This document shows, piece after piece, positions 1 through 61,940 of a DNA stretch of 61,940 nt. The notes under the pieces are model-generated. The model was not told the origin of the DNA and did not search any database. It worked only from the letters and a program-made list of their open reading frames with translations. Origin of the DNA: Deltaproteobacteria bacterium (GTDB taxonomy: Bacteria > Myxococcota > SpSt-1050); assembly GCA_026416535.1 (NCBI GenBank), contig JAOAFA010000059.1, positions 1 to 61,940 of the forward strand, in the 5' to 3' direction. Every line of letters begins with the position of its first letter. The stretch's first letter is position 1. Made by a program: the position numbers and the translations under genes.

Positions 1-23
1 CGTCAGATGTGTATAAGAGACAG
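1..23 (+). other. Illumina Nextera adapter remnant (not genomic)
   Basis: Bases 5-23 are exactly the 19-base Tn5 mosaic end AGATGTGTATAAGAGACAG, and bases 1-4 (CGTC) are the bases that precede it in the Nextera read-1 adapter. The genomic sequence therefore begins at base 24. This marks an untrimmed contig end, not a transposon in the organism. The reading frame of the flanking minus-strand gene runs into it without a natural stop. Confidence 0.95.
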
Positions 24-523
24 TGTCCTGCCTGGTTTATTCTATGGGGAGCAAAGGCATATATGAACCCTGCAATAAATGCTGCTGGAAAACTTTTTGT
101 AATGAAATACGCTAGAAGAAACATGCCTAAACCAGCTACAACAAATGAAAGTATATATAGGATATTGTATACAAAAACTGGGTTCTTCTTAACCAGATAG
201 AAAGGCAGACCCAATATTGCTTCTCCTACAAGGTGTTCAGAGAAGGCAAGCGACTTTTTATAAGGAAACATTACATTGGCGTCAAAATAGTTTGTAAAGT
301 CTAAGTTGGTTATTTTTTCGAGATTCCACCAGAGTGTCCATACATTTAACAATGGATCCCCAAGATCTGCAGGTATATGATTAGTTAAGTCTGTAATTAG
401 TGGATAGGTGATTATAATTGTAAATACTAGATATGTTATAGTAGGGAGGAGTAAAATGTATATTGAATGGTATTTAATTAGGCTGTTATATTTTATAATT
501 CTTCTATCTTGATCATCTACCAT
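24..523 (-). CDS. Partial multi-pass membrane protein, GT-C/YfhO-like (N-terminal part)
   Basis: An open frame starts at an ATG (bases 521-523, minus strand) and runs 166 codons to the adapter junction, so the C-terminus is missing. The N-terminus is short and charged, followed by a hydrophobic segment (about residues 24-42). A periplasmic-looking loop then carries DLGDPLLNVWTLWWNLEKI, and FDANVMFPYKKSLAFSEH precedes two more hydrophobic stretches and YAFAPHRINQAGH. This pattern (first helix, acidic DP loop, 'FYP...la.SEhl', 'faPyR..q..H') is typical of large GT-C-fold glycosyltransferase-like membrane proteins of the YfhO/DUF2079 kind, which use polyprenyl-linked sugars. The exact family and substrate cannot be told from the fragment. 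No Shine-Dalgarno (SD) sequence is clear before the ATG. Confidence 0.7.
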
Positions 524-1497
524 AATTAGGAAATTTTTAGCACATATTTTATTTGATTAAAAGGTTTAAGAATAATTTTATTTTAGGAATTCATGAAGAG
601 ATTTTTGTGTGTTCTAATATCTTGTGTCGCTTCGAGATTTATCTGCATAACTTCTTAAAAAATTCATCCAAGTACTTTTTGGAGCTCAAAACCATATGGC
701 TGTTGATTCTAGAAGAGAGGTAGTAAGTGCTACGCTCTTTTTAAAAGCGAAATCCCTTTCTTTGTATATGTCTGATTATAAATGAAAGGGTGAAATATCC
801 CAGAGAATGCTAGCTAGTTTAAAAAATATTGTACTATAATAAAAAGGTTGGGTTAATAGTTAAGCCTACTGAGGACAAAGACGTTCCTTGAGATTGCCCA
901 TGAAGGCAGTTTTACAAATATAGTAGGTTGTTCCCTATTGTGATTTCCCTTGGGGTTTACTTGTCTAATTTCAATACTTTCTTAAGTTTATGCTGAGTTC
1001 ATATTGAAAGTGACTAAATTGTTATAAAGTGTTTTTCAACTGGATTTCTAATTTCCTAGTGATTCTTATAATAATACAGGGTCCTTTTCCCAAAGAGATA
1101 AATAAAGACAGGATTTGGGCTTTCCGGGTTCTAACAGTGATTTAATCTTATATTATTTGTTTAGTGTTTCCTAAAATTACCTCAATGATGTCTATGCCTA
1201 GATCTAAATAGTTGTTTGAGAATATTCAGAGTGTATGAAGTTCTATTAGTGAATAAGAGGCATCTGTTTGGTGTTTTGCATCTGATATAGAGGTGATACT
1301 GAAAGGATGAAATTACGTTTATTTGTGTAAAAAGCGTAGAGATTGAGTAATCAGAGAGATTAGCTTTACTTGTGATGGTAGAGAGATTTTTTAGAAAGTC
1401 TTGAGATGCTTTTTTGCGTAGATCTCTAGGTGCTACAATAAATCCTAGAAGATTGATAGATTGTTTTTACGAATTTTGCTATTTGGATACGTTTAGG
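524..1497. other. Gene-poor gap downstream of lptB
   Basis: About 970 bases without a convincing gene: all frames carry frequent stops and no recognisable motif. It lies upstream of the truncated membrane-protein gene and downstream of lptB, where many Proteobacteria have rpoN. No rpoN remnant, tRNA or clear terminator was seen. It may be decayed mobile DNA like the other gaps in this window, but nothing in it could be matched. Confidence 0.5.
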
Positions 1498-2211
1498 TTA
1501 TAAATCAAATAATTGTCCCAAGTAAACATCTTTAACCATAGGATTATTTTTTAGTTCACTTGGTGTTCCATGAACAATAATTTTTCCATCTGCGATGATA
1601 TATATTCTATCACATATACTAAATACTTCTCGTGCATAGTGATCGGTTATAAGTATGCCTATGTTTTCTTCCTTCATTTTTTTGATGATTTCTACTAATT
1701 CGTATACAGTTTTTGGATCTATTTGACTGAAAGGTTCGTCTAACAATATATATTTTGGATTCGTTAGAAGGGAACGGGCTACTTCAAGTCTTCTCTTTTC
1801 GCCACCAGAGAGATTTTCAGCTAGTGTATCTCTTATTTCCTCTAGTCCCATCTTAGTTATTAGGTTGTTTAATCTCTTTTCAAAATTTGTCTTTTCTTTT
1901 GAAATGGAAGATACTATTCTTAAATTTTGATAAACACTCAGACCTGTGAATAATGACGGTTCTTGAGGTAAGTAACCTATGCCTTTCCTGATTAGTTGAT
2001 GGAGTTGTAATCCATTTACTAACTCTTTATCAAGTATAACTTTACCACTATCTGCTTTTAAGAGACCTATGATAACCTTAAACAAGGTAGTCTTTCCGGC
2101 CCCGTTTGGACCTAAGATACCCACAATTTCTCCCCTCTTTAGTGAGATAGATACTTTATCAAGGACCTTTCTCTTCTTGTAACTCTTAGAGATATCAAAG
2201 ACCTCGAGCAT
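1498..2211 (-). CDS. lptB: LPS export ABC transporter ATP-binding protein LptB
   Basis: Cytoplasmic ATPase that powers LPS extraction from the inner membrane with LptFG and passes it to the LptC-LptA bridge. The 237-residue length is normal for LptB. Walker A GPNGAGKTT is at residues 34-42, the ABC signature LSGGE at 134-138, Walker B YILLDEP at 154-160, and the switch histidine is in ITDH near residue 190. The C-terminal 'VKDVYLGQLFDL' is the usual LptB ending. It starts directly after the lptA stop codon and is the last gene of the operon. The adjacent lptA and lptC separate it from generic branched-chain amino-acid ABC ATPases. lptF/lptG are not in the window. Confidence 0.93.
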   Translation of the reverse strand: MLEVFDISKSYKKRKVLDKVSISLKRGEIVGILGPNGAGKTTLFKVIIGLLKADSGKVILDKELVNGLQLHQLIRKGIGYLPQEPSLFTGLSVYQNLRIVSSISKEKTNFEKRLNNLITKMGLEEIRDTLAENLSGGEKRRLEVARSLLTNPKYILLDEPFSQIDPKTVYELVEIIKKMKEENIGILITDHYAREVFSICDRIYIIADGKIIVHGTPSELKNNPMVKDVYLGQLFDL

Positions 2212-2676
2212 TTATCTTTTATCTTCCTTTACTTTTATTATAGCCTTAATGCTTTTTACATTTACCTCGTCTTTATCGAGATCAAATTCTACAACCTCGC
2301 CCCAGAATTTATTTTCCCCATCAGAGTAATATGGATTGCCAGTCATAGTGACAAGGGACTTTGTATATTCAAATACAGCCATATCAGAGGTTGCTACCTT
2401 TTCCCCTTTTTTAAGGTTCACATTCCCGATGCATTCAAATTTATCGATACTTCCTTTTTCATTGTAATATGCTACTAACTGGTTACATGTAATTTTCATA
2501 TCTGTCCTTATAGCCTCTACATCCCCTGTAAAAATGGCTTTTCTGTTTTGATTTTCGATTTTTAGCTTTTTAGCTTTTATCTCAACAGGTGAATTGTCTT
2601 GTTTTATCTGTTCTTTTATAGATTTTGCCTCGGGGCTTAATAAAATCAATATAATTGCAATTATCTTATAAAGCAT
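2212..2676 (-). CDS. lptA: LptA/OstA-like periplasmic LPS-transport protein
   Basis: Small periplasmic beta-jellyroll protein expected to form the LPS bridge between LptC and LptD. A hydrophobic N-terminal signal (residues 1-18) is followed by an OstA-type region: 'VEIKAKKLKIENQNRKAIFTG' (split over residues 31-51), 'MKITCNQLVAYYNEKG' and 'VATSDMAVFEYTKSLVTMTG', the repeating pattern of LptA proteins. The length of 154 residues fits the family. It lies between lptC (6-base gap) and lptB (adjacent), the standard order. Assignment rests on this repeat pattern plus synteny; sequence conservation in the family is low. Confidence 0.85.
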   Translation of the reverse strand: MLYKIIAIILILLSPEAKSIKEQIKQDNSPVEIKAKKLKIENQNRKAIFTGDVEAIRTDMKITCNQLVAYYNEKGSIDKFECIGNVNLKKGEKVATSDMAVFEYTKSLVTMTGNPYYSDGENKFWGEVVEFDLDKDEVNVKSIKAIIKVKEDKR

Positions 2677-2682
2677 GTTTAA

Positions 2683-3213
2683 CTATTTAAATAAAGTTGC
2701 CGATATCCCATTATCAAAAGTGTAGTCGTTTCTTCTAATATTGCCTGAAAAGCCCCTGCCCTTGAATTCAAAATTTTTACCTATTACTTTTACTTCGCCC
2801 TCAGCCTCTAATTTATCTTTGATGAGGTCATACTCTATCTTCCTTACCATTATTTTGATTTCTTTGTCTAAGACAATTCCCTCATCTAGTTTCAATGTCA
2901 GTTTGCCGTCCTTTACTTTGTATGTGCCTTCTTCAAATAATAGTTTGAAGCTATCAATGAGTTCTACACTATTTATATAGGATAGGAAATAACCTCTTGA
3001 AACAGAAATTTCAGATTTATCCTTATTGTATACTAGTCTTTCAGCAACCAATTCTGATGAATGACCCTCTTTTTTGTATTCTCGCAATTTTATGTCTCTT
3101 AGTTCAATTTTGTTTTTACTATCTATGGTTTCGTAATTTTTCTCTCCCTCTGTACAACAGATTAATGAGGATATGATTGAGATTCCAACAAATAAGTGAT
3201 TAAGCTTACTCAT
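2683..3213 (-). CDS. lptC: LptC-like LPS export protein, possibly a lipoprotein
   Basis: Membrane-anchored periplasmic protein that receives LPS from LptB2FG and passes it to LptA. The 176 residues have an N-terminal hydrophobic segment (about 6-19), then an OstA-like region with 'LRDIKLREYKKEGHSSELVAERLVY' (broken across residues 38-62) and a terminal 'EGEVKVIGKNFEFKGRGF'. The N-terminal segment ends ISSLICC, so it might be lipidated instead of kept as the usual transmembrane anchor (inference; the lipobox is not canonical). Its start overlaps the end of the upstream TPR gene by 4 bases (ATGA), and lptA follows after 6 bases. Confidence 0.8.
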   Translation of the reverse strand: MSKLNHLFVGISIISSLICCTEGEKNYETIDSKNKIELRDIKLREYKKEGHSSELVAERLVYNKDKSEISVSRGYFLSYINSVELIDSFKLLFEEGTYKVKDGKLTLKLDEGIVLDKEIKIMVRKIEYDLIKDKLEAEGEVKVIGKNFEFKGRGFSGNIRRNDYTFDNGISATLFK

Positions 3214-4751
3214 TTTAGGGTTTTACATCCTTCTTTTTTGCCTTTGTAAGCAAGATTGTATAGCTTTACCCTCTCCTCTTCATTTACAAATTTCAAACAT
3301 TCGTTAATTTCATTTAATGTGATATATCTGCTCAAGTTTGTCCTGTAGGCTTTTATAAAATTATCTGCTTCACATCTGTTGTATAACTTTATAATTTCTA
3401 AAATAAGATTACAATCATCTTTGAAAGCTTTTAATCCCTCGAGCAAGAATTTCTCCTTGGTTTCTATGTTTTTGGAGATAGATATTAGGATTAAATATTT
3501 GTTTACAGATTCTGGTAAGAGCTCAAGGTATTTTTTGAAAAATTCATCGTTGGTCGGATCAGATGATATAAGTCTGTAACTTTCGTAGAGATCCGTATTG
3601 TATGGATATTTATATATGAGTTCTTCAGCAAAAGGTTTGAGTTTGAATATAAGGGATGTTCTTCTAAAGAGATCAACCGCTTCAAAAAAGATATCAATAT
3701 TGTTGTCTTGCTCAAGGGCCTTCATAAAGAGATTAGTGGCTTCAACAAGGTTATTGAGACCTTCGGAGACCAAAAATTTCGCGGACAATGCCATAATGAA
3801 AGGGTGTTCGCCAAAATCTGCTTTTAATCTATCAATAACGATAATAGGATCTTTGAATATATATAAAAGACTCCGAGAAACAAGAGAAAAAAGTTGATAG
3901 TCATTGTGCATTATTTGTTCTTTCATAGCTTGATATAGCTTATCACTGTTGCCCTTTTGAGCGTAGAATATTGGAATCTCTGAATAGGCTATTCTTTTTA
4001 CTAGATAGTTATTACTATGCAGAAGTAGATCTCCTATTTTCTCCCATTCTCTATTGATCATAGCTGGGATGTGAAAATTAGTTGCTACGGTAATATCTAT
4101 ATTTTGAGATTTATCATTAACGATAAGATTTCTGAGGGATTCGACGGCCTCAGCCTTGTAATTAGGCTTTTTGCCTCTCACTCTGAATGTTAGATATGAT
4201 GTAGCTACGTGGTTTGGTGCCAATGTTATGAGGCAGTCTAAGTACTTATATGCTAGTTCCCACATTTTAAAATTGTAGAAAGTGTATGCCAGAAAAAAGT
4301 AAAGACCAGGTCTGTTGTTACCTTTTTCAACTTTTGAAGTTGCAAATGATATTGCCTTTTCAATGTTCCCTTCTTTGTTAAAATGATACATGATGATCTG
4401 ATATAATGCCTCCGCATCTGATGAATCAAGGACATCGAAAATCTTTGTATAATTCTCGATTATATTTTCTAAAGAACCATGGCCTTCAATTATGTATTTT
4501 GCAAAGAGATTTTGTATATCAAAGTTTTTTCTCTCTTCTTGGGTATAAAAGTTCAACATATATGCCATTTCTGAAAATGCGATGTCATACTCTCCGTATT
4601 CAATTAGTCTATAAATTCTGGTATATAAAGTCTCTAAGTCAGGTTTAAATGGTTTATCCTTTTGTGTATGATTTACACTATCTTTTTGGCAATCGATTGA
4701 TAAAAGGAACAACTTAATACATAGGATGAGAGAGAACAGTTTATTGGTCAT
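3210..4751 (-). CDS. TPR-type periplasmic/lipoprotein of unknown function in the lpt operon
   Basis: I chose the ATG at 4751 (513 residues) because it opens a signal sequence, MTNKLFSLILCIKLFLL, ending in SIDC (residues 18-21), a weak lipobox. The longer frame up to 4811 would place 20 charged residues in front of it. The mature part is built of helical repeats resembling TPR/Sel1 units: paired helices with Tyr/Ala spacing, for example 'GLYFFLAYTFYNFKMWELAY' and 'YKYLDCLITLAPNHVA'. No catalytic motif is visible. It overlaps the upstream gene by 11 bases and lptC by 4, so translation is coupled. A role in envelope assembly alongside Lpt is suggested only by position. Confidence 0.75.
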   Translation of the reverse strand: MTNKLFSLILCIKLFLLSIDCQKDSVNHTQKDKPFKPDLETLYTRIYRLIEYGEYDIAFSEMAYMLNFYTQEERKNFDIQNLFAKYIIEGHGSLENIIENYTKIFDVLDSSDAEALYQIIMYHFNKEGNIEKAISFATSKVEKGNNRPGLYFFLAYTFYNFKMWELAYKYLDCLITLAPNHVATSYLTFRVRGKKPNYKAEAVESLRNLIVNDKSQNIDITVATNFHIPAMINREWEKIGDLLLHSNNYLVKRIAYSEIPIFYAQKGNSDKLYQAMKEQIMHNDYQLFSLVSRSLLYIFKDPIIVIDRLKADFGEHPFIMALSAKFLVSEGLNNLVEATNLFMKALEQDNNIDIFFEAVDLFRRTSLIFKLKPFAEELIYKYPYNTDLYESYRLISSDPTNDEFFKKYLELLPESVNKYLILISISKNIETKEKFLLEGLKAFKDDCNLILEIIKLYNRCEADNFIKAYRTNLSRYITLNEINECLKFVNEEERVKLYNLAYKGKKEGCKTLK

Positions 4752-5574
4752 TTTTTTGTTCTGATGTATTTTCTTGAGTTGGTTTATAATTGTCTTGCTT
4801 TGATTGTTCAAGAGTCTCGTTAGTTGACTTCTCGATAGTGTCCCTTATACATGAACTTATACATTCTTTTTTGATATCTTCTTTCATTTTATCTATATCT
4901 TGTCTGCTCAATAGAATATAGTCATTGGTAATAGCTTTGTTTATTTTATCTATTTTTTCAATTAGTTCCGCGGCTTCCTTTAAAAACTCTGGGTTTAAAT
5001 TTTTTAATTCTGACATCTTCTCCCGAGCTCTCTTGATTAATTCTATACCCATGTTAAAATTGAATTTTGCCTGTTTAAATACTACTTCTCCTTTTAGTCT
5101 TGAGTATCTTTCAAAATCCTCTGGAGAAACATTTAGTTTCATTAGCCTTTCTATATAGCTTGAGGCGATTCTTACATTCTCCTCACTCTCTTCTTGAAGA
5201 AATTTTTCGATCCACTTTGAGATAATTTTAAAAAGGGTTACGTCCAGCTCTCCTTTATCTACTTCAATGACAGGTACCGTTTCTCCTTTGGGAATTTTTA
5301 GTGGAGAATATGCCTCTCTCTTGGTTATATCCTTAGGGATGTATTCAGAAAATCCGTATGGTAAAAACAACCCTTTTTTAACAATGAGATAATCATTTTT
5401 TGATGTTATACGATATTTCTTACTGTTGATTAGAGATAAAAAATATAGGCATATTATCACCAGTATCAGGATAATTACCCATATCCAAATAGGGACTTTC
5501 GGAGATTTTTTTTCTATTGCTTGATCTTTTTTTTCACTCCCTAAATTGTTTTGAATGGTGTCTTCTTTGTCCAT
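4741..5574 (-). CDS. Single-pass inner-membrane protein, unknown function
   Basis: 277 residues: a charged cytoplasmic N-terminus (1-27), one strong transmembrane helix around residues 28-49 (VPIWIWVIILILVIICLYFL), then a soluble domain that begins with a beta-rich stretch ('YRITSKNDYLIVKKGLFLPYG') and becomes helical with coiled-coil character (about 120-240). The C-terminus is Gln/Asn/Glu-rich and probably disordered. I do not recognise the family. It sits between hpt (14-base gap) and the TPR lipoprotein (overlap), so it belongs to the same operon. Confidence 0.75.
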   Translation of the reverse strand: MDKEDTIQNNLGSEKKDQAIEKKSPKVPIWIWVIILILVIICLYFLSLINSKKYRITSKNDYLIVKKGLFLPYGFSEYIPKDITKREAYSPLKIPKGETVPVIEVDKGELDVTLFKIISKWIEKFLQEESEENVRIASSYIERLMKLNVSPEDFERYSRLKGEVVFKQAKFNFNMGIELIKRAREKMSELKNLNPEFLKEAAELIEKIDKINKAITNDYILLSRQDIDKMKEDIKKECISSCIRDTIEKSTNETLEQSKQDNYKPTQENTSEQKNDQ

Positions 5575-5588
5575 TTTTGTTATTACCT

Positions 5589-6101
5589 TTATTTGTAGCC
5601 AATGTATTTTAAATTACGGTACATATTGTTTAGATCTAGACCATAACCTACAACAAACTTGTCTGGGATCTCAAATCCACAGTAGTCGATTTTTATATTT
5701 ACTCTTGTTTTGATTTTTTTGTGTAGCAATGTGCAAACCTTTATAGTTTTTGGGTTCTTTTGTTTTATGGTTCGTATTAAATAATCCATTGTCAACCCAG
5801 TATCTATTATATCCTCTACAATCAAGACATTTTTTCCGGATAGCGATTCCGAGACATCCATAATTATTCTGACAACGCCACTTGTCTCTGTAGCATTGCC
5901 GTAACTTGATACACGCATAAAATCCACTGTGATTGGCATTTTCAATTCTTTTGTGAGATCAGAGATAAACATATAGCATCCATTGAGGATACCTATTATA
6001 TATAGGTGCTTGTTTTTGAAGTCTCTGTTTATCTCTGCTGCTAAGCCTTTAACTCGCTTTTTAATCTCCTTTTCACTAATAAGGATTTTGAACCTCTCCA
6101 T
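5589..6101 (-). CDS. hpt: Hypoxanthine phosphoribosyltransferase
   Basis: Cytoplasmic purine salvage enzyme: hypoxanthine (or guanine) + PRPP to IMP (GMP). The 170-residue length is typical. The PRPP-binding loop VLIVEDIIDTGLT is at about residues 92-104, preceded by the 'DFMRVSSYGNATETSG' flexible loop (about 60-75), and the C-terminal purine-binding segment reads FVVGYGLDLNNMYRNL. It follows upp (16-base gap), so base salvage is grouped with the kinase and lpt genes. Confidence 0.92.
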   Translation of the reverse strand: MERFKILISEKEIKKRVKGLAAEINRDFKNKHLYIIGILNGCYMFISDLTKELKMPITVDFMRVSSYGNATETSGVVRIIMDVSESLSGKNVLIVEDIIDTGLTMDYLIRTIKQKNPKTIKVCTLLHKKIKTRVNIKIDYCGFEIPDKFVVGYGLDLNNMYRNLKYIGYK

Positions 6102-6117
6102 AAGATATCAAACCTAC

Positions 6118-6897
6118 CTATACAAACGAATTATTAATTATTTCCCCCACACCCCCAGCACCTGGGACTATATACTGATTGTCATCAAGGCCCCGTTCTT
6201 TTTCTTTAAATGTTCCAGGTATTGATTTCAAAACTTCTTCAGAAGAGAGACCCCTATCAAGTCTTAGAGAGTATATTATCACATCCGGGTATTTTTTATG
6301 GATATTCCTTATAAATTCGGGGGTTATTATGAGATGAGCGGTAATAATTTTCTTAGGCGGTTTGCGGGTGTTTTTCATGTATTCGTCAATTACTTTGATC
6401 AGTGTTGAGGCGGTTGCACCCATAGGATCAGGTATCAGAACATATGCATCACTTAGATCTCCACCAACTTTCACTGTATTAATGGAGGCACCTATTACCT
6501 TCCCTTTCTTGTTTACTATCCTTGCTGAGGAGACAAAGTCTTGTCTTATGAATTTGGGGTTAATCAACCAGCATAGTATATCAAAAAACAACTGAGACGG
6601 AATTGAGCCTGCCCTCAATATGCTTACAATAACTGTTTTTGTGTCTTTTTTTAATCCTATTCCTCTAACAATACCTCGTTGGGTGTATTTTTTCATTCGT
6701 GTAGAATATTCAATTTTTGTTTTGGGGAATTCCATATCTATTATATACCTTAAAAGCTCATTGTAGGTATATCTGATTATCCTATTTACTTCAGGTTGAA
6801 TAGTCTCTGGTCTCGAAAATCTGGCTACTAACTCAAATAAGAGAGGTGAATCAATGATATGAACATTGTCATCATAGCGATGTTCTATCTCATTCAT
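6118..6897 (-). CDS. upp: Uracil phosphoribosyltransferase family protein
   Basis: Converts uracil + PRPP to UMP. Family signatures are visible: the 'LRAG' PRTase motif in VSILRAGSIPSQ, the PRPP loop as IPDPMGATAST (usually LDPMLATGGS), and the uracil-binding tail GLDDNQYIVPGAGGVGE near the C-terminus. At 259 residues it is about 50 longer than the usual bacterial enzyme (about 209); the extra length is at the N-terminus and between motifs. The deviating PRPP loop and insertions suggest a divergent subfamily, so strict uracil specificity is inferred. It lies 11 bases after the kinase gene and 16 before hpt. Confidence 0.82.
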   Translation of the reverse strand: MNEIEHRYDDNVHIIDSPLLFELVARFSRPETIQPEVNRIIRYTYNELLRYIIDMEFPKTKIEYSTRMKKYTQRGIVRGIGLKKDTKTVIVSILRAGSIPSQLFFDILCWLINPKFIRQDFVSSARIVNKKGKVIGASINTVKVGGDLSDAYVLIPDPMGATASTLIKVIDEYMKNTRKPPKKIITAHLIITPEFIRNIHKKYPDVIIYSLRLDRGLSSEEVLKSIPGTFKEKERGLDDNQYIVPGAGGVGEIINNSFV

Positions 6898-6908
6898 TCA
6901 AAACTCCT

Positions 6909-8054
6909 TTATTTGTATTTAAGATAAAGCTTTACTATCTCTTCAATTAGGGAGGGTATAGTCAATTCATTTCTTTGAGCAATCTGAGACAAAAGCACAT
7001 AGACCTCCTCTGGTAAATTTAATTGAACTTGTCTTCCAGAAGTTTGTAATGTCTTATGCGGACTCTTACTGCCAGGAAGGGGAGGAGGGACCGCGATTAT
7101 CTTTTTGCCAGTGATTTTGCGTTCTTTTTCTATCTCGTCTTTAAAGAGCTGTTTTATGAAATTTGAGAGGTGAACATTTGACGGCGTAAATTCGTGTTGA
7201 CTTAAAAAGGAGTCAATTTCAAATTGCATGTCCCATGCATTTTTATATCTCTTTTCTGGGTCCTTTTCGAGGGCTGACATTAGAATTTTTTCTACTTGTT
7301 TTGGAAGATCTGGCTTAAAGAAACTTGGGGGGTATATTTTACCCTCTGTTATTGATTTTATAACTGCCTCATCTGTTTCTCCTCTGAATAGTTTGTAGCC
7401 TGTAATCCATTCATAAAGAACGACACCCAAAGAAAATATGTCTGACCTTTGATCTGCCTCTTTGCCTTGCAATTGCTCTGGCGAGATATAACTGAGTTTC
7501 CCCTTGACCTCTCCTTCTCTGTCTGTGGAGATTAGGTTTTCTGCTTTTGCTATCCCAAAGTCCAATATTTTGACAGCCCCATCCCAGGAGACCATAATAT
7601 TTTCAGGAGTAATATCTCTATGAACTATATTTAGTGGATTTCCATTATAATCGACCTTGGAATGAGCATAGTAGAGTCCTTCACATACATTAGAGGCTAT
7701 TTTTAGGGCATATTCCATTGGGAATGGTATTCCACGTTTGGCTGATGCGTTTATGATTCGATTCATATCCCTTCCAGCAATATATTCCATGGCTATAAAG
7801 TAGGAGTCACCTATCTTACCGAGGTCAAATATCTGGCATATATTAGGATGGGTAAGCATAGCTGCAAGTTTGGCTTCGTTTAAGAACATCTGAACAAATT
7901 CTTGTTTTTGACTTATATCCGGTCTAATTTTTTTTATGACGATGTCTTTTTGGAAACCTTCTACACCCTCTTGTCTTGCCAGGTATATATCTGCCATCCC
8001 ACCTGTGGCAAGTTTTCTTATTAGGACATATTTACCAAATCTTTGACCGAGCAT
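6909..8054 (-). CDS. Ser/Thr protein kinase with C-terminal ribbon-helix-helix domain
   Basis: Cytoplasmic Hanks-type kinase, 381 residues. The Gly-rich loop LATGGMADIYLA is at 15-26, the ATP lysine in VIKK is K41, the catalytic loop is HRDITPEN (145-152), DFG is 165-167, and SPEQL lies near 191-195, so all catalytic residues are present. There is no transmembrane segment or PASTA repeat. After a Pro-rich linker (VPPPLPGSK), residues 340-381 read as an Arc/CopG-like ribbon-helix-helix: a beta strand QVQLNLPEEVY followed by two helices ending EEIVKLYLKYK. That fusion is unusual and suggests DNA binding or dimerisation of the kinase (inference). Second gene of the nine-gene operon, 4 bases after the amidohydrolase. 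Confidence 0.92.
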   Translation of the reverse strand: MLGQRFGKYVLIRKLATGGMADIYLARQEGVEGFQKDIVIKKIRPDISQKQEFVQMFLNEAKLAAMLTHPNICQIFDLGKIGDSYFIAMEYIAGRDMNRIINASAKRGIPFPMEYALKIASNVCEGLYYAHSKVDYNGNPLNIVHRDITPENIMVSWDGAVKILDFGIAKAENLISTDREGEVKGKLSYISPEQLQGKEADQRSDIFSLGVVLYEWITGYKLFRGETDEAVIKSITEGKIYPPSFFKPDLPKQVEKILMSALEKDPEKRYKNAWDMQFEIDSFLSQHEFTPSNVHLSNFIKQLFKDEIEKERKITGKKIIAVPPPLPGSKSPHKTLQTSGRQVQLNLPEEVYVLLSQIAQRNELTIPSLIEEIVKLYLKYK

Positions 8055-8058
8055 AAAA

Positions 8059-9378
8059 TTATAATCTTTTTAATAGTTTATCTTTTTCTTCAGTAGCTCT
8101 TCTGACAATCTCATCACTATCCCAAAAAAAATGTATCCCGTCTTTGTATACAATCTTTCCACTAACTATAACATATTTTATGTCAGATTCATTTGAGGAG
8201 TATACGATGGCAGAATATGGGTTATCTATTGGATTTATATGGGCTCCTTTTTTGCTGATAATTATAAGGTCGGCCTTTTTGCCCACTTCAATACTACCTA
8301 TTTGTTTTTCGAGACCAAGTGCCTTTGCTCCATTGATTGTTGCCATCTTGAGTACAGTTTTTGCATCCATCTTTTGGGGACCGATTCTTGGCTTATGTAT
8401 GAGTGATGCGAGTCTAATCTCATTTAGGATGCTTAGGTTGTTATTGCAAGGAGCGCCATCTGCTCCTAATGTCACATTTATGCCGTAGTCGAGCATTTCT
8501 GGAATCTTTGCAAACCCAGAACCGAGCTTTAGATTAGATCCTGGACAGTGGGCAACAGATGCGCCACTCTCTAAAAGTATGTCAAAATCCTTCTTTTCCA
8601 GCCATATACAATGTGCAATGACGGAGTTTTTACTAAGAATTCCACATTTGTTCAAAAGTGAAATATTGGAATCTTTATATTGATCTCTAACTTCTGTAAT
8701 CTCTTTTATATTTTCTGAACTGTGGGTAGTTATAATGATGCCAAGCTCTCTGGCTAGTTGAGCAGACCTGATAAGTGATTCCTCTCTCAGAGAAAGGGCG
8801 AAACGCGGTCCTATACCTATCATTATTCTTCCGTTTTCAAGATTGTGATATTTTGAGAATAGGTATCTTATCTCTGCTTCAGATACATCTAGGCTTTCAT
8901 AAGGAACATGTCTTGATTCGCTTTTATCCATCAACATCTTACAGATTATGCCACGTATTCCCGATTCATATAATGCTCTGATTATGGATTCTGTGTGGTG
9001 GACAAGCCCAATATCTAAGAATGTAGTTGTCCCTGATGAAATCATCTCCAATATAGAAAGTCTAGCGCTTTCATATACTGATGTTTCATTATGTGCCATT
9101 TCGAGAGGCCATATATATCTTGAGAGCCAGTCTAATAGTTCGAGATCATCTACCATCCCCCTGAATAGTGTCTGCCCTGTGTGTATATGTGTTTGGATAA
9201 ATCCAGGTAAGAGATAATTCCCCTCTGCATTTATGACCATATAAGGGTGTTTTTTTAAGTGTTTAGGAATATTCCCTATGTGTTTGATAATACCTGCTTC
9301 TATGACGAGGGAACCATGGGTAATGGAGTCATTATTATCCATTGTAATTATGCTGGCATTTTCGATTATCAAGTCCAT
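8059..9378 (-). CDS. Amidohydrolase, MtaD/SsnA/TrzA-type (5-methylthioadenosine/SAH deaminase-like)
   Basis: Metal-dependent deaminase or hydrolase of nucleoside-like or guanidine-like substrates, 439 residues. The beta-sandwich N-terminus (MDLIIENASIITMD) is followed by the metal site HIHTGQTLFRG (about 64-74), THSSEN, HCIWLEKKD and GADGAPCNNN, the ligand set of the TrzA/AtzA/MtaD branch. The C-terminus returns to the sandwich (VGKKADLIII). It is the first gene of the operon, with a strong promoter 13 bases before the ATG and no SD sequence. A purine-related substrate fits the downstream upp and hpt, but the substrate is not proven; SAH/MTA deaminase is the most common function of the group. 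Confidence 0.88.
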   Translation of the reverse strand: MDLIIENASIITMDNNDSITHGSLVIEAGIIKHIGNIPKHLKKHPYMVINAEGNYLLPGFIQTHIHTGQTLFRGMVDDLELLDWLSRYIWPLEMAHNETSVYESARLSILEMISSGTTTFLDIGLVHHTESIIRALYESGIRGIICKMLMDKSESRHVPYESLDVSEAEIRYLFSKYHNLENGRIMIGIGPRFALSLREESLIRSAQLARELGIIITTHSSENIKEITEVRDQYKDSNISLLNKCGILSKNSVIAHCIWLEKKDFDILLESGASVAHCPGSNLKLGSGFAKIPEMLDYGINVTLGADGAPCNNNLSILNEIRLASLIHKPRIGPQKMDAKTVLKMATINGAKALGLEKQIGSIEVGKKADLIIISKKGAHINPIDNPYSAIVYSSNESDIKYVIVSGKIVYKDGIHFFWDSDEIVRRATEEKDKLLKRL

Positions 9379-9391
9379 AAATTAGCTTGAA

Positions 9392-9420
9392 TTTATAAAA
9401 TAAAAGTAAGGTGTAGTCAA
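9392..9420 (-). promoter_or_regulatory. Sigma70-type promoter of the amidohydrolase-kinase-upp-hpt-lpt operon
   Basis: On the minus strand: -35 TTGACT (9415-9420), a 17-base spacer, -10 TATAAA (9392-9397). Each box matches 5 of 6 consensus bases. The ATG of the amidohydrolase is only 13 bases beyond the -10 box, so a start point about 7 bases downstream would leave a leader of roughly 6 bases and no room for an SD sequence: near-leaderless initiation. Confidence 0.7.
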
Positions 9421-9791
9421 ATGATTTATATTTTATAAAAATTTGATGTAAACTTCTTGGGTTGTTTTTTGGGTATAATGTGCATATTAAAACATTTCTC
9501 AAAAAATGTGTGACCTTTCGTAGGGTTAGGTTGCTCAACATCTGGTAAAATTGATGGTGTCTCAAATGGAAATTGGTTAAAGAAATACTACTAAATTTTT
9601 CATATAAGCCTTTGGTCTGGGTTTTATTTTAACAGATGTTTTAGTTTTACCTAGATCAGTATGAATTTGAGTAAGTTATGATATGTTTCATAGTATTGTG
9701 GGAGATTTATTTTTTCTTTTTGAATCGCAAAATTTGTATCATAACATTTTAATGTGGTTTTGTATTTGGCACATTGCCTGTGAAATTTTAC

Positions 9792-9820
9792 TTGAATATT
9801 AACTTAAACACATTTAATAT
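9792..9820 (+). promoter_or_regulatory. Candidate promoter of glgA
   Basis: TTGAAT (9792-9797), 17-base spacer, TAATAT (9815-9820); each box matches 4 of 6. It is correctly placed before the glgA SD sequence GGGAGGT (9834-9840) and ATG 9847. Confidence 0.45.
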
Positions 9821-9846
9821 CTCCACCGCTTTTGGGAGGTGTATAT

Positions 9847-11328
9847 ATGAATATAGTCTTTATGACACCAGAGGTAGTTCCTTTTTCGAAGACAGGTGGG
9901 CTTGCCGATGTATCTGGTGCGTTGCCAATAGAAATAGCTCAAGAGGGGCATAATGTAGTAGTTTATTCACCTCTTTATAAATCAGTGGATACAAAAAGAT
10001 ATAATATAGTACCTGTCAAGAGGAGTATATTTGTCCCTATCTCTGGAAGGATGGAAAGTGTAGATATTTATGAGAGTCTTGATTATAGACCGAATCCAAG
10101 AATCAGATTTTTATTTTTATCGTGTGAAAAGTATTTCAAACGGGAATTTTTGTATGGTGAAGGGAATAAAGATTATCCTGATAATCATGAGAGATTTGGT
10201 CTTTTCTCGCGCTCCGTATTTGAAGCCTTAAAGTCACTTAACTTTGTACCCGATATTATACATTGTAATGATTGGCAAACTGGAATTGTACCTGTCTACC
10301 TCAAATGTATTTATTTTCAGGATTCTTTCTTTTCAGGAACAAAAAGCCTAATTACGATTCATAATATGGCATATCAAGGACTATTTGAGTCATATACTAT
10401 GGATGTCTTAATGCTTCCATGGTCTCTTTTTAATTACAAAGAACTTGAATACTATGGTAAAATAAATTTTTTGAAAGCTGGGATCGTCTTTGCAGATGCA
10501 GTAACTACAGTGAGTAAAAAGTATGCAGAAGAGATACGAACACAGGAATATGGTTGTGGACTTGAGGGTGTCCTTGAAGAGAGGAAAAATGTCTTATATG
10601 GAATCTTGAATGGAGTTGATTACTCTGTTTGGGATCCGTCGGTTGATTCATTGCTTCCCCAAAAATATTCTATAAAAGATTTATCTGGGAAGAAAGAATG
10701 TAAGAAGTCGCTTCTTAAAAAAATGGGTCTTGATTATAGTGATAACACTCCTGTGATAGGGATTATCAGTAGACTTGCTGATCAAAAGGGATTTGATCTT
10801 TTGTTTGAATTAAATGAGCGTCTTGTAAATACGGGGGCAAAATTTGTGATTTTGGGGACAGGAGATAAGAAATATCATGAACACTTTATTGGCCTCAAGA
10901 ATAAAAGTCCGGACAGGATTGGTCTTTTACTTGGTTTTGATAATGCACTTGCCCATCTTATAGAGGCTGGGAGTGATTTTTTCCTTATGCCTTCTAAATA
11001 TGAACCCTGTGGACTCAATCAGATGTATTCCCTAAGGTATGGAACATTCCCAATTGTTAGAGGTGTGGGAGGGCTTGATGATACAATCATAGATCTGGAT
11101 CTGGATAAAGAAAGGGGAAACGGTTTTAAATTTTATAACTACAATCCTGAGGAGTTATTGAAAACCATAGAGAGAGCACTCAGATTTTATCGAGAAGAGA
11201 AGGATATAGAAAGATATATTAAAAGGATAATGGAGCTTGATTTTAGTTGGACAGTTTCGGCAAAAAAATACACTGCGTTATATGAGAAGCTCCTTGGGAA
11301 AGATGATAGGATTTCACAACTGTTTTGA
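9847..11328 (+). CDS. glgA: Glycogen/starch synthase (ADP-glucose type, GT5)
   Basis: Transfers glucose from ADP-glucose to growing alpha-1,4-glucan in the cytoplasm. The ATG at 9847 is preferred over the in-frame TTG at 9832 because GGGAGGT (9834-9840) is then a well-placed SD sequence; this gives 493 residues. The nucleotide-sugar loop KTGGLADV is at residues 15-22, the 'HCNDWQTGIVPVYLK' and 'TIHNMAYQG' motifs follow, and the C-terminal Rossmann part has GIISRLADQKGFDLL, SKYEPCGLNQMYSLRYGT and VGGLDDT. All match bacterial GlgA. It stands alone, convergent with the next gene (34-base gap). The GH57 enzyme at 36.6-38.7 kb could act on the same polymer. Confidence 0.95.
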   Translation: MNIVFMTPEVVPFSKTGGLADVSGALPIEIAQEGHNVVVYSPLYKSVDTKRYNIVPVKRSIFVPISGRMESVDIYESLDYRPNPRIRFLFLSCEKYFKREFLYGEGNKDYPDNHERFGLFSRSVFEALKSLNFVPDIIHCNDWQTGIVPVYLKCIYFQDSFFSGTKSLITIHNMAYQGLFESYTMDVLMLPWSLFNYKELEYYGKINFLKAGIVFADAVTTVSKKYAEEIRTQEYGCGLEGVLEERKNVLYGILNGVDYSVWDPSVDSLLPQKYSIKDLSGKKECKKSLLKKMGLDYSDNTPVIGIISRLADQKGFDLLFELNERLVNTGAKFVILGTGDKKYHEHFIGLKNKSPDRIGLLLGFDNALAHLIEAGSDFFLMPSKYEPCGLNQMYSLRYGTFPIVRGVGGLDDTIIDLDLDKERGNGFKFYNYNPEELLKTIERALRFYREEKDIERYIKRIMELDFSWTVSAKKYTALYEKLLGKDDRISQLF

Positions 11329-11362
11329 AAATAAATGATGCTATGTGGATAAATCCCACCGT

Positions 11363-13267
11363 TTATTTGAATTTAGTATTTTTGATAAATTCTTTTGCTT
11401 CGTTAAATAAAAGCCTCCTTTGATTATTTATAATACCGTTTATATCTGCCTTTTTATAATTGTATTTCTCACCTACGTTTAGTAGGAGTTTATACTCGTT
11501 ATTTGATAACTTTCCATCAACAAGAGATATTCTAGCCATAGACGAAATTATTTCTCGTGCCTCTTCAGTATTGGTTGGAATTGCTATAAGTTCTCCTCTT
11601 TTTGCTGACTCTATCATTTGATCGACAGCACTTTTGGAGATACCTCTATTTTGGGCAGCAGTGTAAATCATCTCTTTCTCTCTCTCATCAATCATCTTAT
11701 CCGATAGCATTGCTGATATCATTGCAGCAATAATAATTTTGTTTGTATCAATGTTTTTGGTTATTCCTGTAAATTGGGTATTATATGCATAAGGTCTGTA
11801 AATATCGACAGAATATAATACCCAATCACGACTTCCATCATTTATTATATTTCCACAGTAGTCACATTTGTCCTCTACATTGGAGCTAATGGGGGCACCA
11901 CAAATGGGACACGGAAGTATTTTGAAATTGTAAGCTACCTTCGTAGTGACATTCGATTTTCTTACGAGTGTGTAGGTTTGAGTTCTTATACTCTTATCTG
12001 TTACATTTCTAACCTCCTTTGTTCTTCTGTTGCGTTCACAATACTCAGCGGACCATCTAATCATGACGTCTACTTTATCATATCCATCTTCGCAATCTAC
12101 TTGAATCCTCTTTGTCTCTACAGCGCCAATCGCCGCATCCTTTAGTGATTGATACCAATCATTTGAGGGGTTGAATGCACCACTTAGACTATGGTAGAAT
12201 TTAGGATGTGAAACCTCTTTTAAATACCTAGTATCACCAAAATAATTTGCTTTATACATTTTAAAGAAAAAGTACGAGGCTTTGTCTTCAATTGCAGCTA
12301 GGTTAAAGGTAGGATCTTTTTTTAGCATTTCTTCAAGACCCCATACATTATTTTGAAAATAGGGTGATGAATACTCCTCTTCTTGTGTGATTTCTGTGAG
12401 AATCCAGTCATATTCTCCGCTAAATACAAAGGCGTTACAATATTCACATCGTCCAGATTCCACAATATTTAGTTTTCCACCACAGTTTGGACATTTACCT
12501 TCGATTAATCCTTCTCTTTGACGTGTTTTTGTGTTGATTCTTCTTAGGAATGTCCAATATTCGGTAAATGTTGATTCATTTACTTTCAATACCTTGCCAC
12601 TCTTAAGTTCTACGTCACTATCATCCATTGTTGCTGAAAAGGCTACATCAATTCTATCATATAAATTATCACTTGTTATGCTTGCAATGCTTGCACTAAG
12701 AATATTTATATTTTCTATTTTATTTCTATAGCCCTCTGCTTTTTGAATGTCAATTTGTATGGCAAATCTAGTATACAGGCCATTTGAAACAAAAGTTCTG
12801 ATGGGCAAAAGGTTTTGGTCAGACCATGCTTTCTGAATGGTAATAAATGCATTTCTTGCTCTGTCCAGAAATATCTCTTCAGAGAATTGAGGATCCCTTG
12901 TCTTTAGCCTTTCTAAGTTCTGCATCTTTATTGAACTTTCTTGCTGAGCACTTAAATAGGTAGCTTTTCTTATAGTGCTGTTAATTCTATAATTGTTTGC
13001 TCCTCTCCCCATAAAATAGAAGAAAATTACTCCTCCTATTATAATGGGGAGACCAATCTGTGGATATCTCAATAGAAATATTACCAACCCTATTATATCT
13101 CCACCACCACTTATTCCTTTACCTCCGCTGAAACCCCCAGAGAATGAAGGGGACCCGCCACCTCCGAAACTATGACCACCCCCTGCCCGAGCATTGAGCA
13201 TTATGGGATAAATTAGCATGCTTAGAGCAATTATGCTTAGGAGTACAACTTTTAATCTTTTTCTCAT
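11363..13267 (-). CDS. Exported protein with two Tim44-like/zinc-ribbon modules and a TerB-like C-terminus
   Basis: ATG 13267 is preferred because it opens MRKRLKVVLLSIIALSML, a signal or membrane segment; the longer frame reaches 13324 with no SD (634 residues from 13267). Order: signal segment; Gly/Ser-rich stretch (GGGHSFGGGGSPSF); transmembrane helix around 'IGLPIIIGGVIFFYFMGRGA'; Tim44-like module; zinc ribbon CPNCGGK...CEYC; a second Tim44-like module; a second ribbon CPICG...CDYCG; and a TerB-like helical domain at the end ('MISAMLSDKMIDEREKEMIY', 'LVDGKLSNNEYKLL'). Such proteins are membrane-anchored with unknown function. The module duplication is the notable feature. No operon partner. 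Confidence 0.8.
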   Translation of the reverse strand: MRKRLKVVLLSIIALSMLIYPIMLNARAGGGHSFGGGGSPSFSGGFSGGKGISGGGDIIGLVIFLLRYPQIGLPIIIGGVIFFYFMGRGANNYRINSTIRKATYLSAQQESSIKMQNLERLKTRDPQFSEEIFLDRARNAFITIQKAWSDQNLLPIRTFVSNGLYTRFAIQIDIQKAEGYRNKIENINILSASIASITSDNLYDRIDVAFSATMDDSDVELKSGKVLKVNESTFTEYWTFLRRINTKTRQREGLIEGKCPNCGGKLNIVESGRCEYCNAFVFSGEYDWILTEITQEEEYSSPYFQNNVWGLEEMLKKDPTFNLAAIEDKASYFFFKMYKANYFGDTRYLKEVSHPKFYHSLSGAFNPSNDWYQSLKDAAIGAVETKRIQVDCEDGYDKVDVMIRWSAEYCERNRRTKEVRNVTDKSIRTQTYTLVRKSNVTTKVAYNFKILPCPICGAPISSNVEDKCDYCGNIINDGSRDWVLYSVDIYRPYAYNTQFTGITKNIDTNKIIIAAMISAMLSDKMIDEREKEMIYTAAQNRGISKSAVDQMIESAKRGELIAIPTNTEEAREIISSMARISLVDGKLSNNEYKLLLNVGEKYNYKKADINGIINNQRRLLFNEAKEFIKNTKFK

Positions 13268-13597
13268 AGGCAATCCATTAATATAACTTATTTTATTCTT
13301 AAATACAATATTAGTCAACTTCATTTAGGTTATTTCTGTTGCTGTGGAATAGAAATGTTCCATTTTGTAAATGGAGAAATGAGGAATATTTTAAAGGGAG
13401 AAACGTGGTGAATTGTAGGTAATCTCAACCTTCAACAGGATAGCTTAACCGTTATATTAGCCATGCTCTGTTTGCGTCTCACATCCATTTTTCGTGTGTA
13501 AGCATGTTAGACATAGAATATCAATTGAGAGAATTGCATGCACAGGGTGATTAAAGCCTATGGGAAAAGGGTTTATTGATTATGCAATTGTAGGAGT

Positions 13598-13631
13598 TAA
13601 ACCTATTGGCAATCACCCGAAAATAGGTTTA
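13598..13631. repeat. 10-bp inverted repeat upstream of the VCBS operon
   Basis: TAAACCTATT (13598-13607) and AATAGGTTTA (13622-13631) are perfect complements separated by 14 bases. It lies 28 bases upstream of the -35 box of the next operon and has no following T-run, so an operator or relic end is more likely than a terminator. Confidence 0.6.
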
Positions 13632-13659
13632 GACTACGATTAAAGTTTATCTTCTATTT

Positions 13660-13688
13660 TTGACAATTTGTTTATGTAATGTTATTTT
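13660..13688 (+). promoter_or_regulatory. Promoter of the VCBS lipoprotein operon
   Basis: TTGACA (13660-13665, perfect -35), 17-base spacer, TATTTT (13683-13688, 4 of 6). The SD sequence AAGGAG (13702-13707) and ATG 13716 follow at normal distances. Confidence 0.55.
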
Positions 13689-13715
13689 TAATACCATTAT
13701 CAAGGAGATGTTTGT

Positions 13716-15851
13716 ATGCAGAGACTTACCGTTTTGATAGTTATTCCAATGATACTTGGGCTAGTTTTTCTATTTTGTAGTGATGATAAGGGGGATCAGA
13801 GAGAAGTAGGGGACGTTAAGGTATCAGATGTCTTAACTTTAGATGTATATGATGATGAGGATATTGGGGTACATAGAGATATTTTCGATAATGATAAGGA
13901 TATCTCTGTTAGTGATGAATCTACTATTTTTCAATGTATTTACAGACCTCCCACAGGGAAGTTTAGTCCTAAGCTTCTATGGGAGTGGAGGGGCTCATCA
14001 TTAGTTGCTCCTACCTATAATGAGGTAATTGCCCTCCCAGTTGTTGTTAGTCTTACAGATGATAATATGGATGGGAAGGTAGATATAAACGATATACCTG
14101 ATGTAGTATTTATATCATTTTCATCAAAGAAGGAAGATTTTGATAAAGGAGGTGTACTTAGAGTAGTTAGTGGGGATGATGGTAGTGAAATCTGCTCGTT
14201 TGATGACCCAAATATGAGATTGGCTTATGAGTCCGGGTTGGCAGCAGGTGATGTGGATGGTGATGGACTTATAGATATAATAGCACTTGAAAAGAACAGA
14301 GTCTGGGTAAATGAGGGGGGAACTGACAAGTTGAAACTTGTTCCATCTCATTTATATGCATTTAATGTTGTGAAGAATGAAAAGGGAGAAGGGTATCTTT
14401 GTTTGCCAAAAAAGCAAGAAGATCTGACAGAGTGGATCTCATCAGATGTAGTGAATGCTGGTTGGGGCTCGCCAACGCTTGCGGATTTGGATGCTGATGG
14501 AAAAAGTGAAATAATAGTTGGTAATGTAGTTTTTAATTACAAAGGTCAGGTTGTGTGGAAGGGGACAGGGGGGAATGGAGGTATGGGAAAGGATCTTGTG
14601 ACTACACACTCAGGCTCTATATCTGTGGTTGCTGATATAAATGGTGATGGTAAGCCTGAGGTTATAGCGGGTAATACAGTTTATAAGTCTAATGGTGAAA
14701 TATTATGGCAGAGAAATGACCTTGTCGATGGACTAGTTGGTGTGGCAGATATGAATTTAGACGGTAAGCCCGACATTGTCCTCGTAGCTTATAGTAAAAC
14801 ATTTATTTTGGATGCGAATGGTAATACTATATGTGGTCCGACACCTATTCCGGGTTCTATGAGTGCAACTCTCAATAAAGGGGGTGCTCCAATAATTGCA
14901 GATTTTAATGGTGATGGTAAACCGGAATATGGAGTTGCTGGAGCTGAATATTTTGTTGTATTCAATAATCAATGTAAGATTTTGTGGCAAAGTCCTACTT
15001 CTGATAGATCTTCAAATGTGACAGGTGCATCTGTGTTTGATTTTGAAGGAGATGGAAAGGCAGAGGCAGTATATAACGATGAGCTCTATTTGAGAGTATA
15101 TAGTGGTAGAGATGGTCAGATACTATTCCAAACTCCTAATACAACAAATACTACGTTTGAGTATCCCTTAATTGTAGATGTGAATAATGACAACAAGGCT
15201 GAAATAGTAGTTATAGCAAACACCATATGTTATTCTAACTGTAGTTCCACCCCAAATCATGGGGTTAGAGTTTACGCTGATACCCTAAACAACTGGGTTT
15301 CGACTAGAAAAATATGGAATCAGCATGCCTATCATATAACAAATATCTGTACAGGTGAGGATGATGGGTTTTGTAAGGGTTCGGATAATAAATATGGGTT
15401 GATACCAAGGAATCAGATTAAAAATTGGGAAGTTAGGGGATTAAATAATTTTAGACAGAATGTTCAGGGAACCTCTGGTTTTAGGGCAGCAGACCTTGTA
15501 ATTACTAAAATAGATTTCATACGGACAGAGTGTCCTACTAACCTTTGGGCTAGGGTTACTATAAGGAATGAGGGAGAAGCACCTGTGGGTAAAGGGGTAA
15601 ATGTAGCAATGTATTATGGCAAGAAAAAGGGGGGTGGAAAGTTTGTAGGGTTAGGGCGAACTTCGAAAGGTATTGGGCCAGGTGAATATACTGAAGTTGA
15701 TGTAAAGTGGTATCAGGTAGATGTGGGATATCCCGTAGATCTTGAATTTGTTGTAGATGATGATGGGAAAGGTAATGAGCAATACAATGAATGTAGGGAA
15801 GATAATAATAACTACGTTGTTTTTGATGTCTATTGTGAAAAGGAAGGTTAG
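13716..15851 (+). CDS. VCBS/FG-GAP repeat lipoprotein with C-terminal CARDB-like domain
   Basis: 711 residues. The N-terminal hydrophobic signal ends at a Cys followed by acidic residues (LFCSDDKGD, Cys about 22), typical of a surface or periplasmic lipoprotein although the lipobox is weak. The body has many FG-GAP/VCBS calcium-binding loops of the type D-x-N/D-x-D-G-K-x-D/E: DDNMDGKVDINDIPD, DVDGDGLIDII, DLDADGKSEIIVG, DINGDGKPEVIAG, DMNLDGKPDIVLV, DFNGDGKPEYGVAG and DVNNDNKAEIVVI, which should fold as a beta-propeller. The last 110 residues (from 'AADLVITKIDFIRTE') look like a CARDB/Ig-like adhesion domain. The role is probably surface binding, ligand unknown. The MBL gene starts directly at its stop codon. 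Confidence 0.88.
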   Translation: MQRLTVLIVIPMILGLVFLFCSDDKGDQREVGDVKVSDVLTLDVYDDEDIGVHRDIFDNDKDISVSDESTIFQCIYRPPTGKFSPKLLWEWRGSSLVAPTYNEVIALPVVVSLTDDNMDGKVDINDIPDVVFISFSSKKEDFDKGGVLRVVSGDDGSEICSFDDPNMRLAYESGLAAGDVDGDGLIDIIALEKNRVWVNEGGTDKLKLVPSHLYAFNVVKNEKGEGYLCLPKKQEDLTEWISSDVVNAGWGSPTLADLDADGKSEIIVGNVVFNYKGQVVWKGTGGNGGMGKDLVTTHSGSISVVADINGDGKPEVIAGNTVYKSNGEILWQRNDLVDGLVGVADMNLDGKPDIVLVAYSKTFILDANGNTICGPTPIPGSMSATLNKGGAPIIADFNGDGKPEYGVAGAEYFVVFNNQCKILWQSPTSDRSSNVTGASVFDFEGDGKAEAVYNDELYLRVYSGRDGQILFQTPNTTNTTFEYPLIVDVNNDNKAEIVVIANTICYSNCSSTPNHGVRVYADTLNNWVSTRKIWNQHAYHITNICTGEDDGFCKGSDNKYGLIPRNQIKNWEVRGLNNFRQNVQGTSGFRAADLVITKIDFIRTECPTNLWARVTIRNEGEAPVGKGVNVAMYYGKKKGGGKFVGLGRTSKGIGPGEYTEVDVKWYQVDVGYPVDLEFVVDDDGKGNEQYNECREDNNNYVVFDVYCEKEG

Positions 15852-16688
15852 ATGAGATCTGGAAATTTTGAGATATTTGAGATAGTTCCTTCTGTCTTTG
15901 GATTGGATGGTGGGGCAATGTTTGGAATAGTCCCTAAACCACTTTGGAGTAAGCTATACCCAGCAGATGAAATGAATAGAATTGAGATGGCCGGAAGGAT
16001 TTTTATTGTAAAGCATAGGGATAGGAATATTATTATAGAAACAGGGATGGGGGAAAAGTTTAATGAAAAATTCAAGAATATTTACAATATTCGGGTTTAT
16101 AATTTAAGTGAGCTATTAAAAATACACGGTCTTACAGAAGAACTTATTACAGATGTGATAATATCTCATCTGCACTTTGACCATGCTGGTGGGTTATCAA
16201 AAAGAGAAGGGAATAATATTGTTCCTGTTTATCCTAATGCAAAGGTGTATGTTCAAAGAGTACAATTTGAGAATGCCTGGAATCCATCAATAAAGGATAG
16301 GGGTAGCTATGTTAGAGATGATTTTGAGTTTCTATTTAAATATGAAAATCTGGTTTTAATCGATGGCGAGTATGAATTGATGAATGGTTTTAAGATAAAA
16401 CCAGTGAATGGGCATTCCCCAGGGATGCAAACAGTATATATCAACACTGGTGAAAATGACTTCATTTTTACAGCAGATTTAGTACCTACCGCTCGCCATA
16501 TCAGAATTCCTTATGTAATGGCTTATGACCTAAACCCTCTTCAAACTATAAGTGAGAAGATTAGTTTATTGGAGGATGCAGTAAGAAGGCAGGCTATATT
16601 GCTTTTTCCACATGATATATTTACATCTGCGGCAAGGGTTATTAAAAACAATGGTGATTTTGAGATAATGGAAGAGGTGACTCTATGA
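15852..16688 (+). CDS. MBL-fold metallo-hydrolase
   Basis: 278 residues. The di-metal motif HLHFDH (residues 106-111, within SHLHFDHAGG) is followed by a later His in NGHSPGMQ, an Asp in FTADLVPT and a terminal His in FPHDIF: the complete ligand set of the metallo-beta-lactamase fold. The overall layout resembles AHL-lactonase/quinoprotein glyoxylase-type members. There is no signal peptide, so it is cytoplasmic. It begins right after the stop of the VCBS gene and overlaps the next gene by 4 bases. The substrate cannot be assigned from sequence. Confidence 0.88.
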   Translation: MRSGNFEIFEIVPSVFGLDGGAMFGIVPKPLWSKLYPADEMNRIEMAGRIFIVKHRDRNIIIETGMGEKFNEKFKNIYNIRVYNLSELLKIHGLTEELITDVIISHLHFDHAGGLSKREGNNIVPVYPNAKVYVQRVQFENAWNPSIKDRGSYVRDDFEFLFKYENLVLIDGEYELMNGFKIKPVNGHSPGMQTVYINTGENDFIFTADLVPTARHIRIPYVMAYDLNPLQTISEKISLLEDAVRRQAILLFPHDIFTSAARVIKNNGDFEIMEEVTL

Positions 16689-17290
16689 TAAGACTTTTTG
16701 TATTGTTGGGGGTAGGCTTTTTAGTCTCATGTGCACCACCTGAGACGGTGAAAGTTCCTTTTTTTGATGATTTTGAAAGGGATAGGCTGGGTGATAACTG
16801 GTATATGCTTGAGAATGCAGATTGGGAAATTAAAAATGGGGCACTACATAGTGCTAATGCCAGAAATGTTCCTCTATGGCTTAAGCTCAAACTTCCAAAA
16901 AATGTTGTAATAGAGTTTGATGCATGGGCTGAAAAGACTAATTTTTGTGATTTGAAGTGTGAAATATTTGCCGACGGTAGAATCCACGCGAGTGGGTATA
17001 TAATTATACTTGGAGGATGGAAAAATCAAATCTCGACTATAGCAAGGCTTGATGAGCACGAGAAAACGAGAGTCGAAAAGAGGCCTACAAATTGTGACCC
17101 TAAGGCAAAGCATCATTTTAAGATAATCAGATACAATGGGAAAATTGAGTGGTATTTGAACGGAGAGTTATATATGGAGCGAGTTGATAATGAGCCACTA
17201 TATGGTAGGAAAAATAATAGATTTGCATTTTCGAATTGGGTTACAGATGCGTATTACGATAACTTGAGTATTAAGGAATATAAGCCATAA
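16685..17290 (+). CDS. Lipoprotein with a concanavalin/LamG-like domain
   Basis: 201 residues with a clear lipobox: MIRLFVLLGVGFLVSCAPPE (Cys at about 16). The mature part, 'FFDDFERDRLGDNWYM' through 'YNGKIEWYLNGELY' to 'AYYDNLSIKEY', has the jelly-roll pattern of LamG/3-keto-disaccharide-hydrolase-like (DUF1080-type) domains, which bind or act on glycans. No catalytic residues can be named. Its start overlaps the MBL gene by 4 bases, and the Mut7-C gene starts directly at its stop. Confidence 0.75.
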   Translation: MIRLFVLLGVGFLVSCAPPETVKVPFFDDFERDRLGDNWYMLENADWEIKNGALHSANARNVPLWLKLKLPKNVVIEFDAWAEKTNFCDLKCEIFADGRIHASGYIIILGGWKNQISTIARLDEHEKTRVEKRPTNCDPKAKHHFKIIRYNGKIEWYLNGELYMERVDNEPLYGRKNNRFAFSNWVTDAYYDNLSIKEYKP

Positions 17291-17761
17291 ATGCGATTTT
17301 TTTGTGATTCAATGCTTGGGAGACTCTCTGTTTACTTGCGTATATTAGGTATTGATGCGGAATATTCGAATTCAAAGTTGTTTGATGTAAAGGTGGAGGA
17401 GGCTAGAAGGAGTGACAGAATATTTTTAACACGTGATACTAGAATACTACGATTGAAGTGGATGATTAAATACTATTTTGTGGAGAGTAATTTCCCCGAG
17501 TTTCAGGTTATTGATGTCTTGAGGGCATTTGAGATACAAAGAGATATGTTAAAACCGTTTTTAAGGTGTCTTAGATGTAATACTGAACTTAGAGGAATAT
17601 CGAAGGAAGAGATAAGGGATAGAGTGCCAGATTACGTTTATCAGGTACAAAGTTCTTTTTCTTATTGTGATGGATGTGATTCTGTATATTGGCGAGGGAG
17701 TCACTATGAGCGTATGAGGAGGTGGGTGGAGAAAGTAATCACCGTGCTACCTACTACTTAA
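17291..17761 (+). CDS. Mut7-C RNase domain protein
   Basis: 156 residues matching the Mut7-C family (PIN-fold nuclease with a zinc ribbon). The N-terminal MRFFCDSMLGRLSVYLRILG and 'DRIFLTRDTRIL' carry the acidic PIN residues (D6 and D39 region). The ribbon is CLRCNTEL ... YCDGCDSVYWRGSHYERM, the family's usual ending. Cytoplasmic; probable ribonuclease, RNA target unknown. Last gene of the four-gene operon. Confidence 0.85.
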   Translation: MRFFCDSMLGRLSVYLRILGIDAEYSNSKLFDVKVEEARRSDRIFLTRDTRILRLKWMIKYYFVESNFPEFQVIDVLRAFEIQRDMLKPFLRCLRCNTELRGISKEEIRDRVPDYVYQVQSSFSYCDGCDSVYWRGSHYERMRRWVEKVITVLPTT

Positions 17762-17861
17762 TAGTCTCAAGAGGAGCAGCGATATATAGGAAAAGACAGA
17801 TAAGTCCTTTCAACAGTCTATCTTAGACCTGATTTTGGGTTATTCCCCTGCTAAGATAAAG

Positions 17862-18330
17862 GCTTTTGTTTTATGAACCTTACCTATTCTGCAAAACACA
17901 TGGAAGATATAAAGAGTAAGCATTTAAGAACAATGGAACTTCAGAAAATCTTTTTTGTCTTTTCATAGATGCCTATTTATATGAGCATCAAGGATGAAGA
18001 GACTACAAGGGTGAAGAATGAGGTGGTTGATAGACCTAGGTGTAAGGAAGGGCTTTTAGTGACACTATATTTATTTGGATAGCGAGTCGATGGGTGAATG
18101 GTTGGAGATTTTAGATGATTCTTTTAAGAGTGGGCTTAATAGTGTGATGCTTGTAGTATCTGATGATTTTAATGGATTAAGATAGATAATTTATGCCTTT
18201 TTCGAGAGTTGGACTATCAACTTTGTTTTGTTTACTTGAAGAGAAGTCTTATTTGGTATGTATTGTTAAAAGATATTAAAGTTGAATTGAGGTTAATTAT
18301 GGAAGGGTTTTTATTTATGGTAAAGTCTTT
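17862..18330 (+). pseudogene. Decayed IS256 (mutator)-type transposase
   Basis: Consecutive fragments in shifting frames resemble an IS256-family transposase core: '(L)FIDAYLYE' near 17965 (family: FIDA/VDA..), KDEETTRVKNEVV (17991-18029), SESMGEWLEILDDSFKSGLN (about 18080-18140; family: SES..SW..flddLk.RGL), SVMLVVSDDFNGLR (about 18140-18182; family: LVVSDahpGL) and DYQLCFVYLKRSL (18212-18250; family: QLCIVHLKRN). Stops and frameshifts separate them. A second copy of the same type lies at 58.1-58.5 kb. Confidence 0.65.
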
Positions 18331-18502
18331 TGGTCTGTTTGTTCTAAAGAAGGTTAGGGAGGTGGCAAGATCTAAAGTAGTTCATGAAGCAATGATGTCT
18401 CGCAAGGGGGCTGAAATAAAAGCCTCAGAAAATCTCCTCGATACTATTCTCGAAGATTACCTAAGGAACAACTGTAGGATGGGTGATAAGAAAAATAAAT
18501 AG
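18299..18502 (+). CDS. Possible small protein (67 aa), unknown
   Basis: ATG 18299 follows GAGG at a good distance (6-base spacing). The product is basic-helical: a hydrophobic start (MEGFLFMVKSFGLFVLKK) followed by 'VREVARSKVVHEAMMSRKGAE' and an acidic helix 'SENLLDTILEDYL'. The codons look protein-like, but the frame is continuous upstream with the transposase relic, so it could be a chimeric leftover and not a gene. Family not recognised. Confidence 0.35.
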   Translation: MEGFLFMVKSFGLFVLKKVREVARSKVVHEAMMSRKGAEIKASENLLDTILEDYLRNNCRMGDKKNK

Positions 18503-18845
18503 AGCCGAATTTAAAAGCTAAAGATTTACCTTTGATTTTGGCCCTCTTTCTTATAAGGCTTTTCGCAATTTGAGAGTAAGTATTATATCCTTGATTTTTG
18601 GGGATTCAATTTTATATGGGATAACGACGCAGGAATTTGGTAAATCTGAGGAAGCAGGTTTAACATACTAGGTGGAGAAATTCTTTAGGCAAGTTTTTGT
18701 ACCTTACTTTGTACACAGTCCCCAAAACCACGAAGAATATCCTATTTTTTAAGGGAGACCCAATTTTAAACTTTGTTAGTAATATCTTGACTATCTGATT
18801 AAATATATATACCAAATATGAAGGTACTTTGTTTTGGAGGATGAC
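18503..18845. other. Intergenic region before the acyl-CoA dehydrogenase gene
   Basis: 343 bases, AT-rich, no open frame of note. TTGACT near 18789 is a possible -35 box for the following genes, but only a poor -10 (TACCAA) lies at the right spacing, so no promoter is called. Confidence 0.5.
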
Positions 18846-20003
18846 ATGCCAGATTATAATCTTACTCAAGAGCAAGAGATCCTAAGAAAGACAATTAGGG
18901 AATTTGCTGAACAGGAAATAGCTCCTGTAGCACAAAAATTAGATGAGAAAGAAGAATTTTCTGTCGAACTAACTAAAAAAATGTTTGACATGGGACTTTT
19001 TGGAATGTTTGTAGATGAAAAATACGGCGGCTCAGGACTTGACTATCTTTCTTATGTCATAGCTGTAGAGGAGATTGCCAGAGTTGATGGCTCCCAGGCG
19101 GCTACTGTTGCTGCTGGAAATTCATTAGGCATTGGACCGATCTACTATTTTGGTAATGAAGAACAAAAGAATAAATGGCTACCACAACTTTGCAAGGGCA
19201 AGCTTGCGGGTTTCGGGCTTACAGAACCGAATGCTGGCTCAGATGCTGGTGGTTCAAAGACTACAGCCACCTTGAAAGATGGTAAATGGATAATAAATGG
19301 ATCAAAGATATTTATTACTAATGCTGCAAATCCTCTTACTGCTGTAGTCACTGTTCAGGCTGTGACAGGCTTAAGACCGGATGGCAAAAAAGAATATTCT
19401 TGTATATTAGTCCCAGCAGGCGCAAAAGGCTTTACAGCTAAAGAGATGCACGGCAAGATGATGTGGAGGGCATCGAATACAGCAGAGCTTTATTTTGAGG
19501 ATTGCGAGGTCCCCGAGGAAAATCTCTTAGGGAAAAGGGGTGAAGGATTTCATCAGATGTTGAAAACACTTGATGCAGGTAGATTATCTATTGCTGCCAT
19601 GGGTCTTGGTGGTGCCCAAGGTGCATTTGAATTGGCCCTAAAATATGCAAAAGAGAGAGTTCAATTTGGAAGACCTATTGGAGAAAACCAAGCAATTGCA
19701 TTCAAACTTGCAAATATGGCAATGGAAATAGAGGCAGCAAGAAACCTATTATACAAAGCAGCATGGCTTAAGGATCAGGGCAGACCATTTTCGAAAGAAG
19801 CAGCAATGGCAAAACTATATTGTTCAGAAGTAATGAAGAGGGTAGTAACCGATGCTGTGCAAATACATGGTGGATATGGGCTTATGAAAGAATATAATGT
19901 AGAACGCTTCTTTAGGGACCAAAAGCTACTTGAGATTGGAGAAGGTACTAGCGAAGTTCAGAGGATAGTAATAGCAAGAAACTTAGGGTTAAATGTTAGA
20001 TAA
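18846..20003 (+). CDS. Short-chain acyl-CoA dehydrogenase (butyryl-CoA dehydrogenase-like)
   Basis: FAD enzyme oxidising or reducing short acyl-CoA with electron-transfer flavoprotein. The ATG at 18846 follows the SD sequence GGAGG (18836-18840); 385 residues. It has the N-terminal helical domain (FAEQEIAPVAQKLDE), the FAD/substrate motif GLTEPNAGSDAGG, ERVQFGRPIGENQAI, QIHGGYG and the C-terminal IGEGTSEVQR carrying the presumed catalytic Glu (EGT). Its close neighbour kdd (15-base gap) suggests the butyryl/crotonyl-CoA step of lysine fermentation. No etfAB is nearby. The chain length preferred is inferred. Confidence 0.93.
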   Translation: MPDYNLTQEQEILRKTIREFAEQEIAPVAQKLDEKEEFSVELTKKMFDMGLFGMFVDEKYGGSGLDYLSYVIAVEEIARVDGSQAATVAAGNSLGIGPIYYFGNEEQKNKWLPQLCKGKLAGFGLTEPNAGSDAGGSKTTATLKDGKWIINGSKIFITNAANPLTAVVTVQAVTGLRPDGKKEYSCILVPAGAKGFTAKEMHGKMMWRASNTAELYFEDCEVPEENLLGKRGEGFHQMLKTLDAGRLSIAAMGLGGAQGAFELALKYAKERVQFGRPIGENQAIAFKLANMAMEIEAARNLLYKAAWLKDQGRPFSKEAAMAKLYCSEVMKRVVTDAVQIHGGYGLMKEYNVERFFRDQKLLEIGEGTSEVQRIVIARNLGLNVR

Positions 20004-20018
20004 AGAGGAGGTAAAGCT

Positions 20019-21065
20019 ATGTCTTATAGAACAAACGGATGTCCGTTTGGGTCACATAGGGTCTTAGAACCTAAGGGTAGTTTACCACAACCGGCTCTCA
20101 AACTTGATAATTCCCTACCTATATACGATAATGAGATTTTAATAGATGTCATTACACTCAATATTGATTCAGCAAGTTTTCATCAAATGAAAACAGCCTC
20201 CAACAACAGTCCGGATGGCATTGCAAAAATAATTATGGACACGGTTGCTGAAAGGGGAAAACAACACAATAAAGTTACGGGTTCTGGCGGAATGCTGATA
20301 GGAAAGGTTAAAGATATAGGGCCTAATTATAAAGGAAAATTAAAACTCAACATCGGAGATAAAATTGCTACTCTTGTATCACTCTCTCTAACTCCTTTAT
20401 TTATTGAAAGGATCAAAAAAGTCATCCTAGAAAAGGAACAGGTTGAGATAGATGGATATGCAATTCTATTTGAGTCAGGTGTTGCAGTAAAACTCCCCGA
20501 GGACATACCAGAAAAGATTGCACTTGCGGCCCTTGATGTAGCAGGTGCACCTGCACAGACTGCGCATCTTGTAAAAGATGGACATACCGTGTTAGTGATT
20601 GGGGCAGGAGGTAAATCAGGTATGCTCTGTCTATATGAGGCAAAAAAGAAGGTTGGTAAAAGTGGCAAAGTCATTGGACTTGCACACTCTGATGCCTCCT
20701 TTGAAAGAATGAAAAAATATGGGTGGGCTGATATATGCCTTAAAGGTAATGCGCAGAGACCTCTTGAAATATACGAGATGGTCAAATATCATACAAATGG
20801 ACAGATGTGTGATATAGTAATTAACTGTACTAATGTCCCCAATACTGAGATGAGCTCAATACTAACCTGCAAAGACAATGGAATAGTCTACTTCTTTTCA
20901 ATGGCTACTTCTTTTACGGCGGCAGCCCTTGGGGCTGAAGGGATCGGACATGGTGCCACCATGCTAATTGGCAATGGCTATTTCCCAAACCATGCAGAAT
21001 ATACAATATCACTTTTGAGAGAGTCAAAGGAACTCTATAGACTTTTTGAAGAACTCTATGGTTAA
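20019..21065 (+). CDS. kdd: L-erythro-3,5-diaminohexanoate dehydrogenase
   Basis: NAD(P)-dependent deaminating dehydrogenase of anaerobic lysine degradation: 3,5-diaminohexanoate to 5-amino-3-oxohexanoate. The 348 residues open with CPFGSHRVLEPKGSLPQPA and 'ILIDVITLNIDSASFHQM', both characteristic of Kdd, followed by a Rossmann loop VLVIGAGGKSGMLCL and the distal 'FFSMATSFTAAALGAEGIG'. An SD sequence (AGAGGAGG) precedes the ATG. The rest of the pathway (kamA, kamDE, kce, kal) is not in the window. Together with the acyl-CoA dehydrogenase upstream it indicates lysine fermentation toward acetate and butyrate (inference). Confidence 0.88.
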   Translation: MSYRTNGCPFGSHRVLEPKGSLPQPALKLDNSLPIYDNEILIDVITLNIDSASFHQMKTASNNSPDGIAKIIMDTVAERGKQHNKVTGSGGMLIGKVKDIGPNYKGKLKLNIGDKIATLVSLSLTPLFIERIKKVILEKEQVEIDGYAILFESGVAVKLPEDIPEKIALAALDVAGAPAQTAHLVKDGHTVLVIGAGGKSGMLCLYEAKKKVGKSGKVIGLAHSDASFERMKKYGWADICLKGNAQRPLEIYEMVKYHTNGQMCDIVINCTNVPNTEMSSILTCKDNGIVYFFSMATSFTAAALGAEGIGHGATMLIGNGYFPNHAEYTISLLRESKELYRLFEELYG

Positions 21066-21089
21066 GGATAAAGATTAATTAGTACTATC

Positions 21090-21200
21090 TTAACACCTTT
21101 TTAAAAAACAAATTAAATCCACTTGCTCATAATCAAGTCCTCTTGGATTGCCACAGAAGCCCCTCTTGTCTTCTTTACTATATTCGAATTTTGTACCCAT
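21090..21200 (-). CDS. Possible 36-residue ORF
   Basis: ATG at 21200, stop at 21090. The product has protein-like composition (MGTKFEYSKEDKRGF, then a CGNPRGLDYEQVD segment and a Cys-containing end) but no convincing SD. It could be the tail of a lost gene. Listed only because nothing else explains its coding-like sequence. Confidence 0.2.
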   Translation of the reverse strand: MGTKFEYSKEDKRGFCGNPRGLDYEQVDLICFLKRC

Positions 21201-21254
21201 TTGTTATTCTACCTGAGGGGTGTCCACAATTTATATATATCCCACAGTTTACAG

Positions 21255-21269
21255 TTGTGAATTTCACAA
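21255..21269. promoter_or_regulatory. Perfect palindrome, operator-like
   Basis: TTGTGAATTTCACAA is a 7+1+7 perfect palindrome. Its half-site TGTGA resembles CRP/FNR-type half-sites, but the spacing between TGTGA and TCACA is 3 instead of 6, so a different regulator would be needed. It lies about 57 bases upstream of a TATAAT box and 108 upstream of the dipeptidase ATG. Confidence 0.45.
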
Positions 21270-21377
21270 TACATAAAGAGGCTATGATTAAGACGTCGAT
21301 AAAACTTTAATAAAAAACTCTTTTGTATAATTTAGTAAAAAGTGGTATATGTTATAGTAGTTTTTGGAACCCAATCT

Positions 21378-22424
21378 ATGATTGAGGGAACCATAATAAA
21401 AAAAAGTAACCGAGTGATTAAAACTGGGAAATCTGTATATACATATTCCGTGATTTCATCGATAATTTTTCTGTTGTCAAATCCAAATTTGGTTGCGGAC
21501 AATATACCTATTGCCCTTACACACATTGATACTATATCAGTTTATTGTGGAAAGATAGATTCAAGAGATGTAGAGGTTGATTTTTTAAGGGCTGATGGAC
21601 CGCTTATACTTCTTACTGCGATCTGGATCCCTCGGTATATAAGTGGGGCTAGCGAGTCTTTCAATTATACTAAACAGCTTAAAAGGTGTCTAGATGAAAA
21701 GATAATAGGGAATAAGGATATTATACTTGTGAATAGCAAAAGAGATATCTTAGAGGCCATAGCTAAGAAGAAAATTGCAGTTATCCTTGCCTTGGAAGGG
21801 GGTGAGCCTCTAGAAGATATAAATAACATTGAGCAAATAAAAAAAATTGGGATTAAATCTGTTTCACTTACATGGAGTAGGGATAACTCACTAGCTTGTG
21901 CGCACAATACAAAAAATGATTTGGGTCTATCAAACAAGGGAAGAGAGGTTGTAAAACTCCTCAATGATAACAAAATTATGATTGATGTTTCACATCTATC
22001 AGATAAAACAATTGAAGATATAATAAACATGTCGAGAACTCCAATATATGCTTCGCATTCTAATGCTAGAGCGATATGTAATAGCAACCGCAACCTTACA
22101 GATACACAGATAAAAAGGATTGCATCTAAAGGCGGTATTATAGGCCTAAGCTTCCATTCTACTCACTTAAGTTGTAATAAAGAGAGTTCTGTAGAAGATA
22201 TTTATAAACATATAGCCCATATAAGAAAGATTGCAGGTGTTGAGGCCATTGCTATTGGTTCTGACTTTGATGGACATATCAAAACTCCATCTGACATAAA
22301 AGGACTCAAGGATATTTCCGTACTTATCCAAAAACTTAAATTAGAAAATTGGACAGATACTGAAATTGAGTTTATATTATACAAGAACTTTGTAAGGTTC
22401 TTTGAAAAGGTCAATGATGAATAA
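21378..22424 (+). CDS. Membrane-dipeptidase-like protein (peptidase family M19)
   Basis: Zinc dipeptidase fold. Metal-site motifs visible: THIDT (family HxD, N-terminal), the bridging Glu in LALEGGE, SHSNARAI, DVSHLSD and IGSDFDG. ATG 21378 gives 348 residues; a GTG at 21342 would add 12, and neither start has a strong SD. About 40 residues precede THIDT, including a hydrophobic stretch (SVISSIIFLLS) that could be a remnant signal or just the first strand. Bacterial M19 proteins cleave dipeptides, often with D-residues. Followed after 14 bases by the M20-like gene. Peptide breakdown would suit an amino-acid fermenter (inference). Confidence 0.85.
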   Translation: MIEGTIIKKSNRVIKTGKSVYTYSVISSIIFLLSNPNLVADNIPIALTHIDTISVYCGKIDSRDVEVDFLRADGPLILLTAIWIPRYISGASESFNYTKQLKRCLDEKIIGNKDIILVNSKRDILEAIAKKKIAVILALEGGEPLEDINNIEQIKKIGIKSVSLTWSRDNSLACAHNTKNDLGLSNKGREVVKLLNDNKIMIDVSHLSDKTIEDIINMSRTPIYASHSNARAICNSNRNLTDTQIKRIASKGGIIGLSFHSTHLSCNKESSVEDIYKHIAHIRKIAGVEAIAIGSDFDGHIKTPSDIKGLKDISVLIQKLKLENWTDTEIEFILYKNFVRFFEKVNDE

Positions 22425-22438
22425 AAATTTTTAAGACT

Positions 22439-23851
22439 ATGAATTCAAATTTTTTGTTAGAAGCCAAAGAACTAATATCCACTAATTCTACTCCTGATTA
22501 CGGCACGTCGGAAATAGTAGAGCTCCTACACAAAATACTTCAAGGGATGGGGGCAAGAATAAAAACACAACAATTTGAAGTCCGTGGTGTTAGTTGCCAT
22601 AATGTCATTGCGAAATTTGGTCCAGATTTCGAAGGAGGATTGTTATTGTCATCTTCAATAGAAACTGTAGATCCAGGGGACCCTTATAGTTGGCAGATTA
22701 CTGACTATGACCCTTACAATATGATTGTGAAAGGGGATAATATCTATGGTCTTGGAACTTCATCGGGTAAGCTTGACTGGCTATGCATGGTAGAGGCTGC
22801 CCGTTCAATCTCCAACAAAAAATTTAAGAGACCGTTTTATATAGTCGCAACAAGCGGAGAACATTATGGGCTTGTGGGGGCAAAGATATTTACGGAGAGC
22901 AAAATAGCCAAACCTCAATATGGAATAGTAGGAGGACCAACGAAACTTAAAATAAATTATAGTGCGAAAGGATACATAGGTTTTATATTTATGCTCAAAG
23001 ATACAGTTAGCAGAGATCCCAAAGCTGGTAAAAGTCTTTTTAGACTTATGGTAAATGGAAAACCAGCCCATTCTTCTATACCTTCCCTTGGAGAGAATGC
23101 AATTGAAAAGGCATTAAAAATTATATCGGATAACAACAGAGTCTTGGAGAGTATAGATGTAGTATCAATCCATGGTGGCGATCAAATAAATAAGGTCCCC
23201 GATAGATGCAATGTAGATATACTTGGTTCGTTGGATACAGCTACCAGGTTGAGTCAAAAGGATATTCAGATTGAGCAGATTACAAGAATAATAGCGGGCT
23301 CATCCCTAAATAACCTATTAAATGCTGTTCTGTATATCTACAATTCCTTTAAGAATACTGTCTCAAAACTCAAACCCCAAACAAATCCGGAATTTTATCC
23401 CCCTGAGATTGTATACAACCTGGGTGTTATACATATGACATCTGACAAGTTAATAATGGGCTTTGATATTAGGTTACTCCCAGATAACGATCACAGTATC
23501 CTTATAAGATGGTTGGAAAAAATAATTGATGAGATAGGTAATCTATTTACTGGTATAGAATGTGAAGCAGAGTTAGAATTTAATGCTCAACCTATGCTTG
23601 TCAACCGTTCTTCAGAGATAGTAACCTTATCAATGAATACCTTGCAAGACATAAAAGAAGAGCCTACTCTCTCAACAGCTCCTTTTTTATCAGAGGCTCT
23701 TATATACAATCAAGCAGGGATAGAATCTATAATATTTGGCTCTGGATCCTTAGAGGAAGGGATCTACAAACCTGATGAATCCAATAGTTTAACAAGGTTG
23801 AGCAAGACTATAGATTTCTACAGAGTAATCATTCAGAAATTCTGTTCCTAA
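22439..23851 (+). CDS. M20 (ArgE/DapE/CPG2)-like protein lacking key metal ligands
   Basis: 470 residues with the M20 layout: N-terminal catalytic-type domain, inserted dimerisation domain (from about residue 180), return to the first domain. The canonical GHxDT is replaced by SSIET ('LLLSSSIETVDPGD'), so the Zn-binding His is missing and the Asp is Glu. The bridging Asp of 'GRGxxDxK' is replaced in GLGTSSGKLDW. The DEE motif reads SGEH (catalytic Glu kept, ligand Glu to His). It is therefore probably a pseudo-peptidase or a strongly altered enzyme. The reading frame is intact, arguing against simple decay. Between the M19 and thpR genes (14- and 1-base gaps). Confidence 0.8.
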   Translation: MNSNFLLEAKELISTNSTPDYGTSEIVELLHKILQGMGARIKTQQFEVRGVSCHNVIAKFGPDFEGGLLLSSSIETVDPGDPYSWQITDYDPYNMIVKGDNIYGLGTSSGKLDWLCMVEAARSISNKKFKRPFYIVATSGEHYGLVGAKIFTESKIAKPQYGIVGGPTKLKINYSAKGYIGFIFMLKDTVSRDPKAGKSLFRLMVNGKPAHSSIPSLGENAIEKALKIISDNNRVLESIDVVSIHGGDQINKVPDRCNVDILGSLDTATRLSQKDIQIEQITRIIAGSSLNNLLNAVLYIYNSFKNTVSKLKPQTNPEFYPPEIVYNLGVIHMTSDKLIMGFDIRLLPDNDHSILIRWLEKIIDEIGNLFTGIECEAELEFNAQPMLVNRSSEIVTLSMNTLQDIKEEPTLSTAPFLSEALIYNQAGIESIIFGSGSLEEGIYKPDESNSLTRLSKTIDFYRVIIQKFCS

Positions 23852-23852
23852 T

Positions 23853-24428
23853 ATGAATAAGTTTATTCGGGCATTTATAGCTATCGAACCAGAGATACAT
23901 GCCAAAGACCAGATAATTACTTTCATTGAAAAAATAAAGAAGGTTATCAAAGGAGATATTAATTGGACTAAAAAAGAGAACCTACACTTTACAATAAAAT
24001 TTTTGGGTGAAATACCCCAAGACAAGATTGAAGATATTAAGAGGCTTCTCTATGTAGTTTCTACTGAGCATTCTCCTTTCCTTATAAAAGTCGCAGGCAT
24101 AGGATTCTTTCCAGATAATAAAAGACCACGGATTATATGGTTAGGGCTAAGGGATGGGAGAGAAGAACTAATAGATATTGTGAATAGTATAGAAAATAAA
24201 GTAGAATCAATAGGATTTAGTAGAGAGAGGAGAGAGTTTAAGGCTCATCTAACGGTTGCGAGGATTAAAAGCAACAATATTAAAATAGAAATGGGCACTT
24301 TAAATGAACTACTTCATAAGGACATATGCGATTTTTTTGCTGATCGAATCATTCTTTACAAAAGTGACTTACTCCCATCAGGTGCAAAATACACTGCCTT
24401 AGGTGAATACGGATTATGCCACAAGTAG
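23853..24428 (+). CDS. thpR: RNA 2',3'-cyclic phosphodiesterase (2H family)
   Basis: 191 residues. The two HxT motifs of the LigT/2H superfamily are present: HFTIKFLGE (H45, T47) and HLTVARI (about 129-135). RAFIAIEPE at the start is typical. It hydrolyses 2',3'-cyclic phosphates to 2'-phosphates on RNA in vitro; the cellular role is unclear. Cytoplasmic. One base separates it from the M20-like gene, and its stop is only one base from the convergent mnmE stop, leaving no room for a terminator. Confidence 0.92.
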   Translation: MNKFIRAFIAIEPEIHAKDQIITFIEKIKKVIKGDINWTKKENLHFTIKFLGEIPQDKIEDIKRLLYVVSTEHSPFLIKVAGIGFFPDNKRPRIIWLGLRDGREELIDIVNSIENKVESIGFSRERREFKAHLTVARIKSNNIKIEMGTLNELLHKDICDFFADRIILYKSDLLPSGAKYTALGEYGLCHK

Positions 24429-24429
24429 A

Positions 24430-25761
24430 CTATTTACCAACACAAAACCTTGAAAAAATATTAGAATAGATATCATCATCTATAACTTTACCAAGGAGCC
24501 TTTCAAATTGGATCTTTGCATCCTTTAATTCTAAGAACAATAGGTCCAATACACCCCTATTTTCAATTATGTTCAAGGACTTTATAAGGCTATTACGAAT
24601 ATTTACAAACAACTCATACTGCCTCTTATTGAAGAGCATGGACTTTGCATTAAAATCTACTCTTGATAGAATAAATCCCCTTATACCGCTTTTCAACTCG
24701 TCTATCCCCATATTATACTTTGCGCTGATATAAAACACATCTTTGTATTTACACTCAGTCACGGATTTCTTAAGATCTATCTTATTAACCACCAACATTA
24801 CTTTATCCTTGTATCTCTCAATGATTTCTTTATCAACTTCGTCAAACATCCTCTCGACATCAGTCATGTATAATATCAGAGAGGCATTGACTATCTCCTG
24901 ATGAGTCTTTTCCTGCCCCAGCAACTCTATCTTGTCATTCGTCTTTCTAATACCGGCTGTGTCTACAAACCTGGCAACTATGTTACCAAAGTATATTTTT
25001 TTATCTACCACATCTCTTGTTGTCCCTTCGATATCAGTTACAATAGATCTCTCTTCACCTATAAGTCTATTAAAGAGGGATGACTTACCAACGTTTGTCT
25101 TCCCTGCAATTACAATGTCAAAACCTTCTGTAAAAATACTGACCTTATCATAAGATTCGATCAGACAATTTATCCTCTCAATGAGCTCTTCTATTGGCCA
25201 CTTAAATCTGGTGATATCTACCTCGTCTTCACTAAATTCTAATTCCGCGACTACCTCGCCAAGCAAATTTATAAAAGCAGAGTATATTGTTTCAAATTCT
25301 TCTTCACTTCTCCCCAGGAGTCCTTCCAAAGCAGAATTAAGCTCAACAACGTTCTCTGACTTACAAATCCTATCTATGGATTCAGCTCTTGTAAGGGAGA
25401 TCTTCCCATTAAAAAATGCCCTAAATGTAAATTCTCCAGGTTCGGCTATTCTCAATCCTTTACTTGCAAAAAATTCTAATATCCTTTTAGCATTGGCAAT
25501 GCCTCCATGAGAGAATATCTCTACCATATCTTCTCCTGTATAAGAATTTGGAGCGGTATATCTTACGAATGTAATCTCATCAAGGATAGCACCTTTATCA
25601 TCTCGTAAAATGAACCTTCTTATCCTTCGTGGTTCTGTCTCTTCTATGGGAAGTATGCCCTTTAATATGCCTGACAATCCATTGCCGGATATACGAAAAA
25701 TAGATATAGCACCTACACCCATTGGAGTAGCAGGTGCTATAATAACGTCACCTAATTTCAT
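24430..25761 (-). CDS. mnmE: tRNA modification GTPase MnmE
   Basis: With MnmG it makes the cmnm5 group of U34 in certain tRNAs. 443 residues: N-terminal folate-binding domain beginning MKLGDVIIAPATPMGVGAISIFRISG (broken: residues 1-26), helical domain, then a circularly placed G domain with GKTNVGKSSLFNRL, DIEGTTRD, DTAG and NKID, and the C-terminal catalytic Cys motif FCVGK (family CIGK). All key residues are present. It closes the jag-yidC-yidD-rnpA-rpmH group, the usual arrangement. mnmG is not in the window. Confidence 0.96.
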   Translation of the reverse strand: MKLGDVIIAPATPMGVGAISIFRISGNGLSGILKGILPIEETEPRRIRRFILRDDKGAILDEITFVRYTAPNSYTGEDMVEIFSHGGIANAKRILEFFASKGLRIAEPGEFTFRAFFNGKISLTRAESIDRICKSENVVELNSALEGLLGRSEEEFETIYSAFINLLGEVVAELEFSEDEVDITRFKWPIEELIERINCLIESYDKVSIFTEGFDIVIAGKTNVGKSSLFNRLIGEERSIVTDIEGTTRDVVDKKIYFGNIVARFVDTAGIRKTNDKIELLGQEKTHQEIVNASLILYMTDVERMFDEVDKEIIERYKDKVMLVVNKIDLKKSVTECKYKDVFYISAKYNMGIDELKSGIRGFILSRVDFNAKSMLFNKRQYELFVNIRNSLIKSLNIIENRGVLDLLFLELKDAKIQFERLLGKVIDDDIYSNIFSRFCVGK

Positions 25762-25805
25762 TTAAGAAAAAATAAGAAAAAATGAAGAGGTAGTAGAACC
25801 TTTTA

Positions 25806-26123
25806 TCAATAAAAGAATTTAGCCTTATGGGTAAGTCTTACCTTACCCTGGTCATCTACTTTATATATCATAACTGTCTGGGAATCACCGTGATCCTTTA
25901 CAGAAACAAATGTATCAGGCGATAGGGATATAAGAGAGGTGTAACTAGTTGGTTGTTGTTTTGGGACCTGTGTTAAAACTGTCCCTACTGACGGTTGGAC
26001 AGTCGTTGTAGTAGGCTCAACTGTTTGTGGAATCTGCTGAATCTGGATACCCTGTGCGTAAACCCATATCGCACCAAGTAGAAGTAGGGATAAGACAATC
26101 AAAAAAATCGTCTTCCTATCCAT
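25806..26123 (-). CDS. Small exported protein, unknown
   Basis: 105 residues with an N-terminal signal or anchor (IFLIVLSLLLLGAIWVYAQG), a Thr/Val/Gln/Pro-rich linker (TVEPTTTTVQPSVGTV), and a short C-terminal beta-rich part ('DTFVSVKDHGDSQTVMIYKV', 'VRLTHKAKFFY'). Its start overlaps the jag stop by 8 bases, so it is translated with the yidC-jag unit. I do not recognise the family. Confidence 0.7.
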   Translation of the reverse strand: MDRKTIFLIVLSLLLLGAIWVYAQGIQIQQIPQTVEPTTTTVQPSVGTVLTQVPKQQPTSYTSLISLSPDTFVSVKDHGDSQTVMIYKVDDQGKVRLTHKAKFFY

Positions 26124-26883
26124 TTTTTCTACCTCCTCTATTACTTTTCCTAATTTTTGAATAAACTTTTCTTTGTCTTATAGGTTTTCTCGTCTTTCTC
26201 TCTATATATAATTTCCTCTGCACCCCTTCACCATCAGAATATGTTGTAACATTAGGGTCTTTACCTATTACTGAATGAAAGACTTTTCTTGCTTTTGAAT
26301 CCATTCCACCAACCACGATGGTCTTATGATGCCTCTCAACCTTTTCCTTGACTTCTTTTGCCATTTCAACTAGGTCAATATTGGTATCCGAAGGTTTTTC
26401 GGCTATAAATATGCTTATCCTTTTCCCCCCCGACCCCTCTCTAATAGCAACTAGGTTGAGGAGGTATTTTATTGAGTCTATCGTATGCCCCTTCTTGTTT
26501 AGAAATATTGAACCCTCATTGAGGGCTGCTCTGACCACTATCTTTTTCTCTTCCTCCGTAATCTCTATCTTCCCACTCTCATTCAATCTATCAAGGATGC
26601 CCTTGAAAAATTCAGTAAGCCTTTGGGGAACATTTCCATTAGACGGTGGCCCGTTGATCTCCTTCTTTTTCAGAGTGACCTCCTTAGAAATATCCTCCTC
26701 AAGATCGACAGGTCTTGGGCTTACCTCAATCACAACCTTTTGACCAAACCCTAGAATTCCATTTGACTCCCTCAAAATGTCATAAATAAACCTATCCTTA
26801 GGGAGTCCGAGCTCTCTTTCAGCCTTTTCAATTGCCTCTTCAAGTGTTTTTCCTTCAAACGTCTTTTTTGAGAAATGACTCAC
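26116..26883 (-). CDS. jag: RNA-binding protein Jag/KhpB
   Basis: 255 residues: Jag-N domain (FEGKTLEEAIEKAERELGLP, residues about 9-28, then GFGQKVVIEV), a charged linker, a KH domain ('KGHTIDSIKYLLNLVA') and a C-terminal R3H domain (ARKVFHSVIGKDPNVTTYSD followed by GEGVQRKLYIE), with a basic tail. KhpB binds RNA with KhpA and affects cell-wall growth or division in Firmicutes. It sits directly after yidC with a 4-base overlap, the classic location. Confidence 0.9.
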   Translation of the reverse strand: MSHFSKKTFEGKTLEEAIEKAERELGLPKDRFIYDILRESNGILGFGQKVVIEVSPRPVDLEEDISKEVTLKKKEINGPPSNGNVPQRLTEFFKGILDRLNESGKIEITEEEKKIVVRAALNEGSIFLNKKGHTIDSIKYLLNLVAIREGSGGKRISIFIAEKPSDTNIDLVEMAKEVKEKVERHHKTIVVGGMDSKARKVFHSVIGKDPNVTTYSDGEGVQRKLYIERKTRKPIRQRKVYSKIRKSNRGGRKNG

Positions 26884-28553
26884 TTTTCTTCCTCCCGTGT
26901 ACTTTTTGGTTGACTTTTGTTAAGATTACTCTTTTTATTCATATAAACCTGATGAATTATTGACAAGAGAGAACTCACGAAAATATACAATGTAAGTCCT
27001 GAGGGCAAGGAGATCATTATAAACGTTAGAAAAGCAGGCATAAAATACAACATAATCTTTGCCTGAGTACTATCCATAGTAGTTGGTGTAATCTTCTGCT
27101 GAAGGTAGGTTCCTACTCCCAACAAAATAGGAAGAATGTAGTAGGGATCTTTAGAAGAGAGGTCATTTATCCAACCAGGGATAAATACGGCCTGATAGAG
27201 TTCAACAGAATTGGAAAGCATTCTATATAGCGCAAACCATATGGGCATTTGCAAAATTATAGGGAGACAACCTCCAAATGGAGACACCCCGTGCTCTCTA
27301 TACAACTTCATCATCTCTTCATTAAGTTTTTCTCTGTTATCTTTGTATTTTTTCTGTAATTCATCAAGCTTGGGTTTGAGCTTCTGAAGCTCTTGCATAG
27401 ACTTCATAGACTTTTGAGTAAATGGAATTGATATAATTTTAACAACTATGGTGAGGATTATGATAGATATACCATAATTATGCGCAAATGAGTTAAAAAA
27501 GTTTAGCAAATACAATAAGGGAATACATAGCACTGCTAGCCATCCAAAATCAACAGCCCTCTCGAGATCTGCTCCTACCTTTCTAAGCATAGAATATCCT
27601 TTTGGACCCAAATACAACTTATAGGAGAACGTAATTTCATTTTTTTGTGTAGCCTTCATTTCTGGATACACCAGCTCTGCCCAAAAATTATAACTACTGT
27701 CTGAGGCAAACTTACACATACTAATCTTTTGTTCAACTGGTAATACCGCGGAAATAAAATACCTTGAGGTAGAGGCAAGCCAGTTTATCTTGCCTTCAAA
27801 GGACTTAGAGATACCACCGCCTTTTAAATCCTTTCCATCATGAATAGATTCATTTGCTAGACATATTGGATAATAATACTCTTCGAAGCTGCTTTTCAAG
27901 TCTTCTTTTGAAAGACCACCTTTTAGGGCAAAATCTGCAAGGACTAGTGACGGTTTAAAGATAAAATCCTTCTCTGTCTCGTTTAGTATCCTCACCTTGA
28001 GAAGGACTTCATAGTTTCCGATAATCGTATATTCCTTTACAATCTTTACTCCAATTTGACTAATGTGTTCAAAAACTATCTTTTTATCTGACACCTCAGA
28101 AAAATCATACCTCTCCTCACCTGTAAACTTACCTAATTTTGATGACAATAATAGAGACAACGAGGGTCTATCTTGCTCTATCAAACTCACCCTTTTATGA
28201 GGAGAACGAGCAAGATAATACTTTTTTAACTCAAAGCTCTTTAATTTACCGCCTTTATTTGTAAATATTGCTTCAAAAAAATCATTAGATAAAATTATGG
28301 TCTTTTCCTCGAACTCTTCATTCCTTTGAAAATCAGAAATCTGTGATGACTCATCTCTTACCACTTTTTCTTCAGCACCGCTTTCGACTGTCTTGTTAGA
28401 TTTGAGCTCCCCTTCAGTGCCAACCCCTCCATCACTGAGACTAACATCCAGTGTCCTTTGTGGATATTTACTCGCAATGTACATCTGCCACAATAAGATT
28501 ACAGCCATTGAGAGCACTACAGCCAAGAAAGTTCGAGCAGCACTAGAATCCAT
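26880..28553 (-). CDS. yidC: Membrane protein insertase YidC
   Basis: 557 residues, the Gram-negative form: N-terminal transmembrane helix (FLAVVLSMAVILLWQMYIAS), a large periplasmic domain (about residues 60-335), then the conserved five-helix core including 'YGISIIILTIVVKIISIPFT', 'KSMKSMQELQKLKPKLDELQ', the C1 hairpin ending in GGCLPIILQMPIWFALYRML, and a charged tail. It inserts and folds inner-membrane proteins. It shares one base with yidD upstream and 4 with jag. Confidence 0.96.
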   Translation of the reverse strand: MDSSAARTFLAVVLSMAVILLWQMYIASKYPQRTLDVSLSDGGVGTEGELKSNKTVESGAEEKVVRDESSQISDFQRNEEFEEKTIILSNDFFEAIFTNKGGKLKSFELKKYYLARSPHKRVSLIEQDRPSLSLLLSSKLGKFTGEERYDFSEVSDKKIVFEHISQIGVKIVKEYTIIGNYEVLLKVRILNETEKDFIFKPSLVLADFALKGGLSKEDLKSSFEEYYYPICLANESIHDGKDLKGGGISKSFEGKINWLASTSRYFISAVLPVEQKISMCKFASDSSYNFWAELVYPEMKATQKNEITFSYKLYLGPKGYSMLRKVGADLERAVDFGWLAVLCIPLLYLLNFFNSFAHNYGISIIILTIVVKIISIPFTQKSMKSMQELQKLKPKLDELQKKYKDNREKLNEEMMKLYREHGVSPFGGCLPIILQMPIWFALYRMLSNSVELYQAVFIPGWINDLSSKDPYYILPILLGVGTYLQQKITPTTMDSTQAKIMLYFMPAFLTFIMISLPSGLTLYIFVSSLLSIIHQVYMNKKSNLNKSQPKSTREEEK

Positions 28554-28765
28554 TACTTCCTCACAGGGTCATATCCACCACGAGAGAATGGATTACATCG
28601 AATAATCCTATATATACTTAGAAGTAATCCTCTTAGTAATCCATGTTGGGAAATAGCCTGAATAGAGTATTCAGAACATGTTGGATGATACCTACAAGAG
28701 GGTGGCAAAAGAGGTGAGATAATTTGCTGATACAATTTAATAATAAATATGACCAAACTACTCAT
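28553..28765 (-). CDS. yidD: Membrane protein insertion efficiency factor YidD
   Basis: 70 residues with the whole family pattern: [31 protein letters not shown] and the terminal [12 protein letters not shown]. Small membrane-associated protein assisting YidC-dependent insertion. It overlaps rnpA by 8 bases and yidC by one. Confidence 0.95.
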
Positions 28766-29111
28766 CTTTATGACCAGTGGGGATAAAATTTACCAATCCT
28801 AAAACATCCTCCTCTATTACAGCATATTGCTGCCCCATGGCATTACCTTTCGGTATTATCATGATATCGTATCCTCCTCTATTTTTTATTTTTTTCCTAA
28901 ATATCTCTCGGATTATTCTCTTCATCCTGTTTCTTTTTACAGCATTGCCAAATTTACTTGAGACAACTACAAGTAGCCTACAAAAAGGTAGATTGTTTTT
29001 TTTATAAACAAGAATAACATATTTTCCCTTTAACTTATTATTGGAGCTTTTTAATTCCTCTATATCCCTCTTTGTGGTTATCCTGTAGCATGGCGGAAAA
29101 TCTTCCCTCAA
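28758..29111 (-). CDS. rnpA: Ribonuclease P protein component, TTG start preferred
   Basis: Binds the RNase P RNA and helps mature tRNA 5' ends. The conserved core is complete: '[16 protein letters not shown]' at the N-terminus, '[28 protein letters not shown]' (RNR motif) and '[13 protein letters not shown]'. A TTG at 29111, 7 bases after the rpmH stop, gives 117 residues, the usual size. The same frame stays open upstream to ATGs at 29183 and 29192 that lie inside rpmH and would add 24 or 27 residues, the overlapping arrangement known in Thermus. The TTG is preceded only by a weak SD (GTGAG). Confidence 0.85.
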
Positions 29112-29118
29112 TTCTATC

Positions 29119-29268
29119 TCACTTTTTATAACTTGTAACACTAATTCTCTTTCTACCTTTCCTCCTTCTCCTACGTAAGACATCCTGACCACCTTTTGTC
29201 TGCATTCTCTTGAGGAATCCGTGAGTCCTTCTTCTACTTTTGTTATGAGGTTGAAATGTTCTTTTCAC
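29119..29268 (-). CDS. rpmH: 50S ribosomal protein L34
   Basis: A 49-codon gene with GTG start at 29268, preceded by AAGGAG (29278-29283, 9-base spacing). The product begins [20 protein letters not shown] after the initiator and ends [14 protein letters not shown], the canonical L34 sequence. It is the first gene of the rpmH-rnpA-yidD-yidC-jag-mnmE group. A TTGACA (29344-29349) lies upstream without a good -10. The rnpA reading frame overlaps it in another frame. Confidence 0.95.
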
Positions 29269-29345
29269 AGATACTCGCTCCTTAGTCTAAAATTACGTTA
29301 TCAGTAAAAACAGAGTGAAACTAATCACACAAAAAGCTATATTTG

Positions 29346-29576
29346 TCAAGTTGATAGTTTAGTCCTTAAGAATTTTTTTAGCTCTTCTACACACTCATCA
29401 TCAATATTCTCTTCTATTACCTGACGACAAATCTTAGAGGTTGCGCTATAAGTTTTTAAAAATTTTATACAAGGCTTGCACAAATTAAAATGCTCTTCTA
29501 ACTCCTTTTTAAGATTGTCAGGCAAATCTCCTTCGAGATAATCACATAACAGTTCGATTACGTCTTTGCATCTCAT
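29346..29576 (-). CDS. Zinc-finger anti-sigma factor-like protein
   Basis: 76 residues with the ZAS pattern HFNLCKPC (H29, C33, C36) plus an upstream Cys (C3 or C11) that could complete the metal site. It has no transmembrane helix, so it would act in the cytoplasm. It follows the ECF sigma gene by 46 bases, the normal sigma/anti-sigma order. The zinc/Cys arrangement allows redox control (known for ZAS proteins; inferred here). Confidence 0.85.
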   Translation of the reverse strand: MRCKDVIELLCDYLEGDLPDNLKKELEEHFNLCKPCIKFLKTYSATSKICRQVIEENIDDECVEELKKFLRTKLST

Positions 29577-29622
29577 GAAGATCTCTCACAAACTATTTTG
29601 ATAACCAAACAACATAAAAGAT

Positions 29623-30234
29623 TCACTCATTAATGTACTTCGATATCTCTTTCCTTAAGAACAATCTTGCACGATGCAAGCGGGATTTAACAGCTGGGAC
29701 TGAAAGATTAAGCTCTTTACCGATCTCTTCATTCGACATACCTTCTATGTCCTTCATAATAAATACAACTCTATATTCGTCTGGCAACTTGTCTATTGCC
29801 TCATCTATTTTCTGTCTCAGTTCCTTTCTGAGAAGGAGTTTATCAATTCTATCAGACCAATCATTTTCTTGGTGTGAATGCTCGGCAAGTTTATCTATAT
29901 CCATATTCGGATTCTCATCTATGGACTCAGATTGATTATCATACCTTCTCCCCCGTAATTTCATAAGGGCGAAGTTTGTACATATTCTATAAATCCAACT
30001 TGAAAACAATGAGTCACCCCTAAATGAGTCAATATTTTTATACACACTTACAAATGTGTCTTGAACTACATCCTGTGCATCCTCCTTACTTTTAGTTATC
30101 TTTAAGGCAAGCCTCATAGCCTTGGGAGAATATCTTTCCACAATCTCTTCAAATGCAGAGTAGTCTTTCTCCCTAATCAATTTTACAAGTTCATCATCAT
30201 TTAATAGTTTGTAGTTTACAGCTTTGATAACCAT
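29623..30234 (-). CDS. ECF (RpoE-like) sigma factor
   Basis: 203 residues. Region 2 reads 'DAQDVVQDTFVSVYKNIDSF' then FSSWIYRICTNFALMKLR; region 4 reads 'LPDEYRVVFIMKDIEGMSNE' then EIGKELNLSVPAVKSRLHRAR. An acidic linker of about 35 residues lies between. The start codon lies 18 bases inside the end of the upstream FHA-TPR gene (19-base overlap), coupling it to the Tad/FHA operon. Its partner anti-sigma follows. Confidence 0.93.
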   Translation of the reverse strand: MVIKAVNYKLLNDDELVKLIREKDYSAFEEIVERYSPKAMRLALKITKSKEDAQDVVQDTFVSVYKNIDSFRGDSLFSSWIYRICTNFALMKLRGRRYDNQSESIDENPNMDIDKLAEHSHQENDWSDRIDKLLLRKELRQKIDEAIDKLPDEYRVVFIMKDIEGMSNEEIGKELNLSVPAVKSRLHRARLFLRKEISKYINE

Positions 30235-32243
30235 TCTTTTGCCTTCTTATAAAACTCAGAATCTGGAGGGGCTATCTTCAGTATGATCTTGAATTTCTTC
30301 TTAGCAGCTTCCGGATCTGCGTTTTTTAAGACGTAAGCCTCTTCGAAAAGTCTCTGGGCGATATTCCCCATCTCAGCCATCTTCTTCTTTGCTGCCTCAT
30401 TCTCAGGATTCATCTTAAGAGCTTTCTGAAGATTTTCTATAGCTGAGAAATAGTCTTCCTTATAAAAATCCTTAATCCCTTTATACGTGTACATATCGGA
30501 TAACATCTTGGACAATTCAGGTAGATATTTGTTATCTTTTCCCGGGGCGATAGATTTAGCTATGGTGTATGCCTTCTCCAGAGAGGGTATGGCCGTCTCC
30601 TTCTTGCTCTTATATGCTGAAACCCCTTCAGGATATAGTTGTGCAAAGGCCTTCAAATTCTGTAGTAGTTTCTGCACCTTTGGGTTGGAAATAGCGTCTG
30701 AAGACTCTATAGTTTGAACGGCACTGTTAACATCTCCGTCCTTAAACAATTGTACAGCCTTACCAGCTATAGGACCTGGTGCAGAGATTGCCTTTTGAGA
30801 AATATCCTCCTCCTCCACAGGTTCTTTCTCTTTTTTGGGTTTACCCGCCATTGCTACTTTCTGGGAGGGTTCTTGGGACCTTTTTGAAGGTGTGGCGATA
30901 GCCTTCTCAATTTGGGTCTTCAATTCCTGCGCTTTAACATCTGTCGGATCGAGAGATAGTATCTCCTGAACAGACTCAAGGGCGTTTTGATAATTCTTTT
31001 CTGACATCTGTCTCTGAACTACTTCATTAAGTTGAGCAATATACTTTACAGTAGCTGCCTTCAAAATAGTCTGTGCATCATTATAGAAGACCGACTCAGG
31101 TGATATCTTCTTTACAATCTCAATTGCCCCTTTGGGAGAATCCTTGTTCATAAACTCCTGGGCAGAATCTAAATAATTTTTATTTATCAATTCTTCTTCC
31201 GCCCTATTTTTGTATTGCTGTGCTCGCCTGTTATTAGGGTCAAGTGAGAGCGCAGCAATAAATTTTTCTTGAGCAATCTTAAAATCCTTTTTCTTATAAC
31301 TTTCTATTCCTTCATCAAGTAACTTTTGAGCCTCCATTGCCTTTTCAGCATTAACTGCCTCCGATTTTTTGTCTTGTACTTGTCCGGATTCATCTGGAGA
31401 TAGGACCACAAACTTAATAAATACGAGCACAATCACAAATAGAGAAAAAAGTATGGCGGAATATAGTAAGATAGGTTTCTTTTTTTCCTGTTCTTTAGTA
31501 GCTACATAAGGCTTTGGCTGAGGAATCTTTGCCTGGGGAGTAGTCTGCACATCCATTGGCTGTTCAATTACCTTTTGTTTGACTATCTTCTCCCCAATCC
31601 AAGCCTGCTCCGTATCTGTCGTATAAATATCATAAACAGCCACAAATCTTATTTTGGTATTACCAAGCTTTATAACATCTCCTGAGGATAATTCTCTCTC
31701 AGTTATCCTTTCATCGTTGAGGATTACACCATTACCTGAACCGAGATCTCTTATTACAATCTGGTTAAGATCGCGAGAAATCTCAGCATGCCTTCTTGAT
31801 ACTGAAACATCCTTTATTACTATATCATTATCAGCTCCCCTCCCTAGGGTAATTAAATTCTTATCAAGGGAATACTCTTCACCCATGTTTGGCCCATCAA
31901 AGAAAATCAACTTATAACCGGCCAAGTTTTCAGATATTGTGCTCAACAATGTATCTGACATTGGAGAAGAGATTACCATCTCCCTTGGATTTATCCTTTG
32001 AGGTTCTTCAGTAACCAACGGCTTAGATGGTAATGGCTTTTGGGGGACTGGAGGCGGAACTTGTGGAGGCACCTCTTTTATGGTCTCAATTGGTTTTATA
32101 GGTGGAGGCATCTTCGCTCGTGGAATAGTCTTGTCATCTTTTGGCGTATCAAACTCTTCAACCTCTAAAAATTCTTCATCAAGAGTGTTGTCATCTAAAA
32201 ATTCGAGATCATCACTTCCTCTCTTTTGCACTTTCTTTACCAT
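30216..32243 (-). CDS. FHA-domain, single-pass membrane protein with C-terminal TPRs
   Basis: 675 residues. A Pro-rich acidic N-terminus (1-105) precedes an FHA domain (about 115-205) with ITLGRGADNDIVIKDVSVSR, SRRHAEI and DLGSGNGVILN, the phospho-Thr-binding residues (GR, SxxH, NG). After a second Pro/Gln linker comes a transmembrane helix (ILLYSAILFSLFVIVLVFIK, about 262-281). TPR units follow (AQEKFIAALSLDPNNRRAQQ; a last pair NLQKALKMNPENEAAKKKMA). By topology the FHA is cytoplasmic and the TPRs periplasmic. It is part of the cpaB-tadB-tadC-FHA operon, so it probably links the pilus machine to kinase signalling (inference). Confidence 0.88.
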   Translation of the reverse strand: MVKKVQKRGSDDLEFLDDNTLDEEFLEVEEFDTPKDDKTIPRAKMPPPIKPIETIKEVPPQVPPPVPQKPLPSKPLVTEEPQRINPREMVISSPMSDTLLSTISENLAGYKLIFFDGPNMGEEYSLDKNLITLGRGADNDIVIKDVSVSRRHAEISRDLNQIVIRDLGSGNGVILNDERITERELSSGDVIKLGNTKIRFVAVYDIYTTDTEQAWIGEKIVKQKVIEQPMDVQTTPQAKIPQPKPYVATKEQEKKKPILLYSAILFSLFVIVLVFIKFVVLSPDESGQVQDKKSEAVNAEKAMEAQKLLDEGIESYKKKDFKIAQEKFIAALSLDPNNRRAQQYKNRAEEELINKNYLDSAQEFMNKDSPKGAIEIVKKISPESVFYNDAQTILKAATVKYIAQLNEVVQRQMSEKNYQNALESVQEILSLDPTDVKAQELKTQIEKAIATPSKRSQEPSQKVAMAGKPKKEKEPVEEEDISQKAISAPGPIAGKAVQLFKDGDVNSAVQTIESSDAISNPKVQKLLQNLKAFAQLYPEGVSAYKSKKETAIPSLEKAYTIAKSIAPGKDNKYLPELSKMLSDMYTYKGIKDFYKEDYFSAIENLQKALKMNPENEAAKKKMAEMGNIAQRLFEEAYVLKNADPEAAKKKFKIILKIAPPDSEFYKKAKEWLSKL

Positions 32244-32255
32244 GTTACAAGCCCC

Positions 32256-33575
32256 TTATCCTTCACTTAAACTCTGCATCATCTGTCTTGCCTCTTTATT
32301 CCTAACATCCTCAGGATCAGGAAAATATTTTAGTACATCATTTAACAGGTCATAGGCCTTTTTATAATCCTGATCATTTATTGCCTTGGAGACAGAAAAC
32401 ATAAGCTTATCATATATTGCTTGTAATTCCTTATTAATACTCTTAATCTGTTCTTGAACCTCTAAGTACAACTGTGGCTTGGTTGCTAACTTTTCCATAT
32501 AGTCTTTCGATTGCATAAAAAAGCTCAAGGCGACGTATAGATTCCTTGGCTCAATATTCTTTTCTCTATATTTATTATATCCCAGTTCGGCAAACTCCTT
32601 TGCCTTATCCAAATCAGGTTCAGGAATTACTTCCTGATTAATTTTAACAAAGGTTACATACCATGGGTTGATTTTATCGGTCCTACCCTTATATTTAAAC
32701 ACGATCAGATTTTCATCCTTGGTAAGTAGTTCTTTAGGTATCATAACGCTAATACCCCTTAGTAAGTTTTTCCCAGTAACAGGAACAGAACCAATCTCAC
32801 TACCGTTTATTTCAATTACTACGTCATTGTGATTATATATGCCATACGCAGAAAAACTTAAAAACAACTTATTATCACTCGGTTCGAAAGTGAATTGGCA
32901 GCCCTTAAGACATTGGTAATCAGCCTCTATATATCCGAATTTTTTGTCAAAATTGGTAGCCGAAATATCAAATACCATTGATGAGTGATCCTTTAAAGAC
33001 GTATCTTTACCAGAGAAAACATTTTTGATAACAAACATAACGAAGAGTATCAAAAAAAAAGTGCCTGTAATTAACAAAACTTTGGGCAATAGTCTCCTCT
33101 TGCTATCGCTCCCTTGAGCCTCCGTTTCGGACTTTAATTTTTTAGATGGCTGAGTTGCAAAGGAGGGTGACTGTTGATGAGTGATCTCAGACTTTGGGGA
33201 TGGATTTCCAAGCTTACCTTTGGATTTTTTAGGGGGAGGAGATAAAATTTGAGTATGTTCTTGATTAATTTGATCAGATAAGCTCTCGGTAAAACCAAAT
33301 CTAAATGTGGTATTTCCAATGGTGAATGTATCCCCATCTTTCAAAATTTCCTCAATTACAGCCGAACCATTGAGCAGGGTCCCATTCCTTGATCCTCTAT
33401 CTATGATCTTAAAGACCGTGCCTTCCTTCTTTATAACGGCATGTTTTCTGGAGACCGAAGGGTCAAACACGACCAATATATTTTCTTCTGTTCTTCCAAT
33501 CGTAAGTTCATTAGTCTCAACTGAGACTACTTTGTCTTTGGCAAAACCCTTAATGACCTTCAACTTATATCCCAT
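32256..33575 (-). CDS. FHA-domain membrane protein
   Basis: 439 residues. The N-terminal FHA (about 1-92) has LTIGRTEENILVVFDPSVSR, SRKHAVI and DRGSRNGTLLNG, all consensus positions. After a Ser/Pro/Lys-rich linker, one transmembrane helix (VLLITGTFFLILFVMFVIKN) leads to a beta-rich periplasmic domain ('FEPSDNKLFLSFSAYGIYNH', 'VVIEINGSEIGSVPVTGKN') and a helical TPR-like end ('YDLLNDVLKYFPDPEDVRNK'). It starts at the tadC stop and precedes the FHA-TPR gene by 12 bases. Confidence 0.87.
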   Translation of the reverse strand: MGYKLKVIKGFAKDKVVSVETNELTIGRTEENILVVFDPSVSRKHAVIKKEGTVFKIIDRGSRNGTLLNGSAVIEEILKDGDTFTIGNTTFRFGFTESLSDQINQEHTQILSPPPKKSKGKLGNPSPKSEITHQQSPSFATQPSKKLKSETEAQGSDSKRRLLPKVLLITGTFFLILFVMFVIKNVFSGKDTSLKDHSSMVFDISATNFDKKFGYIEADYQCLKGCQFTFEPSDNKLFLSFSAYGIYNHNDVVIEINGSEIGSVPVTGKNLLRGISVMIPKELLTKDENLIVFKYKGRTDKINPWYVTFVKINQEVIPEPDLDKAKEFAELGYNKYREKNIEPRNLYVALSFFMQSKDYMEKLATKPQLYLEVQEQIKSINKELQAIYDKLMFSVSKAINDQDYKKAYDLLNDVLKYFPDPEDVRNKEARQMMQSLSEG

Positions 33576-34456
33576 TAAAAAACCTCACCAAAAAAGAACT
33601 GGAAGATTATAGGTCCGAATAATACCATGAATACAGTAGGGAAAATGAAGACGATCAACGGGAATAGCATTTTTACGGGAGCCTCTTGAGCAAGTTTCTC
33701 AGCCCTTTGTGCCCTCTGATCTCTTAAGGTCTCAGATTGAATTCTTAAGACCTTCCCTAAACTTGTCCCCATTCTATCTGCTTGAATAAGCGCATTTACA
33801 AATGACGTAATAGCTGGTAGACCAATCCTTTCATCCATAATCTTTAGTGCCTCTTCTCTTGTTCTCCCTACCTTTAGTAGAGAAAGCATATAATGGAGTT
33901 CATCGACTAATGGACCCTGAATTCCCTTTTCAACCACTTTATTCACTGCTGCCTGAAAATCCATACCTGCTTCTACAGACAATGTGAGTAAATCAAGATT
34001 ATAGGGAAGAGCCTTTGTAATAAGTCTATGTCTTTTAGCTACCATATCTTTAAGCCAAATGATAGGATAAACAGCCCCGGCGATTAAAAACAGGATCGAC
34101 CATAAGATACTTATATTCGTCAAGATACAAAAGAGCATACCTACAATAAAGAAACCTATTGCCCACAATTCTTGGAGTACTATGAAATCCTCAGCGCTAA
34201 GTCCTCTGGGTTCACCGGCCATTATTAAACGTTTTCGCAGATATTTTAAATAATCGTCTCCAACAAATGCCTTATTGACTCCTATTATCCTGTTGAAAAT
34301 ATACCGCTTAAATCCCTTAGACGGAGATACCTCATCAAGCTCTTTGGCCTCTTGGATCATAGGCTCTAAATAATTCCGATAAATTCCTATGATTATAAGC
34401 ATGGTTGCCAATGCTAAACCTATGGAAGAGAAGATTAAAATTAACGTAGTTGCCAT
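33575..34456 (-). CDS. tadC: Type II secretion F domain protein TadC
   Basis: 293 residues. Inner-membrane platform protein of the Tad/Flp pilus system: N-terminal helix, a cytoplasmic segment with two transmembrane helices in the middle ('FFIVGMLFCILTNISILWSI'), a T2SSF helical domain ('LPYNLDLLTLSVEAGMDFQA', 'LVDELHYMLSLLKVGRTREE') and a C-terminal transmembrane pair (MLFPLIVFIFPTVFMVLFGP). It follows tadB by 8 bases. Confidence 0.9.
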   Translation of the reverse strand: MATTLILIFSSIGLALATMLIIIGIYRNYLEPMIQEAKELDEVSPSKGFKRYIFNRIIGVNKAFVGDDYLKYLRKRLIMAGEPRGLSAEDFIVLQELWAIGFFIVGMLFCILTNISILWSILFLIAGAVYPIIWLKDMVAKRHRLITKALPYNLDLLTLSVEAGMDFQAAVNKVVEKGIQGPLVDELHYMLSLLKVGRTREEALKIMDERIGLPAITSFVNALIQADRMGTSLGKVLRIQSETLRDQRAQRAEKLAQEAPVKMLFPLIVFIFPTVFMVLFGPIIFQFFFGEVF

Positions 34457-34464
34457 GTTCTCAC

Positions 34465-35307
34465 CTACACATCAATATCTACAATCCTTTTTATGACATA
34501 TGCGCCTATCAGTTCCATAAAGATAATGGCACCAATGAGGGCGTAGCCAAACCAGTGTTTTAACATGGGCTCCATAAGGTCAGGCCTCAACCAATCCATG
34601 ACGAACCAAATAACTATTGGCATCACACCAATTATAAACCCTTGTAACTTCCCTTGAGCTGTGAGTGCTCTAATCCTACCTTCTATCTTGAACCTCTGCC
34701 TTATAGTGTTTGCAATATTCTCAAACATCTCTGATAAGTTCCCCCCCATTGTCCTTGCTATATTAGTTGATGTAATAAACAGGTCAAGATCCTCACATTT
34801 CACTCTCTCTCCCATATTTTTTAATGCATCCTCAATAGAGACCCCAAGTTTCATCTCCTTTAATGCTAGTCCAAATTCTTGCGATATAGGTGGTTGGAAA
34901 TCTTGGGCGATGGTCCCCATTGCCTGTTGGAGACTAAGTCCAGCCTTAAGTGCGTTAGACATATTTTGAAGTGCATCGACTAACTGTTCGTTAAACTTTC
35001 TTACCCGTCTTCTTGAATAATATTTGACCAAAATTGAAGGTGTAAAAAATCCAAGAACTGTCAATATCGCTGTCACTACATATCCGAATGCTAAAATCCC
35101 TATGATAAACCCTACCACCATTACAGAGAGATTCAAAAGCATCATCTGTTTTGGGTCAATAAACAGAAACATATCAGAGAGATCTTCTATCTTAGGGTTT
35201 AGATACTTTTCTTGATATTGGAGCATCCCACTTCTCATAATATCATAAACCACAAGTGTAAGAAAAAATACCGAACCAAAAACGAGTAAGAATATTATTC
35301 CACTCAT
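34465..35307 (-). CDS. tadB: Type II secretion F domain protein TadB
   Basis: 280 residues; N-terminal helix, a hydrophobic pair (about 53-95), the T2SSF domain ('LVDALQNMSNALKAGLSLQQ', 'FGLALKEMKLGVSIEDALKN') and C-terminal helices. With TadC it forms the platform on which the pilus ATPase acts. It overlaps cpaB by 4 bases. It is somewhat shorter than many TadB proteins, lacking the N-terminal extension. Confidence 0.9.
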   Translation of the reverse strand: MSGIIFLLVFGSVFFLTLVVYDIMRSGMLQYQEKYLNPKIEDLSDMFLFIDPKQMMLLNLSVMVVGFIIGILAFGYVVTAILTVLGFFTPSILVKYYSRRRVRKFNEQLVDALQNMSNALKAGLSLQQAMGTIAQDFQPPISQEFGLALKEMKLGVSIEDALKNMGERVKCEDLDLFITSTNIARTMGGNLSEMFENIANTIRQRFKIEGRIRALTAQGKLQGFIIGVMPIVIWFVMDWLRPDLMEPMLKHWFGYALIGAIIFMELIGAYVIKRIVDIDV

Positions 35308-36095
35308 CTTCCAGACTTAACAACTTCAATAAATGTCCCAGATCTAATCTTGGACAACTCCTTTGTTAGATCCCCTTGAATAACCATTTCGAGGGTGATC
35401 CTTTTTCTTTCTGCTTGCTGTGATAGATCATCTGGATTCCTCAAAGTAAGGTACAGCGTGCCCATCTCTTGTGCAAGTAATATAATCTCTGCCTCCTCTG
35501 GAAGGACGAGGAAGGTCACATTCCCATAATTCTTTTCATTTTCAGGTATTAAATTGATATTTGAGGCAGGCGTAATACGGCCCGTCGCGAGCACCAATAT
35601 ATTTTGCAAGAGGGTAGTAACAATTGTGTTATTACTCGATGGGTCCCTAAATGCACCAAGTATATCGACGTGATCATTTGGTCTTATCATATTACCAACA
35701 GCTGATTCCTGATTAACCCTCACAGTAATTGCCCTGCCCCTCTTTTGAACAATGTTTGATAGCTTTTCAAAGCCATGTGTCTCTTGAAAATGAAACCACA
35801 TTAGTGGATCTCCCTCTTTAAGGTTTACCACTACTGTCTGACCTAAAATTCTATCCAAATCTTTTTCCCTAATTGTACTCTTAGTCACAAACAGCTCTGG
35901 CACAGATCTCTTTGCAAGCATATCAATCTCAATAGCAGTTCCCTCTGTAATATCTTGTGCTGCTACAATAATCTCTCTCAGATTCCAACCCCTTTTTATT
36001 TCTCTCTCCTTCGCCTTAAGGGCAAACATTGACATGAGCCCGGCAAATAATCCCAGTATAATTCCGATAACCAGAGGGATCTTTCCTTTCAGCAT
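35304..36095 (-). CDS. cpaB: Flp pilus assembly protein CpaB/RcpC (SAF domain)
   Basis: 263 residues: N-terminal transmembrane anchor (IPLVIGIILGLFAGLMSMFA), SAF domain (VVAAQDITEGTAIEIDMLAK is matched by 'IIVAAQDITEGTAIEIDMLA'), then the RcpC part 'GRAITVRVNQESAVGNMIRP' and NDHVDILGAF, and 'VTFLVLPEEAEIILLAQEMG'. It is the periplasmic component thought to work with the secretin RcpA/CpaC. Start supported by SD AGGAGG. First gene of the Tad operon, but no pilin, secretin, TadZ or TadA ATPase gene lies here. Confidence 0.92.
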   Translation of the reverse strand: MLKGKIPLVIGIILGLFAGLMSMFALKAKEREIKRGWNLREIIVAAQDITEGTAIEIDMLAKRSVPELFVTKSTIREKDLDRILGQTVVVNLKEGDPLMWFHFQETHGFEKLSNIVQKRGRAITVRVNQESAVGNMIRPNDHVDILGAFRDPSSNNTIVTTLLQNILVLATGRITPASNINLIPENEKNYGNVTFLVLPEEAEIILLAQEMGTLYLTLRNPDDLSQQAERKRITLEMVIQGDLTKELSKIRSGTFIEVVKSGR

Positions 36096-36609
36096 CTTAT
36101 CCTCCTATTGAGGCTCAAGTAGGCATAATATATGACCTAAACCATAGAAGTTTATATTACCAAATATATTCTAAAATTCAAATAAAAATAACACAATTAT
36201 ACTAAAAAAATGGTATTGAACTAGCATTTCCTTAGGACTTTCTTAAAGGGCACTATAAAATCAGGTAGAATCGATACATTCCTCAACCCTATAAAGTTTA
36301 TTTAGGGCCTTTTCATAATTGATACCATAAATTTAATAGGACTGGGGAACTCCCTACAAGTTTAAATATTTTATACACTCTGTTCTAGGAAAATCATGTC
36401 TTAGATTTCTATAAGTCTCATCACACACTAAGACATTCCTAGAATATGAAATCTCTGAATCATAGAGGCAGGATTAACAGTTGAACATGATTATTGAAAA
36501 TTTCTTCCTTTGAAGCCTACCAAAATCGCCGACAACAATGTAACCCGTTGTTATCTCAATACCCATCTCAGTATTTGAAGTAAAAGGATTAATATAACCA
36601 AGTAATATC
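36096..36609. other. Intergenic region with weak protein-relic signals
   Basis: 514 bases between cpaB and the GH57 gene. On the minus strand near 36481-36604 one frame reads as protein ('GYINPFTSNTEMGIEITTGY' then IVVGDFGRLQR) for about 40 codons; near 36218-36287 another reads GLRNVSILPDFIVPFKKVL, reminiscent of a 'LPDFlipYkr' segment of some transposases. Neither has a usable start, and no family can be assigned. Probably degraded genes or mobile DNA. Confidence 0.35.
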
Positions 36610-38733
36610 TTACTTTAACTCTTCTTCTAAAATTTTTATTGAAAATGAAAATTCCGAGCCAATCTTAATGAGTAAATCAAACACCAGAATAAATGCTGAT
36701 CCCTGATAAGTTCTCTCGAAACCATCTTCCGATTGGGAGACTGTCTCTATGGGGAAATGCCATAAATTAAATATTTTATCCGAACTTATTACGAAGTTTC
36801 TCTTTAGATATCCATCTGATAAAGAAAAGCCTGAGATTCCTATTGCTGTGATGATCTCTTTAAACTTCTCTACTCTCATATTCTCAGCAGGAATTACCAA
36901 AGATCTATCTGGTGCGTCAGATGCCAGAAGTGACATATTGAGCTCTATTGCTAAATAACAATCTATATCTCTGTCGGAACAATTTTTGATCTTATAAGAG
37001 ACTCCAAGCTCGGGCCTTGAGGCAGTTAGCTTAAATCTCTTCACCATATTTACTGGTAACTCAGTACCCTCAATTCTTACAAATCCATCTGCCTCGCACT
37101 CTACGTTTGCCGACCCTTTTCTATCTTTTCTCTTATATTTAAACTGACTATTTATAAATGTGCCGAGCTCTACATAAGCTTCATTCCTTATTGAGTTTAC
37201 ATCACAATTTTTACTTAAGAAGTGATCCATGAATGAGTACCTTGGATATCTATCGTAGATGAGGTAATTCTCAAGTCCGATCTCCTTGCTTCTAACAATA
37301 TCATGGATTGATTTTACCTCTTCAGTCTTAGGATCACTCCCCTTGATAAAGAGTTTATGATGATACCCCTCCTTTCTCCTCCCTAGTACATTAGTCAAAC
37401 AAAAACTAACATCTTTAAAATCAATCTCTTCTATGGCTGCTCCAAACGATGGCTTTATAATACAGTAGATATCATTCGAATCTAGAGTGATTTCATTATT
37501 TAGATCATCATCAGTGTCAACTATTTCTGAGACAGCCCACTGCCCACCTCTATATTCATCTATTATCCTATGTGCTCGTATTGCATTTTCATATAGGGCA
37601 TTTCTCAAATAATTGAGATACAGCCCTCCAAATAATCCATGCCAATAAGAACAATTACACTGCGCCATATATATATGTCTTTTTGCCTCCTCCTTGACCT
37701 TTTGACTCTTAATTTTATCAATCCTTTCGGAGAGCTTTAAAACCCTTCGATATATCCTATTAGATTCAGGATATTTTGACAGAAAATTAAGCCATATGCC
37801 TCCTCTAACAAATGGCTCGTACTTTTTAAATAAGTTGTTAGTTTTTAAGTACGTTATGAATTCTTCATAAACGGGAATTGATTCTGCCGGTAGCGACCAC
37901 TCCATCATCTCTTGGTATGATGCCGTGGGGAGATAAATTCTCTCTGTTGGGGCATACTGTGAGATAAATTCGTAAGGTAGTAGCATATTTATCCATGATT
38001 CGTTGTTCGAAATTGTTTCGAAAAAGCGATAAAGCCATCCTTTTTCATATACCCACTCGAAGGTCTTGGGCCAGACTCCAAATTTTTCCCCATCATCACC
38101 ATAACATATCCCAGAAAAGCCCCTATTATGGGCATCTCTCAACACCTTCAATGTCTCCTCTGGTTCAGCGAAGGGTATGGCATATCTAAGTCTCTGAGAA
38201 ATCGGATACACTAAAAGTATCTTACCGGCCTTGTCAGTTATATAATATCCCCCTAATTCGTCTATCTTCTTGCCAGCATAAGTGAAATGTGCATCATCTA
38301 CCAGAGTATATTCAATTCCTGTCCCATCCAACAATAAGGGGAGTGAAGGTTCCCAAACACGCTCTGTCAACCACATACCTTTTGGTGTCTGTCCAAATTT
38401 TTGATATATAAATTCATTCATCATCTTTATTTGGCCTTTTATATCCTTATCAGAAAGTATTGTAAGCATAGGTTCATAAAATCCGCCTGATAGAATCTCA
38501 ATACGTTGCTCAGCACAGAGACTTTGAAGCCTTTCAATGAATTCAGGCCTGAATTTTAGTATCCATTCATATATTGGTCCTGATATGTGAAGTCCAATCC
38601 TGATCTTCGGAAATTTTTCGAGAACATCTATAAAGGGTTTATAGCTTCTCTCATAAGCAGATTCAAAGACGTGGTGAAAATTCCCTACAGGCTGATGATT
38701 GTGGACTACAAATATGAGATTCATCTTGTCCAT
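36610..38733 (-). CDS. GH57 4-alpha-glucanotransferase / alpha-amylase family enzyme
   Basis: 707 residues with the full GH57 plus DUF1925/DUF1926 layout. Catalytic residues are present: nucleophile E124 in WLTERVWEP and the acid/base Asp in YGDDGEKFGVWP (D214), the same spacing as in the Thermococcus litoralis glucanotransferase. The N-terminal FVVHNHQPVGNFHHVFESAY and 'SGGFYEPMLTILSDKDIKGQ' are further family motifs. There is no signal peptide, so it is cytoplasmic, rearranging or degrading alpha-1,4-glucan, consistent with glgA in the same window. GGAGG precedes the ATG. It follows the nucleoside-phosphorylase gene by 28 bases, so it may be co-transcribed with the deo genes. Confidence 0.93.
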   Translation of the reverse strand: MDKMNLIFVVHNHQPVGNFHHVFESAYERSYKPFIDVLEKFPKIRIGLHISGPIYEWILKFRPEFIERLQSLCAEQRIEILSGGFYEPMLTILSDKDIKGQIKMMNEFIYQKFGQTPKGMWLTERVWEPSLPLLLDGTGIEYTLVDDAHFTYAGKKIDELGGYYITDKAGKILLVYPISQRLRYAIPFAEPEETLKVLRDAHNRGFSGICYGDDGEKFGVWPKTFEWVYEKGWLYRFFETISNNESWINMLLPYEFISQYAPTERIYLPTASYQEMMEWSLPAESIPVYEEFITYLKTNNLFKKYEPFVRGGIWLNFLSKYPESNRIYRRVLKLSERIDKIKSQKVKEEAKRHIYMAQCNCSYWHGLFGGLYLNYLRNALYENAIRAHRIIDEYRGGQWAVSEIVDTDDDLNNEITLDSNDIYCIIKPSFGAAIEEIDFKDVSFCLTNVLGRRKEGYHHKLFIKGSDPKTEEVKSIHDIVRSKEIGLENYLIYDRYPRYSFMDHFLSKNCDVNSIRNEAYVELGTFINSQFKYKRKDRKGSANVECEADGFVRIEGTELPVNMVKRFKLTASRPELGVSYKIKNCSDRDIDCYLAIELNMSLLASDAPDRSLVIPAENMRVEKFKEIITAIGISGFSLSDGYLKRNFVISSDKIFNLWHFPIETVSQSEDGFERTYQGSAFILVFDLLIKIGSEFSFSIKILEEELK

Positions 38734-38761
38734 AAAATCTCCTCCAAAACAAATGTAGCTT

Positions 38762-40081
38762 TTATCTTATTATCTCTTTTATAAGTTTTGGTGGTTTTAT
38801 AGGCTTCTTATCAATCTTGAATGCCCTATCAAGTCTAAATTGAACGGCCTCGAGAACCTCTTTAATCCTATCCATATCATTATAGTGAATAACAAGCAGT
38901 GGATCACCTTTGTTGACTCTATCCCCGACTTTCTTCAATAGGACAAAACCGACTGCATGGTCTATCTTAGAATCTACTTTATCTCTGCCAGCACCCAATG
39001 ACATTGCGGCAAGACCGATCTCTTCGGCGTTAATCTCCTGGATAATCCCCTTTTGTTTTGCAATAAATATTTTCGTATGTTTTGCCTGAGGTAGTCGCGT
39101 ATAATCATCTACTACGCATGGATCTCCACCTTGAGCTTCTATCATCTCCTTGAATTTCATTAGTGCCTCACCGGATACAATAGCATTTGCGACTTTGGAT
39201 CTCGCCTCTTGCATATTATCTACTATTTTTCCTAAAACCAGCATGTGGGCAGCGAGCTCACAGGAGAGCATAGATAGATCATTTACGACTTTTCCTTTCA
39301 ATATATCAAAACACTCGATAAGTTCGAGGGCGTTCCCCACATTCTGTCCAAGGGGTTGGTTCATATCTGTTATTAGAGCTACAACCTTTTTATTCATCTT
39401 CTTGCCTAAATTGACAATGGTCTGTGCAAGGTTTCTGGCATCTTTCATAGTTTTCATAAACGCCCCCAACCCCACTTTTACGTCCAATACCAAACCATCT
39501 ATTCCCTCCGAAATTTTCTTGCTCATAATTGAGGAACAAATGAGTTGGATAGACTCCACGGTCCCGGTTACATCTCTCAATGCATAGAGTTTCTTATCTG
39601 CTGGCACTAGATTCTTTGTCTGACCAATGAGGCAAATCCTATGTTTCTGAAGTATGGAGACAAAATCTTTATTTGAGATATCTGTCTTTATCCCTGGAAT
39701 TGATTCAAGTTTGTCGAGTGTTCCTCCTGTATGACCAAGACCTCTCCCAGATACCATGGGGACAACTACACCACAAGCGGCGGCAATTGGTGCAAGAATA
39801 AAAGACGTCTTATCACCTACCCCCCCTGTCGAGTGTTTATCTATCTTTGGTCCTTTTATTGATGAAAGATCTATTACCTCTCCTGTCTTAATCATTGCAT
39901 TGGTCCACTCAAACAATTCCCTCTCATTTAGGCTATTAAAGTATATGGCCATTAAAAGGGCTGCAACCTGATAATCAGGTATCTCTCCTTTAGTGTACCC
40001 ATTTATTATCCATCTAATCTCATCTGCTGTCAGCTCTTTTTTATCTCTTTTCTTTTTAATAAGCTCATACATCCTATACAT
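38762..40081 (-). CDS. pdp: Pyrimidine-nucleoside / thymidine phosphorylase
   Basis: Cleaves pyrimidine nucleosides with phosphate to base and (deoxy)ribose-1-phosphate. 439 residues; the signature KHSTGGVGDKTSF is at about residues 81-93, with SGRGLGHTGGTLDKLESIPG as the second motif, and the C-terminal PYNP domain has 'SKIDHAVGFVLLKKVGDRVN'. The start MYRMYELIKKKRD matches the family. It follows deoB by 12 bases. Thymidine-only deoA is the alternative name; the two cannot be separated by reading alone. Confidence 0.94.
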   Translation of the reverse strand: MYRMYELIKKKRDKKELTADEIRWIINGYTKGEIPDYQVAALLMAIYFNSLNERELFEWTNAMIKTGEVIDLSSIKGPKIDKHSTGGVGDKTSFILAPIAAACGVVVPMVSGRGLGHTGGTLDKLESIPGIKTDISNKDFVSILQKHRICLIGQTKNLVPADKKLYALRDVTGTVESIQLICSSIMSKKISEGIDGLVLDVKVGLGAFMKTMKDARNLAQTIVNLGKKMNKKVVALITDMNQPLGQNVGNALELIECFDILKGKVVNDLSMLSCELAAHMLVLGKIVDNMQEARSKVANAIVSGEALMKFKEMIEAQGGDPCVVDDYTRLPQAKHTKIFIAKQKGIIQEINAEEIGLAAMSLGAGRDKVDSKIDHAVGFVLLKKVGDRVNKGDPLLVIHYNDMDRIKEVLEAVQFRLDRAFKIDKKPIKPPKLIKEIIR

Positions 40082-40093
40082 CTTATTCTCTCC

Positions 40094-41263
40094 TTACAAA
40101 ATTTCAGGCAAAAATGAGCTGCCCTGTAAATCGTTCTTTACTCCAAACCAATCGAGTATCGTTTTACCAACATCAGCAAAGGTCTCCCTAATACCCAGGT
40201 AAATGCCTCTCTTTATAGAGGGTGAATACACAATAAGGGGGACCCTCTCTCTAGTATGATCAGTATGCTTAATATATGTTGGATCACAACCATGATCTGC
40301 AGTAATGATTAAAATTGACTCATCATCTATTCTTTCTAAAATCTGGGGCAAATTTTGATCAAAGTACTCCAGGGCAAGGGCGTACCCATCTACATCTCTG
40401 CGATGTCCATAAACCATATCATAATCGACTAAATTCACAAATATTAATCCCCTTTCAATAGATATCTCCTCTATGGTTCTAGCTATCCCATCGGCATTCC
40501 CATCAGTATGTATAGATTTTGTAATACCTCTTCCAGCAAAGATATCATAAATTTTCCCAATACCAACTACATTTATACCAGCCTCAGACAAAAAATCAAG
40601 TAATGTCTTTTGAGGTGGTGACATCGAAAAATCTTTTCTATTATAAGTTCTCCTAAATGCACCAGGACTACCTACAAACGGCCTTGCAATAACTCTACCT
40701 ACCCTGAGCCTATTGCATATATCTCGTGCTATTTCACAACCCCTGTAAAGTTCCTCTAAAGGTATTACCTCTTCGTGAGCCGCTATTTGAAATACCGAGT
40801 CCGCTGAAGTATATACTATCCACTTCCCAGTTTTTATATGTTCTTCTCCTAATTCGGCTATTATCTCAGTTCCGCTTGCTGCCTTATTACCCAAGACCCC
40901 CCTACCTGTCCTTTTGCTGAACTCATCAATAACGTCTTTATCAAAACCATTGGGGAAAATGGCAAATGGCTCATTCATAATTACACCACACATTTCCCAA
41001 TGCCCAGTAGTGGTATCTTTCCCCTTACTCTTTTCACTAAGTACTCCAAAGGAACCACGTGGGTTTTCGATTCTTGGAATTCCATTTATGTACTCAGGGA
41101 GTAGATATCCAAATCCCAATGAGGCCAGATTTTCTAGACTTATATACCCCCTCTTCTTCCCAATGTTAATTACTGTATTAGCTCCTTCGTCGTTATATTC
41201 GAATGCATCAGGCATCGAACCTATACCAACGCTGTCAAGAACTATGAGAACAACCTGTTTCAT
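40094..41263 (-). CDS. deoB: Phosphopentomutase
   Basis: 389 residues of the alkaline-phosphatase superfamily. Metal sites: VVLIVLDSVGIGSMPDA at the start, GKDTTTGHWEMCG (the acceptor Thr region), then 'FVNLVDYDMVYGHRRDVDGY' and ITADHGCDPTYIKHTDHTRE. It interconverts (deoxy)ribose-1-phosphate and -5-phosphate, linking the phosphorylase to DeoC. Overlaps deoC by 4 bases. Confidence 0.96.
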   Translation of the reverse strand: MKQVVLIVLDSVGIGSMPDAFEYNDEGANTVINIGKKRGYISLENLASLGFGYLLPEYINGIPRIENPRGSFGVLSEKSKGKDTTTGHWEMCGVIMNEPFAIFPNGFDKDVIDEFSKRTGRGVLGNKAASGTEIIAELGEEHIKTGKWIVYTSADSVFQIAAHEEVIPLEELYRGCEIARDICNRLRVGRVIARPFVGSPGAFRRTYNRKDFSMSPPQKTLLDFLSEAGINVVGIGKIYDIFAGRGITKSIHTDGNADGIARTIEEISIERGLIFVNLVDYDMVYGHRRDVDGYALALEYFDQNLPQILERIDDESILIITADHGCDPTYIKHTDHTRERVPLIVYSPSIKRGIYLGIRETFADVGKTILDWFGVKNDLQGSSFLPEIL

Positions 41264-42057
41264 ACTAAATTCTTAAGCTCCTCTACAATCTTTACGGATT
41301 GACTAGATCCAATTCTATCAGCACCTGCCTCAACCATCTTCTTGAGATCGGACAAAGTTTTTATGCCTCCAGAGGCCTTAATTTTACATTTCTCTCCCAC
41401 AACCTTTCTTATTAATTTTATATCATCTTCTTTGGCACCACCCGTAGAGAATCCTGTAGATGTCTTTACGAATGCCGCCCCTGCCTCTACGCACAAGAGT
41501 GAGGCTGTCTCCTTTTCTTCATCTGTTAGAAGACAAGTCTCGATAATGACTTTAACAGGGATAGGTTTTACGGCCTCAACTACGGCAAAAATATCTTTTA
41601 ACACATATTCAAAATCATTTGATTTTAATCTACCTACATTAATGACAGTATCGATCTCCATTGCACCTTTTCTGACAGCGGCAACCGCCTCATAAGATTT
41701 AGATACATAATCCATAGCTCCGAGTGGGAATCCTACCACAGATATGGGTAAAACCTCTGAATTTTGCAAAACATCTGATGCTAGTTCTATATATGAAGAA
41801 TTCACACAGACTGTGGCAAATCTGTATTTTATTGCCTCTCTAGCCACCCTTTTTACATCCTCAACTGTAGCCTCGGGTTTAAGAATCGTATGATCGATAA
41901 TGGCAGCTATATCCTTCTCATTCTCTGCCTCTCTTACCGGTCTTATCTTAAGCCTCTTAATAAAGCTATTATCTACATTCTCCTTTAATTTGGATCTAAC
42001 ATCTTCAAATACTCTCTCTTTTTGTGAAATAAGGTCTCCGATTCTGTTATTGTTCAT
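41260..42057 (-). CDS. deoC: Deoxyribose-phosphate aldolase
   Basis: Cleaves 2-deoxyribose-5-phosphate to acetaldehyde and glyceraldehyde-3-phosphate. ATG 42057 is chosen because AAGGAGGA lies at the right distance; the frame is open to 42105 but without an SD. 265 residues. Schiff-base Lys in FVKTSTGFSTGGA, second Lys in IKASGGIKT, and the N-terminal DHTILKPEAT. The first 50 residues form an extra helical extension before the TIM barrel. First gene of deoC-deoB-pdp. Confidence 0.95.
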   Translation of the reverse strand: MNNNRIGDLISQKERVFEDVRSKLKENVDNSFIKRLKIRPVREAENEKDIAAIIDHTILKPEATVEDVKRVAREAIKYRFATVCVNSSYIELASDVLQNSEVLPISVVGFPLGAMDYVSKSYEAVAAVRKGAMEIDTVINVGRLKSNDFEYVLKDIFAVVEAVKPIPVKVIIETCLLTDEEKETASLLCVEAGAAFVKTSTGFSTGGAKEDDIKLIRKVVGEKCKIKASGGIKTLSDLKKMVEAGADRIGSSQSVKIVEELKNLV

Positions 42058-42826
42058 TAAATAGTTCCTCCTTATAAAGGGGTTTCTCTCTACCACACAT
42101 TGCATTAATTGTCAAAAGAACACAATCGCTTTTTAAATCTAAGCTAAGGTCTCTCCATCACAAAATGCCGCAAAATTTCTAACCCTTTTTATGAACAGAC
42201 TAGATTCTCACCAAGCGCATAATCTCTACACCTTTTTAAGTATAAAACTGCAAATCCCCTCACAACTTAATATCCACATATAAATATCTCAGATATAATA
42301 TTCTCCCTACCAATCTTTTTCTTATCTTTGATTCCCAAATAACTCTCGCGCACTTATACTTCTCTATCTTTTTCTTTCAAGTTCTTTAAACCTGCTCTCT
42401 CTCTCTTATGCACTTATATATATATTTATTTTGTGTCACAATCCGAATTTCATTTTGAGCTACTAAAAACCTTCAAAAATAGTACTTACTATGACCGAAC
42501 TATCTATGACAGTCCAATTTACTTTTACAAGAAAGTAAAAAGGTATCCCGTTCGTTGGTAGTACTAATTATGCCATTTGTTTTCCATGTTAAAGAGCTAA
42601 AATTTAGGTTGTTGCCTTTTAAAATCCAGCCATTTAATAGAGGAACTCGGATAATTATCTGGTCATTAAAAAAACAGATTTGCTTGTTAATTGATGAGAT
42701 TTCAGAAATTTTTAGTTACTCTAAGTTGCTAAGTGTACCATAATTATAGATGATATTGAACTTTGTGAAAGATTTGGTAACAGGCACTTAAAAAATAGAG
42801 TTATAAGCTGGAAGAAAAGAAGTGTA
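42058..42826. other. Intergenic region between the deo operon and the Glt-like cluster
   Basis: 769 bases, strongly AT-rich. Besides the deo promoter it has a perfect 8-bp stem, TTTACTTT (42518-42525) and AAAGTAAA (42532-42539), with a 6-base loop and no T-run in either direction. A 62-codon frame at 42555-42743 has no SD and an unconvincing composition. Transcripts of the Glt-like operon end into this region. Confidence 0.5.
42087..42115 (-). promoter_or_regulatory. Candidate promoter of the deo operon
   Basis: Minus strand: TTGACA (42110-42115, perfect -35), 17-base spacer, TAGAGA (42087-42092, only 3 of 6 at -10). Followed by the SD AAGGAGGA and deoC ATG. Confidence 0.4.
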
Positions 42827-43570
42827 CTAAAATGTATATTTTATGGATGGCTGTAGTGCCAGATATAGTGTTCCAATCCCTAGAAGATAATAGGCCCTTG
42901 CCTCTACGGAAATAGAAAAATGTCTCAATGTCGTATAATATTCAACTCCAAGACCTCCATCAAATGCAGGTGAAGAGCTATCCATTTTGAGTTCTGTTCC
43001 ATCACTTTTATAATTTTTATCCGGTGATAAGAATGCAAATCCGCCGCCCCCCCTTACAAATGCAAATAACCTATCTGTAGAAAGATATGCGAATTTTGCT
43101 GATAATCCTAACAGGATTACAGAGACATCACTTGACAAGTACTTTGGATATGACTCAGCGCACTTATCAACGTCAATCTTATCACCAAACTCCTTCTTAC
43201 ATTTATTTGCATCAAAATAAACTATATTTCCATTTTTGTTATACCCATAGCCATAAGAATAACCGGTATCATTACTAGCTGATATAAAGAACGAATAGAA
43301 ACCAGCTTCCATGGAGAGAATATCCATGATATCATACCCAATAGTTATTGAGTTAGAAAAACCGGATGAGAGTCCTGACACATCCGACATGAGTGTCAAT
43401 CCATACGCAATATCAGTGTTAACAAATAATCCTTTATGGACCTCTTTGAGTCTCTTTGTACTTTGACTTGATATTGATGCTCCCTCTGATTGCGAGCCCT
43501 CTCCCTCTGCATATAGCCAAAAAGGAATACATGTAATCATTAGATTAACTACGACTATTTTCCTTAACAT
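42827..43570 (-). CDS. Outer-membrane beta-barrel protein of the Glt-like cluster
   Basis: ATG 43570 is preferred over the longer frame (43660) because GGAG lies before it and it opens a signal peptide (MLRKIVVVNLMITCIPFWLY, cut after AEG); 247 residues. The mature part alternates polar and hydrophobic residues in strands with aromatic girdle positions: FVNTDIAYGLTLMSDVSGL, 'NSITIGYDIMDILSMEAGFY', a Tyr/Gly loop (SYGYGYNKNG), 'FAFVRGGGGFAFLSP', ending in LALQPSIKYTF, a barrel-type C-terminal Phe. Probably a GltA/GltB/GltH-like porin-fold protein (inference from position). Two loop Cys (near NKCKKEF and DKCAES) may form a disulfide. It follows the GltG-like gene by 14 bases. Confidence 0.75.
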   Translation of the reverse strand: MLRKIVVVNLMITCIPFWLYAEGEGSQSEGASISSQSTKRLKEVHKGLFVNTDIAYGLTLMSDVSGLSSGFSNSITIGYDIMDILSMEAGFYSFFISASNDTGYSYGYGYNKNGNIVYFDANKCKKEFGDKIDVDKCAESYPKYLSSDVSVILLGLSAKFAYLSTDRLFAFVRGGGGFAFLSPDKNYKSDGTELKMDSSSPAFDGGLGVEYYTTLRHFSISVEARAYYLLGIGTLYLALQPSIKYTF

Positions 43571-43584
43571 ATAAACTCCATTTT

Positions 43585-45426
43585 TCAATCTGTTCTTTTC
43601 AAAATGAATGGATAAGTTACTATGACAATACCTCCACCTTTGGGTTCTGGAAATTTCCAACCTTTTACCTTACTAATTATACAATTTTCGACATTCTGGT
43701 TATTTAGCGTAGTCTCTTTAACCTTTGCAGATTGAACCGATCCGGTAGGAGAGATAACAAAATTCACTGACACCTTACCCCAGAGACCCGGATTCTTTGC
43801 AAGCTCAAGTTCGTAGCAGTATCTTATTTCATTTGCATGCGCCCTTATGACCCTTCTTATAAGCTCTTTGTCAAGAGAACCAAGGACCATTGGTGTCCCA
43901 CCGGAAATTCCTATGTCATGCTCTTTCTTCCCACCTATTGATCCAACACCGTATCCGTATCCACCTTGTCCTGCCCCCCTACCCCTAGTACCAACGGTTC
44001 CTATACCTATTGAATCCAAACTCGAACCACCGCCACCGGGACCAACTCCTCTCAACCCCAATCCCCCAGATCCCCTTGCATCACCAATCTGTGAACCAAA
44101 AAGTCCACCTATTGCGTTTTGTAGATCTCCCCCAAGACCTTTACCGCCAAAAAGTGTGGATCCACCTGCAAACATACCTCCGCTTTTACCAAACATCTTT
44201 AGGACACCCACCTTCTGAACAATCTCCCTATCATCTGGCTTAATTGCCTTTACTGCGGCTCTCTTGAAAACCTCTGGAGCGTCTTTCTTCCCCATCTTCC
44301 CCTCTTTATTAGCTGCTTTTGCACCTGACTCACCTTGCTTAGGCATTTCCTTTAACTTTTTTAACTCCTTATCCTCATCTATTTTCTTTGCAGGTGTCAT
44401 TATAAAATTTACAAACTTATTCGGATTCTTTACCGCCTGCTCAGTCTCAGCCTTCATATCATAAGGAAATAGGTACATACTAACCAACGAAGTCACCATA
44501 AAAAACAAGGCCACTATCAATGCATTTAAATAGTTATAATCAATATTCGTCCCCAATCCAAGTGGAAGCTTTTTAGGTGGAGGGGTGAATCTAAACTGTA
44601 AAACAGCATTATTGATGTACATTCTTGTAATAGAATTCGGGGGTAGAGTATAGACATAAGAATCTGGGATTGATGGATCTGGAACGGCCCGCTTTTCATC
44701 TATTAGATCCTTAAAAGATTTTGAACTCTCACCTATATAGACTTCACCCTCAACATTCTTGGGGAATGTAAGCCTATACTCTTTATTTATTGTTCGTATA
44801 ACAGGGTATTCAGGGATCGTAATCTCATCTGGAATTATGTAAAAATCGCACCTGCTTGTTGAACCTATAGTAACCTTCTGAGGATACATAAAATATTTAA
44901 CATCCACCATCTCCTGGTACCACAGGAACTTTATCTCAATGGCCTTGTTACCGTAAGGATCCTGTTCTTCCCCTTCTATATCATCTTCTCTTTTTTTAGC
45001 TACAATTTGTGGTTCTTCCTTTTTCTTTGGTTTGGATTCTAGCTCTTTTTTACCAGATGACGTAGGAGACTGTCTATGAGATTCAGGACCTACCTCATCT
45101 ACTGACATAATGGGAGGACTAACTCTATTTTGTTCAAAATACACAACCAGCTTTGTTTTTCCGAGTAAGATCTCATCCCCATTTTTTAAGGCTATCTTAT
45201 CTACCTTTTTGCCATTAACTATAGTGCCCGCAGAAGAGCCCATATCCCTAATATAATACCCGTCAGATGTAGCCTCAATCTGGGCGTGAATTCTAGAAAC
45301 AGTGGGATCCTCAAGTTTCAGATTTACAGATGGAAGCCTACCAATCTTAATTGAGTTCTCTGTAAATGTCTCCTCACTAATTAGTTCATCAGCATAGTAA
45401 ATCTTAAAAGAAATTCTTCTGGACAT
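43585..45426 (-). CDS. GltG-like protein: FHA domain, transmembrane helix, AgmX/PglI TonB-like C-terminus
   Basis: 613 residues. N-terminal cytoplasmic FHA (about 1-95) with IKIGRLPSVNLKLEDPTVSR, SRIHAQI and DMGSSAGTIVNG. A second beta-rich domain (about 160-280) precedes one transmembrane helix (NALIVALFFMVTSLVSMYLF). A Lys/Ala-rich region, a Gly-rich region (GGMFAGGSTLFGGKGLGGDL) and a C-terminal AgmX/PglI-type domain follow (LIRRVIRAHANEIRYCYELE; VNFVISPTGSVQSAKVKET; WKFPEPKGGGIVIVTYPF). In Myxococcus GltG/PglI has this same order and carries energy from the AglRQS motor across the periplasm. The FHA could be regulated by the kinase at 6.9-8.1 kb (inference). Confidence 0.85.
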   Translation of the reverse strand: MSRRISFKIYYADELISEETFTENSIKIGRLPSVNLKLEDPTVSRIHAQIEATSDGYYIRDMGSSAGTIVNGKKVDKIALKNGDEILLGKTKLVVYFEQNRVSPPIMSVDEVGPESHRQSPTSSGKKELESKPKKKEEPQIVAKKREDDIEGEEQDPYGNKAIEIKFLWYQEMVDVKYFMYPQKVTIGSTSRCDFYIIPDEITIPEYPVIRTINKEYRLTFPKNVEGEVYIGESSKSFKDLIDEKRAVPDPSIPDSYVYTLPPNSITRMYINNAVLQFRFTPPPKKLPLGLGTNIDYNYLNALIVALFFMVTSLVSMYLFPYDMKAETEQAVKNPNKFVNFIMTPAKKIDEDKELKKLKEMPKQGESGAKAANKEGKMGKKDAPEVFKRAAVKAIKPDDREIVQKVGVLKMFGKSGGMFAGGSTLFGGKGLGGDLQNAIGGLFGSQIGDARGSGGLGLRGVGPGGGGSSLDSIGIGTVGTRGRGAGQGGYGYGVGSIGGKKEHDIGISGGTPMVLGSLDKELIRRVIRAHANEIRYCYELELAKNPGLWGKVSVNFVISPTGSVQSAKVKETTLNNQNVENCIISKVKGWKFPEPKGGGIVIVTYPFILKRTD

Positions 45427-45444
45427 AATCTAATTCCTCTCAGA

Positions 45445-45723
45445 CTAAAGGTCGGACACTGAACCCAAAATCTTATTCCTAAAATCCTCTCTATACTTTA
45501 TGAGATTCTGGTGTTTGGCCTTAGCTGTACTATGAATATATTCTCCGTCTGGTTTTGTCAAATCACCTGTTATCAAATCGTCCTCAAAATCATACACGGT
45601 CTTCTTTTTATAAAGTGTTTGTCCATCTGATACTGTAGCGTTTTCGTCATCCTCGGCAAATGCTAAACTAATACTGACCAATAATATAACTAGGATAATA
45701 AAAGGGGAAATTATACTTCTCAT
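45445..45723 (-). CDS. Small exported protein at the GltF position
   Basis: 92 residues with a signal peptide (FIILVILLVSISLAFAEDD). The mature part is acidic and conserved-looking: TVYDFEDDLITGDLTKPDGE and HQNLIKYREDFRNKILGSV. It lies between the GltE-like and GltG-like genes (18 bases before the latter), where Myxococcus has gltF, a periplasmic protein. The equivalence rests on position and export only. Confidence 0.7.
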   Translation of the reverse strand: MRSIISPFIILVILLVSISLAFAEDDENATVSDGQTLYKKKTVYDFEDDLITGDLTKPDGEYIHSTAKAKHQNLIKYREDFRNKILGSVSDL

Positions 45724-45783
45724 ACCATTCCCTCCTTACGCTAATCATTATAACACCTTATAAAATATAATTCAATTATTATT

Positions 45784-47733
45784 CTACTCATCCTCTTCTC
45801 CAGATTGTTGCTTAAGAGATTGACTCTCTGGCTGAACATTCGTCGTCCCCTGAGCATCTTTGTTGGCATCTGCCTTACTCTCAATTGTTGAAGAATTAGC
45901 CTTTTTTACATCTTGGGGAGGAGCTGGCTCAGCCATTTGAGGTGGAGTTGGTTGTGGTGTGGGTTGCTCTGATTTCTTAGCTTCTTCTTCTTTCTTCTTA
46001 GCCTCCTCTGCCTCCTGTTTTGCCTTCTCCTCGGCCTTTCTCCTTTCTTCTTCCTCGGCTTTCTTTTTTGCCTCCTCCTCAGCCTTCTTTTTCTCCTCAA
46101 GTACTTTCGCAGCATACTGGGCCATTAGTTCTGAGTATATCTTCTCTGCAGATTTTGGGGCCTGGTCCATTGATAGCTGTTCTAAGACCTCCTTATTCAA
46201 CATTTGCATGAGATTTTTCTTGAAAAATTGATAGGCCATCTCTGGCAACATCTTTTTTGCCTCTTCTGGAATCGCTTTCTTATCAGATATCTTGAAGGAG
46301 GCTTGTATAATGTCGGCCTCAACAGCCTCAGGTGCAATCGCATATATCTCTTCTTTAAGAGATTTATCAACTTGATCCAAAATTCCCTTCTTCACACTTT
46401 CAAAAGAGCCTTGTAGGACCTTGTCTCGTATTTCTTTCTCTATCTTTTTATCCTCCATTGGTTTTACAAGCCTTGCAACAGCCTTTTCACATGCCTTTCT
46501 AATGGGTGGATCTAGTAATTCTGCAATAACTTTATTATATGCCTCCTCAATGGCTCTATCTTTATCCTTTTCTATTGCTTGATTTACGAGCATCATCCTT
46601 TCTTCCTTATCTTTTGCCTCTTTTGCCAGAGTGGCCTTTTCTTTTACTTCTTTAATATACTGATAAACTGGATCTTTCATACTAAGAGCGGTCCCCATTG
46701 TGTTTTTATACAACTCGAACCATTTTATAGCCTCATCATAATTTTCATAGCCTTTGTACATTAGTATACCCATATTAAACATTGCAGCAGTATCTTTGGG
46801 ATTTAACTTCAACATAGTCTCGTAGGTCCTCTTAGCGTCTTCAAATTGCTTTTTTCCTCTATAGGCAACTGCCAGTCCCAGGAGGGCATCTCTATTTCTT
46901 GGTTCATAACTGAGTACCTCTGTAAACTGCTTGATAGCCCCATCATAATTACTATATTTTAAGGCTATAGCCCCAATATTCATTTTTGCATCTATCATAT
47001 CCTTCTTCAAGTTTACTACTTTGACAAACTGATTAAGCGCACCTGATTCATCGTCCATTTTTAGTAGAATCATACCAAGGATATTATTCAATCCTGGGTC
47101 ATTCGCATCTATTTTCAACCCCTGAATACATGTAAGCCTTGCTAATTGTAGTTTGTTTGCATCATAGTATATCATAGAGAGAACTCTGTATGCCTCAAGG
47201 TTAGTTGGATCAAACCTTAAAGCTTTTCTACAGTATTTTATCGCCTCGTCGGGTTTCTTCTGATCTTTATATATAGATGCCAAAACTACATTATATCTTG
47301 CAGATTTCTCATCCTTTTTAAGCAAGGTCTTTGCAACTTCGATAGCCTGATTCAACTTATTGCTCTTTCTATATACGTTAATAAGATTTTCAGCTGCAAT
47401 ATCCATTTTTACAGATGCAAGCTTATAATACTTTTCTGCGTTTTCTAGATCTCCCTTTTTTTCGTAAAGGAAACCTAGGTTATAATAAATTTCGGGATTA
47501 GTACTCCCTGATGCCTCGAAGCTCTTAAATTTTGAAATTAGTTCATCATAATTTATAACACCACTTTGTTCCTGCTCCTTATATAATATAGTTAGAGCCT
47601 CAAAATCTGATGGACTAATCTCTTTAGTAACCACTTTTTCAGGTTGAATAACCTTATCCCGTGTTTTCCCTGGGCACCCCAAAAATACAAGCAAAACCGA
47701 ACACATTAAGAATATTATAAAATTTCTATTCAT
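45784..47733 (-). CDS. GltE/AglT-like TPR lipoprotein with charged coiled-coil tail
   Basis: 649 residues. Strong lipobox LLVFLGC (Cys20). Residues about 60-340 are consecutive TPR units (YYNLGFLYEKKGDLENAEKY, YCRKALRFDPTNLEAYRVLS, QFTEVLSYEPRNRDALLGLA, TYETMLKLNPKDTAAMFNMG). The C-terminal 90 residues are an almost pure Glu/Lys/Ala coiled coil (KKKAEEEAKKKAEEEERRKA) followed by a Pro/Gln tail. AglT/GltE of Myxococcus is likewise a TPR lipoprotein; the charged tail makes this one longer. It overlaps the GltD-like gene by 8 bases. Confidence 0.83.
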   Translation of the reverse strand: MNRNFIIFLMCSVLLVFLGCPGKTRDKVIQPEKVVTKEISPSDFEALTILYKEQEQSGVINYDELISKFKSFEASGSTNPEIYYNLGFLYEKKGDLENAEKYYKLASVKMDIAAENLINVYRKSNKLNQAIEVAKTLLKKDEKSARYNVVLASIYKDQKKPDEAIKYCRKALRFDPTNLEAYRVLSMIYYDANKLQLARLTCIQGLKIDANDPGLNNILGMILLKMDDESGALNQFVKVVNLKKDMIDAKMNIGAIALKYSNYDGAIKQFTEVLSYEPRNRDALLGLAVAYRGKKQFEDAKRTYETMLKLNPKDTAAMFNMGILMYKGYENYDEAIKWFELYKNTMGTALSMKDPVYQYIKEVKEKATLAKEAKDKEERMMLVNQAIEKDKDRAIEEAYNKVIAELLDPPIRKACEKAVARLVKPMEDKKIEKEIRDKVLQGSFESVKKGILDQVDKSLKEEIYAIAPEAVEADIIQASFKISDKKAIPEEAKKMLPEMAYQFFKKNLMQMLNKEVLEQLSMDQAPKSAEKIYSELMAQYAAKVLEEKKKAEEEAKKKAEEEERRKAEEKAKQEAEEAKKKEEEAKKSEQPTPQPTPPQMAEPAPPQDVKKANSSTIESKADANKDAQGTTNVQPESQSLKQQSGEEDE

Positions 47734-50700
47734 TGCCTACCTCCTCTTCCTTTGAATCCCCTTTGTCTTTACTGGATCCCTTATTATCTAGCTCGCTCTT
47801 CTCTTTATCTACTTCGTCTTTCTTTTCTTCAATTTTCTCTTTATCACCTTCTGCAGATTTCTTCTCCTCCCTCTGTTCTACCTGCCTTGGCTTTTCTACC
47901 TCCTTCTTCTGACTCCTCATCTCTTTTACCTTCTTGTCCCAATCAAACGCCATCGCAAAAGGATTTGATTCAAGAAACTGTCTAAAATTGTCAGCTTGTG
48001 GTTTTATCTCATCCCCAGATGGATACTCTTGAGGTCTTAATTCATAAAGTCTCTTTAATGATTCTACAGACCACTTGTTAAAAACCCCAAGCTCTGATGA
48101 CTTTGAAAGTGCTGCCTGATAATGAGCAACGGCCTTTTCCTCAAGCGGCATTGTCTGTTCTCTTATCATTTGTTTATATAAATCTTTCTGCTGCTTCGTC
48201 TTTAATTCTTTAGGGATAGGCATTTCTAAAAAGCTTTTTATAAATTCTTCGTATGCCTGACCTATCTTGTACAGGCTTGCAATAGCCCATTCTGCTACTT
48301 TAATATTAACTATATCGGCATAGGCCTTATAAACCCTTTCCATTGCTTTGGTCTTTTCACTAAACCTCTTCTTAAAAGTCGCTTCTGGCATTTCTAATTT
48401 TATCGCATCAAATTGGGCATACACGGGGGCAACCATAATGAACTTGGCATGAGCTACTGCCTCAAGTGCCTCTGGAGAAAACTTATCCTTCTCCTTACTT
48501 TTTTCATAGATCTTGATTGCCTGATCGAACTTCTTTTCAGCCTCTTTTTGATTCCCAAGTTCTTGCAATAAAAGCCCCTGTTTCACAATAATTGGCAAGA
48601 GCTTATTTACATCTGTCTTAGAATATTTCTTCTCAAACTCTTGATAAACCTCAAGTTCCTTCTTTTTGTCTTTCATGATATTATATATTTTTGCTATCGA
48701 CAGGTGAACATCGGGAATATCAGCCTCTTTTGGATAATCTTTTAAATACTTTCTTCTCGCATCAATAGCCTCCTGATACATCTCAAGCCCCAAGAGATAT
48801 GTCCCTGCATTGAATAGAGCGGTTGGGGCATCTTTCTCTTTCGGGAACATCTCTACAAATTTAAGATAATATTTAGCTGCGTTTTCATAATCTGCCTCAT
48901 CTCTAAAAGACTCAGCTATAGAGTAGAGTGTCTTAGGAGCCAAGCTCGATTTGGGATATTTCTCTATAAGTAGGATTCTCATCTTTATTGAATCTTCAAA
49001 TTTTTGAGCCTTACTGTAATTTGCAGCTGCATTATATAGTGCCGTGTCTGCCATCTTTGTGTCAGGGAACTCCTGTTGAAAATCATAGTATTTTTTTGCT
49101 GCTGTTTCATATTCACCCTTCTTTTCGTAATCCTCTATCAATTTAAATGCAGACTCAGCAACAAGTCTTTTCAGATCTTCTAATACCTTCCCTTTTGCGA
49201 TCTTTGGATTTTTAAGAAATTCCCTTGTCCACCTGTTAAGCTCTGCCCAGTTTTGTGCAAGGTTGAACGAGTCGAGAATCAGATTTACGGCATATTCAGC
49301 AACCTTACTATCTGGGTACTTCAAAGCAACTTCGGCAAACATCCTGTTTGCCTCCTTAAAATAGTTGTATGAGTAAAATAGATACCCGATCTCATAAGTT
49401 ATATCAGGCAACCTCTCCTTATGCTCATTCCATTTGTCATCCGCAAGTTTGGGAGGCTTCTTATCTTGAGACAAAATTCCAACGTATTTCTGCATAGCGT
49501 CTATTCTCTTCTTCTGTAATGGTGGTATCTCAACAGGAGTTTTAATCTTTGCTGATGGAAGTTTTATCCCTTTAGCAGCGTTTTTATATGCAACTATTGC
49601 GGAATGGATTGCATCTAGGTTTAAATCTCCCTTTGGATCCATCTTTACCACCTTAAGATATGCATCTCCGGCGCTCTCCCACTTTTTTAATTTGTAAAGG
49701 AGCTCTGCATAATAAAAGTTGAGTGTATAGGCATCCTTGGCATTTGGGAAGAGTTCAAGATAATCTCCATATAATTCGTGAGCCATGAAAAATGTCTTTT
49801 CTGAACCAGTCTTTTTTGCCTCGTTATGGTATGTAGTAGCAAGTTTTCTAAGTAGTGCCTCTGTCAATTCTTCAGCCTCCCTATAGTTTTTTTGCATCTC
49901 CTCGAGTTTCTTTTTTTCATTAGGATCTGTAGTTTGGTCAATTAGTTTTTTATCCGGGACCTTTGATCTAATATTTTTGAACATATCAACAAGAACTCTT
50001 GCCTCTTCAACAACCTGCCTTTTATTTGCGCGTCTATCATGTGATTCTACAATCCTTGCTTGATAAGTAAGATTTCTCATATCATCAGGTTTCTCAGAGA
50101 TGAGAAGCTTGTGAATCTCTATAGATTCGTTATCCTTTCCCTGATCAAATAGCAGTTGAGCAAGTGTTCTCAACATATCCAGATATTTCTCCGGACCGGC
50201 TATTCTCAAAAAACGTTCTTTTGCATCACTCACGTTTCCGGAATTAGAATATGTAAGAACAAAATCCTTCATCGCCTCCTTTTGAAGTGTCAACTTATTC
50301 TCTTTATTCTCTTCTACATTGGTGAGAGAATACGTAATAACCTTTTCGAAGATATCCAAAGCCCTATCCCACTCGCCAAGATTATAATATACCCATGCCA
50401 TCTTATATAGAGCATATCCATATACCCTTGAATTTTCATCCTTTGCGGCCCTCTTATATGCCTCTATGGCTCTCTGAAGGTCACCTCTATTAAAATAGTA
50501 CTCCCCAAAGCTCAGATAGGCATCCGGCACGTACTTAGATTCAGGATACTCCTTAATAAGTGTCCTATATATTTTTAATGCCTCCTCCTGCTCACCCATA
50601 TCCATGAGATTAAAACCATAATAAAAGTATACCTCGTCTATTCGTGGATAATTTGGATACTTATCAATTAGAGCTTTGTACATCTCAAGTGCCTTTTGTC

Positions 50701-51106
50701 TAAAGTTCTCTTGCTGTTTTTTAAGTGTCTCCTTCTCTTTTTGTATCATCTTCAATTTTTCTGGCTGTTTTTCATACATTGTTTCTTCATTTGTCTTCTC
50801 CATAAACTTCATCCATCTAAATTTTGCTTTCTCACTATATATCTCTGCCATTCTGAAGAGAATCTTTGGCTTCTCCTCGTCAGATACCCCTAACTTAAGC
50901 ATGCGATTCATTGTCTCAAGCTCTTTATCGCGTATCTCCTCCATTTCACTGCCCACCTTGAAATATTGATCTTCAAATCTAAGATCCGGTCTCACCTGTT
51001 CCTGAGGCTTTTGGGCCCCTTTCCCCTTTTTTTGTGCAATCAATTCCCCATTAAAAAAGGTTACCATACAGAGTCCTGCAATAATATACACAAAAAGCCT
51101 TTTCAT
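47726..51106 (-). CDS. GltD/AgmU-like large periplasmic TPR protein
   Basis: ATG 51106 is chosen because GGGAGGA precedes it and it opens the signal peptide MKRLFVYIIAGLCMVTFFNG; the frame is open to 51154. 1126 residues, close to AgmU/GltD. It is almost all helical TPR repeats: YFYYGFNLMDMGEQEEALKI, YLSFGEYYFNRGDLQRAIEA, 'YALYKMAWVYYNLGEWDRAL', 'LYSIAESFRDEADYENAAKY', 'FNAGTYLLGLEMYQEAIDA'. The last 70 residues are Glu/Lys-rich. In Myxococcus AgmU/GltD is a periplasmic scaffold linking the inner-membrane motor to outer-membrane parts. No enzyme motif. Confidence 0.82.
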   Translation of the reverse strand: MKRLFVYIIAGLCMVTFFNGELIAQKKGKGAQKPQEQVRPDLRFEDQYFKVGSEMEEIRDKELETMNRMLKLGVSDEEKPKILFRMAEIYSEKAKFRWMKFMEKTNEETMYEKQPEKLKMIQKEKETLKKQQENFRQKALEMYKALIDKYPNYPRIDEVYFYYGFNLMDMGEQEEALKIYRTLIKEYPESKYVPDAYLSFGEYYFNRGDLQRAIEAYKRAAKDENSRVYGYALYKMAWVYYNLGEWDRALDIFEKVITYSLTNVEENKENKLTLQKEAMKDFVLTYSNSGNVSDAKERFLRIAGPEKYLDMLRTLAQLLFDQGKDNESIEIHKLLISEKPDDMRNLTYQARIVESHDRRANKRQVVEEARVLVDMFKNIRSKVPDKKLIDQTTDPNEKKKLEEMQKNYREAEELTEALLRKLATTYHNEAKKTGSEKTFFMAHELYGDYLELFPNAKDAYTLNFYYAELLYKLKKWESAGDAYLKVVKMDPKGDLNLDAIHSAIVAYKNAAKGIKLPSAKIKTPVEIPPLQKKRIDAMQKYVGILSQDKKPPKLADDKWNEHKERLPDITYEIGYLFYSYNYFKEANRMFAEVALKYPDSKVAEYAVNLILDSFNLAQNWAELNRWTREFLKNPKIAKGKVLEDLKRLVAESAFKLIEDYEKKGEYETAAKKYYDFQQEFPDTKMADTALYNAAANYSKAQKFEDSIKMRILLIEKYPKSSLAPKTLYSIAESFRDEADYENAAKYYLKFVEMFPKEKDAPTALFNAGTYLLGLEMYQEAIDARRKYLKDYPKEADIPDVHLSIAKIYNIMKDKKKELEVYQEFEKKYSKTDVNKLLPIIVKQGLLLQELGNQKEAEKKFDQAIKIYEKSKEKDKFSPEALEAVAHAKFIMVAPVYAQFDAIKLEMPEATFKKRFSEKTKAMERVYKAYADIVNIKVAEWAIASLYKIGQAYEEFIKSFLEMPIPKELKTKQQKDLYKQMIREQTMPLEEKAVAHYQAALSKSSELGVFNKWSVESLKRLYELRPQEYPSGDEIKPQADNFRQFLESNPFAMAFDWDKKVKEMRSQKKEVEKPRQVEQREEKKSAEGDKEKIEEKKDEVDKEKSELDNKGSSKDKGDSKEEEVGNE

Positions 51107-51214
51107 AAGGTTATCCTCCCTAATTTTTAAGATTCTTCTCAACCTAATCATCATCTACGTTTCCTTACTTTATCCCTGGGGACAACATCTACTAAGATGA
51201 TCAACTCCTCCTAT

Positions 51215-53035
51215 CTATTTAATGCATCCCTTCAACATGGTATAGTGATATGTCCCAAGCTCATCCCTCCAATATTCACCCTCATATGGCCAATACAATT
51301 CATGATCTTCTGTGGCACCTGAATATCTCTTTTTTAGTATCTGGACAGTAAAATCCTGACCTTTTAGTTTAGACTCCAGGAGATTTTTCTTTGCTGTCTC
51401 AACCTCAAGCTGGATTCTTAAAGCCTGTTGAATAAGTTCTCTCAACTCATCTCTATGTAAAACAATAGAGTCTTTCATTACGGAGCCTGCCAAAGACATT
51501 AATCGTCTCTTCTCATTTTGTAAATCTGAAATTGCCTTTTTTGCAACCTGTGAATTTCTCCAATAACCACTCTGTTTTGAAATAGACTGTATCTCTTTGT
51601 CAATTTGGGCAAGCGCATCGTTATACTTTTTTGCAATCTTATTACTCAGGACACTGGCAATTATCCTCTTTTTTATATCCTTCTTTGCAGAATCTTTATC
51701 AAGTCCCATCTCCATTTTGTGGAAGAGCTCATAATATTTATCATCGCTCATCTTTTGTACAACAATTTTGTTTAGCTCTTCATACAAATTTTGGTAGGTC
51801 TCCATAAACTCATCTACAAATGCAGCCGCCTCAGGATACCTACAATTATCGTAATATATGACAGCCTTAATAATTGTGGCTTCTGGGAAGAATTCATCCT
51901 TAAAAAATGGGGATGAAAGGGTAACAAGATTGCCGAGAGCTTTTTCATAATCTCCCATTCTGAAATACGCCCATGAAGATTCAAACAGCGATTCAAGCCA
52001 GTTCTCAGAATCACGACTCACCTTTTCGAAGTAGTATACAGAGGATTTAAATTGCCCTGCCTGATAATGAATCCTCGCGAGCTGAAGAAACGCGTTCTCC
52101 CTTAGTTGTTCATCATATATGAGTCCTTTCTTTGGGTGTGTAAGCTTTACAACGTCTCGAAAGACATTAACGGCGTCTTGCAGCCTATTTTCCCTATACA
52201 AAATTATTCCTTCTAAATATCTAGCTTTTGGATATAGGGGTGAATTCTCTGCGATTCTATTTATCATAACCCTTGCAGCCTGAAAATCGTCCTTTTCGTA
52301 GTAATACTTAGCAAGTAAGAAGTGTGACTGATCTCTGTACTTAGCTGGAAAATCGACATCAGGATATTTTGCGAGTGCCTGCAAAAGCAATGAGTCGTCT
52401 GCAAGCTTTTGATTTATAAAAATACCCCATTCAATCGAAGACTGAAAAAATCTATGAGCGGTACCTTTATTAATGATCTGGATAAAATAGAGTAGTGATG
52501 CGTAATATTTTTTCATCCTGTAAAGTGCCTTTGCAATGTTGTACTCTGCAGCCTGATGGAATTCCATATTCTTTGGATCTGCTAATATCTCATAAAAAAG
52601 TATTGTAGCGTTTTGAAATTCACCCTGTTTCATAAGAGATAAGGCTTTATCCATTTTTGCTTTATCGGCTGCCTGTGTTGGTCCAAGGTCAAGTGCATCA
52701 AATGTGATGGCCCCTCTAAATGCGGGTTGAACAGCCGGTTTCTTTTCCTCCACCGGCGGGGCTACAACTGCCTTAGATTTCTCTGGCTTGGATGGCATCA
52801 GTTCCTCTGGGACGGAGGATGGTACCCCTTCTTTCTGAGTGGATTGTTCTATCTCGGGCTCTTTTGCTTTCTTTGGTTTTTTCTCTTTGGGTGTCTTTTT
52901 GGGTGGCTCTTTCTTTTTGGGAGCAGCAACCTCATCCATATCTAAATCCAGGCCCTCGAATTTGATTTGGGCATGTATCGAAAGACCAAATAAAAAAACG
53001 ACAAAAAATATGAAAGCTCTATTCAAGGCTATCAT
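51215..53035 (-). CDS. GltC-like periplasmic TPR protein
   Basis: ATG 53035 follows AAGGAG and opens the signal peptide MIALNRAFIFFVVFLFGLSI (cut after HAQ); 606 residues. The mature N-terminus repeats a short strand motif, KFEGLDLDMDE (about 25-35) and TFDALDLGPTQ (about 113-123), separated by a Lys/Pro-rich stretch (KKKEPPKKTPKEKKPKKAK). TPR units then follow (ATILFYEILADPKNMEFHQA, 'YFEKVSRDSENWLESLFESS', YFRMGDYEKALGNLVTL), and a coiled-coil end. Similar in size and makeup to GltC of the second Myxococcus glt cluster. The two LDL motifs may be docking sites (inference). Confidence 0.78.
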   Translation of the reverse strand: MIALNRAFIFFVVFLFGLSIHAQIKFEGLDLDMDEVAAPKKKEPPKKTPKEKKPKKAKEPEIEQSTQKEGVPSSVPEELMPSKPEKSKAVVAPPVEEKKPAVQPAFRGAITFDALDLGPTQAADKAKMDKALSLMKQGEFQNATILFYEILADPKNMEFHQAAEYNIAKALYRMKKYYASLLYFIQIINKGTAHRFFQSSIEWGIFINQKLADDSLLLQALAKYPDVDFPAKYRDQSHFLLAKYYYEKDDFQAARVMINRIAENSPLYPKARYLEGIILYRENRLQDAVNVFRDVVKLTHPKKGLIYDEQLRENAFLQLARIHYQAGQFKSSVYYFEKVSRDSENWLESLFESSWAYFRMGDYEKALGNLVTLSSPFFKDEFFPEATIIKAVIYYDNCRYPEAAAFVDEFMETYQNLYEELNKIVVQKMSDDKYYELFHKMEMGLDKDSAKKDIKKRIIASVLSNKIAKKYNDALAQIDKEIQSISKQSGYWRNSQVAKKAISDLQNEKRRLMSLAGSVMKDSIVLHRDELRELIQQALRIQLEVETAKKNLLESKLKGQDFTVQILKKRYSGATEDHELYWPYEGEYWRDELGTYHYTMLKGCIK

Positions 53036-53055
53036 TTTCTTACTCCTTAATTGCA

Positions 53056-53826
53056 CTAAAACTCCTCTTCAAACTGCATTGGGATATATATCCCTAATCC
53101 AATAAGACCCAACATATGGTTTTGAATGTCCGTGATCCCGTCTTTATAGTATCTTGGTTTTAACTCCATTTTATAAATAATATTTTTGAGTTCAAATTTA
53201 AGTACAAGCCATCTGTTTAGAAACACACGGTTACCAATACCCAAAGAGCTCATAAGGTTTACCCCACCCATATCTTTCTCAACTCCATTTTCCCAACCTC
53301 TATACTCCACTCCGACTATACCAAGATTTAGCAACAAGAACATATCAAAATGGACAATTAACTCAGAGAGGAAGCTTACTTTACCGTATATTGGAGACCA
53401 TGCGGCACCCCCACCTGCAAAATACCTCATCTTCCCCATATCAGGGACAGCCAATTCATTTTTCTCAAGAAAGGTCTTAGGTGTAACAAAAGTGGTGTTA
53501 TCTGCAGTAATATCTACTGCATAACCCAAATTGGCGTTTATACCAAAAGACTCTGCTATAAAATATTCCAGATGTAACTGCCCACCCAAATTCTGCGTAA
53601 AAGGGTCATTTAAACCAGAAACAAAAGATGGTGAAATTTCAAACCGTCCCTTTTTCAAAAACATTCTGCCTTGAACGGCCTTTATTCTATCCTCAAGCTT
53701 AACCTTTTCAGCCTTTTTAACAAGTCTCTTTGACCCTTTACCTTCCTCACCTGTAATCTCTTCTCCAAGGACGGTGGCACCAAACATACTACTTAGCAAA
53801 AAAGACACTACCAAAATATTTTTCAT
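53056..53826 (-). CDS. Outer-membrane beta-barrel of the 'myx-plus' type (GltA/GltB-like)
   Basis: 256 residues, signal peptide LVVSFLLSSMFGATVLGEEI. The hallmark of the family is RMFLKKGRFEISPSFVSGLN with DPFTQNLGGQLHLEYFIAES, that is 'gRfEl.p....lnDPft....l...y.i.E', as in the outer-membrane beta-barrel domain (TIGR04565) found in myxobacterial Glt loci. Further strands: MRYFAGGGAAWSPIYGKVSF and 'LLLNLGIVGVEYRGWENG'. It sits just before the GltC-like gene (20-base gap), as GltA/GltB accompany GltC in Myxococcus. Confidence 0.82.
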   Translation of the reverse strand: MKNILVVSFLLSSMFGATVLGEEITGEEGKGSKRLVKKAEKVKLEDRIKAVQGRMFLKKGRFEISPSFVSGLNDPFTQNLGGQLHLEYFIAESFGINANLGYAVDITADNTTFVTPKTFLEKNELAVPDMGKMRYFAGGGAAWSPIYGKVSFLSELIVHFDMFLLLNLGIVGVEYRGWENGVEKDMGGVNLMSSLGIGNRVFLNRWLVLKFELKNIIYKMELKPRYYKDGITDIQNHMLGLIGLGIYIPMQFEEEF

Positions 53827-53850
53827 AAATACTCCTTCTTAAGGTGTTAT

Positions 53851-55860
53851 CTATTTTCCTGCATCATTGGCTATTCCTGATACGCTACAAGTCTGATTAC
53901 CAGACCCATCATCCCTACCGATTAGGGCATTTATTTGCAACTTATCTCCTGGTCCCAAACCACACCCGTAAAATTTAACCTTATCTTTGTTAGTATTGTC
54001 ACACTCCGAGGGTATATACTGCCAATAAATGGGTCTCTTACAAGGTACCGGATTACCACTCTGGTCTTTTGCCCCTTCACACCTACAGGCAAAGTAGGGA
54101 TTGCATACTTTTTTGAGTGTATCTTCAATGTTTTGGTACACACACGGACTATTATCTTTATCAACACACTTTACATTATTATCACAATATTGGAACTTTG
54201 CCAAAGAGGCTCCCGATAGACATCCCTCTAATGTCATTTCATCTTTACCTCCTCCTCCAATATCCACTCCACCCGCGTCACTTCCACATGTCTTAGTTGG
54301 GATCTCACATCTTTCGACATCTTCATTATTAATTTTTACCATTAAACAAGAGGGGTCTGACGGTTTACCACCCAAAATTACTTCATTAGATGCGATTAAA
54401 ATATCAACAATTTTTATCATCGTCTCGCCAAAATCCTCCTTACATATCGAGTCAAGGAAATATTTATCTAATCCCTTAGCAACTTCAAGATACCTCTTTC
54501 CACCACATGCAACTCCATTAACAGATGCACACTCTTCTACGGAATTTGGCGCTGGTTCACCTTCTTTTACAACCTTTGTGCCTGTGATTACAGCCATGTT
54601 TACACCAGCATTACCCTTTAGCTCTTTCAAAAAATTAATAAACTCCTGCGTTGGTATTAGACTATCAAATCTACTCAGAGGATTAGCTATAGGTTCGTTA
54701 AAGTCACAGAAGCAATAATTTTTACTTTGATCAAATCCATCAACCTTACCACACTGTGGTTTAGCCCATCTAAAACTCGAACAATCCGATGGTGAAGAGC
54801 ACTCTTTCATACAATATTGTTGACCCTTTTTTGTATAATCAGAGTCATTTATGGCTTCAACAGGTATTGCCCCATAAGGACAAGCAGGTGTGCTTGAGAA
54901 ATCAGGTTGCATGGGCTGACAATCTGGGTGACAGGTGTTCGGATTTGGATAACACCTATCATTTGTATCTTCATTAAATGATGGATCAAAAGGGAGATAG
55001 CTACAATCCTCTTCATCAGTGAGCACGATTATAGTGAGTCTTGCATCAGGTCTTAAGAAACCCGCATTCTCATTGTCCACCAAGTTCTTCCCGGTTAATG
55101 GGTCCTTCCAATCTCTGTCGAGCGCCATCCTAATTGCAGACAATCCCTTTTCAAATCCTGTTCCATTTATTCCTATCTTAACATTGTCCTTAAAGATATT
55201 AATGAAATTTGTATCCCCTATCATAGACTTTATTTTACTTGTTAAGACCTTTGGATGTTCACCATTATAAAACGGACAGGTCATCTGAGAGGGTTTACAT
55301 GCCCTTAGTCTCCCGTTGTTTTCTGGTATACAATATTTTTGACCTTCTTCAAAGCCCTGGATCTCTACACATATCGAGGGTATAAATGAGTTTCTTGAGG
55401 TATCATATGGAGGGCAATCAGCATCCGTATTGCACTTTTTGGTGCAATATTTGGTACCTGGTATCAAAACCTTGGTCGGTTTCTTTGCCTCTATGCATTC
55501 CATACCATTCGTACACACATTACTTGGACATTCATCTAGGGGCAGATAATCTACATCAGTTGTGATGATACCAATATGAAAATCGTTCTGTGCACTAACA
55601 ATTCTATTTATAAACTTTTCGAGGTTTCTTGCAAGATTATCCTGTTCTTGTGCCATAGAGCCAGAATTATCTATTAAAAATAATATGTCCGATTTAGTAA
55701 TGGTCTCTATATTTTTCACATCATTAAATTCTACAGTAGGTTTTTCCGGTAGATTAAAGAAGTAGTAGTCTTGACAAGAAAGAAAGAGAGAAAAGACAAC
55801 TACGGCTAAAATACTGATAACTAAGATGATTATCTTTCTTGATTTTTGAGAAATACTCAT
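53851..55860 (-). CDS. VWA-domain Cys-rich lipoprotein, CglB-like candidate surface adhesin
   Basis: ATG 55860 follows AAGGAG and gives 669 residues with lipobox FSLFLSC (Cys29). VWA domain: MIDAS DNSGS (64-68) in 'DILFLIDNSGSMAQEQDN', strand FHIGIITTDVDYL and the later 'RLTIIVLTDEEDCSYLPFD'. Cys-rich inserts interrupt and follow the fold: YCTKKCNTDADCPPY, QYCMKECSSPSDCSSFRW and NNVKCVDKDNSPCVY, probably disulfide-stabilised. CglB, the gliding adhesin of Myxococcus, is also a Cys-rich VWA lipoprotein with a MIDAS and works with Glt outer-membrane proteins. Here such a gene heads the Glt-like operon (24 bases before the barrel gene). This one is larger than CglB; homology is inferred from architecture and context. 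Confidence 0.85.
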   Translation of the reverse strand: MSISQKSRKIIILVISILAVVVFSLFLSCQDYYFFNLPEKPTVEFNDVKNIETITKSDILFLIDNSGSMAQEQDNLARNLEKFINRIVSAQNDFHIGIITTDVDYLPLDECPSNVCTNGMECIEAKKPTKVLIPGTKYCTKKCNTDADCPPYDTSRNSFIPSICVEIQGFEEGQKYCIPENNGRLRACKPSQMTCPFYNGEHPKVLTSKIKSMIGDTNFINIFKDNVKIGINGTGFEKGLSAIRMALDRDWKDPLTGKNLVDNENAGFLRPDARLTIIVLTDEEDCSYLPFDPSFNEDTNDRCYPNPNTCHPDCQPMQPDFSSTPACPYGAIPVEAINDSDYTKKGQQYCMKECSSPSDCSSFRWAKPQCGKVDGFDQSKNYCFCDFNEPIANPLSRFDSLIPTQEFINFLKELKGNAGVNMAVITGTKVVKEGEPAPNSVEECASVNGVACGGKRYLEVAKGLDKYFLDSICKEDFGETMIKIVDILIASNEVILGGKPSDPSCLMVKINNEDVERCEIPTKTCGSDAGGVDIGGGGKDEMTLEGCLSGASLAKFQYCDNNVKCVDKDNSPCVYQNIEDTLKKVCNPYFACRCEGAKDQSGNPVPCKRPIYWQYIPSECDNTNKDKVKFYGCGLGPGDKLQINALIGRDDGSGNQTCSVSGIANDAGK

Positions 55861-55871
55861 AATATTTCTCC

Positions 55872-55899
55872 TTGCAATTTTGAACATACATTATATAAT
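55872..55899 (+). promoter_or_regulatory. Promoter of the PATAN/DnaJ-like gene
   Basis: TTGCAA (55872-55877, 4 of 6), 16-base spacer, TATAAT (55894-55899, perfect). The -10 lies in a palindrome (ATTATATAAT, 55890-55899), so a TATAAT also faces the Glt-like cluster on the minus strand; the nearest minus-strand TTGACA is 27 bases away, too far to be its partner. Confidence 0.5.
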
Positions 55900-55956
55900 T
55901 ATTACTACAAGTATTTCCCTAATGTCAAGGTTTTTAACCTTAGCGTAAGGCTTTTT

Positions 55957-57579
55957 ATGAACTATAAAATAACAAAAAGAGGTGAATTTGGTTCTATATT
56001 ATACGACTGTTATAAAAAGGGATTTTCTGGGGCAATATCTGTATCAACATCCAATAATACCCATACAATGTACCTTAGAAATGGTAAACCAATATCTATA
56101 AAAGAGCAGAAGACTACTATGCCTTTAGGAAGAGTCTTTGTGGAGCTCGGGATGATTGATAACAAGGCTTATGACGAATCCCTTATGGAGATGGCAAAAA
56201 CTGGAGAGAGGCAGGGAGAGATATTACTTAGGAAAGGCATTATTACTCAGGAGCAAATGAACCAGGCAATAAATGTTCAGTTTTATAAAAAGGCACTAAA
56301 ATTCTTTGAGATAAATGAGGGAGAGGTTAAAATATCTTATAGTTCCGAAGAAATACCCACTGGCTCAGAAAATATTAAAAACATCTCAACTCTAAAAATC
56401 ATTTACCATGGTATAAAGTCCTTAAACAAGGAACACATAGCGAGGCTCTTACCTATTACAAATAATACGGTCATCACAAGAAAGGAAGAACTGGACCTGA
56501 CACTCTTTTCTCTCCCAATAAACGCAGAGGAGACAACAGTAATAGAAAACATTAAGGTCAAAACACCAATAACGACTCTAACAAAACTAAAGATCCTATC
56601 GGATACTGAATTAGCTCAACTAATATATTTCCTATTTTTAATAGAGCTTATTGACATATCTACACTTGATATATCAGACACAGCAAATACTGATGAAAAC
56701 TATATTAGACTTTCAGGTATCTATAAGCCCTTTGAAAAATCTGCAGAAGAATTGATAAAACAAGAGCAATCAGATGAAAAAACGGCAGTTGCACCTATAA
56801 GTGCTTTGGAAGATATTAAGTGGATTAATGAACTATATAAAAGGCACCAGACCATAGATTACTTTGAATTTTTCCAATTAGACAAAAATGCAACTGATGA
56901 ACAAATCAAAGTTGCATACCAAAACATGCTGAGGCGGCTAAATGCAGTAAAAAATGATACAACAATAGATGATGAGCTCTCTATTAAAATAGACCAGCTT
57001 ACATATTTTGCGGAAGAAGTATACAATACTCTTATTTCGGAAAAAAGCAGAAAGGAATATAATTCAGTTATAACAACTTATTATGGAAGGGTGGCTGTTG
57101 ATGAGGGGCAGGCAGAAATTGAATTTACACGTGGTGAGATATTTCTATGGAAAAGAAATTTCGTAGATGCATTTGAGGCTTTTAAAAAGGCCATAGAATT
57201 AGGTGGACAAAAACCTGAATATATTGCCTCGTATGGTATTGCTCTCTACCTAAATCCCGAAGAATCTCAGAGATCGAGAGAGACATTGGGGAAACTGTAT
57301 ATAAAAAGGGCTATTTCACAAAATCCAAGGTGTATATTAGCTTATATATATCAGTTATTGGTAACATGTATAGAGGGAAATTCTAAAGATATAGAGATCC
57401 ATATGATTCAGATCAAAAATATGTTTCCAAATAATGAAAGGATATCTAAGATTATAGCATCATTAGAAAGATTTATCTCAAAAAGACCTGCGACAGGAGA
57501 AATACAATTGGCATTAAAAGATGAAAGGAAAGAGAATAGAACAGAACAATTGCTAAATATATTTTTTGAGAAAAGATAA
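55957..57579 (+). CDS. PATAN/DUF4388-like protein with a DnaJ-like segment and TPRs
   Basis: ATG 55957 (540 residues) is preferred over the open frame back to 55846, which overlaps the divergent promoter region and the neighbouring gene. N-terminal DUF4388/PATAN-type module 'LYDCYKKGFSGAISVSTSNN' and 'MYLRNGKPISIKEQ', then a MshEN-like helical stretch (GRVFVELGMIDNKAYDESLM, GEILLRKGIITQEQMNQAIN). A J-domain-like region (about residues 308-375) has DYFEFFQLDKNATDEQIKVA with no clear HPD, so it would not stimulate DnaK in the usual way. Helical TPR-like units end it. Such proteins occur in myxobacterial signalling and polarity systems; here the function is unknown. Confidence 0.8.
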   Translation: MNYKITKRGEFGSILYDCYKKGFSGAISVSTSNNTHTMYLRNGKPISIKEQKTTMPLGRVFVELGMIDNKAYDESLMEMAKTGERQGEILLRKGIITQEQMNQAINVQFYKKALKFFEINEGEVKISYSSEEIPTGSENIKNISTLKIIYHGIKSLNKEHIARLLPITNNTVITRKEELDLTLFSLPINAEETTVIENIKVKTPITTLTKLKILSDTELAQLIYFLFLIELIDISTLDISDTANTDENYIRLSGIYKPFEKSAEELIKQEQSDEKTAVAPISALEDIKWINELYKRHQTIDYFEFFQLDKNATDEQIKVAYQNMLRRLNAVKNDTTIDDELSIKIDQLTYFAEEVYNTLISEKSRKEYNSVITTYYGRVAVDEGQAEIEFTRGEIFLWKRNFVDAFEAFKKAIELGGQKPEYIASYGIALYLNPEESQRSRETLGKLYIKRAISQNPRCILAYIYQLLVTCIEGNSKDIEIHMIQIKNMFPNNERISKIIASLERFISKRPATGEIQLALKDERKENRTEQLLNIFFEKR

Positions 57580-57699
57580 GAAAGTGGTTTCTGTAAGAAA
57601 ACGAATTTTTTAAGCTATTTGTTAATCTACATCGCTTGCTGTCCTAACTAAATCGTAGAGGCTTTTTAGATATTTTCACATTTTGGAAATCAGGTTTGT

Positions 57700-57975
57700 C
57701 TCTTTATTCTTCAATTATGTTGTTTAATTAGACACACCTTAAAGTTGTCTTCTTATCATTCTATGCCTCAACTCTCCTTGATAAATTAGGCACTTCTGTT
57801 CTGTATATTAATAAAATTCTTCTCTGATTTCGAAAACTCCCTTATGGTTTGCATTGTCCCTCTATTTCCTTATACGATAAATCACTTTCCCTCCCAGTAT
57901 CCTGGATAACTTAATAGTTTATACATGCTGTGTCTATTACCAAGATTGAACCTTCTGGAAAATCTATAATCTCAT
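57700..57975 (-). pseudogene. IS4-type (DDE) transposase relic
   Basis: One minus-strand frame, broken by stop codons, reads FPEGSILVIDTACINY, then 'RESDLSYKEIEGQ', then YRTEVPNLSRRVEA, NDKKTTLRCV and a trailing LNN. This follows the DDE part of IS4/ISPepr1-like transposases in order: 'P.gs..v.DrgYi.f', 'R.k....y..v', 'yp..LRrV.y.d......vfLTNN'. The catalytic Asp (ID) is still recognisable. Only about 90 codons are left. Confidence 0.5.
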
Positions 57976-58095
57976 GAACCTATACAAAATAGTGTCAGGT
58001 TTGTGGTAGGCAGGGTTGTTTAAATTATGTCTGTATAGTGATTGCTTTTAGAGTTTTTTGAGAAGTAGAATACAGTGAAAAAATATTAAAATATA

Positions 58096-58505
58096 ATGCA
58101 AATACGGGATCTGGCAATGATAAAAGGGAAAGAATTAGAAGGGATTCGGGAGAAAATCGACTCACGAGAAGGCATAAGGTTGGTCTCACATTTACTCTTA
58201 GATGCCCTTATGAAAAGAGAGAAGGAGCTCTATTGGGGATAGCACATCAAAAACAAACTAATGGGTATTACTATAGAAGAATTAACCTGCTTTTTCATAT
58301 CGCCTCACCATTGGGAAGATGTCTATTCACATAAACATTTGAAGATGAAGAGACCCAAAGGGTGGAGAAGGAGGTTGGTTTATTTATGTAGGGGGATGGA
58401 TTTAGATGAGAGGAAAGGCCTTTAGGGGCATTATATTTATTTAGGTAGTGAGTCAAGGAGGAGTGGTTTGGAGATATTTAATGGCATTAAGAGAAGAAAT
58501 TTTTT
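58096..58505 (+). pseudogene. IS256 (mutator)-type transposase relic, second copy
   Basis: The N-terminal piece 58096-58242 is open: a start 'MQIRDLAMIKGKELEGIREK' and then REGIRLVSHLLLDALMKREK, ending ELYWG before a stop, like the 'E.l..ll...l.ErE.yLG' N-terminus of the family. After a deletion and frameshifts come EDEETQRVEKEVGLFM (about 58335-58390), GMDLDERKGL and YIYLGSESRRSGLEIFNGIK (about 58430-58490). The middle motifs match the relic at 17.9-18.2 kb (KDEETTRVKNEVV; SESMGEWLEILDD), so both derive from one element type. Confidence 0.6.
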
Positions 58506-58572
58506 TAAGGAGAAATTTTAATTAATTTATTTGACATTAATATTCTTATAAATTAAAAGCAAGTTTGATTTT

Positions 58573-59064
58573 ATGGATGATAAAATTAGAGAAGAACTAC
58601 TTAAGTATATAGGTGAATTAAAAAGTTTGTACTCCGAAAGAAGTATGCTTGTGATGCCGACTTTAAGGTTTGCACAAGAGAAATTTGGTAGAGTCGATGA
58701 TAACTTAATAGAAGAGATATCTAGATTTCTTGATATACCAGCCATAAAGATTCTTTCTACAGCACGTTTTTACCACTTTTTTACAGAGGAAGACTCTGCA
58801 AAGTACAGAATAGAAATTTGCACTTCTATATCTTGTTCATTGCTTGGTTCTGAGCATTTATATGATTATATAAATAGGAAATTTGTAGATGAAGAAATAA
58901 AAAATAATTTTTCCGTTACTAGGGTAGGTTGTTTAGGGTCATGTGGAACAGCGCCTGCTATGCTGGTAAATGGTGTTCTATTTGAAAACTTAAATTTTGA
59001 AAGAGTGGACAGAGTAATTGAAGGCTTAAAAAGTGGTAAGGATATTGACAAAATATTGGGATGA
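58573..59064 (+). CDS. nuoE: NADH-quinone oxidoreductase subunit NuoE
   Basis: 163 residues, thioredoxin-like [2Fe-2S] subunit (cluster N1a). The four cluster cysteines are visible: C83 and C88 (EICTSISCSLL) and C120 and C124 (RVGCLGSCGTAP). The helical N-terminus is short but normal. Overlaps nuoF by 32 bases. Cytoplasmic NADH-dehydrogenase arm of complex I; a hydrogenase or formate-dehydrogenase diaphorase would look similar, but nuoJKL follow. Confidence 0.92.
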   Translation: MDDKIREELLKYIGELKSLYSERSMLVMPTLRFAQEKFGRVDDNLIEEISRFLDIPAIKILSTARFYHFFTEEDSAKYRIEICTSISCSLLGSEHLYDYINRKFVDEEIKNNFSVTRVGCLGSCGTAPAMLVNGVLFENLNFERVDRVIEGLKSGKDIDKILG

Positions 59065-60331
59065 AAAGGATTCCCATAGAATAGATGTAGAATTGAGATA
59101 TGGCGGGTATGAATCTGCCAAAAAAGCTCTTAGTTTAGAACCTTATGAAGTTATTGAAGAGGTAAAGAGAGCAAAACTCAGGGGTCGTGGAGGTGCTGGT
59201 TTCCCAACCGGGCAAAAGTGGTCGTTTATTAAAAATGATAATAAACCTCATTACTTGGTTGTTAACGCCGATGAAGGGGAGCCTGGGACTTTTAAGGATA
59301 GGTATATAATGGAGCGTTCTCCCCATATGCTTATTGAAGGGATGATAATAGCATCTTATGCTATTAGAGCAGAAATGGCCTTTGTGTATATAAGAGGGGA
59401 ATTTCAAAAGGCTTATGAGCGTATGAAATTGGCATTGGAAGAGGCCATGGATAGGGGTTTGATCGGTGATAGTGTGCTCGGCTCAAAATACAAATTAAAA
59501 ATTGTGATTATTCGTGGGGCAGGTGCATATATATGCGGCGAGGAAACAGCTCTTATTGAATCTATTGAAGGTAAACCAGGTAGACCGAGATTAAGGCCGC
59601 CTTTCCCAGCTGTGTCAGGTCTTTATTCGAATCCAACTATTGTAAATAATGTAGAGACTATAGCATTAGTCCCTTCTATATTTGAGTTTGGTGCTGAAAA
59701 ATTTTTATCATTTGGTACCCCTACGGATGGAGGAACTAAGTTGTTTTGTGTGAGCGGACATGTTAAAAGACCTGGGTTATACGAATTGCCTATGGGAACA
59801 AATTTGAAAGAGATTATATTCGAACATGCTGGTGGAATTATTTCAGATGGAAGATTGAAGGCAGTACTTCCGGGTGGTTCTTCAACACCCATTATAAGTG
59901 CTGAGGAGTGTGATGTTAATATGGATTTCGACTGTATGAAGGGAGTGGGTTCTATGTTGGGTTCAGGGGCAATAATTGTTATGGATGATAGAACGTGTAT
60001 GGTAAAGGCACTTAAAAGTTTGCTCGAGTTTTATGCGGAGGAGTCATGTGGACAATGCACCCCTTGTAGAGAAGGTTGTCCGTGGATATATAAGATTACC
60101 AAGCGTATTGAGAATGGAACCGCTGAATTTAAAGATATAGATTTATTACTTGATGTCGCAGAAAATATAATGGGTAATACTATATGTCCACTTGGTGATG
60201 CAGCAGCTTTGCCTACTATATCTATTGTAAATAAGTTTAGGGATGAATTTGAAGAGCATATAAGGAGAAAAGGGTGTTATTTTGATAACTTACCTCTTGC
60301 ACCTGTTCTCGAGGGAAGGTCAATGGTATGA
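59033..60331 (+). CDS. nuoF: NADH-quinone oxidoreductase subunit NuoF
   Basis: 432 residues from a GTG start at 59033 (GAAGG 8 bases upstream; N-terminus aligns with the family's 'idvyl..GGYeal'). FMN site GRGGAGFPTGQKW and 'NADEGEPGTFKDR'; NADH site 'RGAGAYICGEETALIESIEG'; [4Fe-4S] N3 cysteines in ESCGQCTPCREGC plus a later Cys in GNTICPLGDAA. It oxidises NADH and passes electrons via FMN to the cluster chain. It overlaps nuoJ by 4 bases. Confidence 0.96.
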   Translation: MVRILTKYWDEKDSHRIDVELRYGGYESAKKALSLEPYEVIEEVKRAKLRGRGGAGFPTGQKWSFIKNDNKPHYLVVNADEGEPGTFKDRYIMERSPHMLIEGMIIASYAIRAEMAFVYIRGEFQKAYERMKLALEEAMDRGLIGDSVLGSKYKLKIVIIRGAGAYICGEETALIESIEGKPGRPRLRPPFPAVSGLYSNPTIVNNVETIALVPSIFEFGAEKFLSFGTPTDGGTKLFCVSGHVKRPGLYELPMGTNLKEIIFEHAGGIISDGRLKAVLPGGSSTPIISAEECDVNMDFDCMKGVGSMLGSGAIIVMDDRTCMVKALKSLLEFYAEESCGQCTPCREGCPWIYKITKRIENGTAEFKDIDLLLDVAENIMGNTICPLGDAAALPTISIVNKFRDEFEEHIRRKGCYFDNLPLAPVLEGRSMV

Positions 60332-60810
60332 GTAGTACTCTCTTATTTTATATCTCTGCGATCACTGCAATTTGTGGTGGAATAATAATGCTATTCTCTC
60401 GTAATACGGTAAATAGTGCTATGGGACTTTTGCTCTCTTTTGTTTCGACTGCAGGTATTTATTTATCTATCTCCTCACCTTTTCTGGCAGTTGCTCAGAT
60501 ATTTCTGTATTCTGGGGCGGTAGCAGTCTTAATAGTATTTGTCATAATGATGATTGATGAACAGAAGAAATATGAACTTCCAGTTCATGGCTTGTTTTCT
60601 AAATCGATTGCCATTGTTTCAGTTTGTTATATAGGATATGTTCTTATAGATATTATGAAAGTCTCAAGCGGTGCCTCTGTTGTAGTTTCAGATATGAGGA
60701 TACTCGGTAGATTAATGATTAGTGATTATCTCCTCCACATAGAAGCATTATCATTAGTTTTAATTATCAGCATTATGGCAGCAATCTTGGTTGCGAAGAG
60801 GAAGTCATAA
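60328..60810 (+). CDS. nuoJ: NADH-quinone oxidoreductase subunit NuoJ
   Basis: 160 residues, five hydrophobic helices. Typical pattern: 'NTVNSAMGLLLSFVSTAGIY', 'SPFLAVAQIFLYSGAVAVLI' and VFVIMMID, the 'aqifvYaGAi.VLflFvimmi' signature of NuoJ/ND6. Inner-membrane proton-pumping arm. It starts at the nuoF stop (ATGA overlap) and the nuoK ATG follows its stop immediately. Its location right after nuoF is unusual. Confidence 0.94.
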   Translation: MSSTLLFYISAITAICGGIIMLFSRNTVNSAMGLLLSFVSTAGIYLSISSPFLAVAQIFLYSGAVAVLIVFVIMMIDEQKKYELPVHGLFSKSIAIVSVCYIGYVLIDIMKVSSGASVVVSDMRILGRLMISDYLLHIEALSLVLIISIMAAILVAKRKS

Positions 60811-61107
60811 ATGATTTATCATTATGTGGTTCTTTCTCTTATTTTGTTTTCACTAGGTTTAATTACTGTTATTGTTAGAAGAAATTTGATAGTTATTCTC
60901 ATTGGAATAGAGTTTATGTTAAACAGTGTTGGGATTTTATTCGTCTCTTATGCGAGGTTTTATAATAATTATATTGGTGAATTTGTGGCTCTTGTAATTA
61001 TGCTCATCGCCGCATGTGAGATGGCAATTGGACTATCTATAGTAGTTGCAATGTTTAGAATTTATGGTTCTGTTAAGAGCAATGACATAAGGGAGCTTAA
61101 AAATTGA
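60811..61107 (+). CDS. nuoK: NADH-quinone oxidoreductase subunit NuoK
   Basis: 98 residues, three transmembrane helices. Family pattern: 'FSLGLITVIVRRNLIVILIG', IEFMLNSVGILFVSYAR (conserved Glu in GIEfmlN) and 'EFVALVIMLIAACEMAIGLS' (second conserved Glu, CEMAIGLSIVV). Its stop overlaps the nuoL start by one base (TGATG). Confidence 0.95.
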   Translation: MIYHYVVLSLILFSLGLITVIVRRNLIVILIGIEFMLNSVGILFVSYARFYNNYIGEFVALVIMLIAACEMAIGLSIVVAMFRIYGSVKSNDIRELKN

Positions 61108-61940
61108 TGAATTACGAGTTATCAAACTTAATTATAATTGCTACTTTATTACCATTTGGGGGGGCGTTGCTAAACGGGATTTTTGGCAAACTTATATCTA
61201 ATAGATTGTCCGGTATCATTGCATCTTTAACTATTGGTGTTTCATTTGTCTTGTTCGTAATATTTTATTTGTATGTAGTTAAGAACTCAAAAGTACCGTA
61301 TGTAATTGAAATCTCTAATTGGTTATTTTTAGGGAAATTTCAGGCGGATATCTCTCTACTCGCCGACAGATTGTCAATTATAATGTCGTTAATGGTCACT
61401 GGAGTCTCTGCTCTCATTCACGTCTATTCAATAGGATATATGGAGAAAGAGAAGGGCATAAAGAGATATTTCTCATATCTCAACTTGTTTGTAGGTTTCA
61501 TGTTGGTTCTTGTAATGGCAGAAAACATAGTTTTGATGTTTGTGGGATGGGAGGGCGTAGGTCTCTGTTCTTACCTTCTAATTGGATTTTGGTTTTCAGA
61601 GGAAGAAAAGGCAAATGCCGCTCGAAAAGCATTTATAGTCAATCGAATAGGTGATCTGGCTTTTATTTTAGGCATTTTATTAATATTGAGTTATTTTAAT
61701 ACAGCTTCATTCAGACTAATAAATGATGGTGCCTATAAGCTTCCAACAACGATTGCTTTTTTTATAACTATTCTCTTGTTTATTGGCGCCACAGGTAAGT
61801 CTGCTCAAATTCCTTTATATGTGTGGTTACCTGATGCGATGGTAGGACCGACACCTGTTTCTGCCCTAATCCATGCAGCGACAATGGTAACGGCAGGTGT
61901 CTACATGATTACTCGACTCGGTAATCTGTTTTTAATGTCA
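61107..61940 (+). CDS. nuoL: NADH-quinone oxidoreductase subunit NuoL (N-terminal part, cut by the window end)
   Basis: ATG 61107 overlaps the nuoK stop by one base. 278 codons are open to the end. Family signatures: LLADRLSIIMSLMVTGVSAL, IHVYSIGYMEKEKGIKRYFS, FVGWEGVGLCSYLLIGFWF (conserved Glu in 'WEgvGl.SyLLIgfw'), KAFIVNRIGD and 'GATGKSAQIPLYVWLPDAMV' near the end (broken across the last 50 codons), with the pump Lys in 'TGKSAQ'. The antiporter-like proton-pumping subunit, about 610-650 residues in full. Confidence 0.95.
   Translation, partial: MNYELSNLIIIATLLPFGGALLNGIFGKLISNRLSGIIASLTIGVSFVLFVIFYLYVVKNSKVPYVIEISNWLFLGKFQADISLLADRLSIIMSLMVTGVSALIHVYSIGYMEKEKGIKRYFSYLNLFVGFMLVLVMAENIVLMFVGWEGVGLCSYLLIGFWFSEEEKANAARKAFIVNRIGDLAFILGILLILSYFNTASFRLINDGAYKLPTTIAFFITILLFIGATGKSAQIPLYVWLPDAMVGPTPVSALIHAATMVTAGVYMITRLGNLFLMS

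Follow-up and report, generated by a model that had tools for sequence, protein, structure and literature searches.

A fused glt-type operon from a deep-branching, probably anaerobic lineage of the Myxococcus phylum, and its candidate partners elsewhere in the genome

Introduction

In Myxococcus xanthus, AglRQS is a proton-driven motor in which AglR contacts GltG; MglA acts on MreB, AglZ, AglR, and GltJ, and the periplasmic and outer-membrane Glt proteins relay force to the adhesin CglB at substrate-fixed adhesions (PMC3169522, PMC4488436, PMC3858216, PMC12288465). GltK is essential in this organism (PMC4488436). Glt has a paralogue there, Nfs, which is made of the same parts and has the motor in common with it, has no I, J, or K paralogues, and has been proposed to result, with glt, from a recent duplication within a terminal deltaproteobacterial branch (PMC3858216). 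The other AglR homologue, MXAN_3003, binds neither GltG nor NfsG (PMC3858216). Related core sets occur in non-gliders, CglB has been reported missing from Anaeromyxobacter, and a fusion of the G1 and G2 clusters, which carry Glt in M. xanthus, has already been noted for that genus (PMC3169522).

Here, we analyse a 61,940-nucleotide stretch of DNA (the window) from a metagenomically assembled genome (MAG), in which a preliminary description, made from the sequence alone, had pointed to a Glt-like machine.

Results

Operon layout and component genes

As first described, eight co-oriented genes form one tight run on the - strand (42827-55860). Neighbouring genes overlap by up to 8 bases or are separated by as many as ~110, and most are preceded by a GGAG/GAGG-type ribosome site. 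Likely starts lie at 55860 for the VWA gene (with a ribosome site), 51106 for GltD (its longest open reading frame extends to 51154), and 43570 (ATG) for GltH. The genes, with hmmscan scores, are:

53851..55860, - strand: VWA Cys-rich lipoprotein with a CglB-like N-terminus, candidate surface adhesin (lipobox, CQDYYF, MIDAS DNSGSM)
53056..53826, - strand: GltA/GltB-type outer-membrane barrel, single copy (TIGR04565, 90.2 bits, cut-off 60)
51215..53056, - strand: GltC, periplasmic TPR protein (NF033756, 576 bits, cut-off 450)
47726..51106, - strand: GltD (AgmU), giant TPR protein (tblastn to Myxococcus GltD, and trees)
45784..47733, - strand: GltE (AglT), TPR lipoprotein (NF033758, 178 bits, cut-off 225; lipobox FLGC)
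45445..45723, - strand: GltF (CglF), small exported protein (CglF model NF033764, 102 bits, cut-off 90)
43585..45426, - strand: GltG (PglI), with FHA, one TM near residue 297, and an AgmX/PglI (TonB-like) tail (NF033760, 534 bits, cut-off 650; tail NF033768, 122 bits, cut-off 40; FHA, 70 bits)
42827..43570, - strand: GltH (CglE), outer-membrane barrel (CglE model NF033755, 104 bits, cut-off 70)

The Glt-type character of the parts was thereby upheld: four proteins score above curated cut-offs, while GltG and GltE fall below theirs, yet NF033760 is by far the best model for GltG and NF033758 the best for GltE (next model, 87 bits); GltD, which has no model, was placed with Glt by its tree. CglE and CglF are NCBI names, which we equated with GltH and GltF from their position in the G1 cluster of Myxococcus and from their tblastn matches. 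Chance can be excluded as the source of these matches, since TIGR04565, GltC, and CglE gave none in any of 14 control genomes. Promoter and terminator scans of the DNA returned sites no more frequently than in shuffled sequence.

Adjoining the operon, a divergent gene (55846-57579, + strand) carries DUF4388 (38.6 bits), a weak J domain and TPR, and an MshE-type c-di-GMP motif that at 36.7 is just short of its cut-off of 38. A similar gene adjoins the operon in the sister genome described below, and its product is a possible regulator.

Host genome and lineage

The host MAG (2.96 Mb in 134 contigs, 97.95% complete, 1.38% contaminated; window on contig C70) was placed in the Myxococcus phylum, in a different order from Myxococcus. 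The window is indeed low in GC (0.366), but the idea of a Glt machine in a foreign-seeming lineage had to be given up. Horizontal transfer of the operon, which we had entertained, was dropped for the same reason, and the operon represents vertical inheritance, ordinary for the phylum. Of 195 phylum genomes, 184 have a GltC match (148 above the cut-off) and 172 a CglE match, the latter count including Nfs paralogues; when named genomes were scanned with a GltC alignment, those picked out were Myxococcus, Corallococcus, Archangium, and Anaeromyxobacter. In family f15 of the same phylum, genomes are mostly 9–13 Mb and GltC scores exceed 1000 bits.

Two relatives were used for comparison, a same-genus sister genome (G167) and a same-order genome (G166). 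The operon and its neighbour genes are conserved in the sister (locus L158). The sister record, DYEF01000022.1, is labelled 'Bdellovibrio sp. Tomsk_43_40', yet it is placed with Myxococcus, and the label looks wrong. A search for COX1 (haem-copper oxidase) in the host, G167, and G166 found none, which agrees with anaerobic life; complex I genes are present in the window. The apparently fermentative life of the preliminary description thus has support of an indirect kind. The lineage is deep-branching and probably anaerobic.

Glt and Nfs orthologues in the same genome

As a yardstick we used the Myxococcus genome G122, in which GltK, B, A, and C score near the M. xanthus AM003 proteins, and in which the cluster labels G1, G2, Nfs, G4, and G5 were assigned by gene content and map position. 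Nfs shares parts A–H and the overall plan with the window operon, whose proteins are closer to Glt. By tblastn, window GltC scores 386 bits to G2 (Myxococcus GltC) and 181 to Nfs; GltD, 501 bits to G1 GltD (31.6% over 1113 aa), 335 to G5, and 310 to Nfs; GltE, 152 bits to Myxococcus GltE, then 104, with Nfs at 100; GltF, 81 bits to G1 (46% identity) and 60 to Nfs; and the barrel, 110 and 97 bits to its two G2 counterparts in Myxococcus and 41 to the Nfs region. Margins are narrower for GltG (140 bits to G1 and, for the tail, 134 to Nfs) and GltH (56 bits to Glt versus 51 to Nfs), so that paralogue identity is decided by C, D, E, F, and A/B, G and H alone being insufficient. The preliminary description had named the alternative that the proteins would match generic TPR families better and that the barrels would fail TIGR04565; in fact the barrel passes, and the TPR proteins are nearer to gliding GltC, D, and E than to generic TPR or Nfs.

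A second cluster, on contig C1 (L017, 6568-16637), holds one barrel and C, D, E, F, G, and H. Its tblastn scores lean the other way: D, 624 bits to Nfs and 459 to G1; C, 239 versus 169; E, 133 versus 102; F, 83 versus 67; G, 192 versus 117; and H, 77, to Nfs only. The C1 cluster is thus the Nfs orthologue. It adjoins genes resembling enolase and ribosomal protein L3, and these neighbours are the same in G167 and G166.

In the GltD tree, Myxococcus Nfs shares a clade with the C1 copy and its G167 and G166 relatives (100/100), and a second clade with the same support unites the G5 copies. The window copy falls with the Glt of Myxococcus, Anaeromyxobacter, and other Myxococcota, at a support of 92/93, which is not of the top class. 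Approximately unbiased (AU) tests on GltD rejected both a single clade of Myxococcus Glt and Nfs (p = 6e−6) and a duplication private to the window's order (p = 1e−70). The GltC tree gave the same picture more weakly, with a support of 91 for the Nfs group. Two loci of GC 0.30 and 0.27 (L235 and L236), with the order A/B-C-D-G, occupy their own long branch in the GltD tree; the former is labelled Anaeromyxobacter dehalogenans, which is doubtful given its GC.

Could the window operon nevertheless be an Nfs-kind transporter of surface polymers, serving spore or cell coat assembly rather than gliding? Glt and Nfs are paralogous, with the same parts and a shared motor in M. xanthus (PMC3858216), which lends the idea some weight. 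Against it, Nfs has an orthologue of its own in this genome, the C1 cluster, with higher Nfs scores and a place beside Myxococcus Nfs at 100/100, whereas the window set falls with Glt; the genome also has GltI and GltJ (see below), whose presence favours Glt because Nfs is without I, J, and K paralogues. We consider a transporter of this kind quite unlikely. Nfs identity itself was rejected for the window set by the tblastn margins and the GltD tree, and the operon is almost certainly Glt by identity. The Glt/Nfs split is then older than proposed in PMC3858216, as the GltD tree rejects a recent duplication.

Motor, linker, and switch genes on other contigs

The preliminary description had noted the absence of AglRQS, GltI, and GltJ. 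This holds for the window, but each has a candidate elsewhere in the genome. On contig C29 (L089), a 3493 aa TPR protein precedes one of 723 aa that combines a zinc ribbon, a GYF domain, a TM, and an AgmX tail, the two genes being adjacent, as are GltI and GltJ in Myxococcus. The larger protein scores 935 bits to Myxococcus GltI (tblastn, 26% over 2986 aa), a score inflated by TPR repeats, so that adjacency to GltJ is the stronger argument. The smaller matches the GltJ model NF033761 end to end at 297 bits, below the cut-off of 450, and its zinc-ribbon and GYF domains match the solved AgmX structures 7zok and 7z3c; two further GltJ-like proteins (C59 and C63) have far lower scores.

Contig C87 carries a trio of one TolQ-like and two TolR-like genes. 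Its TolQ is nearest Myxococcus AglR by tblastn, and two of the three proteins are nearer M1 (AglRQS), while one TolR-like protein is nearer M2; the TolQ tree does not separate C87 from AglR. Beside this motor lies a gene for a 736 aa Cys-rich repeat protein (L019 9255-11465) with no NCBIfam match, and a similar gene stands beside the motor of G167. On contig C98, mglB and mglA are adjacent, the MglA-type GTPase standing beside a roadblock MglB, and this MglA scores 353 bits to the solved M. xanthus MglA.

A further TolQ-TolR-TolR motor, its TolQ cut by the contig end, is found on contig C24 (L018 10315-14757), followed by a GltG-like protein without FHA, a coiled-coil protein, and a protein resembling a cyclic-nucleotide-binding one; a protein of the last type takes this place at Myxococcus G5 too. 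The G167 counterpart has D- and E-like genes upstream. In the TolQ tree, the C24 motor groups with the Myxococcus motor at 3.54 Mb (100/99), which from its map position we infer to be MXAN_3003, and C87 lies in the same larger clade. The C24 genes are a third core set, matching Myxococcus G5/M2.

A MAG in 134 contigs may contain binning artefacts, and a contaminating myxobacterium could have supplied the operon or its partner modules. The contamination estimate of 1.38%, the GC of 0.35–0.38 on the contigs carrying the C1, C24, C87, and C98 modules, and the identical clusters and neighbours in the sister MAG make this highly improbable.

Barrel count, GltK, and the VWA lipoprotein

The complete machine that had been proposed was largely borne out genome-wide, with GltI, GltJ, an AglRQS-type motor, and MglA/MglB, but neither GltK/CglC nor a second A/B barrel turned up. 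Only two TIGR04565 matches exist in the genome, one per cluster. A single-sequence Myxococcus GltK/CglC query, which a diverged copy could escape, found nothing in the host, G167, G166, or the Anaeromyxobacter genome; it had matches in four of the ten genomes searched, G122 among them.

For the VWA Cys-rich lipoprotein, the lipobox, the MIDAS motif, and a weak Pfam VWA match (21 bits) agree with the preliminary description, whereas likeness to CglB appears confined to the N-terminal part. The mature protein starts CQDYYF after the lipobox, and CQxYxF is shared with Myxococcus CglB, as are the VWA lipoprotein type and MIDAS, although a full-length match is lacking: hhalign of the VWA and CglB families aligned the signal peptide through MIDAS (probability 93.9, 56 columns) and no further, and a Myxococcus CglB query returned only short VWA pieces elsewhere in the genome. 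The model of the Bdellovibrio MIDAS adhesin, likewise a VWA lipoprotein, gave 46 bits of the 700 needed (NF052240). A PDB sequence search produced no match, and structure prediction from a three-row alignment gave no usable fold (mean pLDDT 35). CQxYxF occurs in 6 of 260 lipobox-like open reading frames in the gathered loci, all six being VWA proteins (CglB, a CglB relative in G145, which is a small genome of the Myxococcaceae family, the copies in the window and the sister, one in L200, and an Anaeromyxobacter-type one). This is a lead rather than a statistic, because VWA searches had helped to choose the loci and because the copies in the window and the sister are closely related. In an Anaeromyxobacter-type genome (G031, locus L124), a VWA lipoprotein has the N-terminus CQDYNF.

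The failure to find GltK, a second A/B barrel, and canonical CglB would suit a retained envelope complex of undefined function in a non-glider, as proposed for gammaproteobacterial core sets. The set, however, is much larger than the core of seven genes, having F, H, A/B, I, J, and MglAB as well, and Bdellovibrio, without H, I, J, and K, is treated as a glider (PMC3169522); we regard a non-gliding role as improbable, to about the same degree as the Nfs-kind transporter.

Gene order and comparison with known clusters

That GltA/B-C is fused to D-E-F-G, as first described, was confirmed, and gene-order comparison found the arrangement to be common outside Myxococcaceae. In tblastn over 80 named loci, A/B-C-D-E-F-G-H on one strand recurs in Anaeromyxobacter and many MAGs (examples in the phylum are loci L194, L198, L203, L207, and L200), while Myxococcaceae loci have K-B-A-C alone. 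The fused order thus looks common in the phylum, with the split order as the Myxococcaceae state. A MIDAS gene lies directly upstream of the cluster in the sister, in L200 (in front, like the window's VWA gene), and in L222, and a piece of a VWA gene, cut there, in L159. Unlike the window operon, the Anaeromyxobacter cluster has two barrels, and no VWA gene was found adjoining it.

Compared with the M. xanthus Glt (G1 and G2)/AglRQS/MglAB system, the host shares homologues of GltA/B and C–J, a motor of TolQ and two TolR, and MglA/MglB. It differs in having one A/B barrel where M. xanthus needs two, in lacking a detectable GltK, in carrying the VWA lipoprotein gene within the operon, and in its fused G1 and G2, with gltIJ at a separate locus.

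The window also contains Tad/Kil-like genes (30216-36095, - strand), encoding CpaB (TIGR03177, 164 bits), two T2SSF proteins, an FHA protein, and an FHA and TPR protein, then an ECF sigma factor; they resemble the FHA-rich, split Kil system of Myxococcus (PMC8460266). A machine for prey attachment or hunting, working with this system and compatible with gliding, is conceivable given CpaB, the two T2SSF, and the two FHA proteins, because contact killing by Myxococcus links A-motility with a Tad (Kil) system rich in FHA (PMC8460266). Neither the adjacent genes nor a pattern scan of the remainder of C70 yielded a recognisable Tad ATPase or secretin, and we rate such a machine as unlikely, if less so than the alternatives above.

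Discussion

Our preferred reading, to which we give a probability of about 0.7, is that the operon encodes a vertically inherited Glt gliding transducer that works as in Myxococcus, in a lineage that branches deeply within the myxobacterial phylum and is probably anaerobic. The genes have Glt identity and order, are closer kin to G1/G2 than to Nfs, and share their genome with the other modules. From these observations we infer that the parts assemble into one machine driven by the C87 motor, that the VWA protein serves as its adhesin, and that the cell glides. An inner-membrane proton motor of AglRQS type (C87) would act on linkers from cytoplasm to periplasm, GltG from the operon and GltJ from C29, with MglA/MglB (C98) controlling the action of motor on linker. 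Force would pass along the periplasmic GltC, D, E, and F and the giant GltI to the outer-membrane barrels, one GltA/B and one GltH, which would present the VWA lipoprotein as a surface adhesin; stalled complexes would be the focal adhesions by which the cell glides. The case for a complete gliding machine is weakened by the failure to find GltK, a second barrel in the cluster, or full-length CglB, by the C87 TolR-like protein nearer M2 and the TolQ tree that leaves C87 and AglR unseparated, and by the related core sets of non-gliders (PMC3169522); judged from the genes, the chance that the host organism glides is about two in three.

Thus, glt and nfs both have orthologues in a small genome that belongs to the same phylum as Myxococcus but to a different order. 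A tentative extension, to which we would give somewhat less than even odds, is that the ancestor shared by Myxococcus and this deep anaerobic lineage already possessed three machines: Glt, Nfs, and the G5/M2 set with a motor of its own. Gliding and coat transport would then predate fruiting-body life, and the ancestral Glt would have been simpler, with one A/B barrel and the adhesin gene in the operon. The CQxYxF mature start offers a handle for finding CglB-type adhesins in genomes thought to be without them, Anaeromyxobacter included, and a single-barrel Glt, with no detectable GltK and the adhesin gene in its operon, would lend itself, as a minimal version, to asking which parts are needed.
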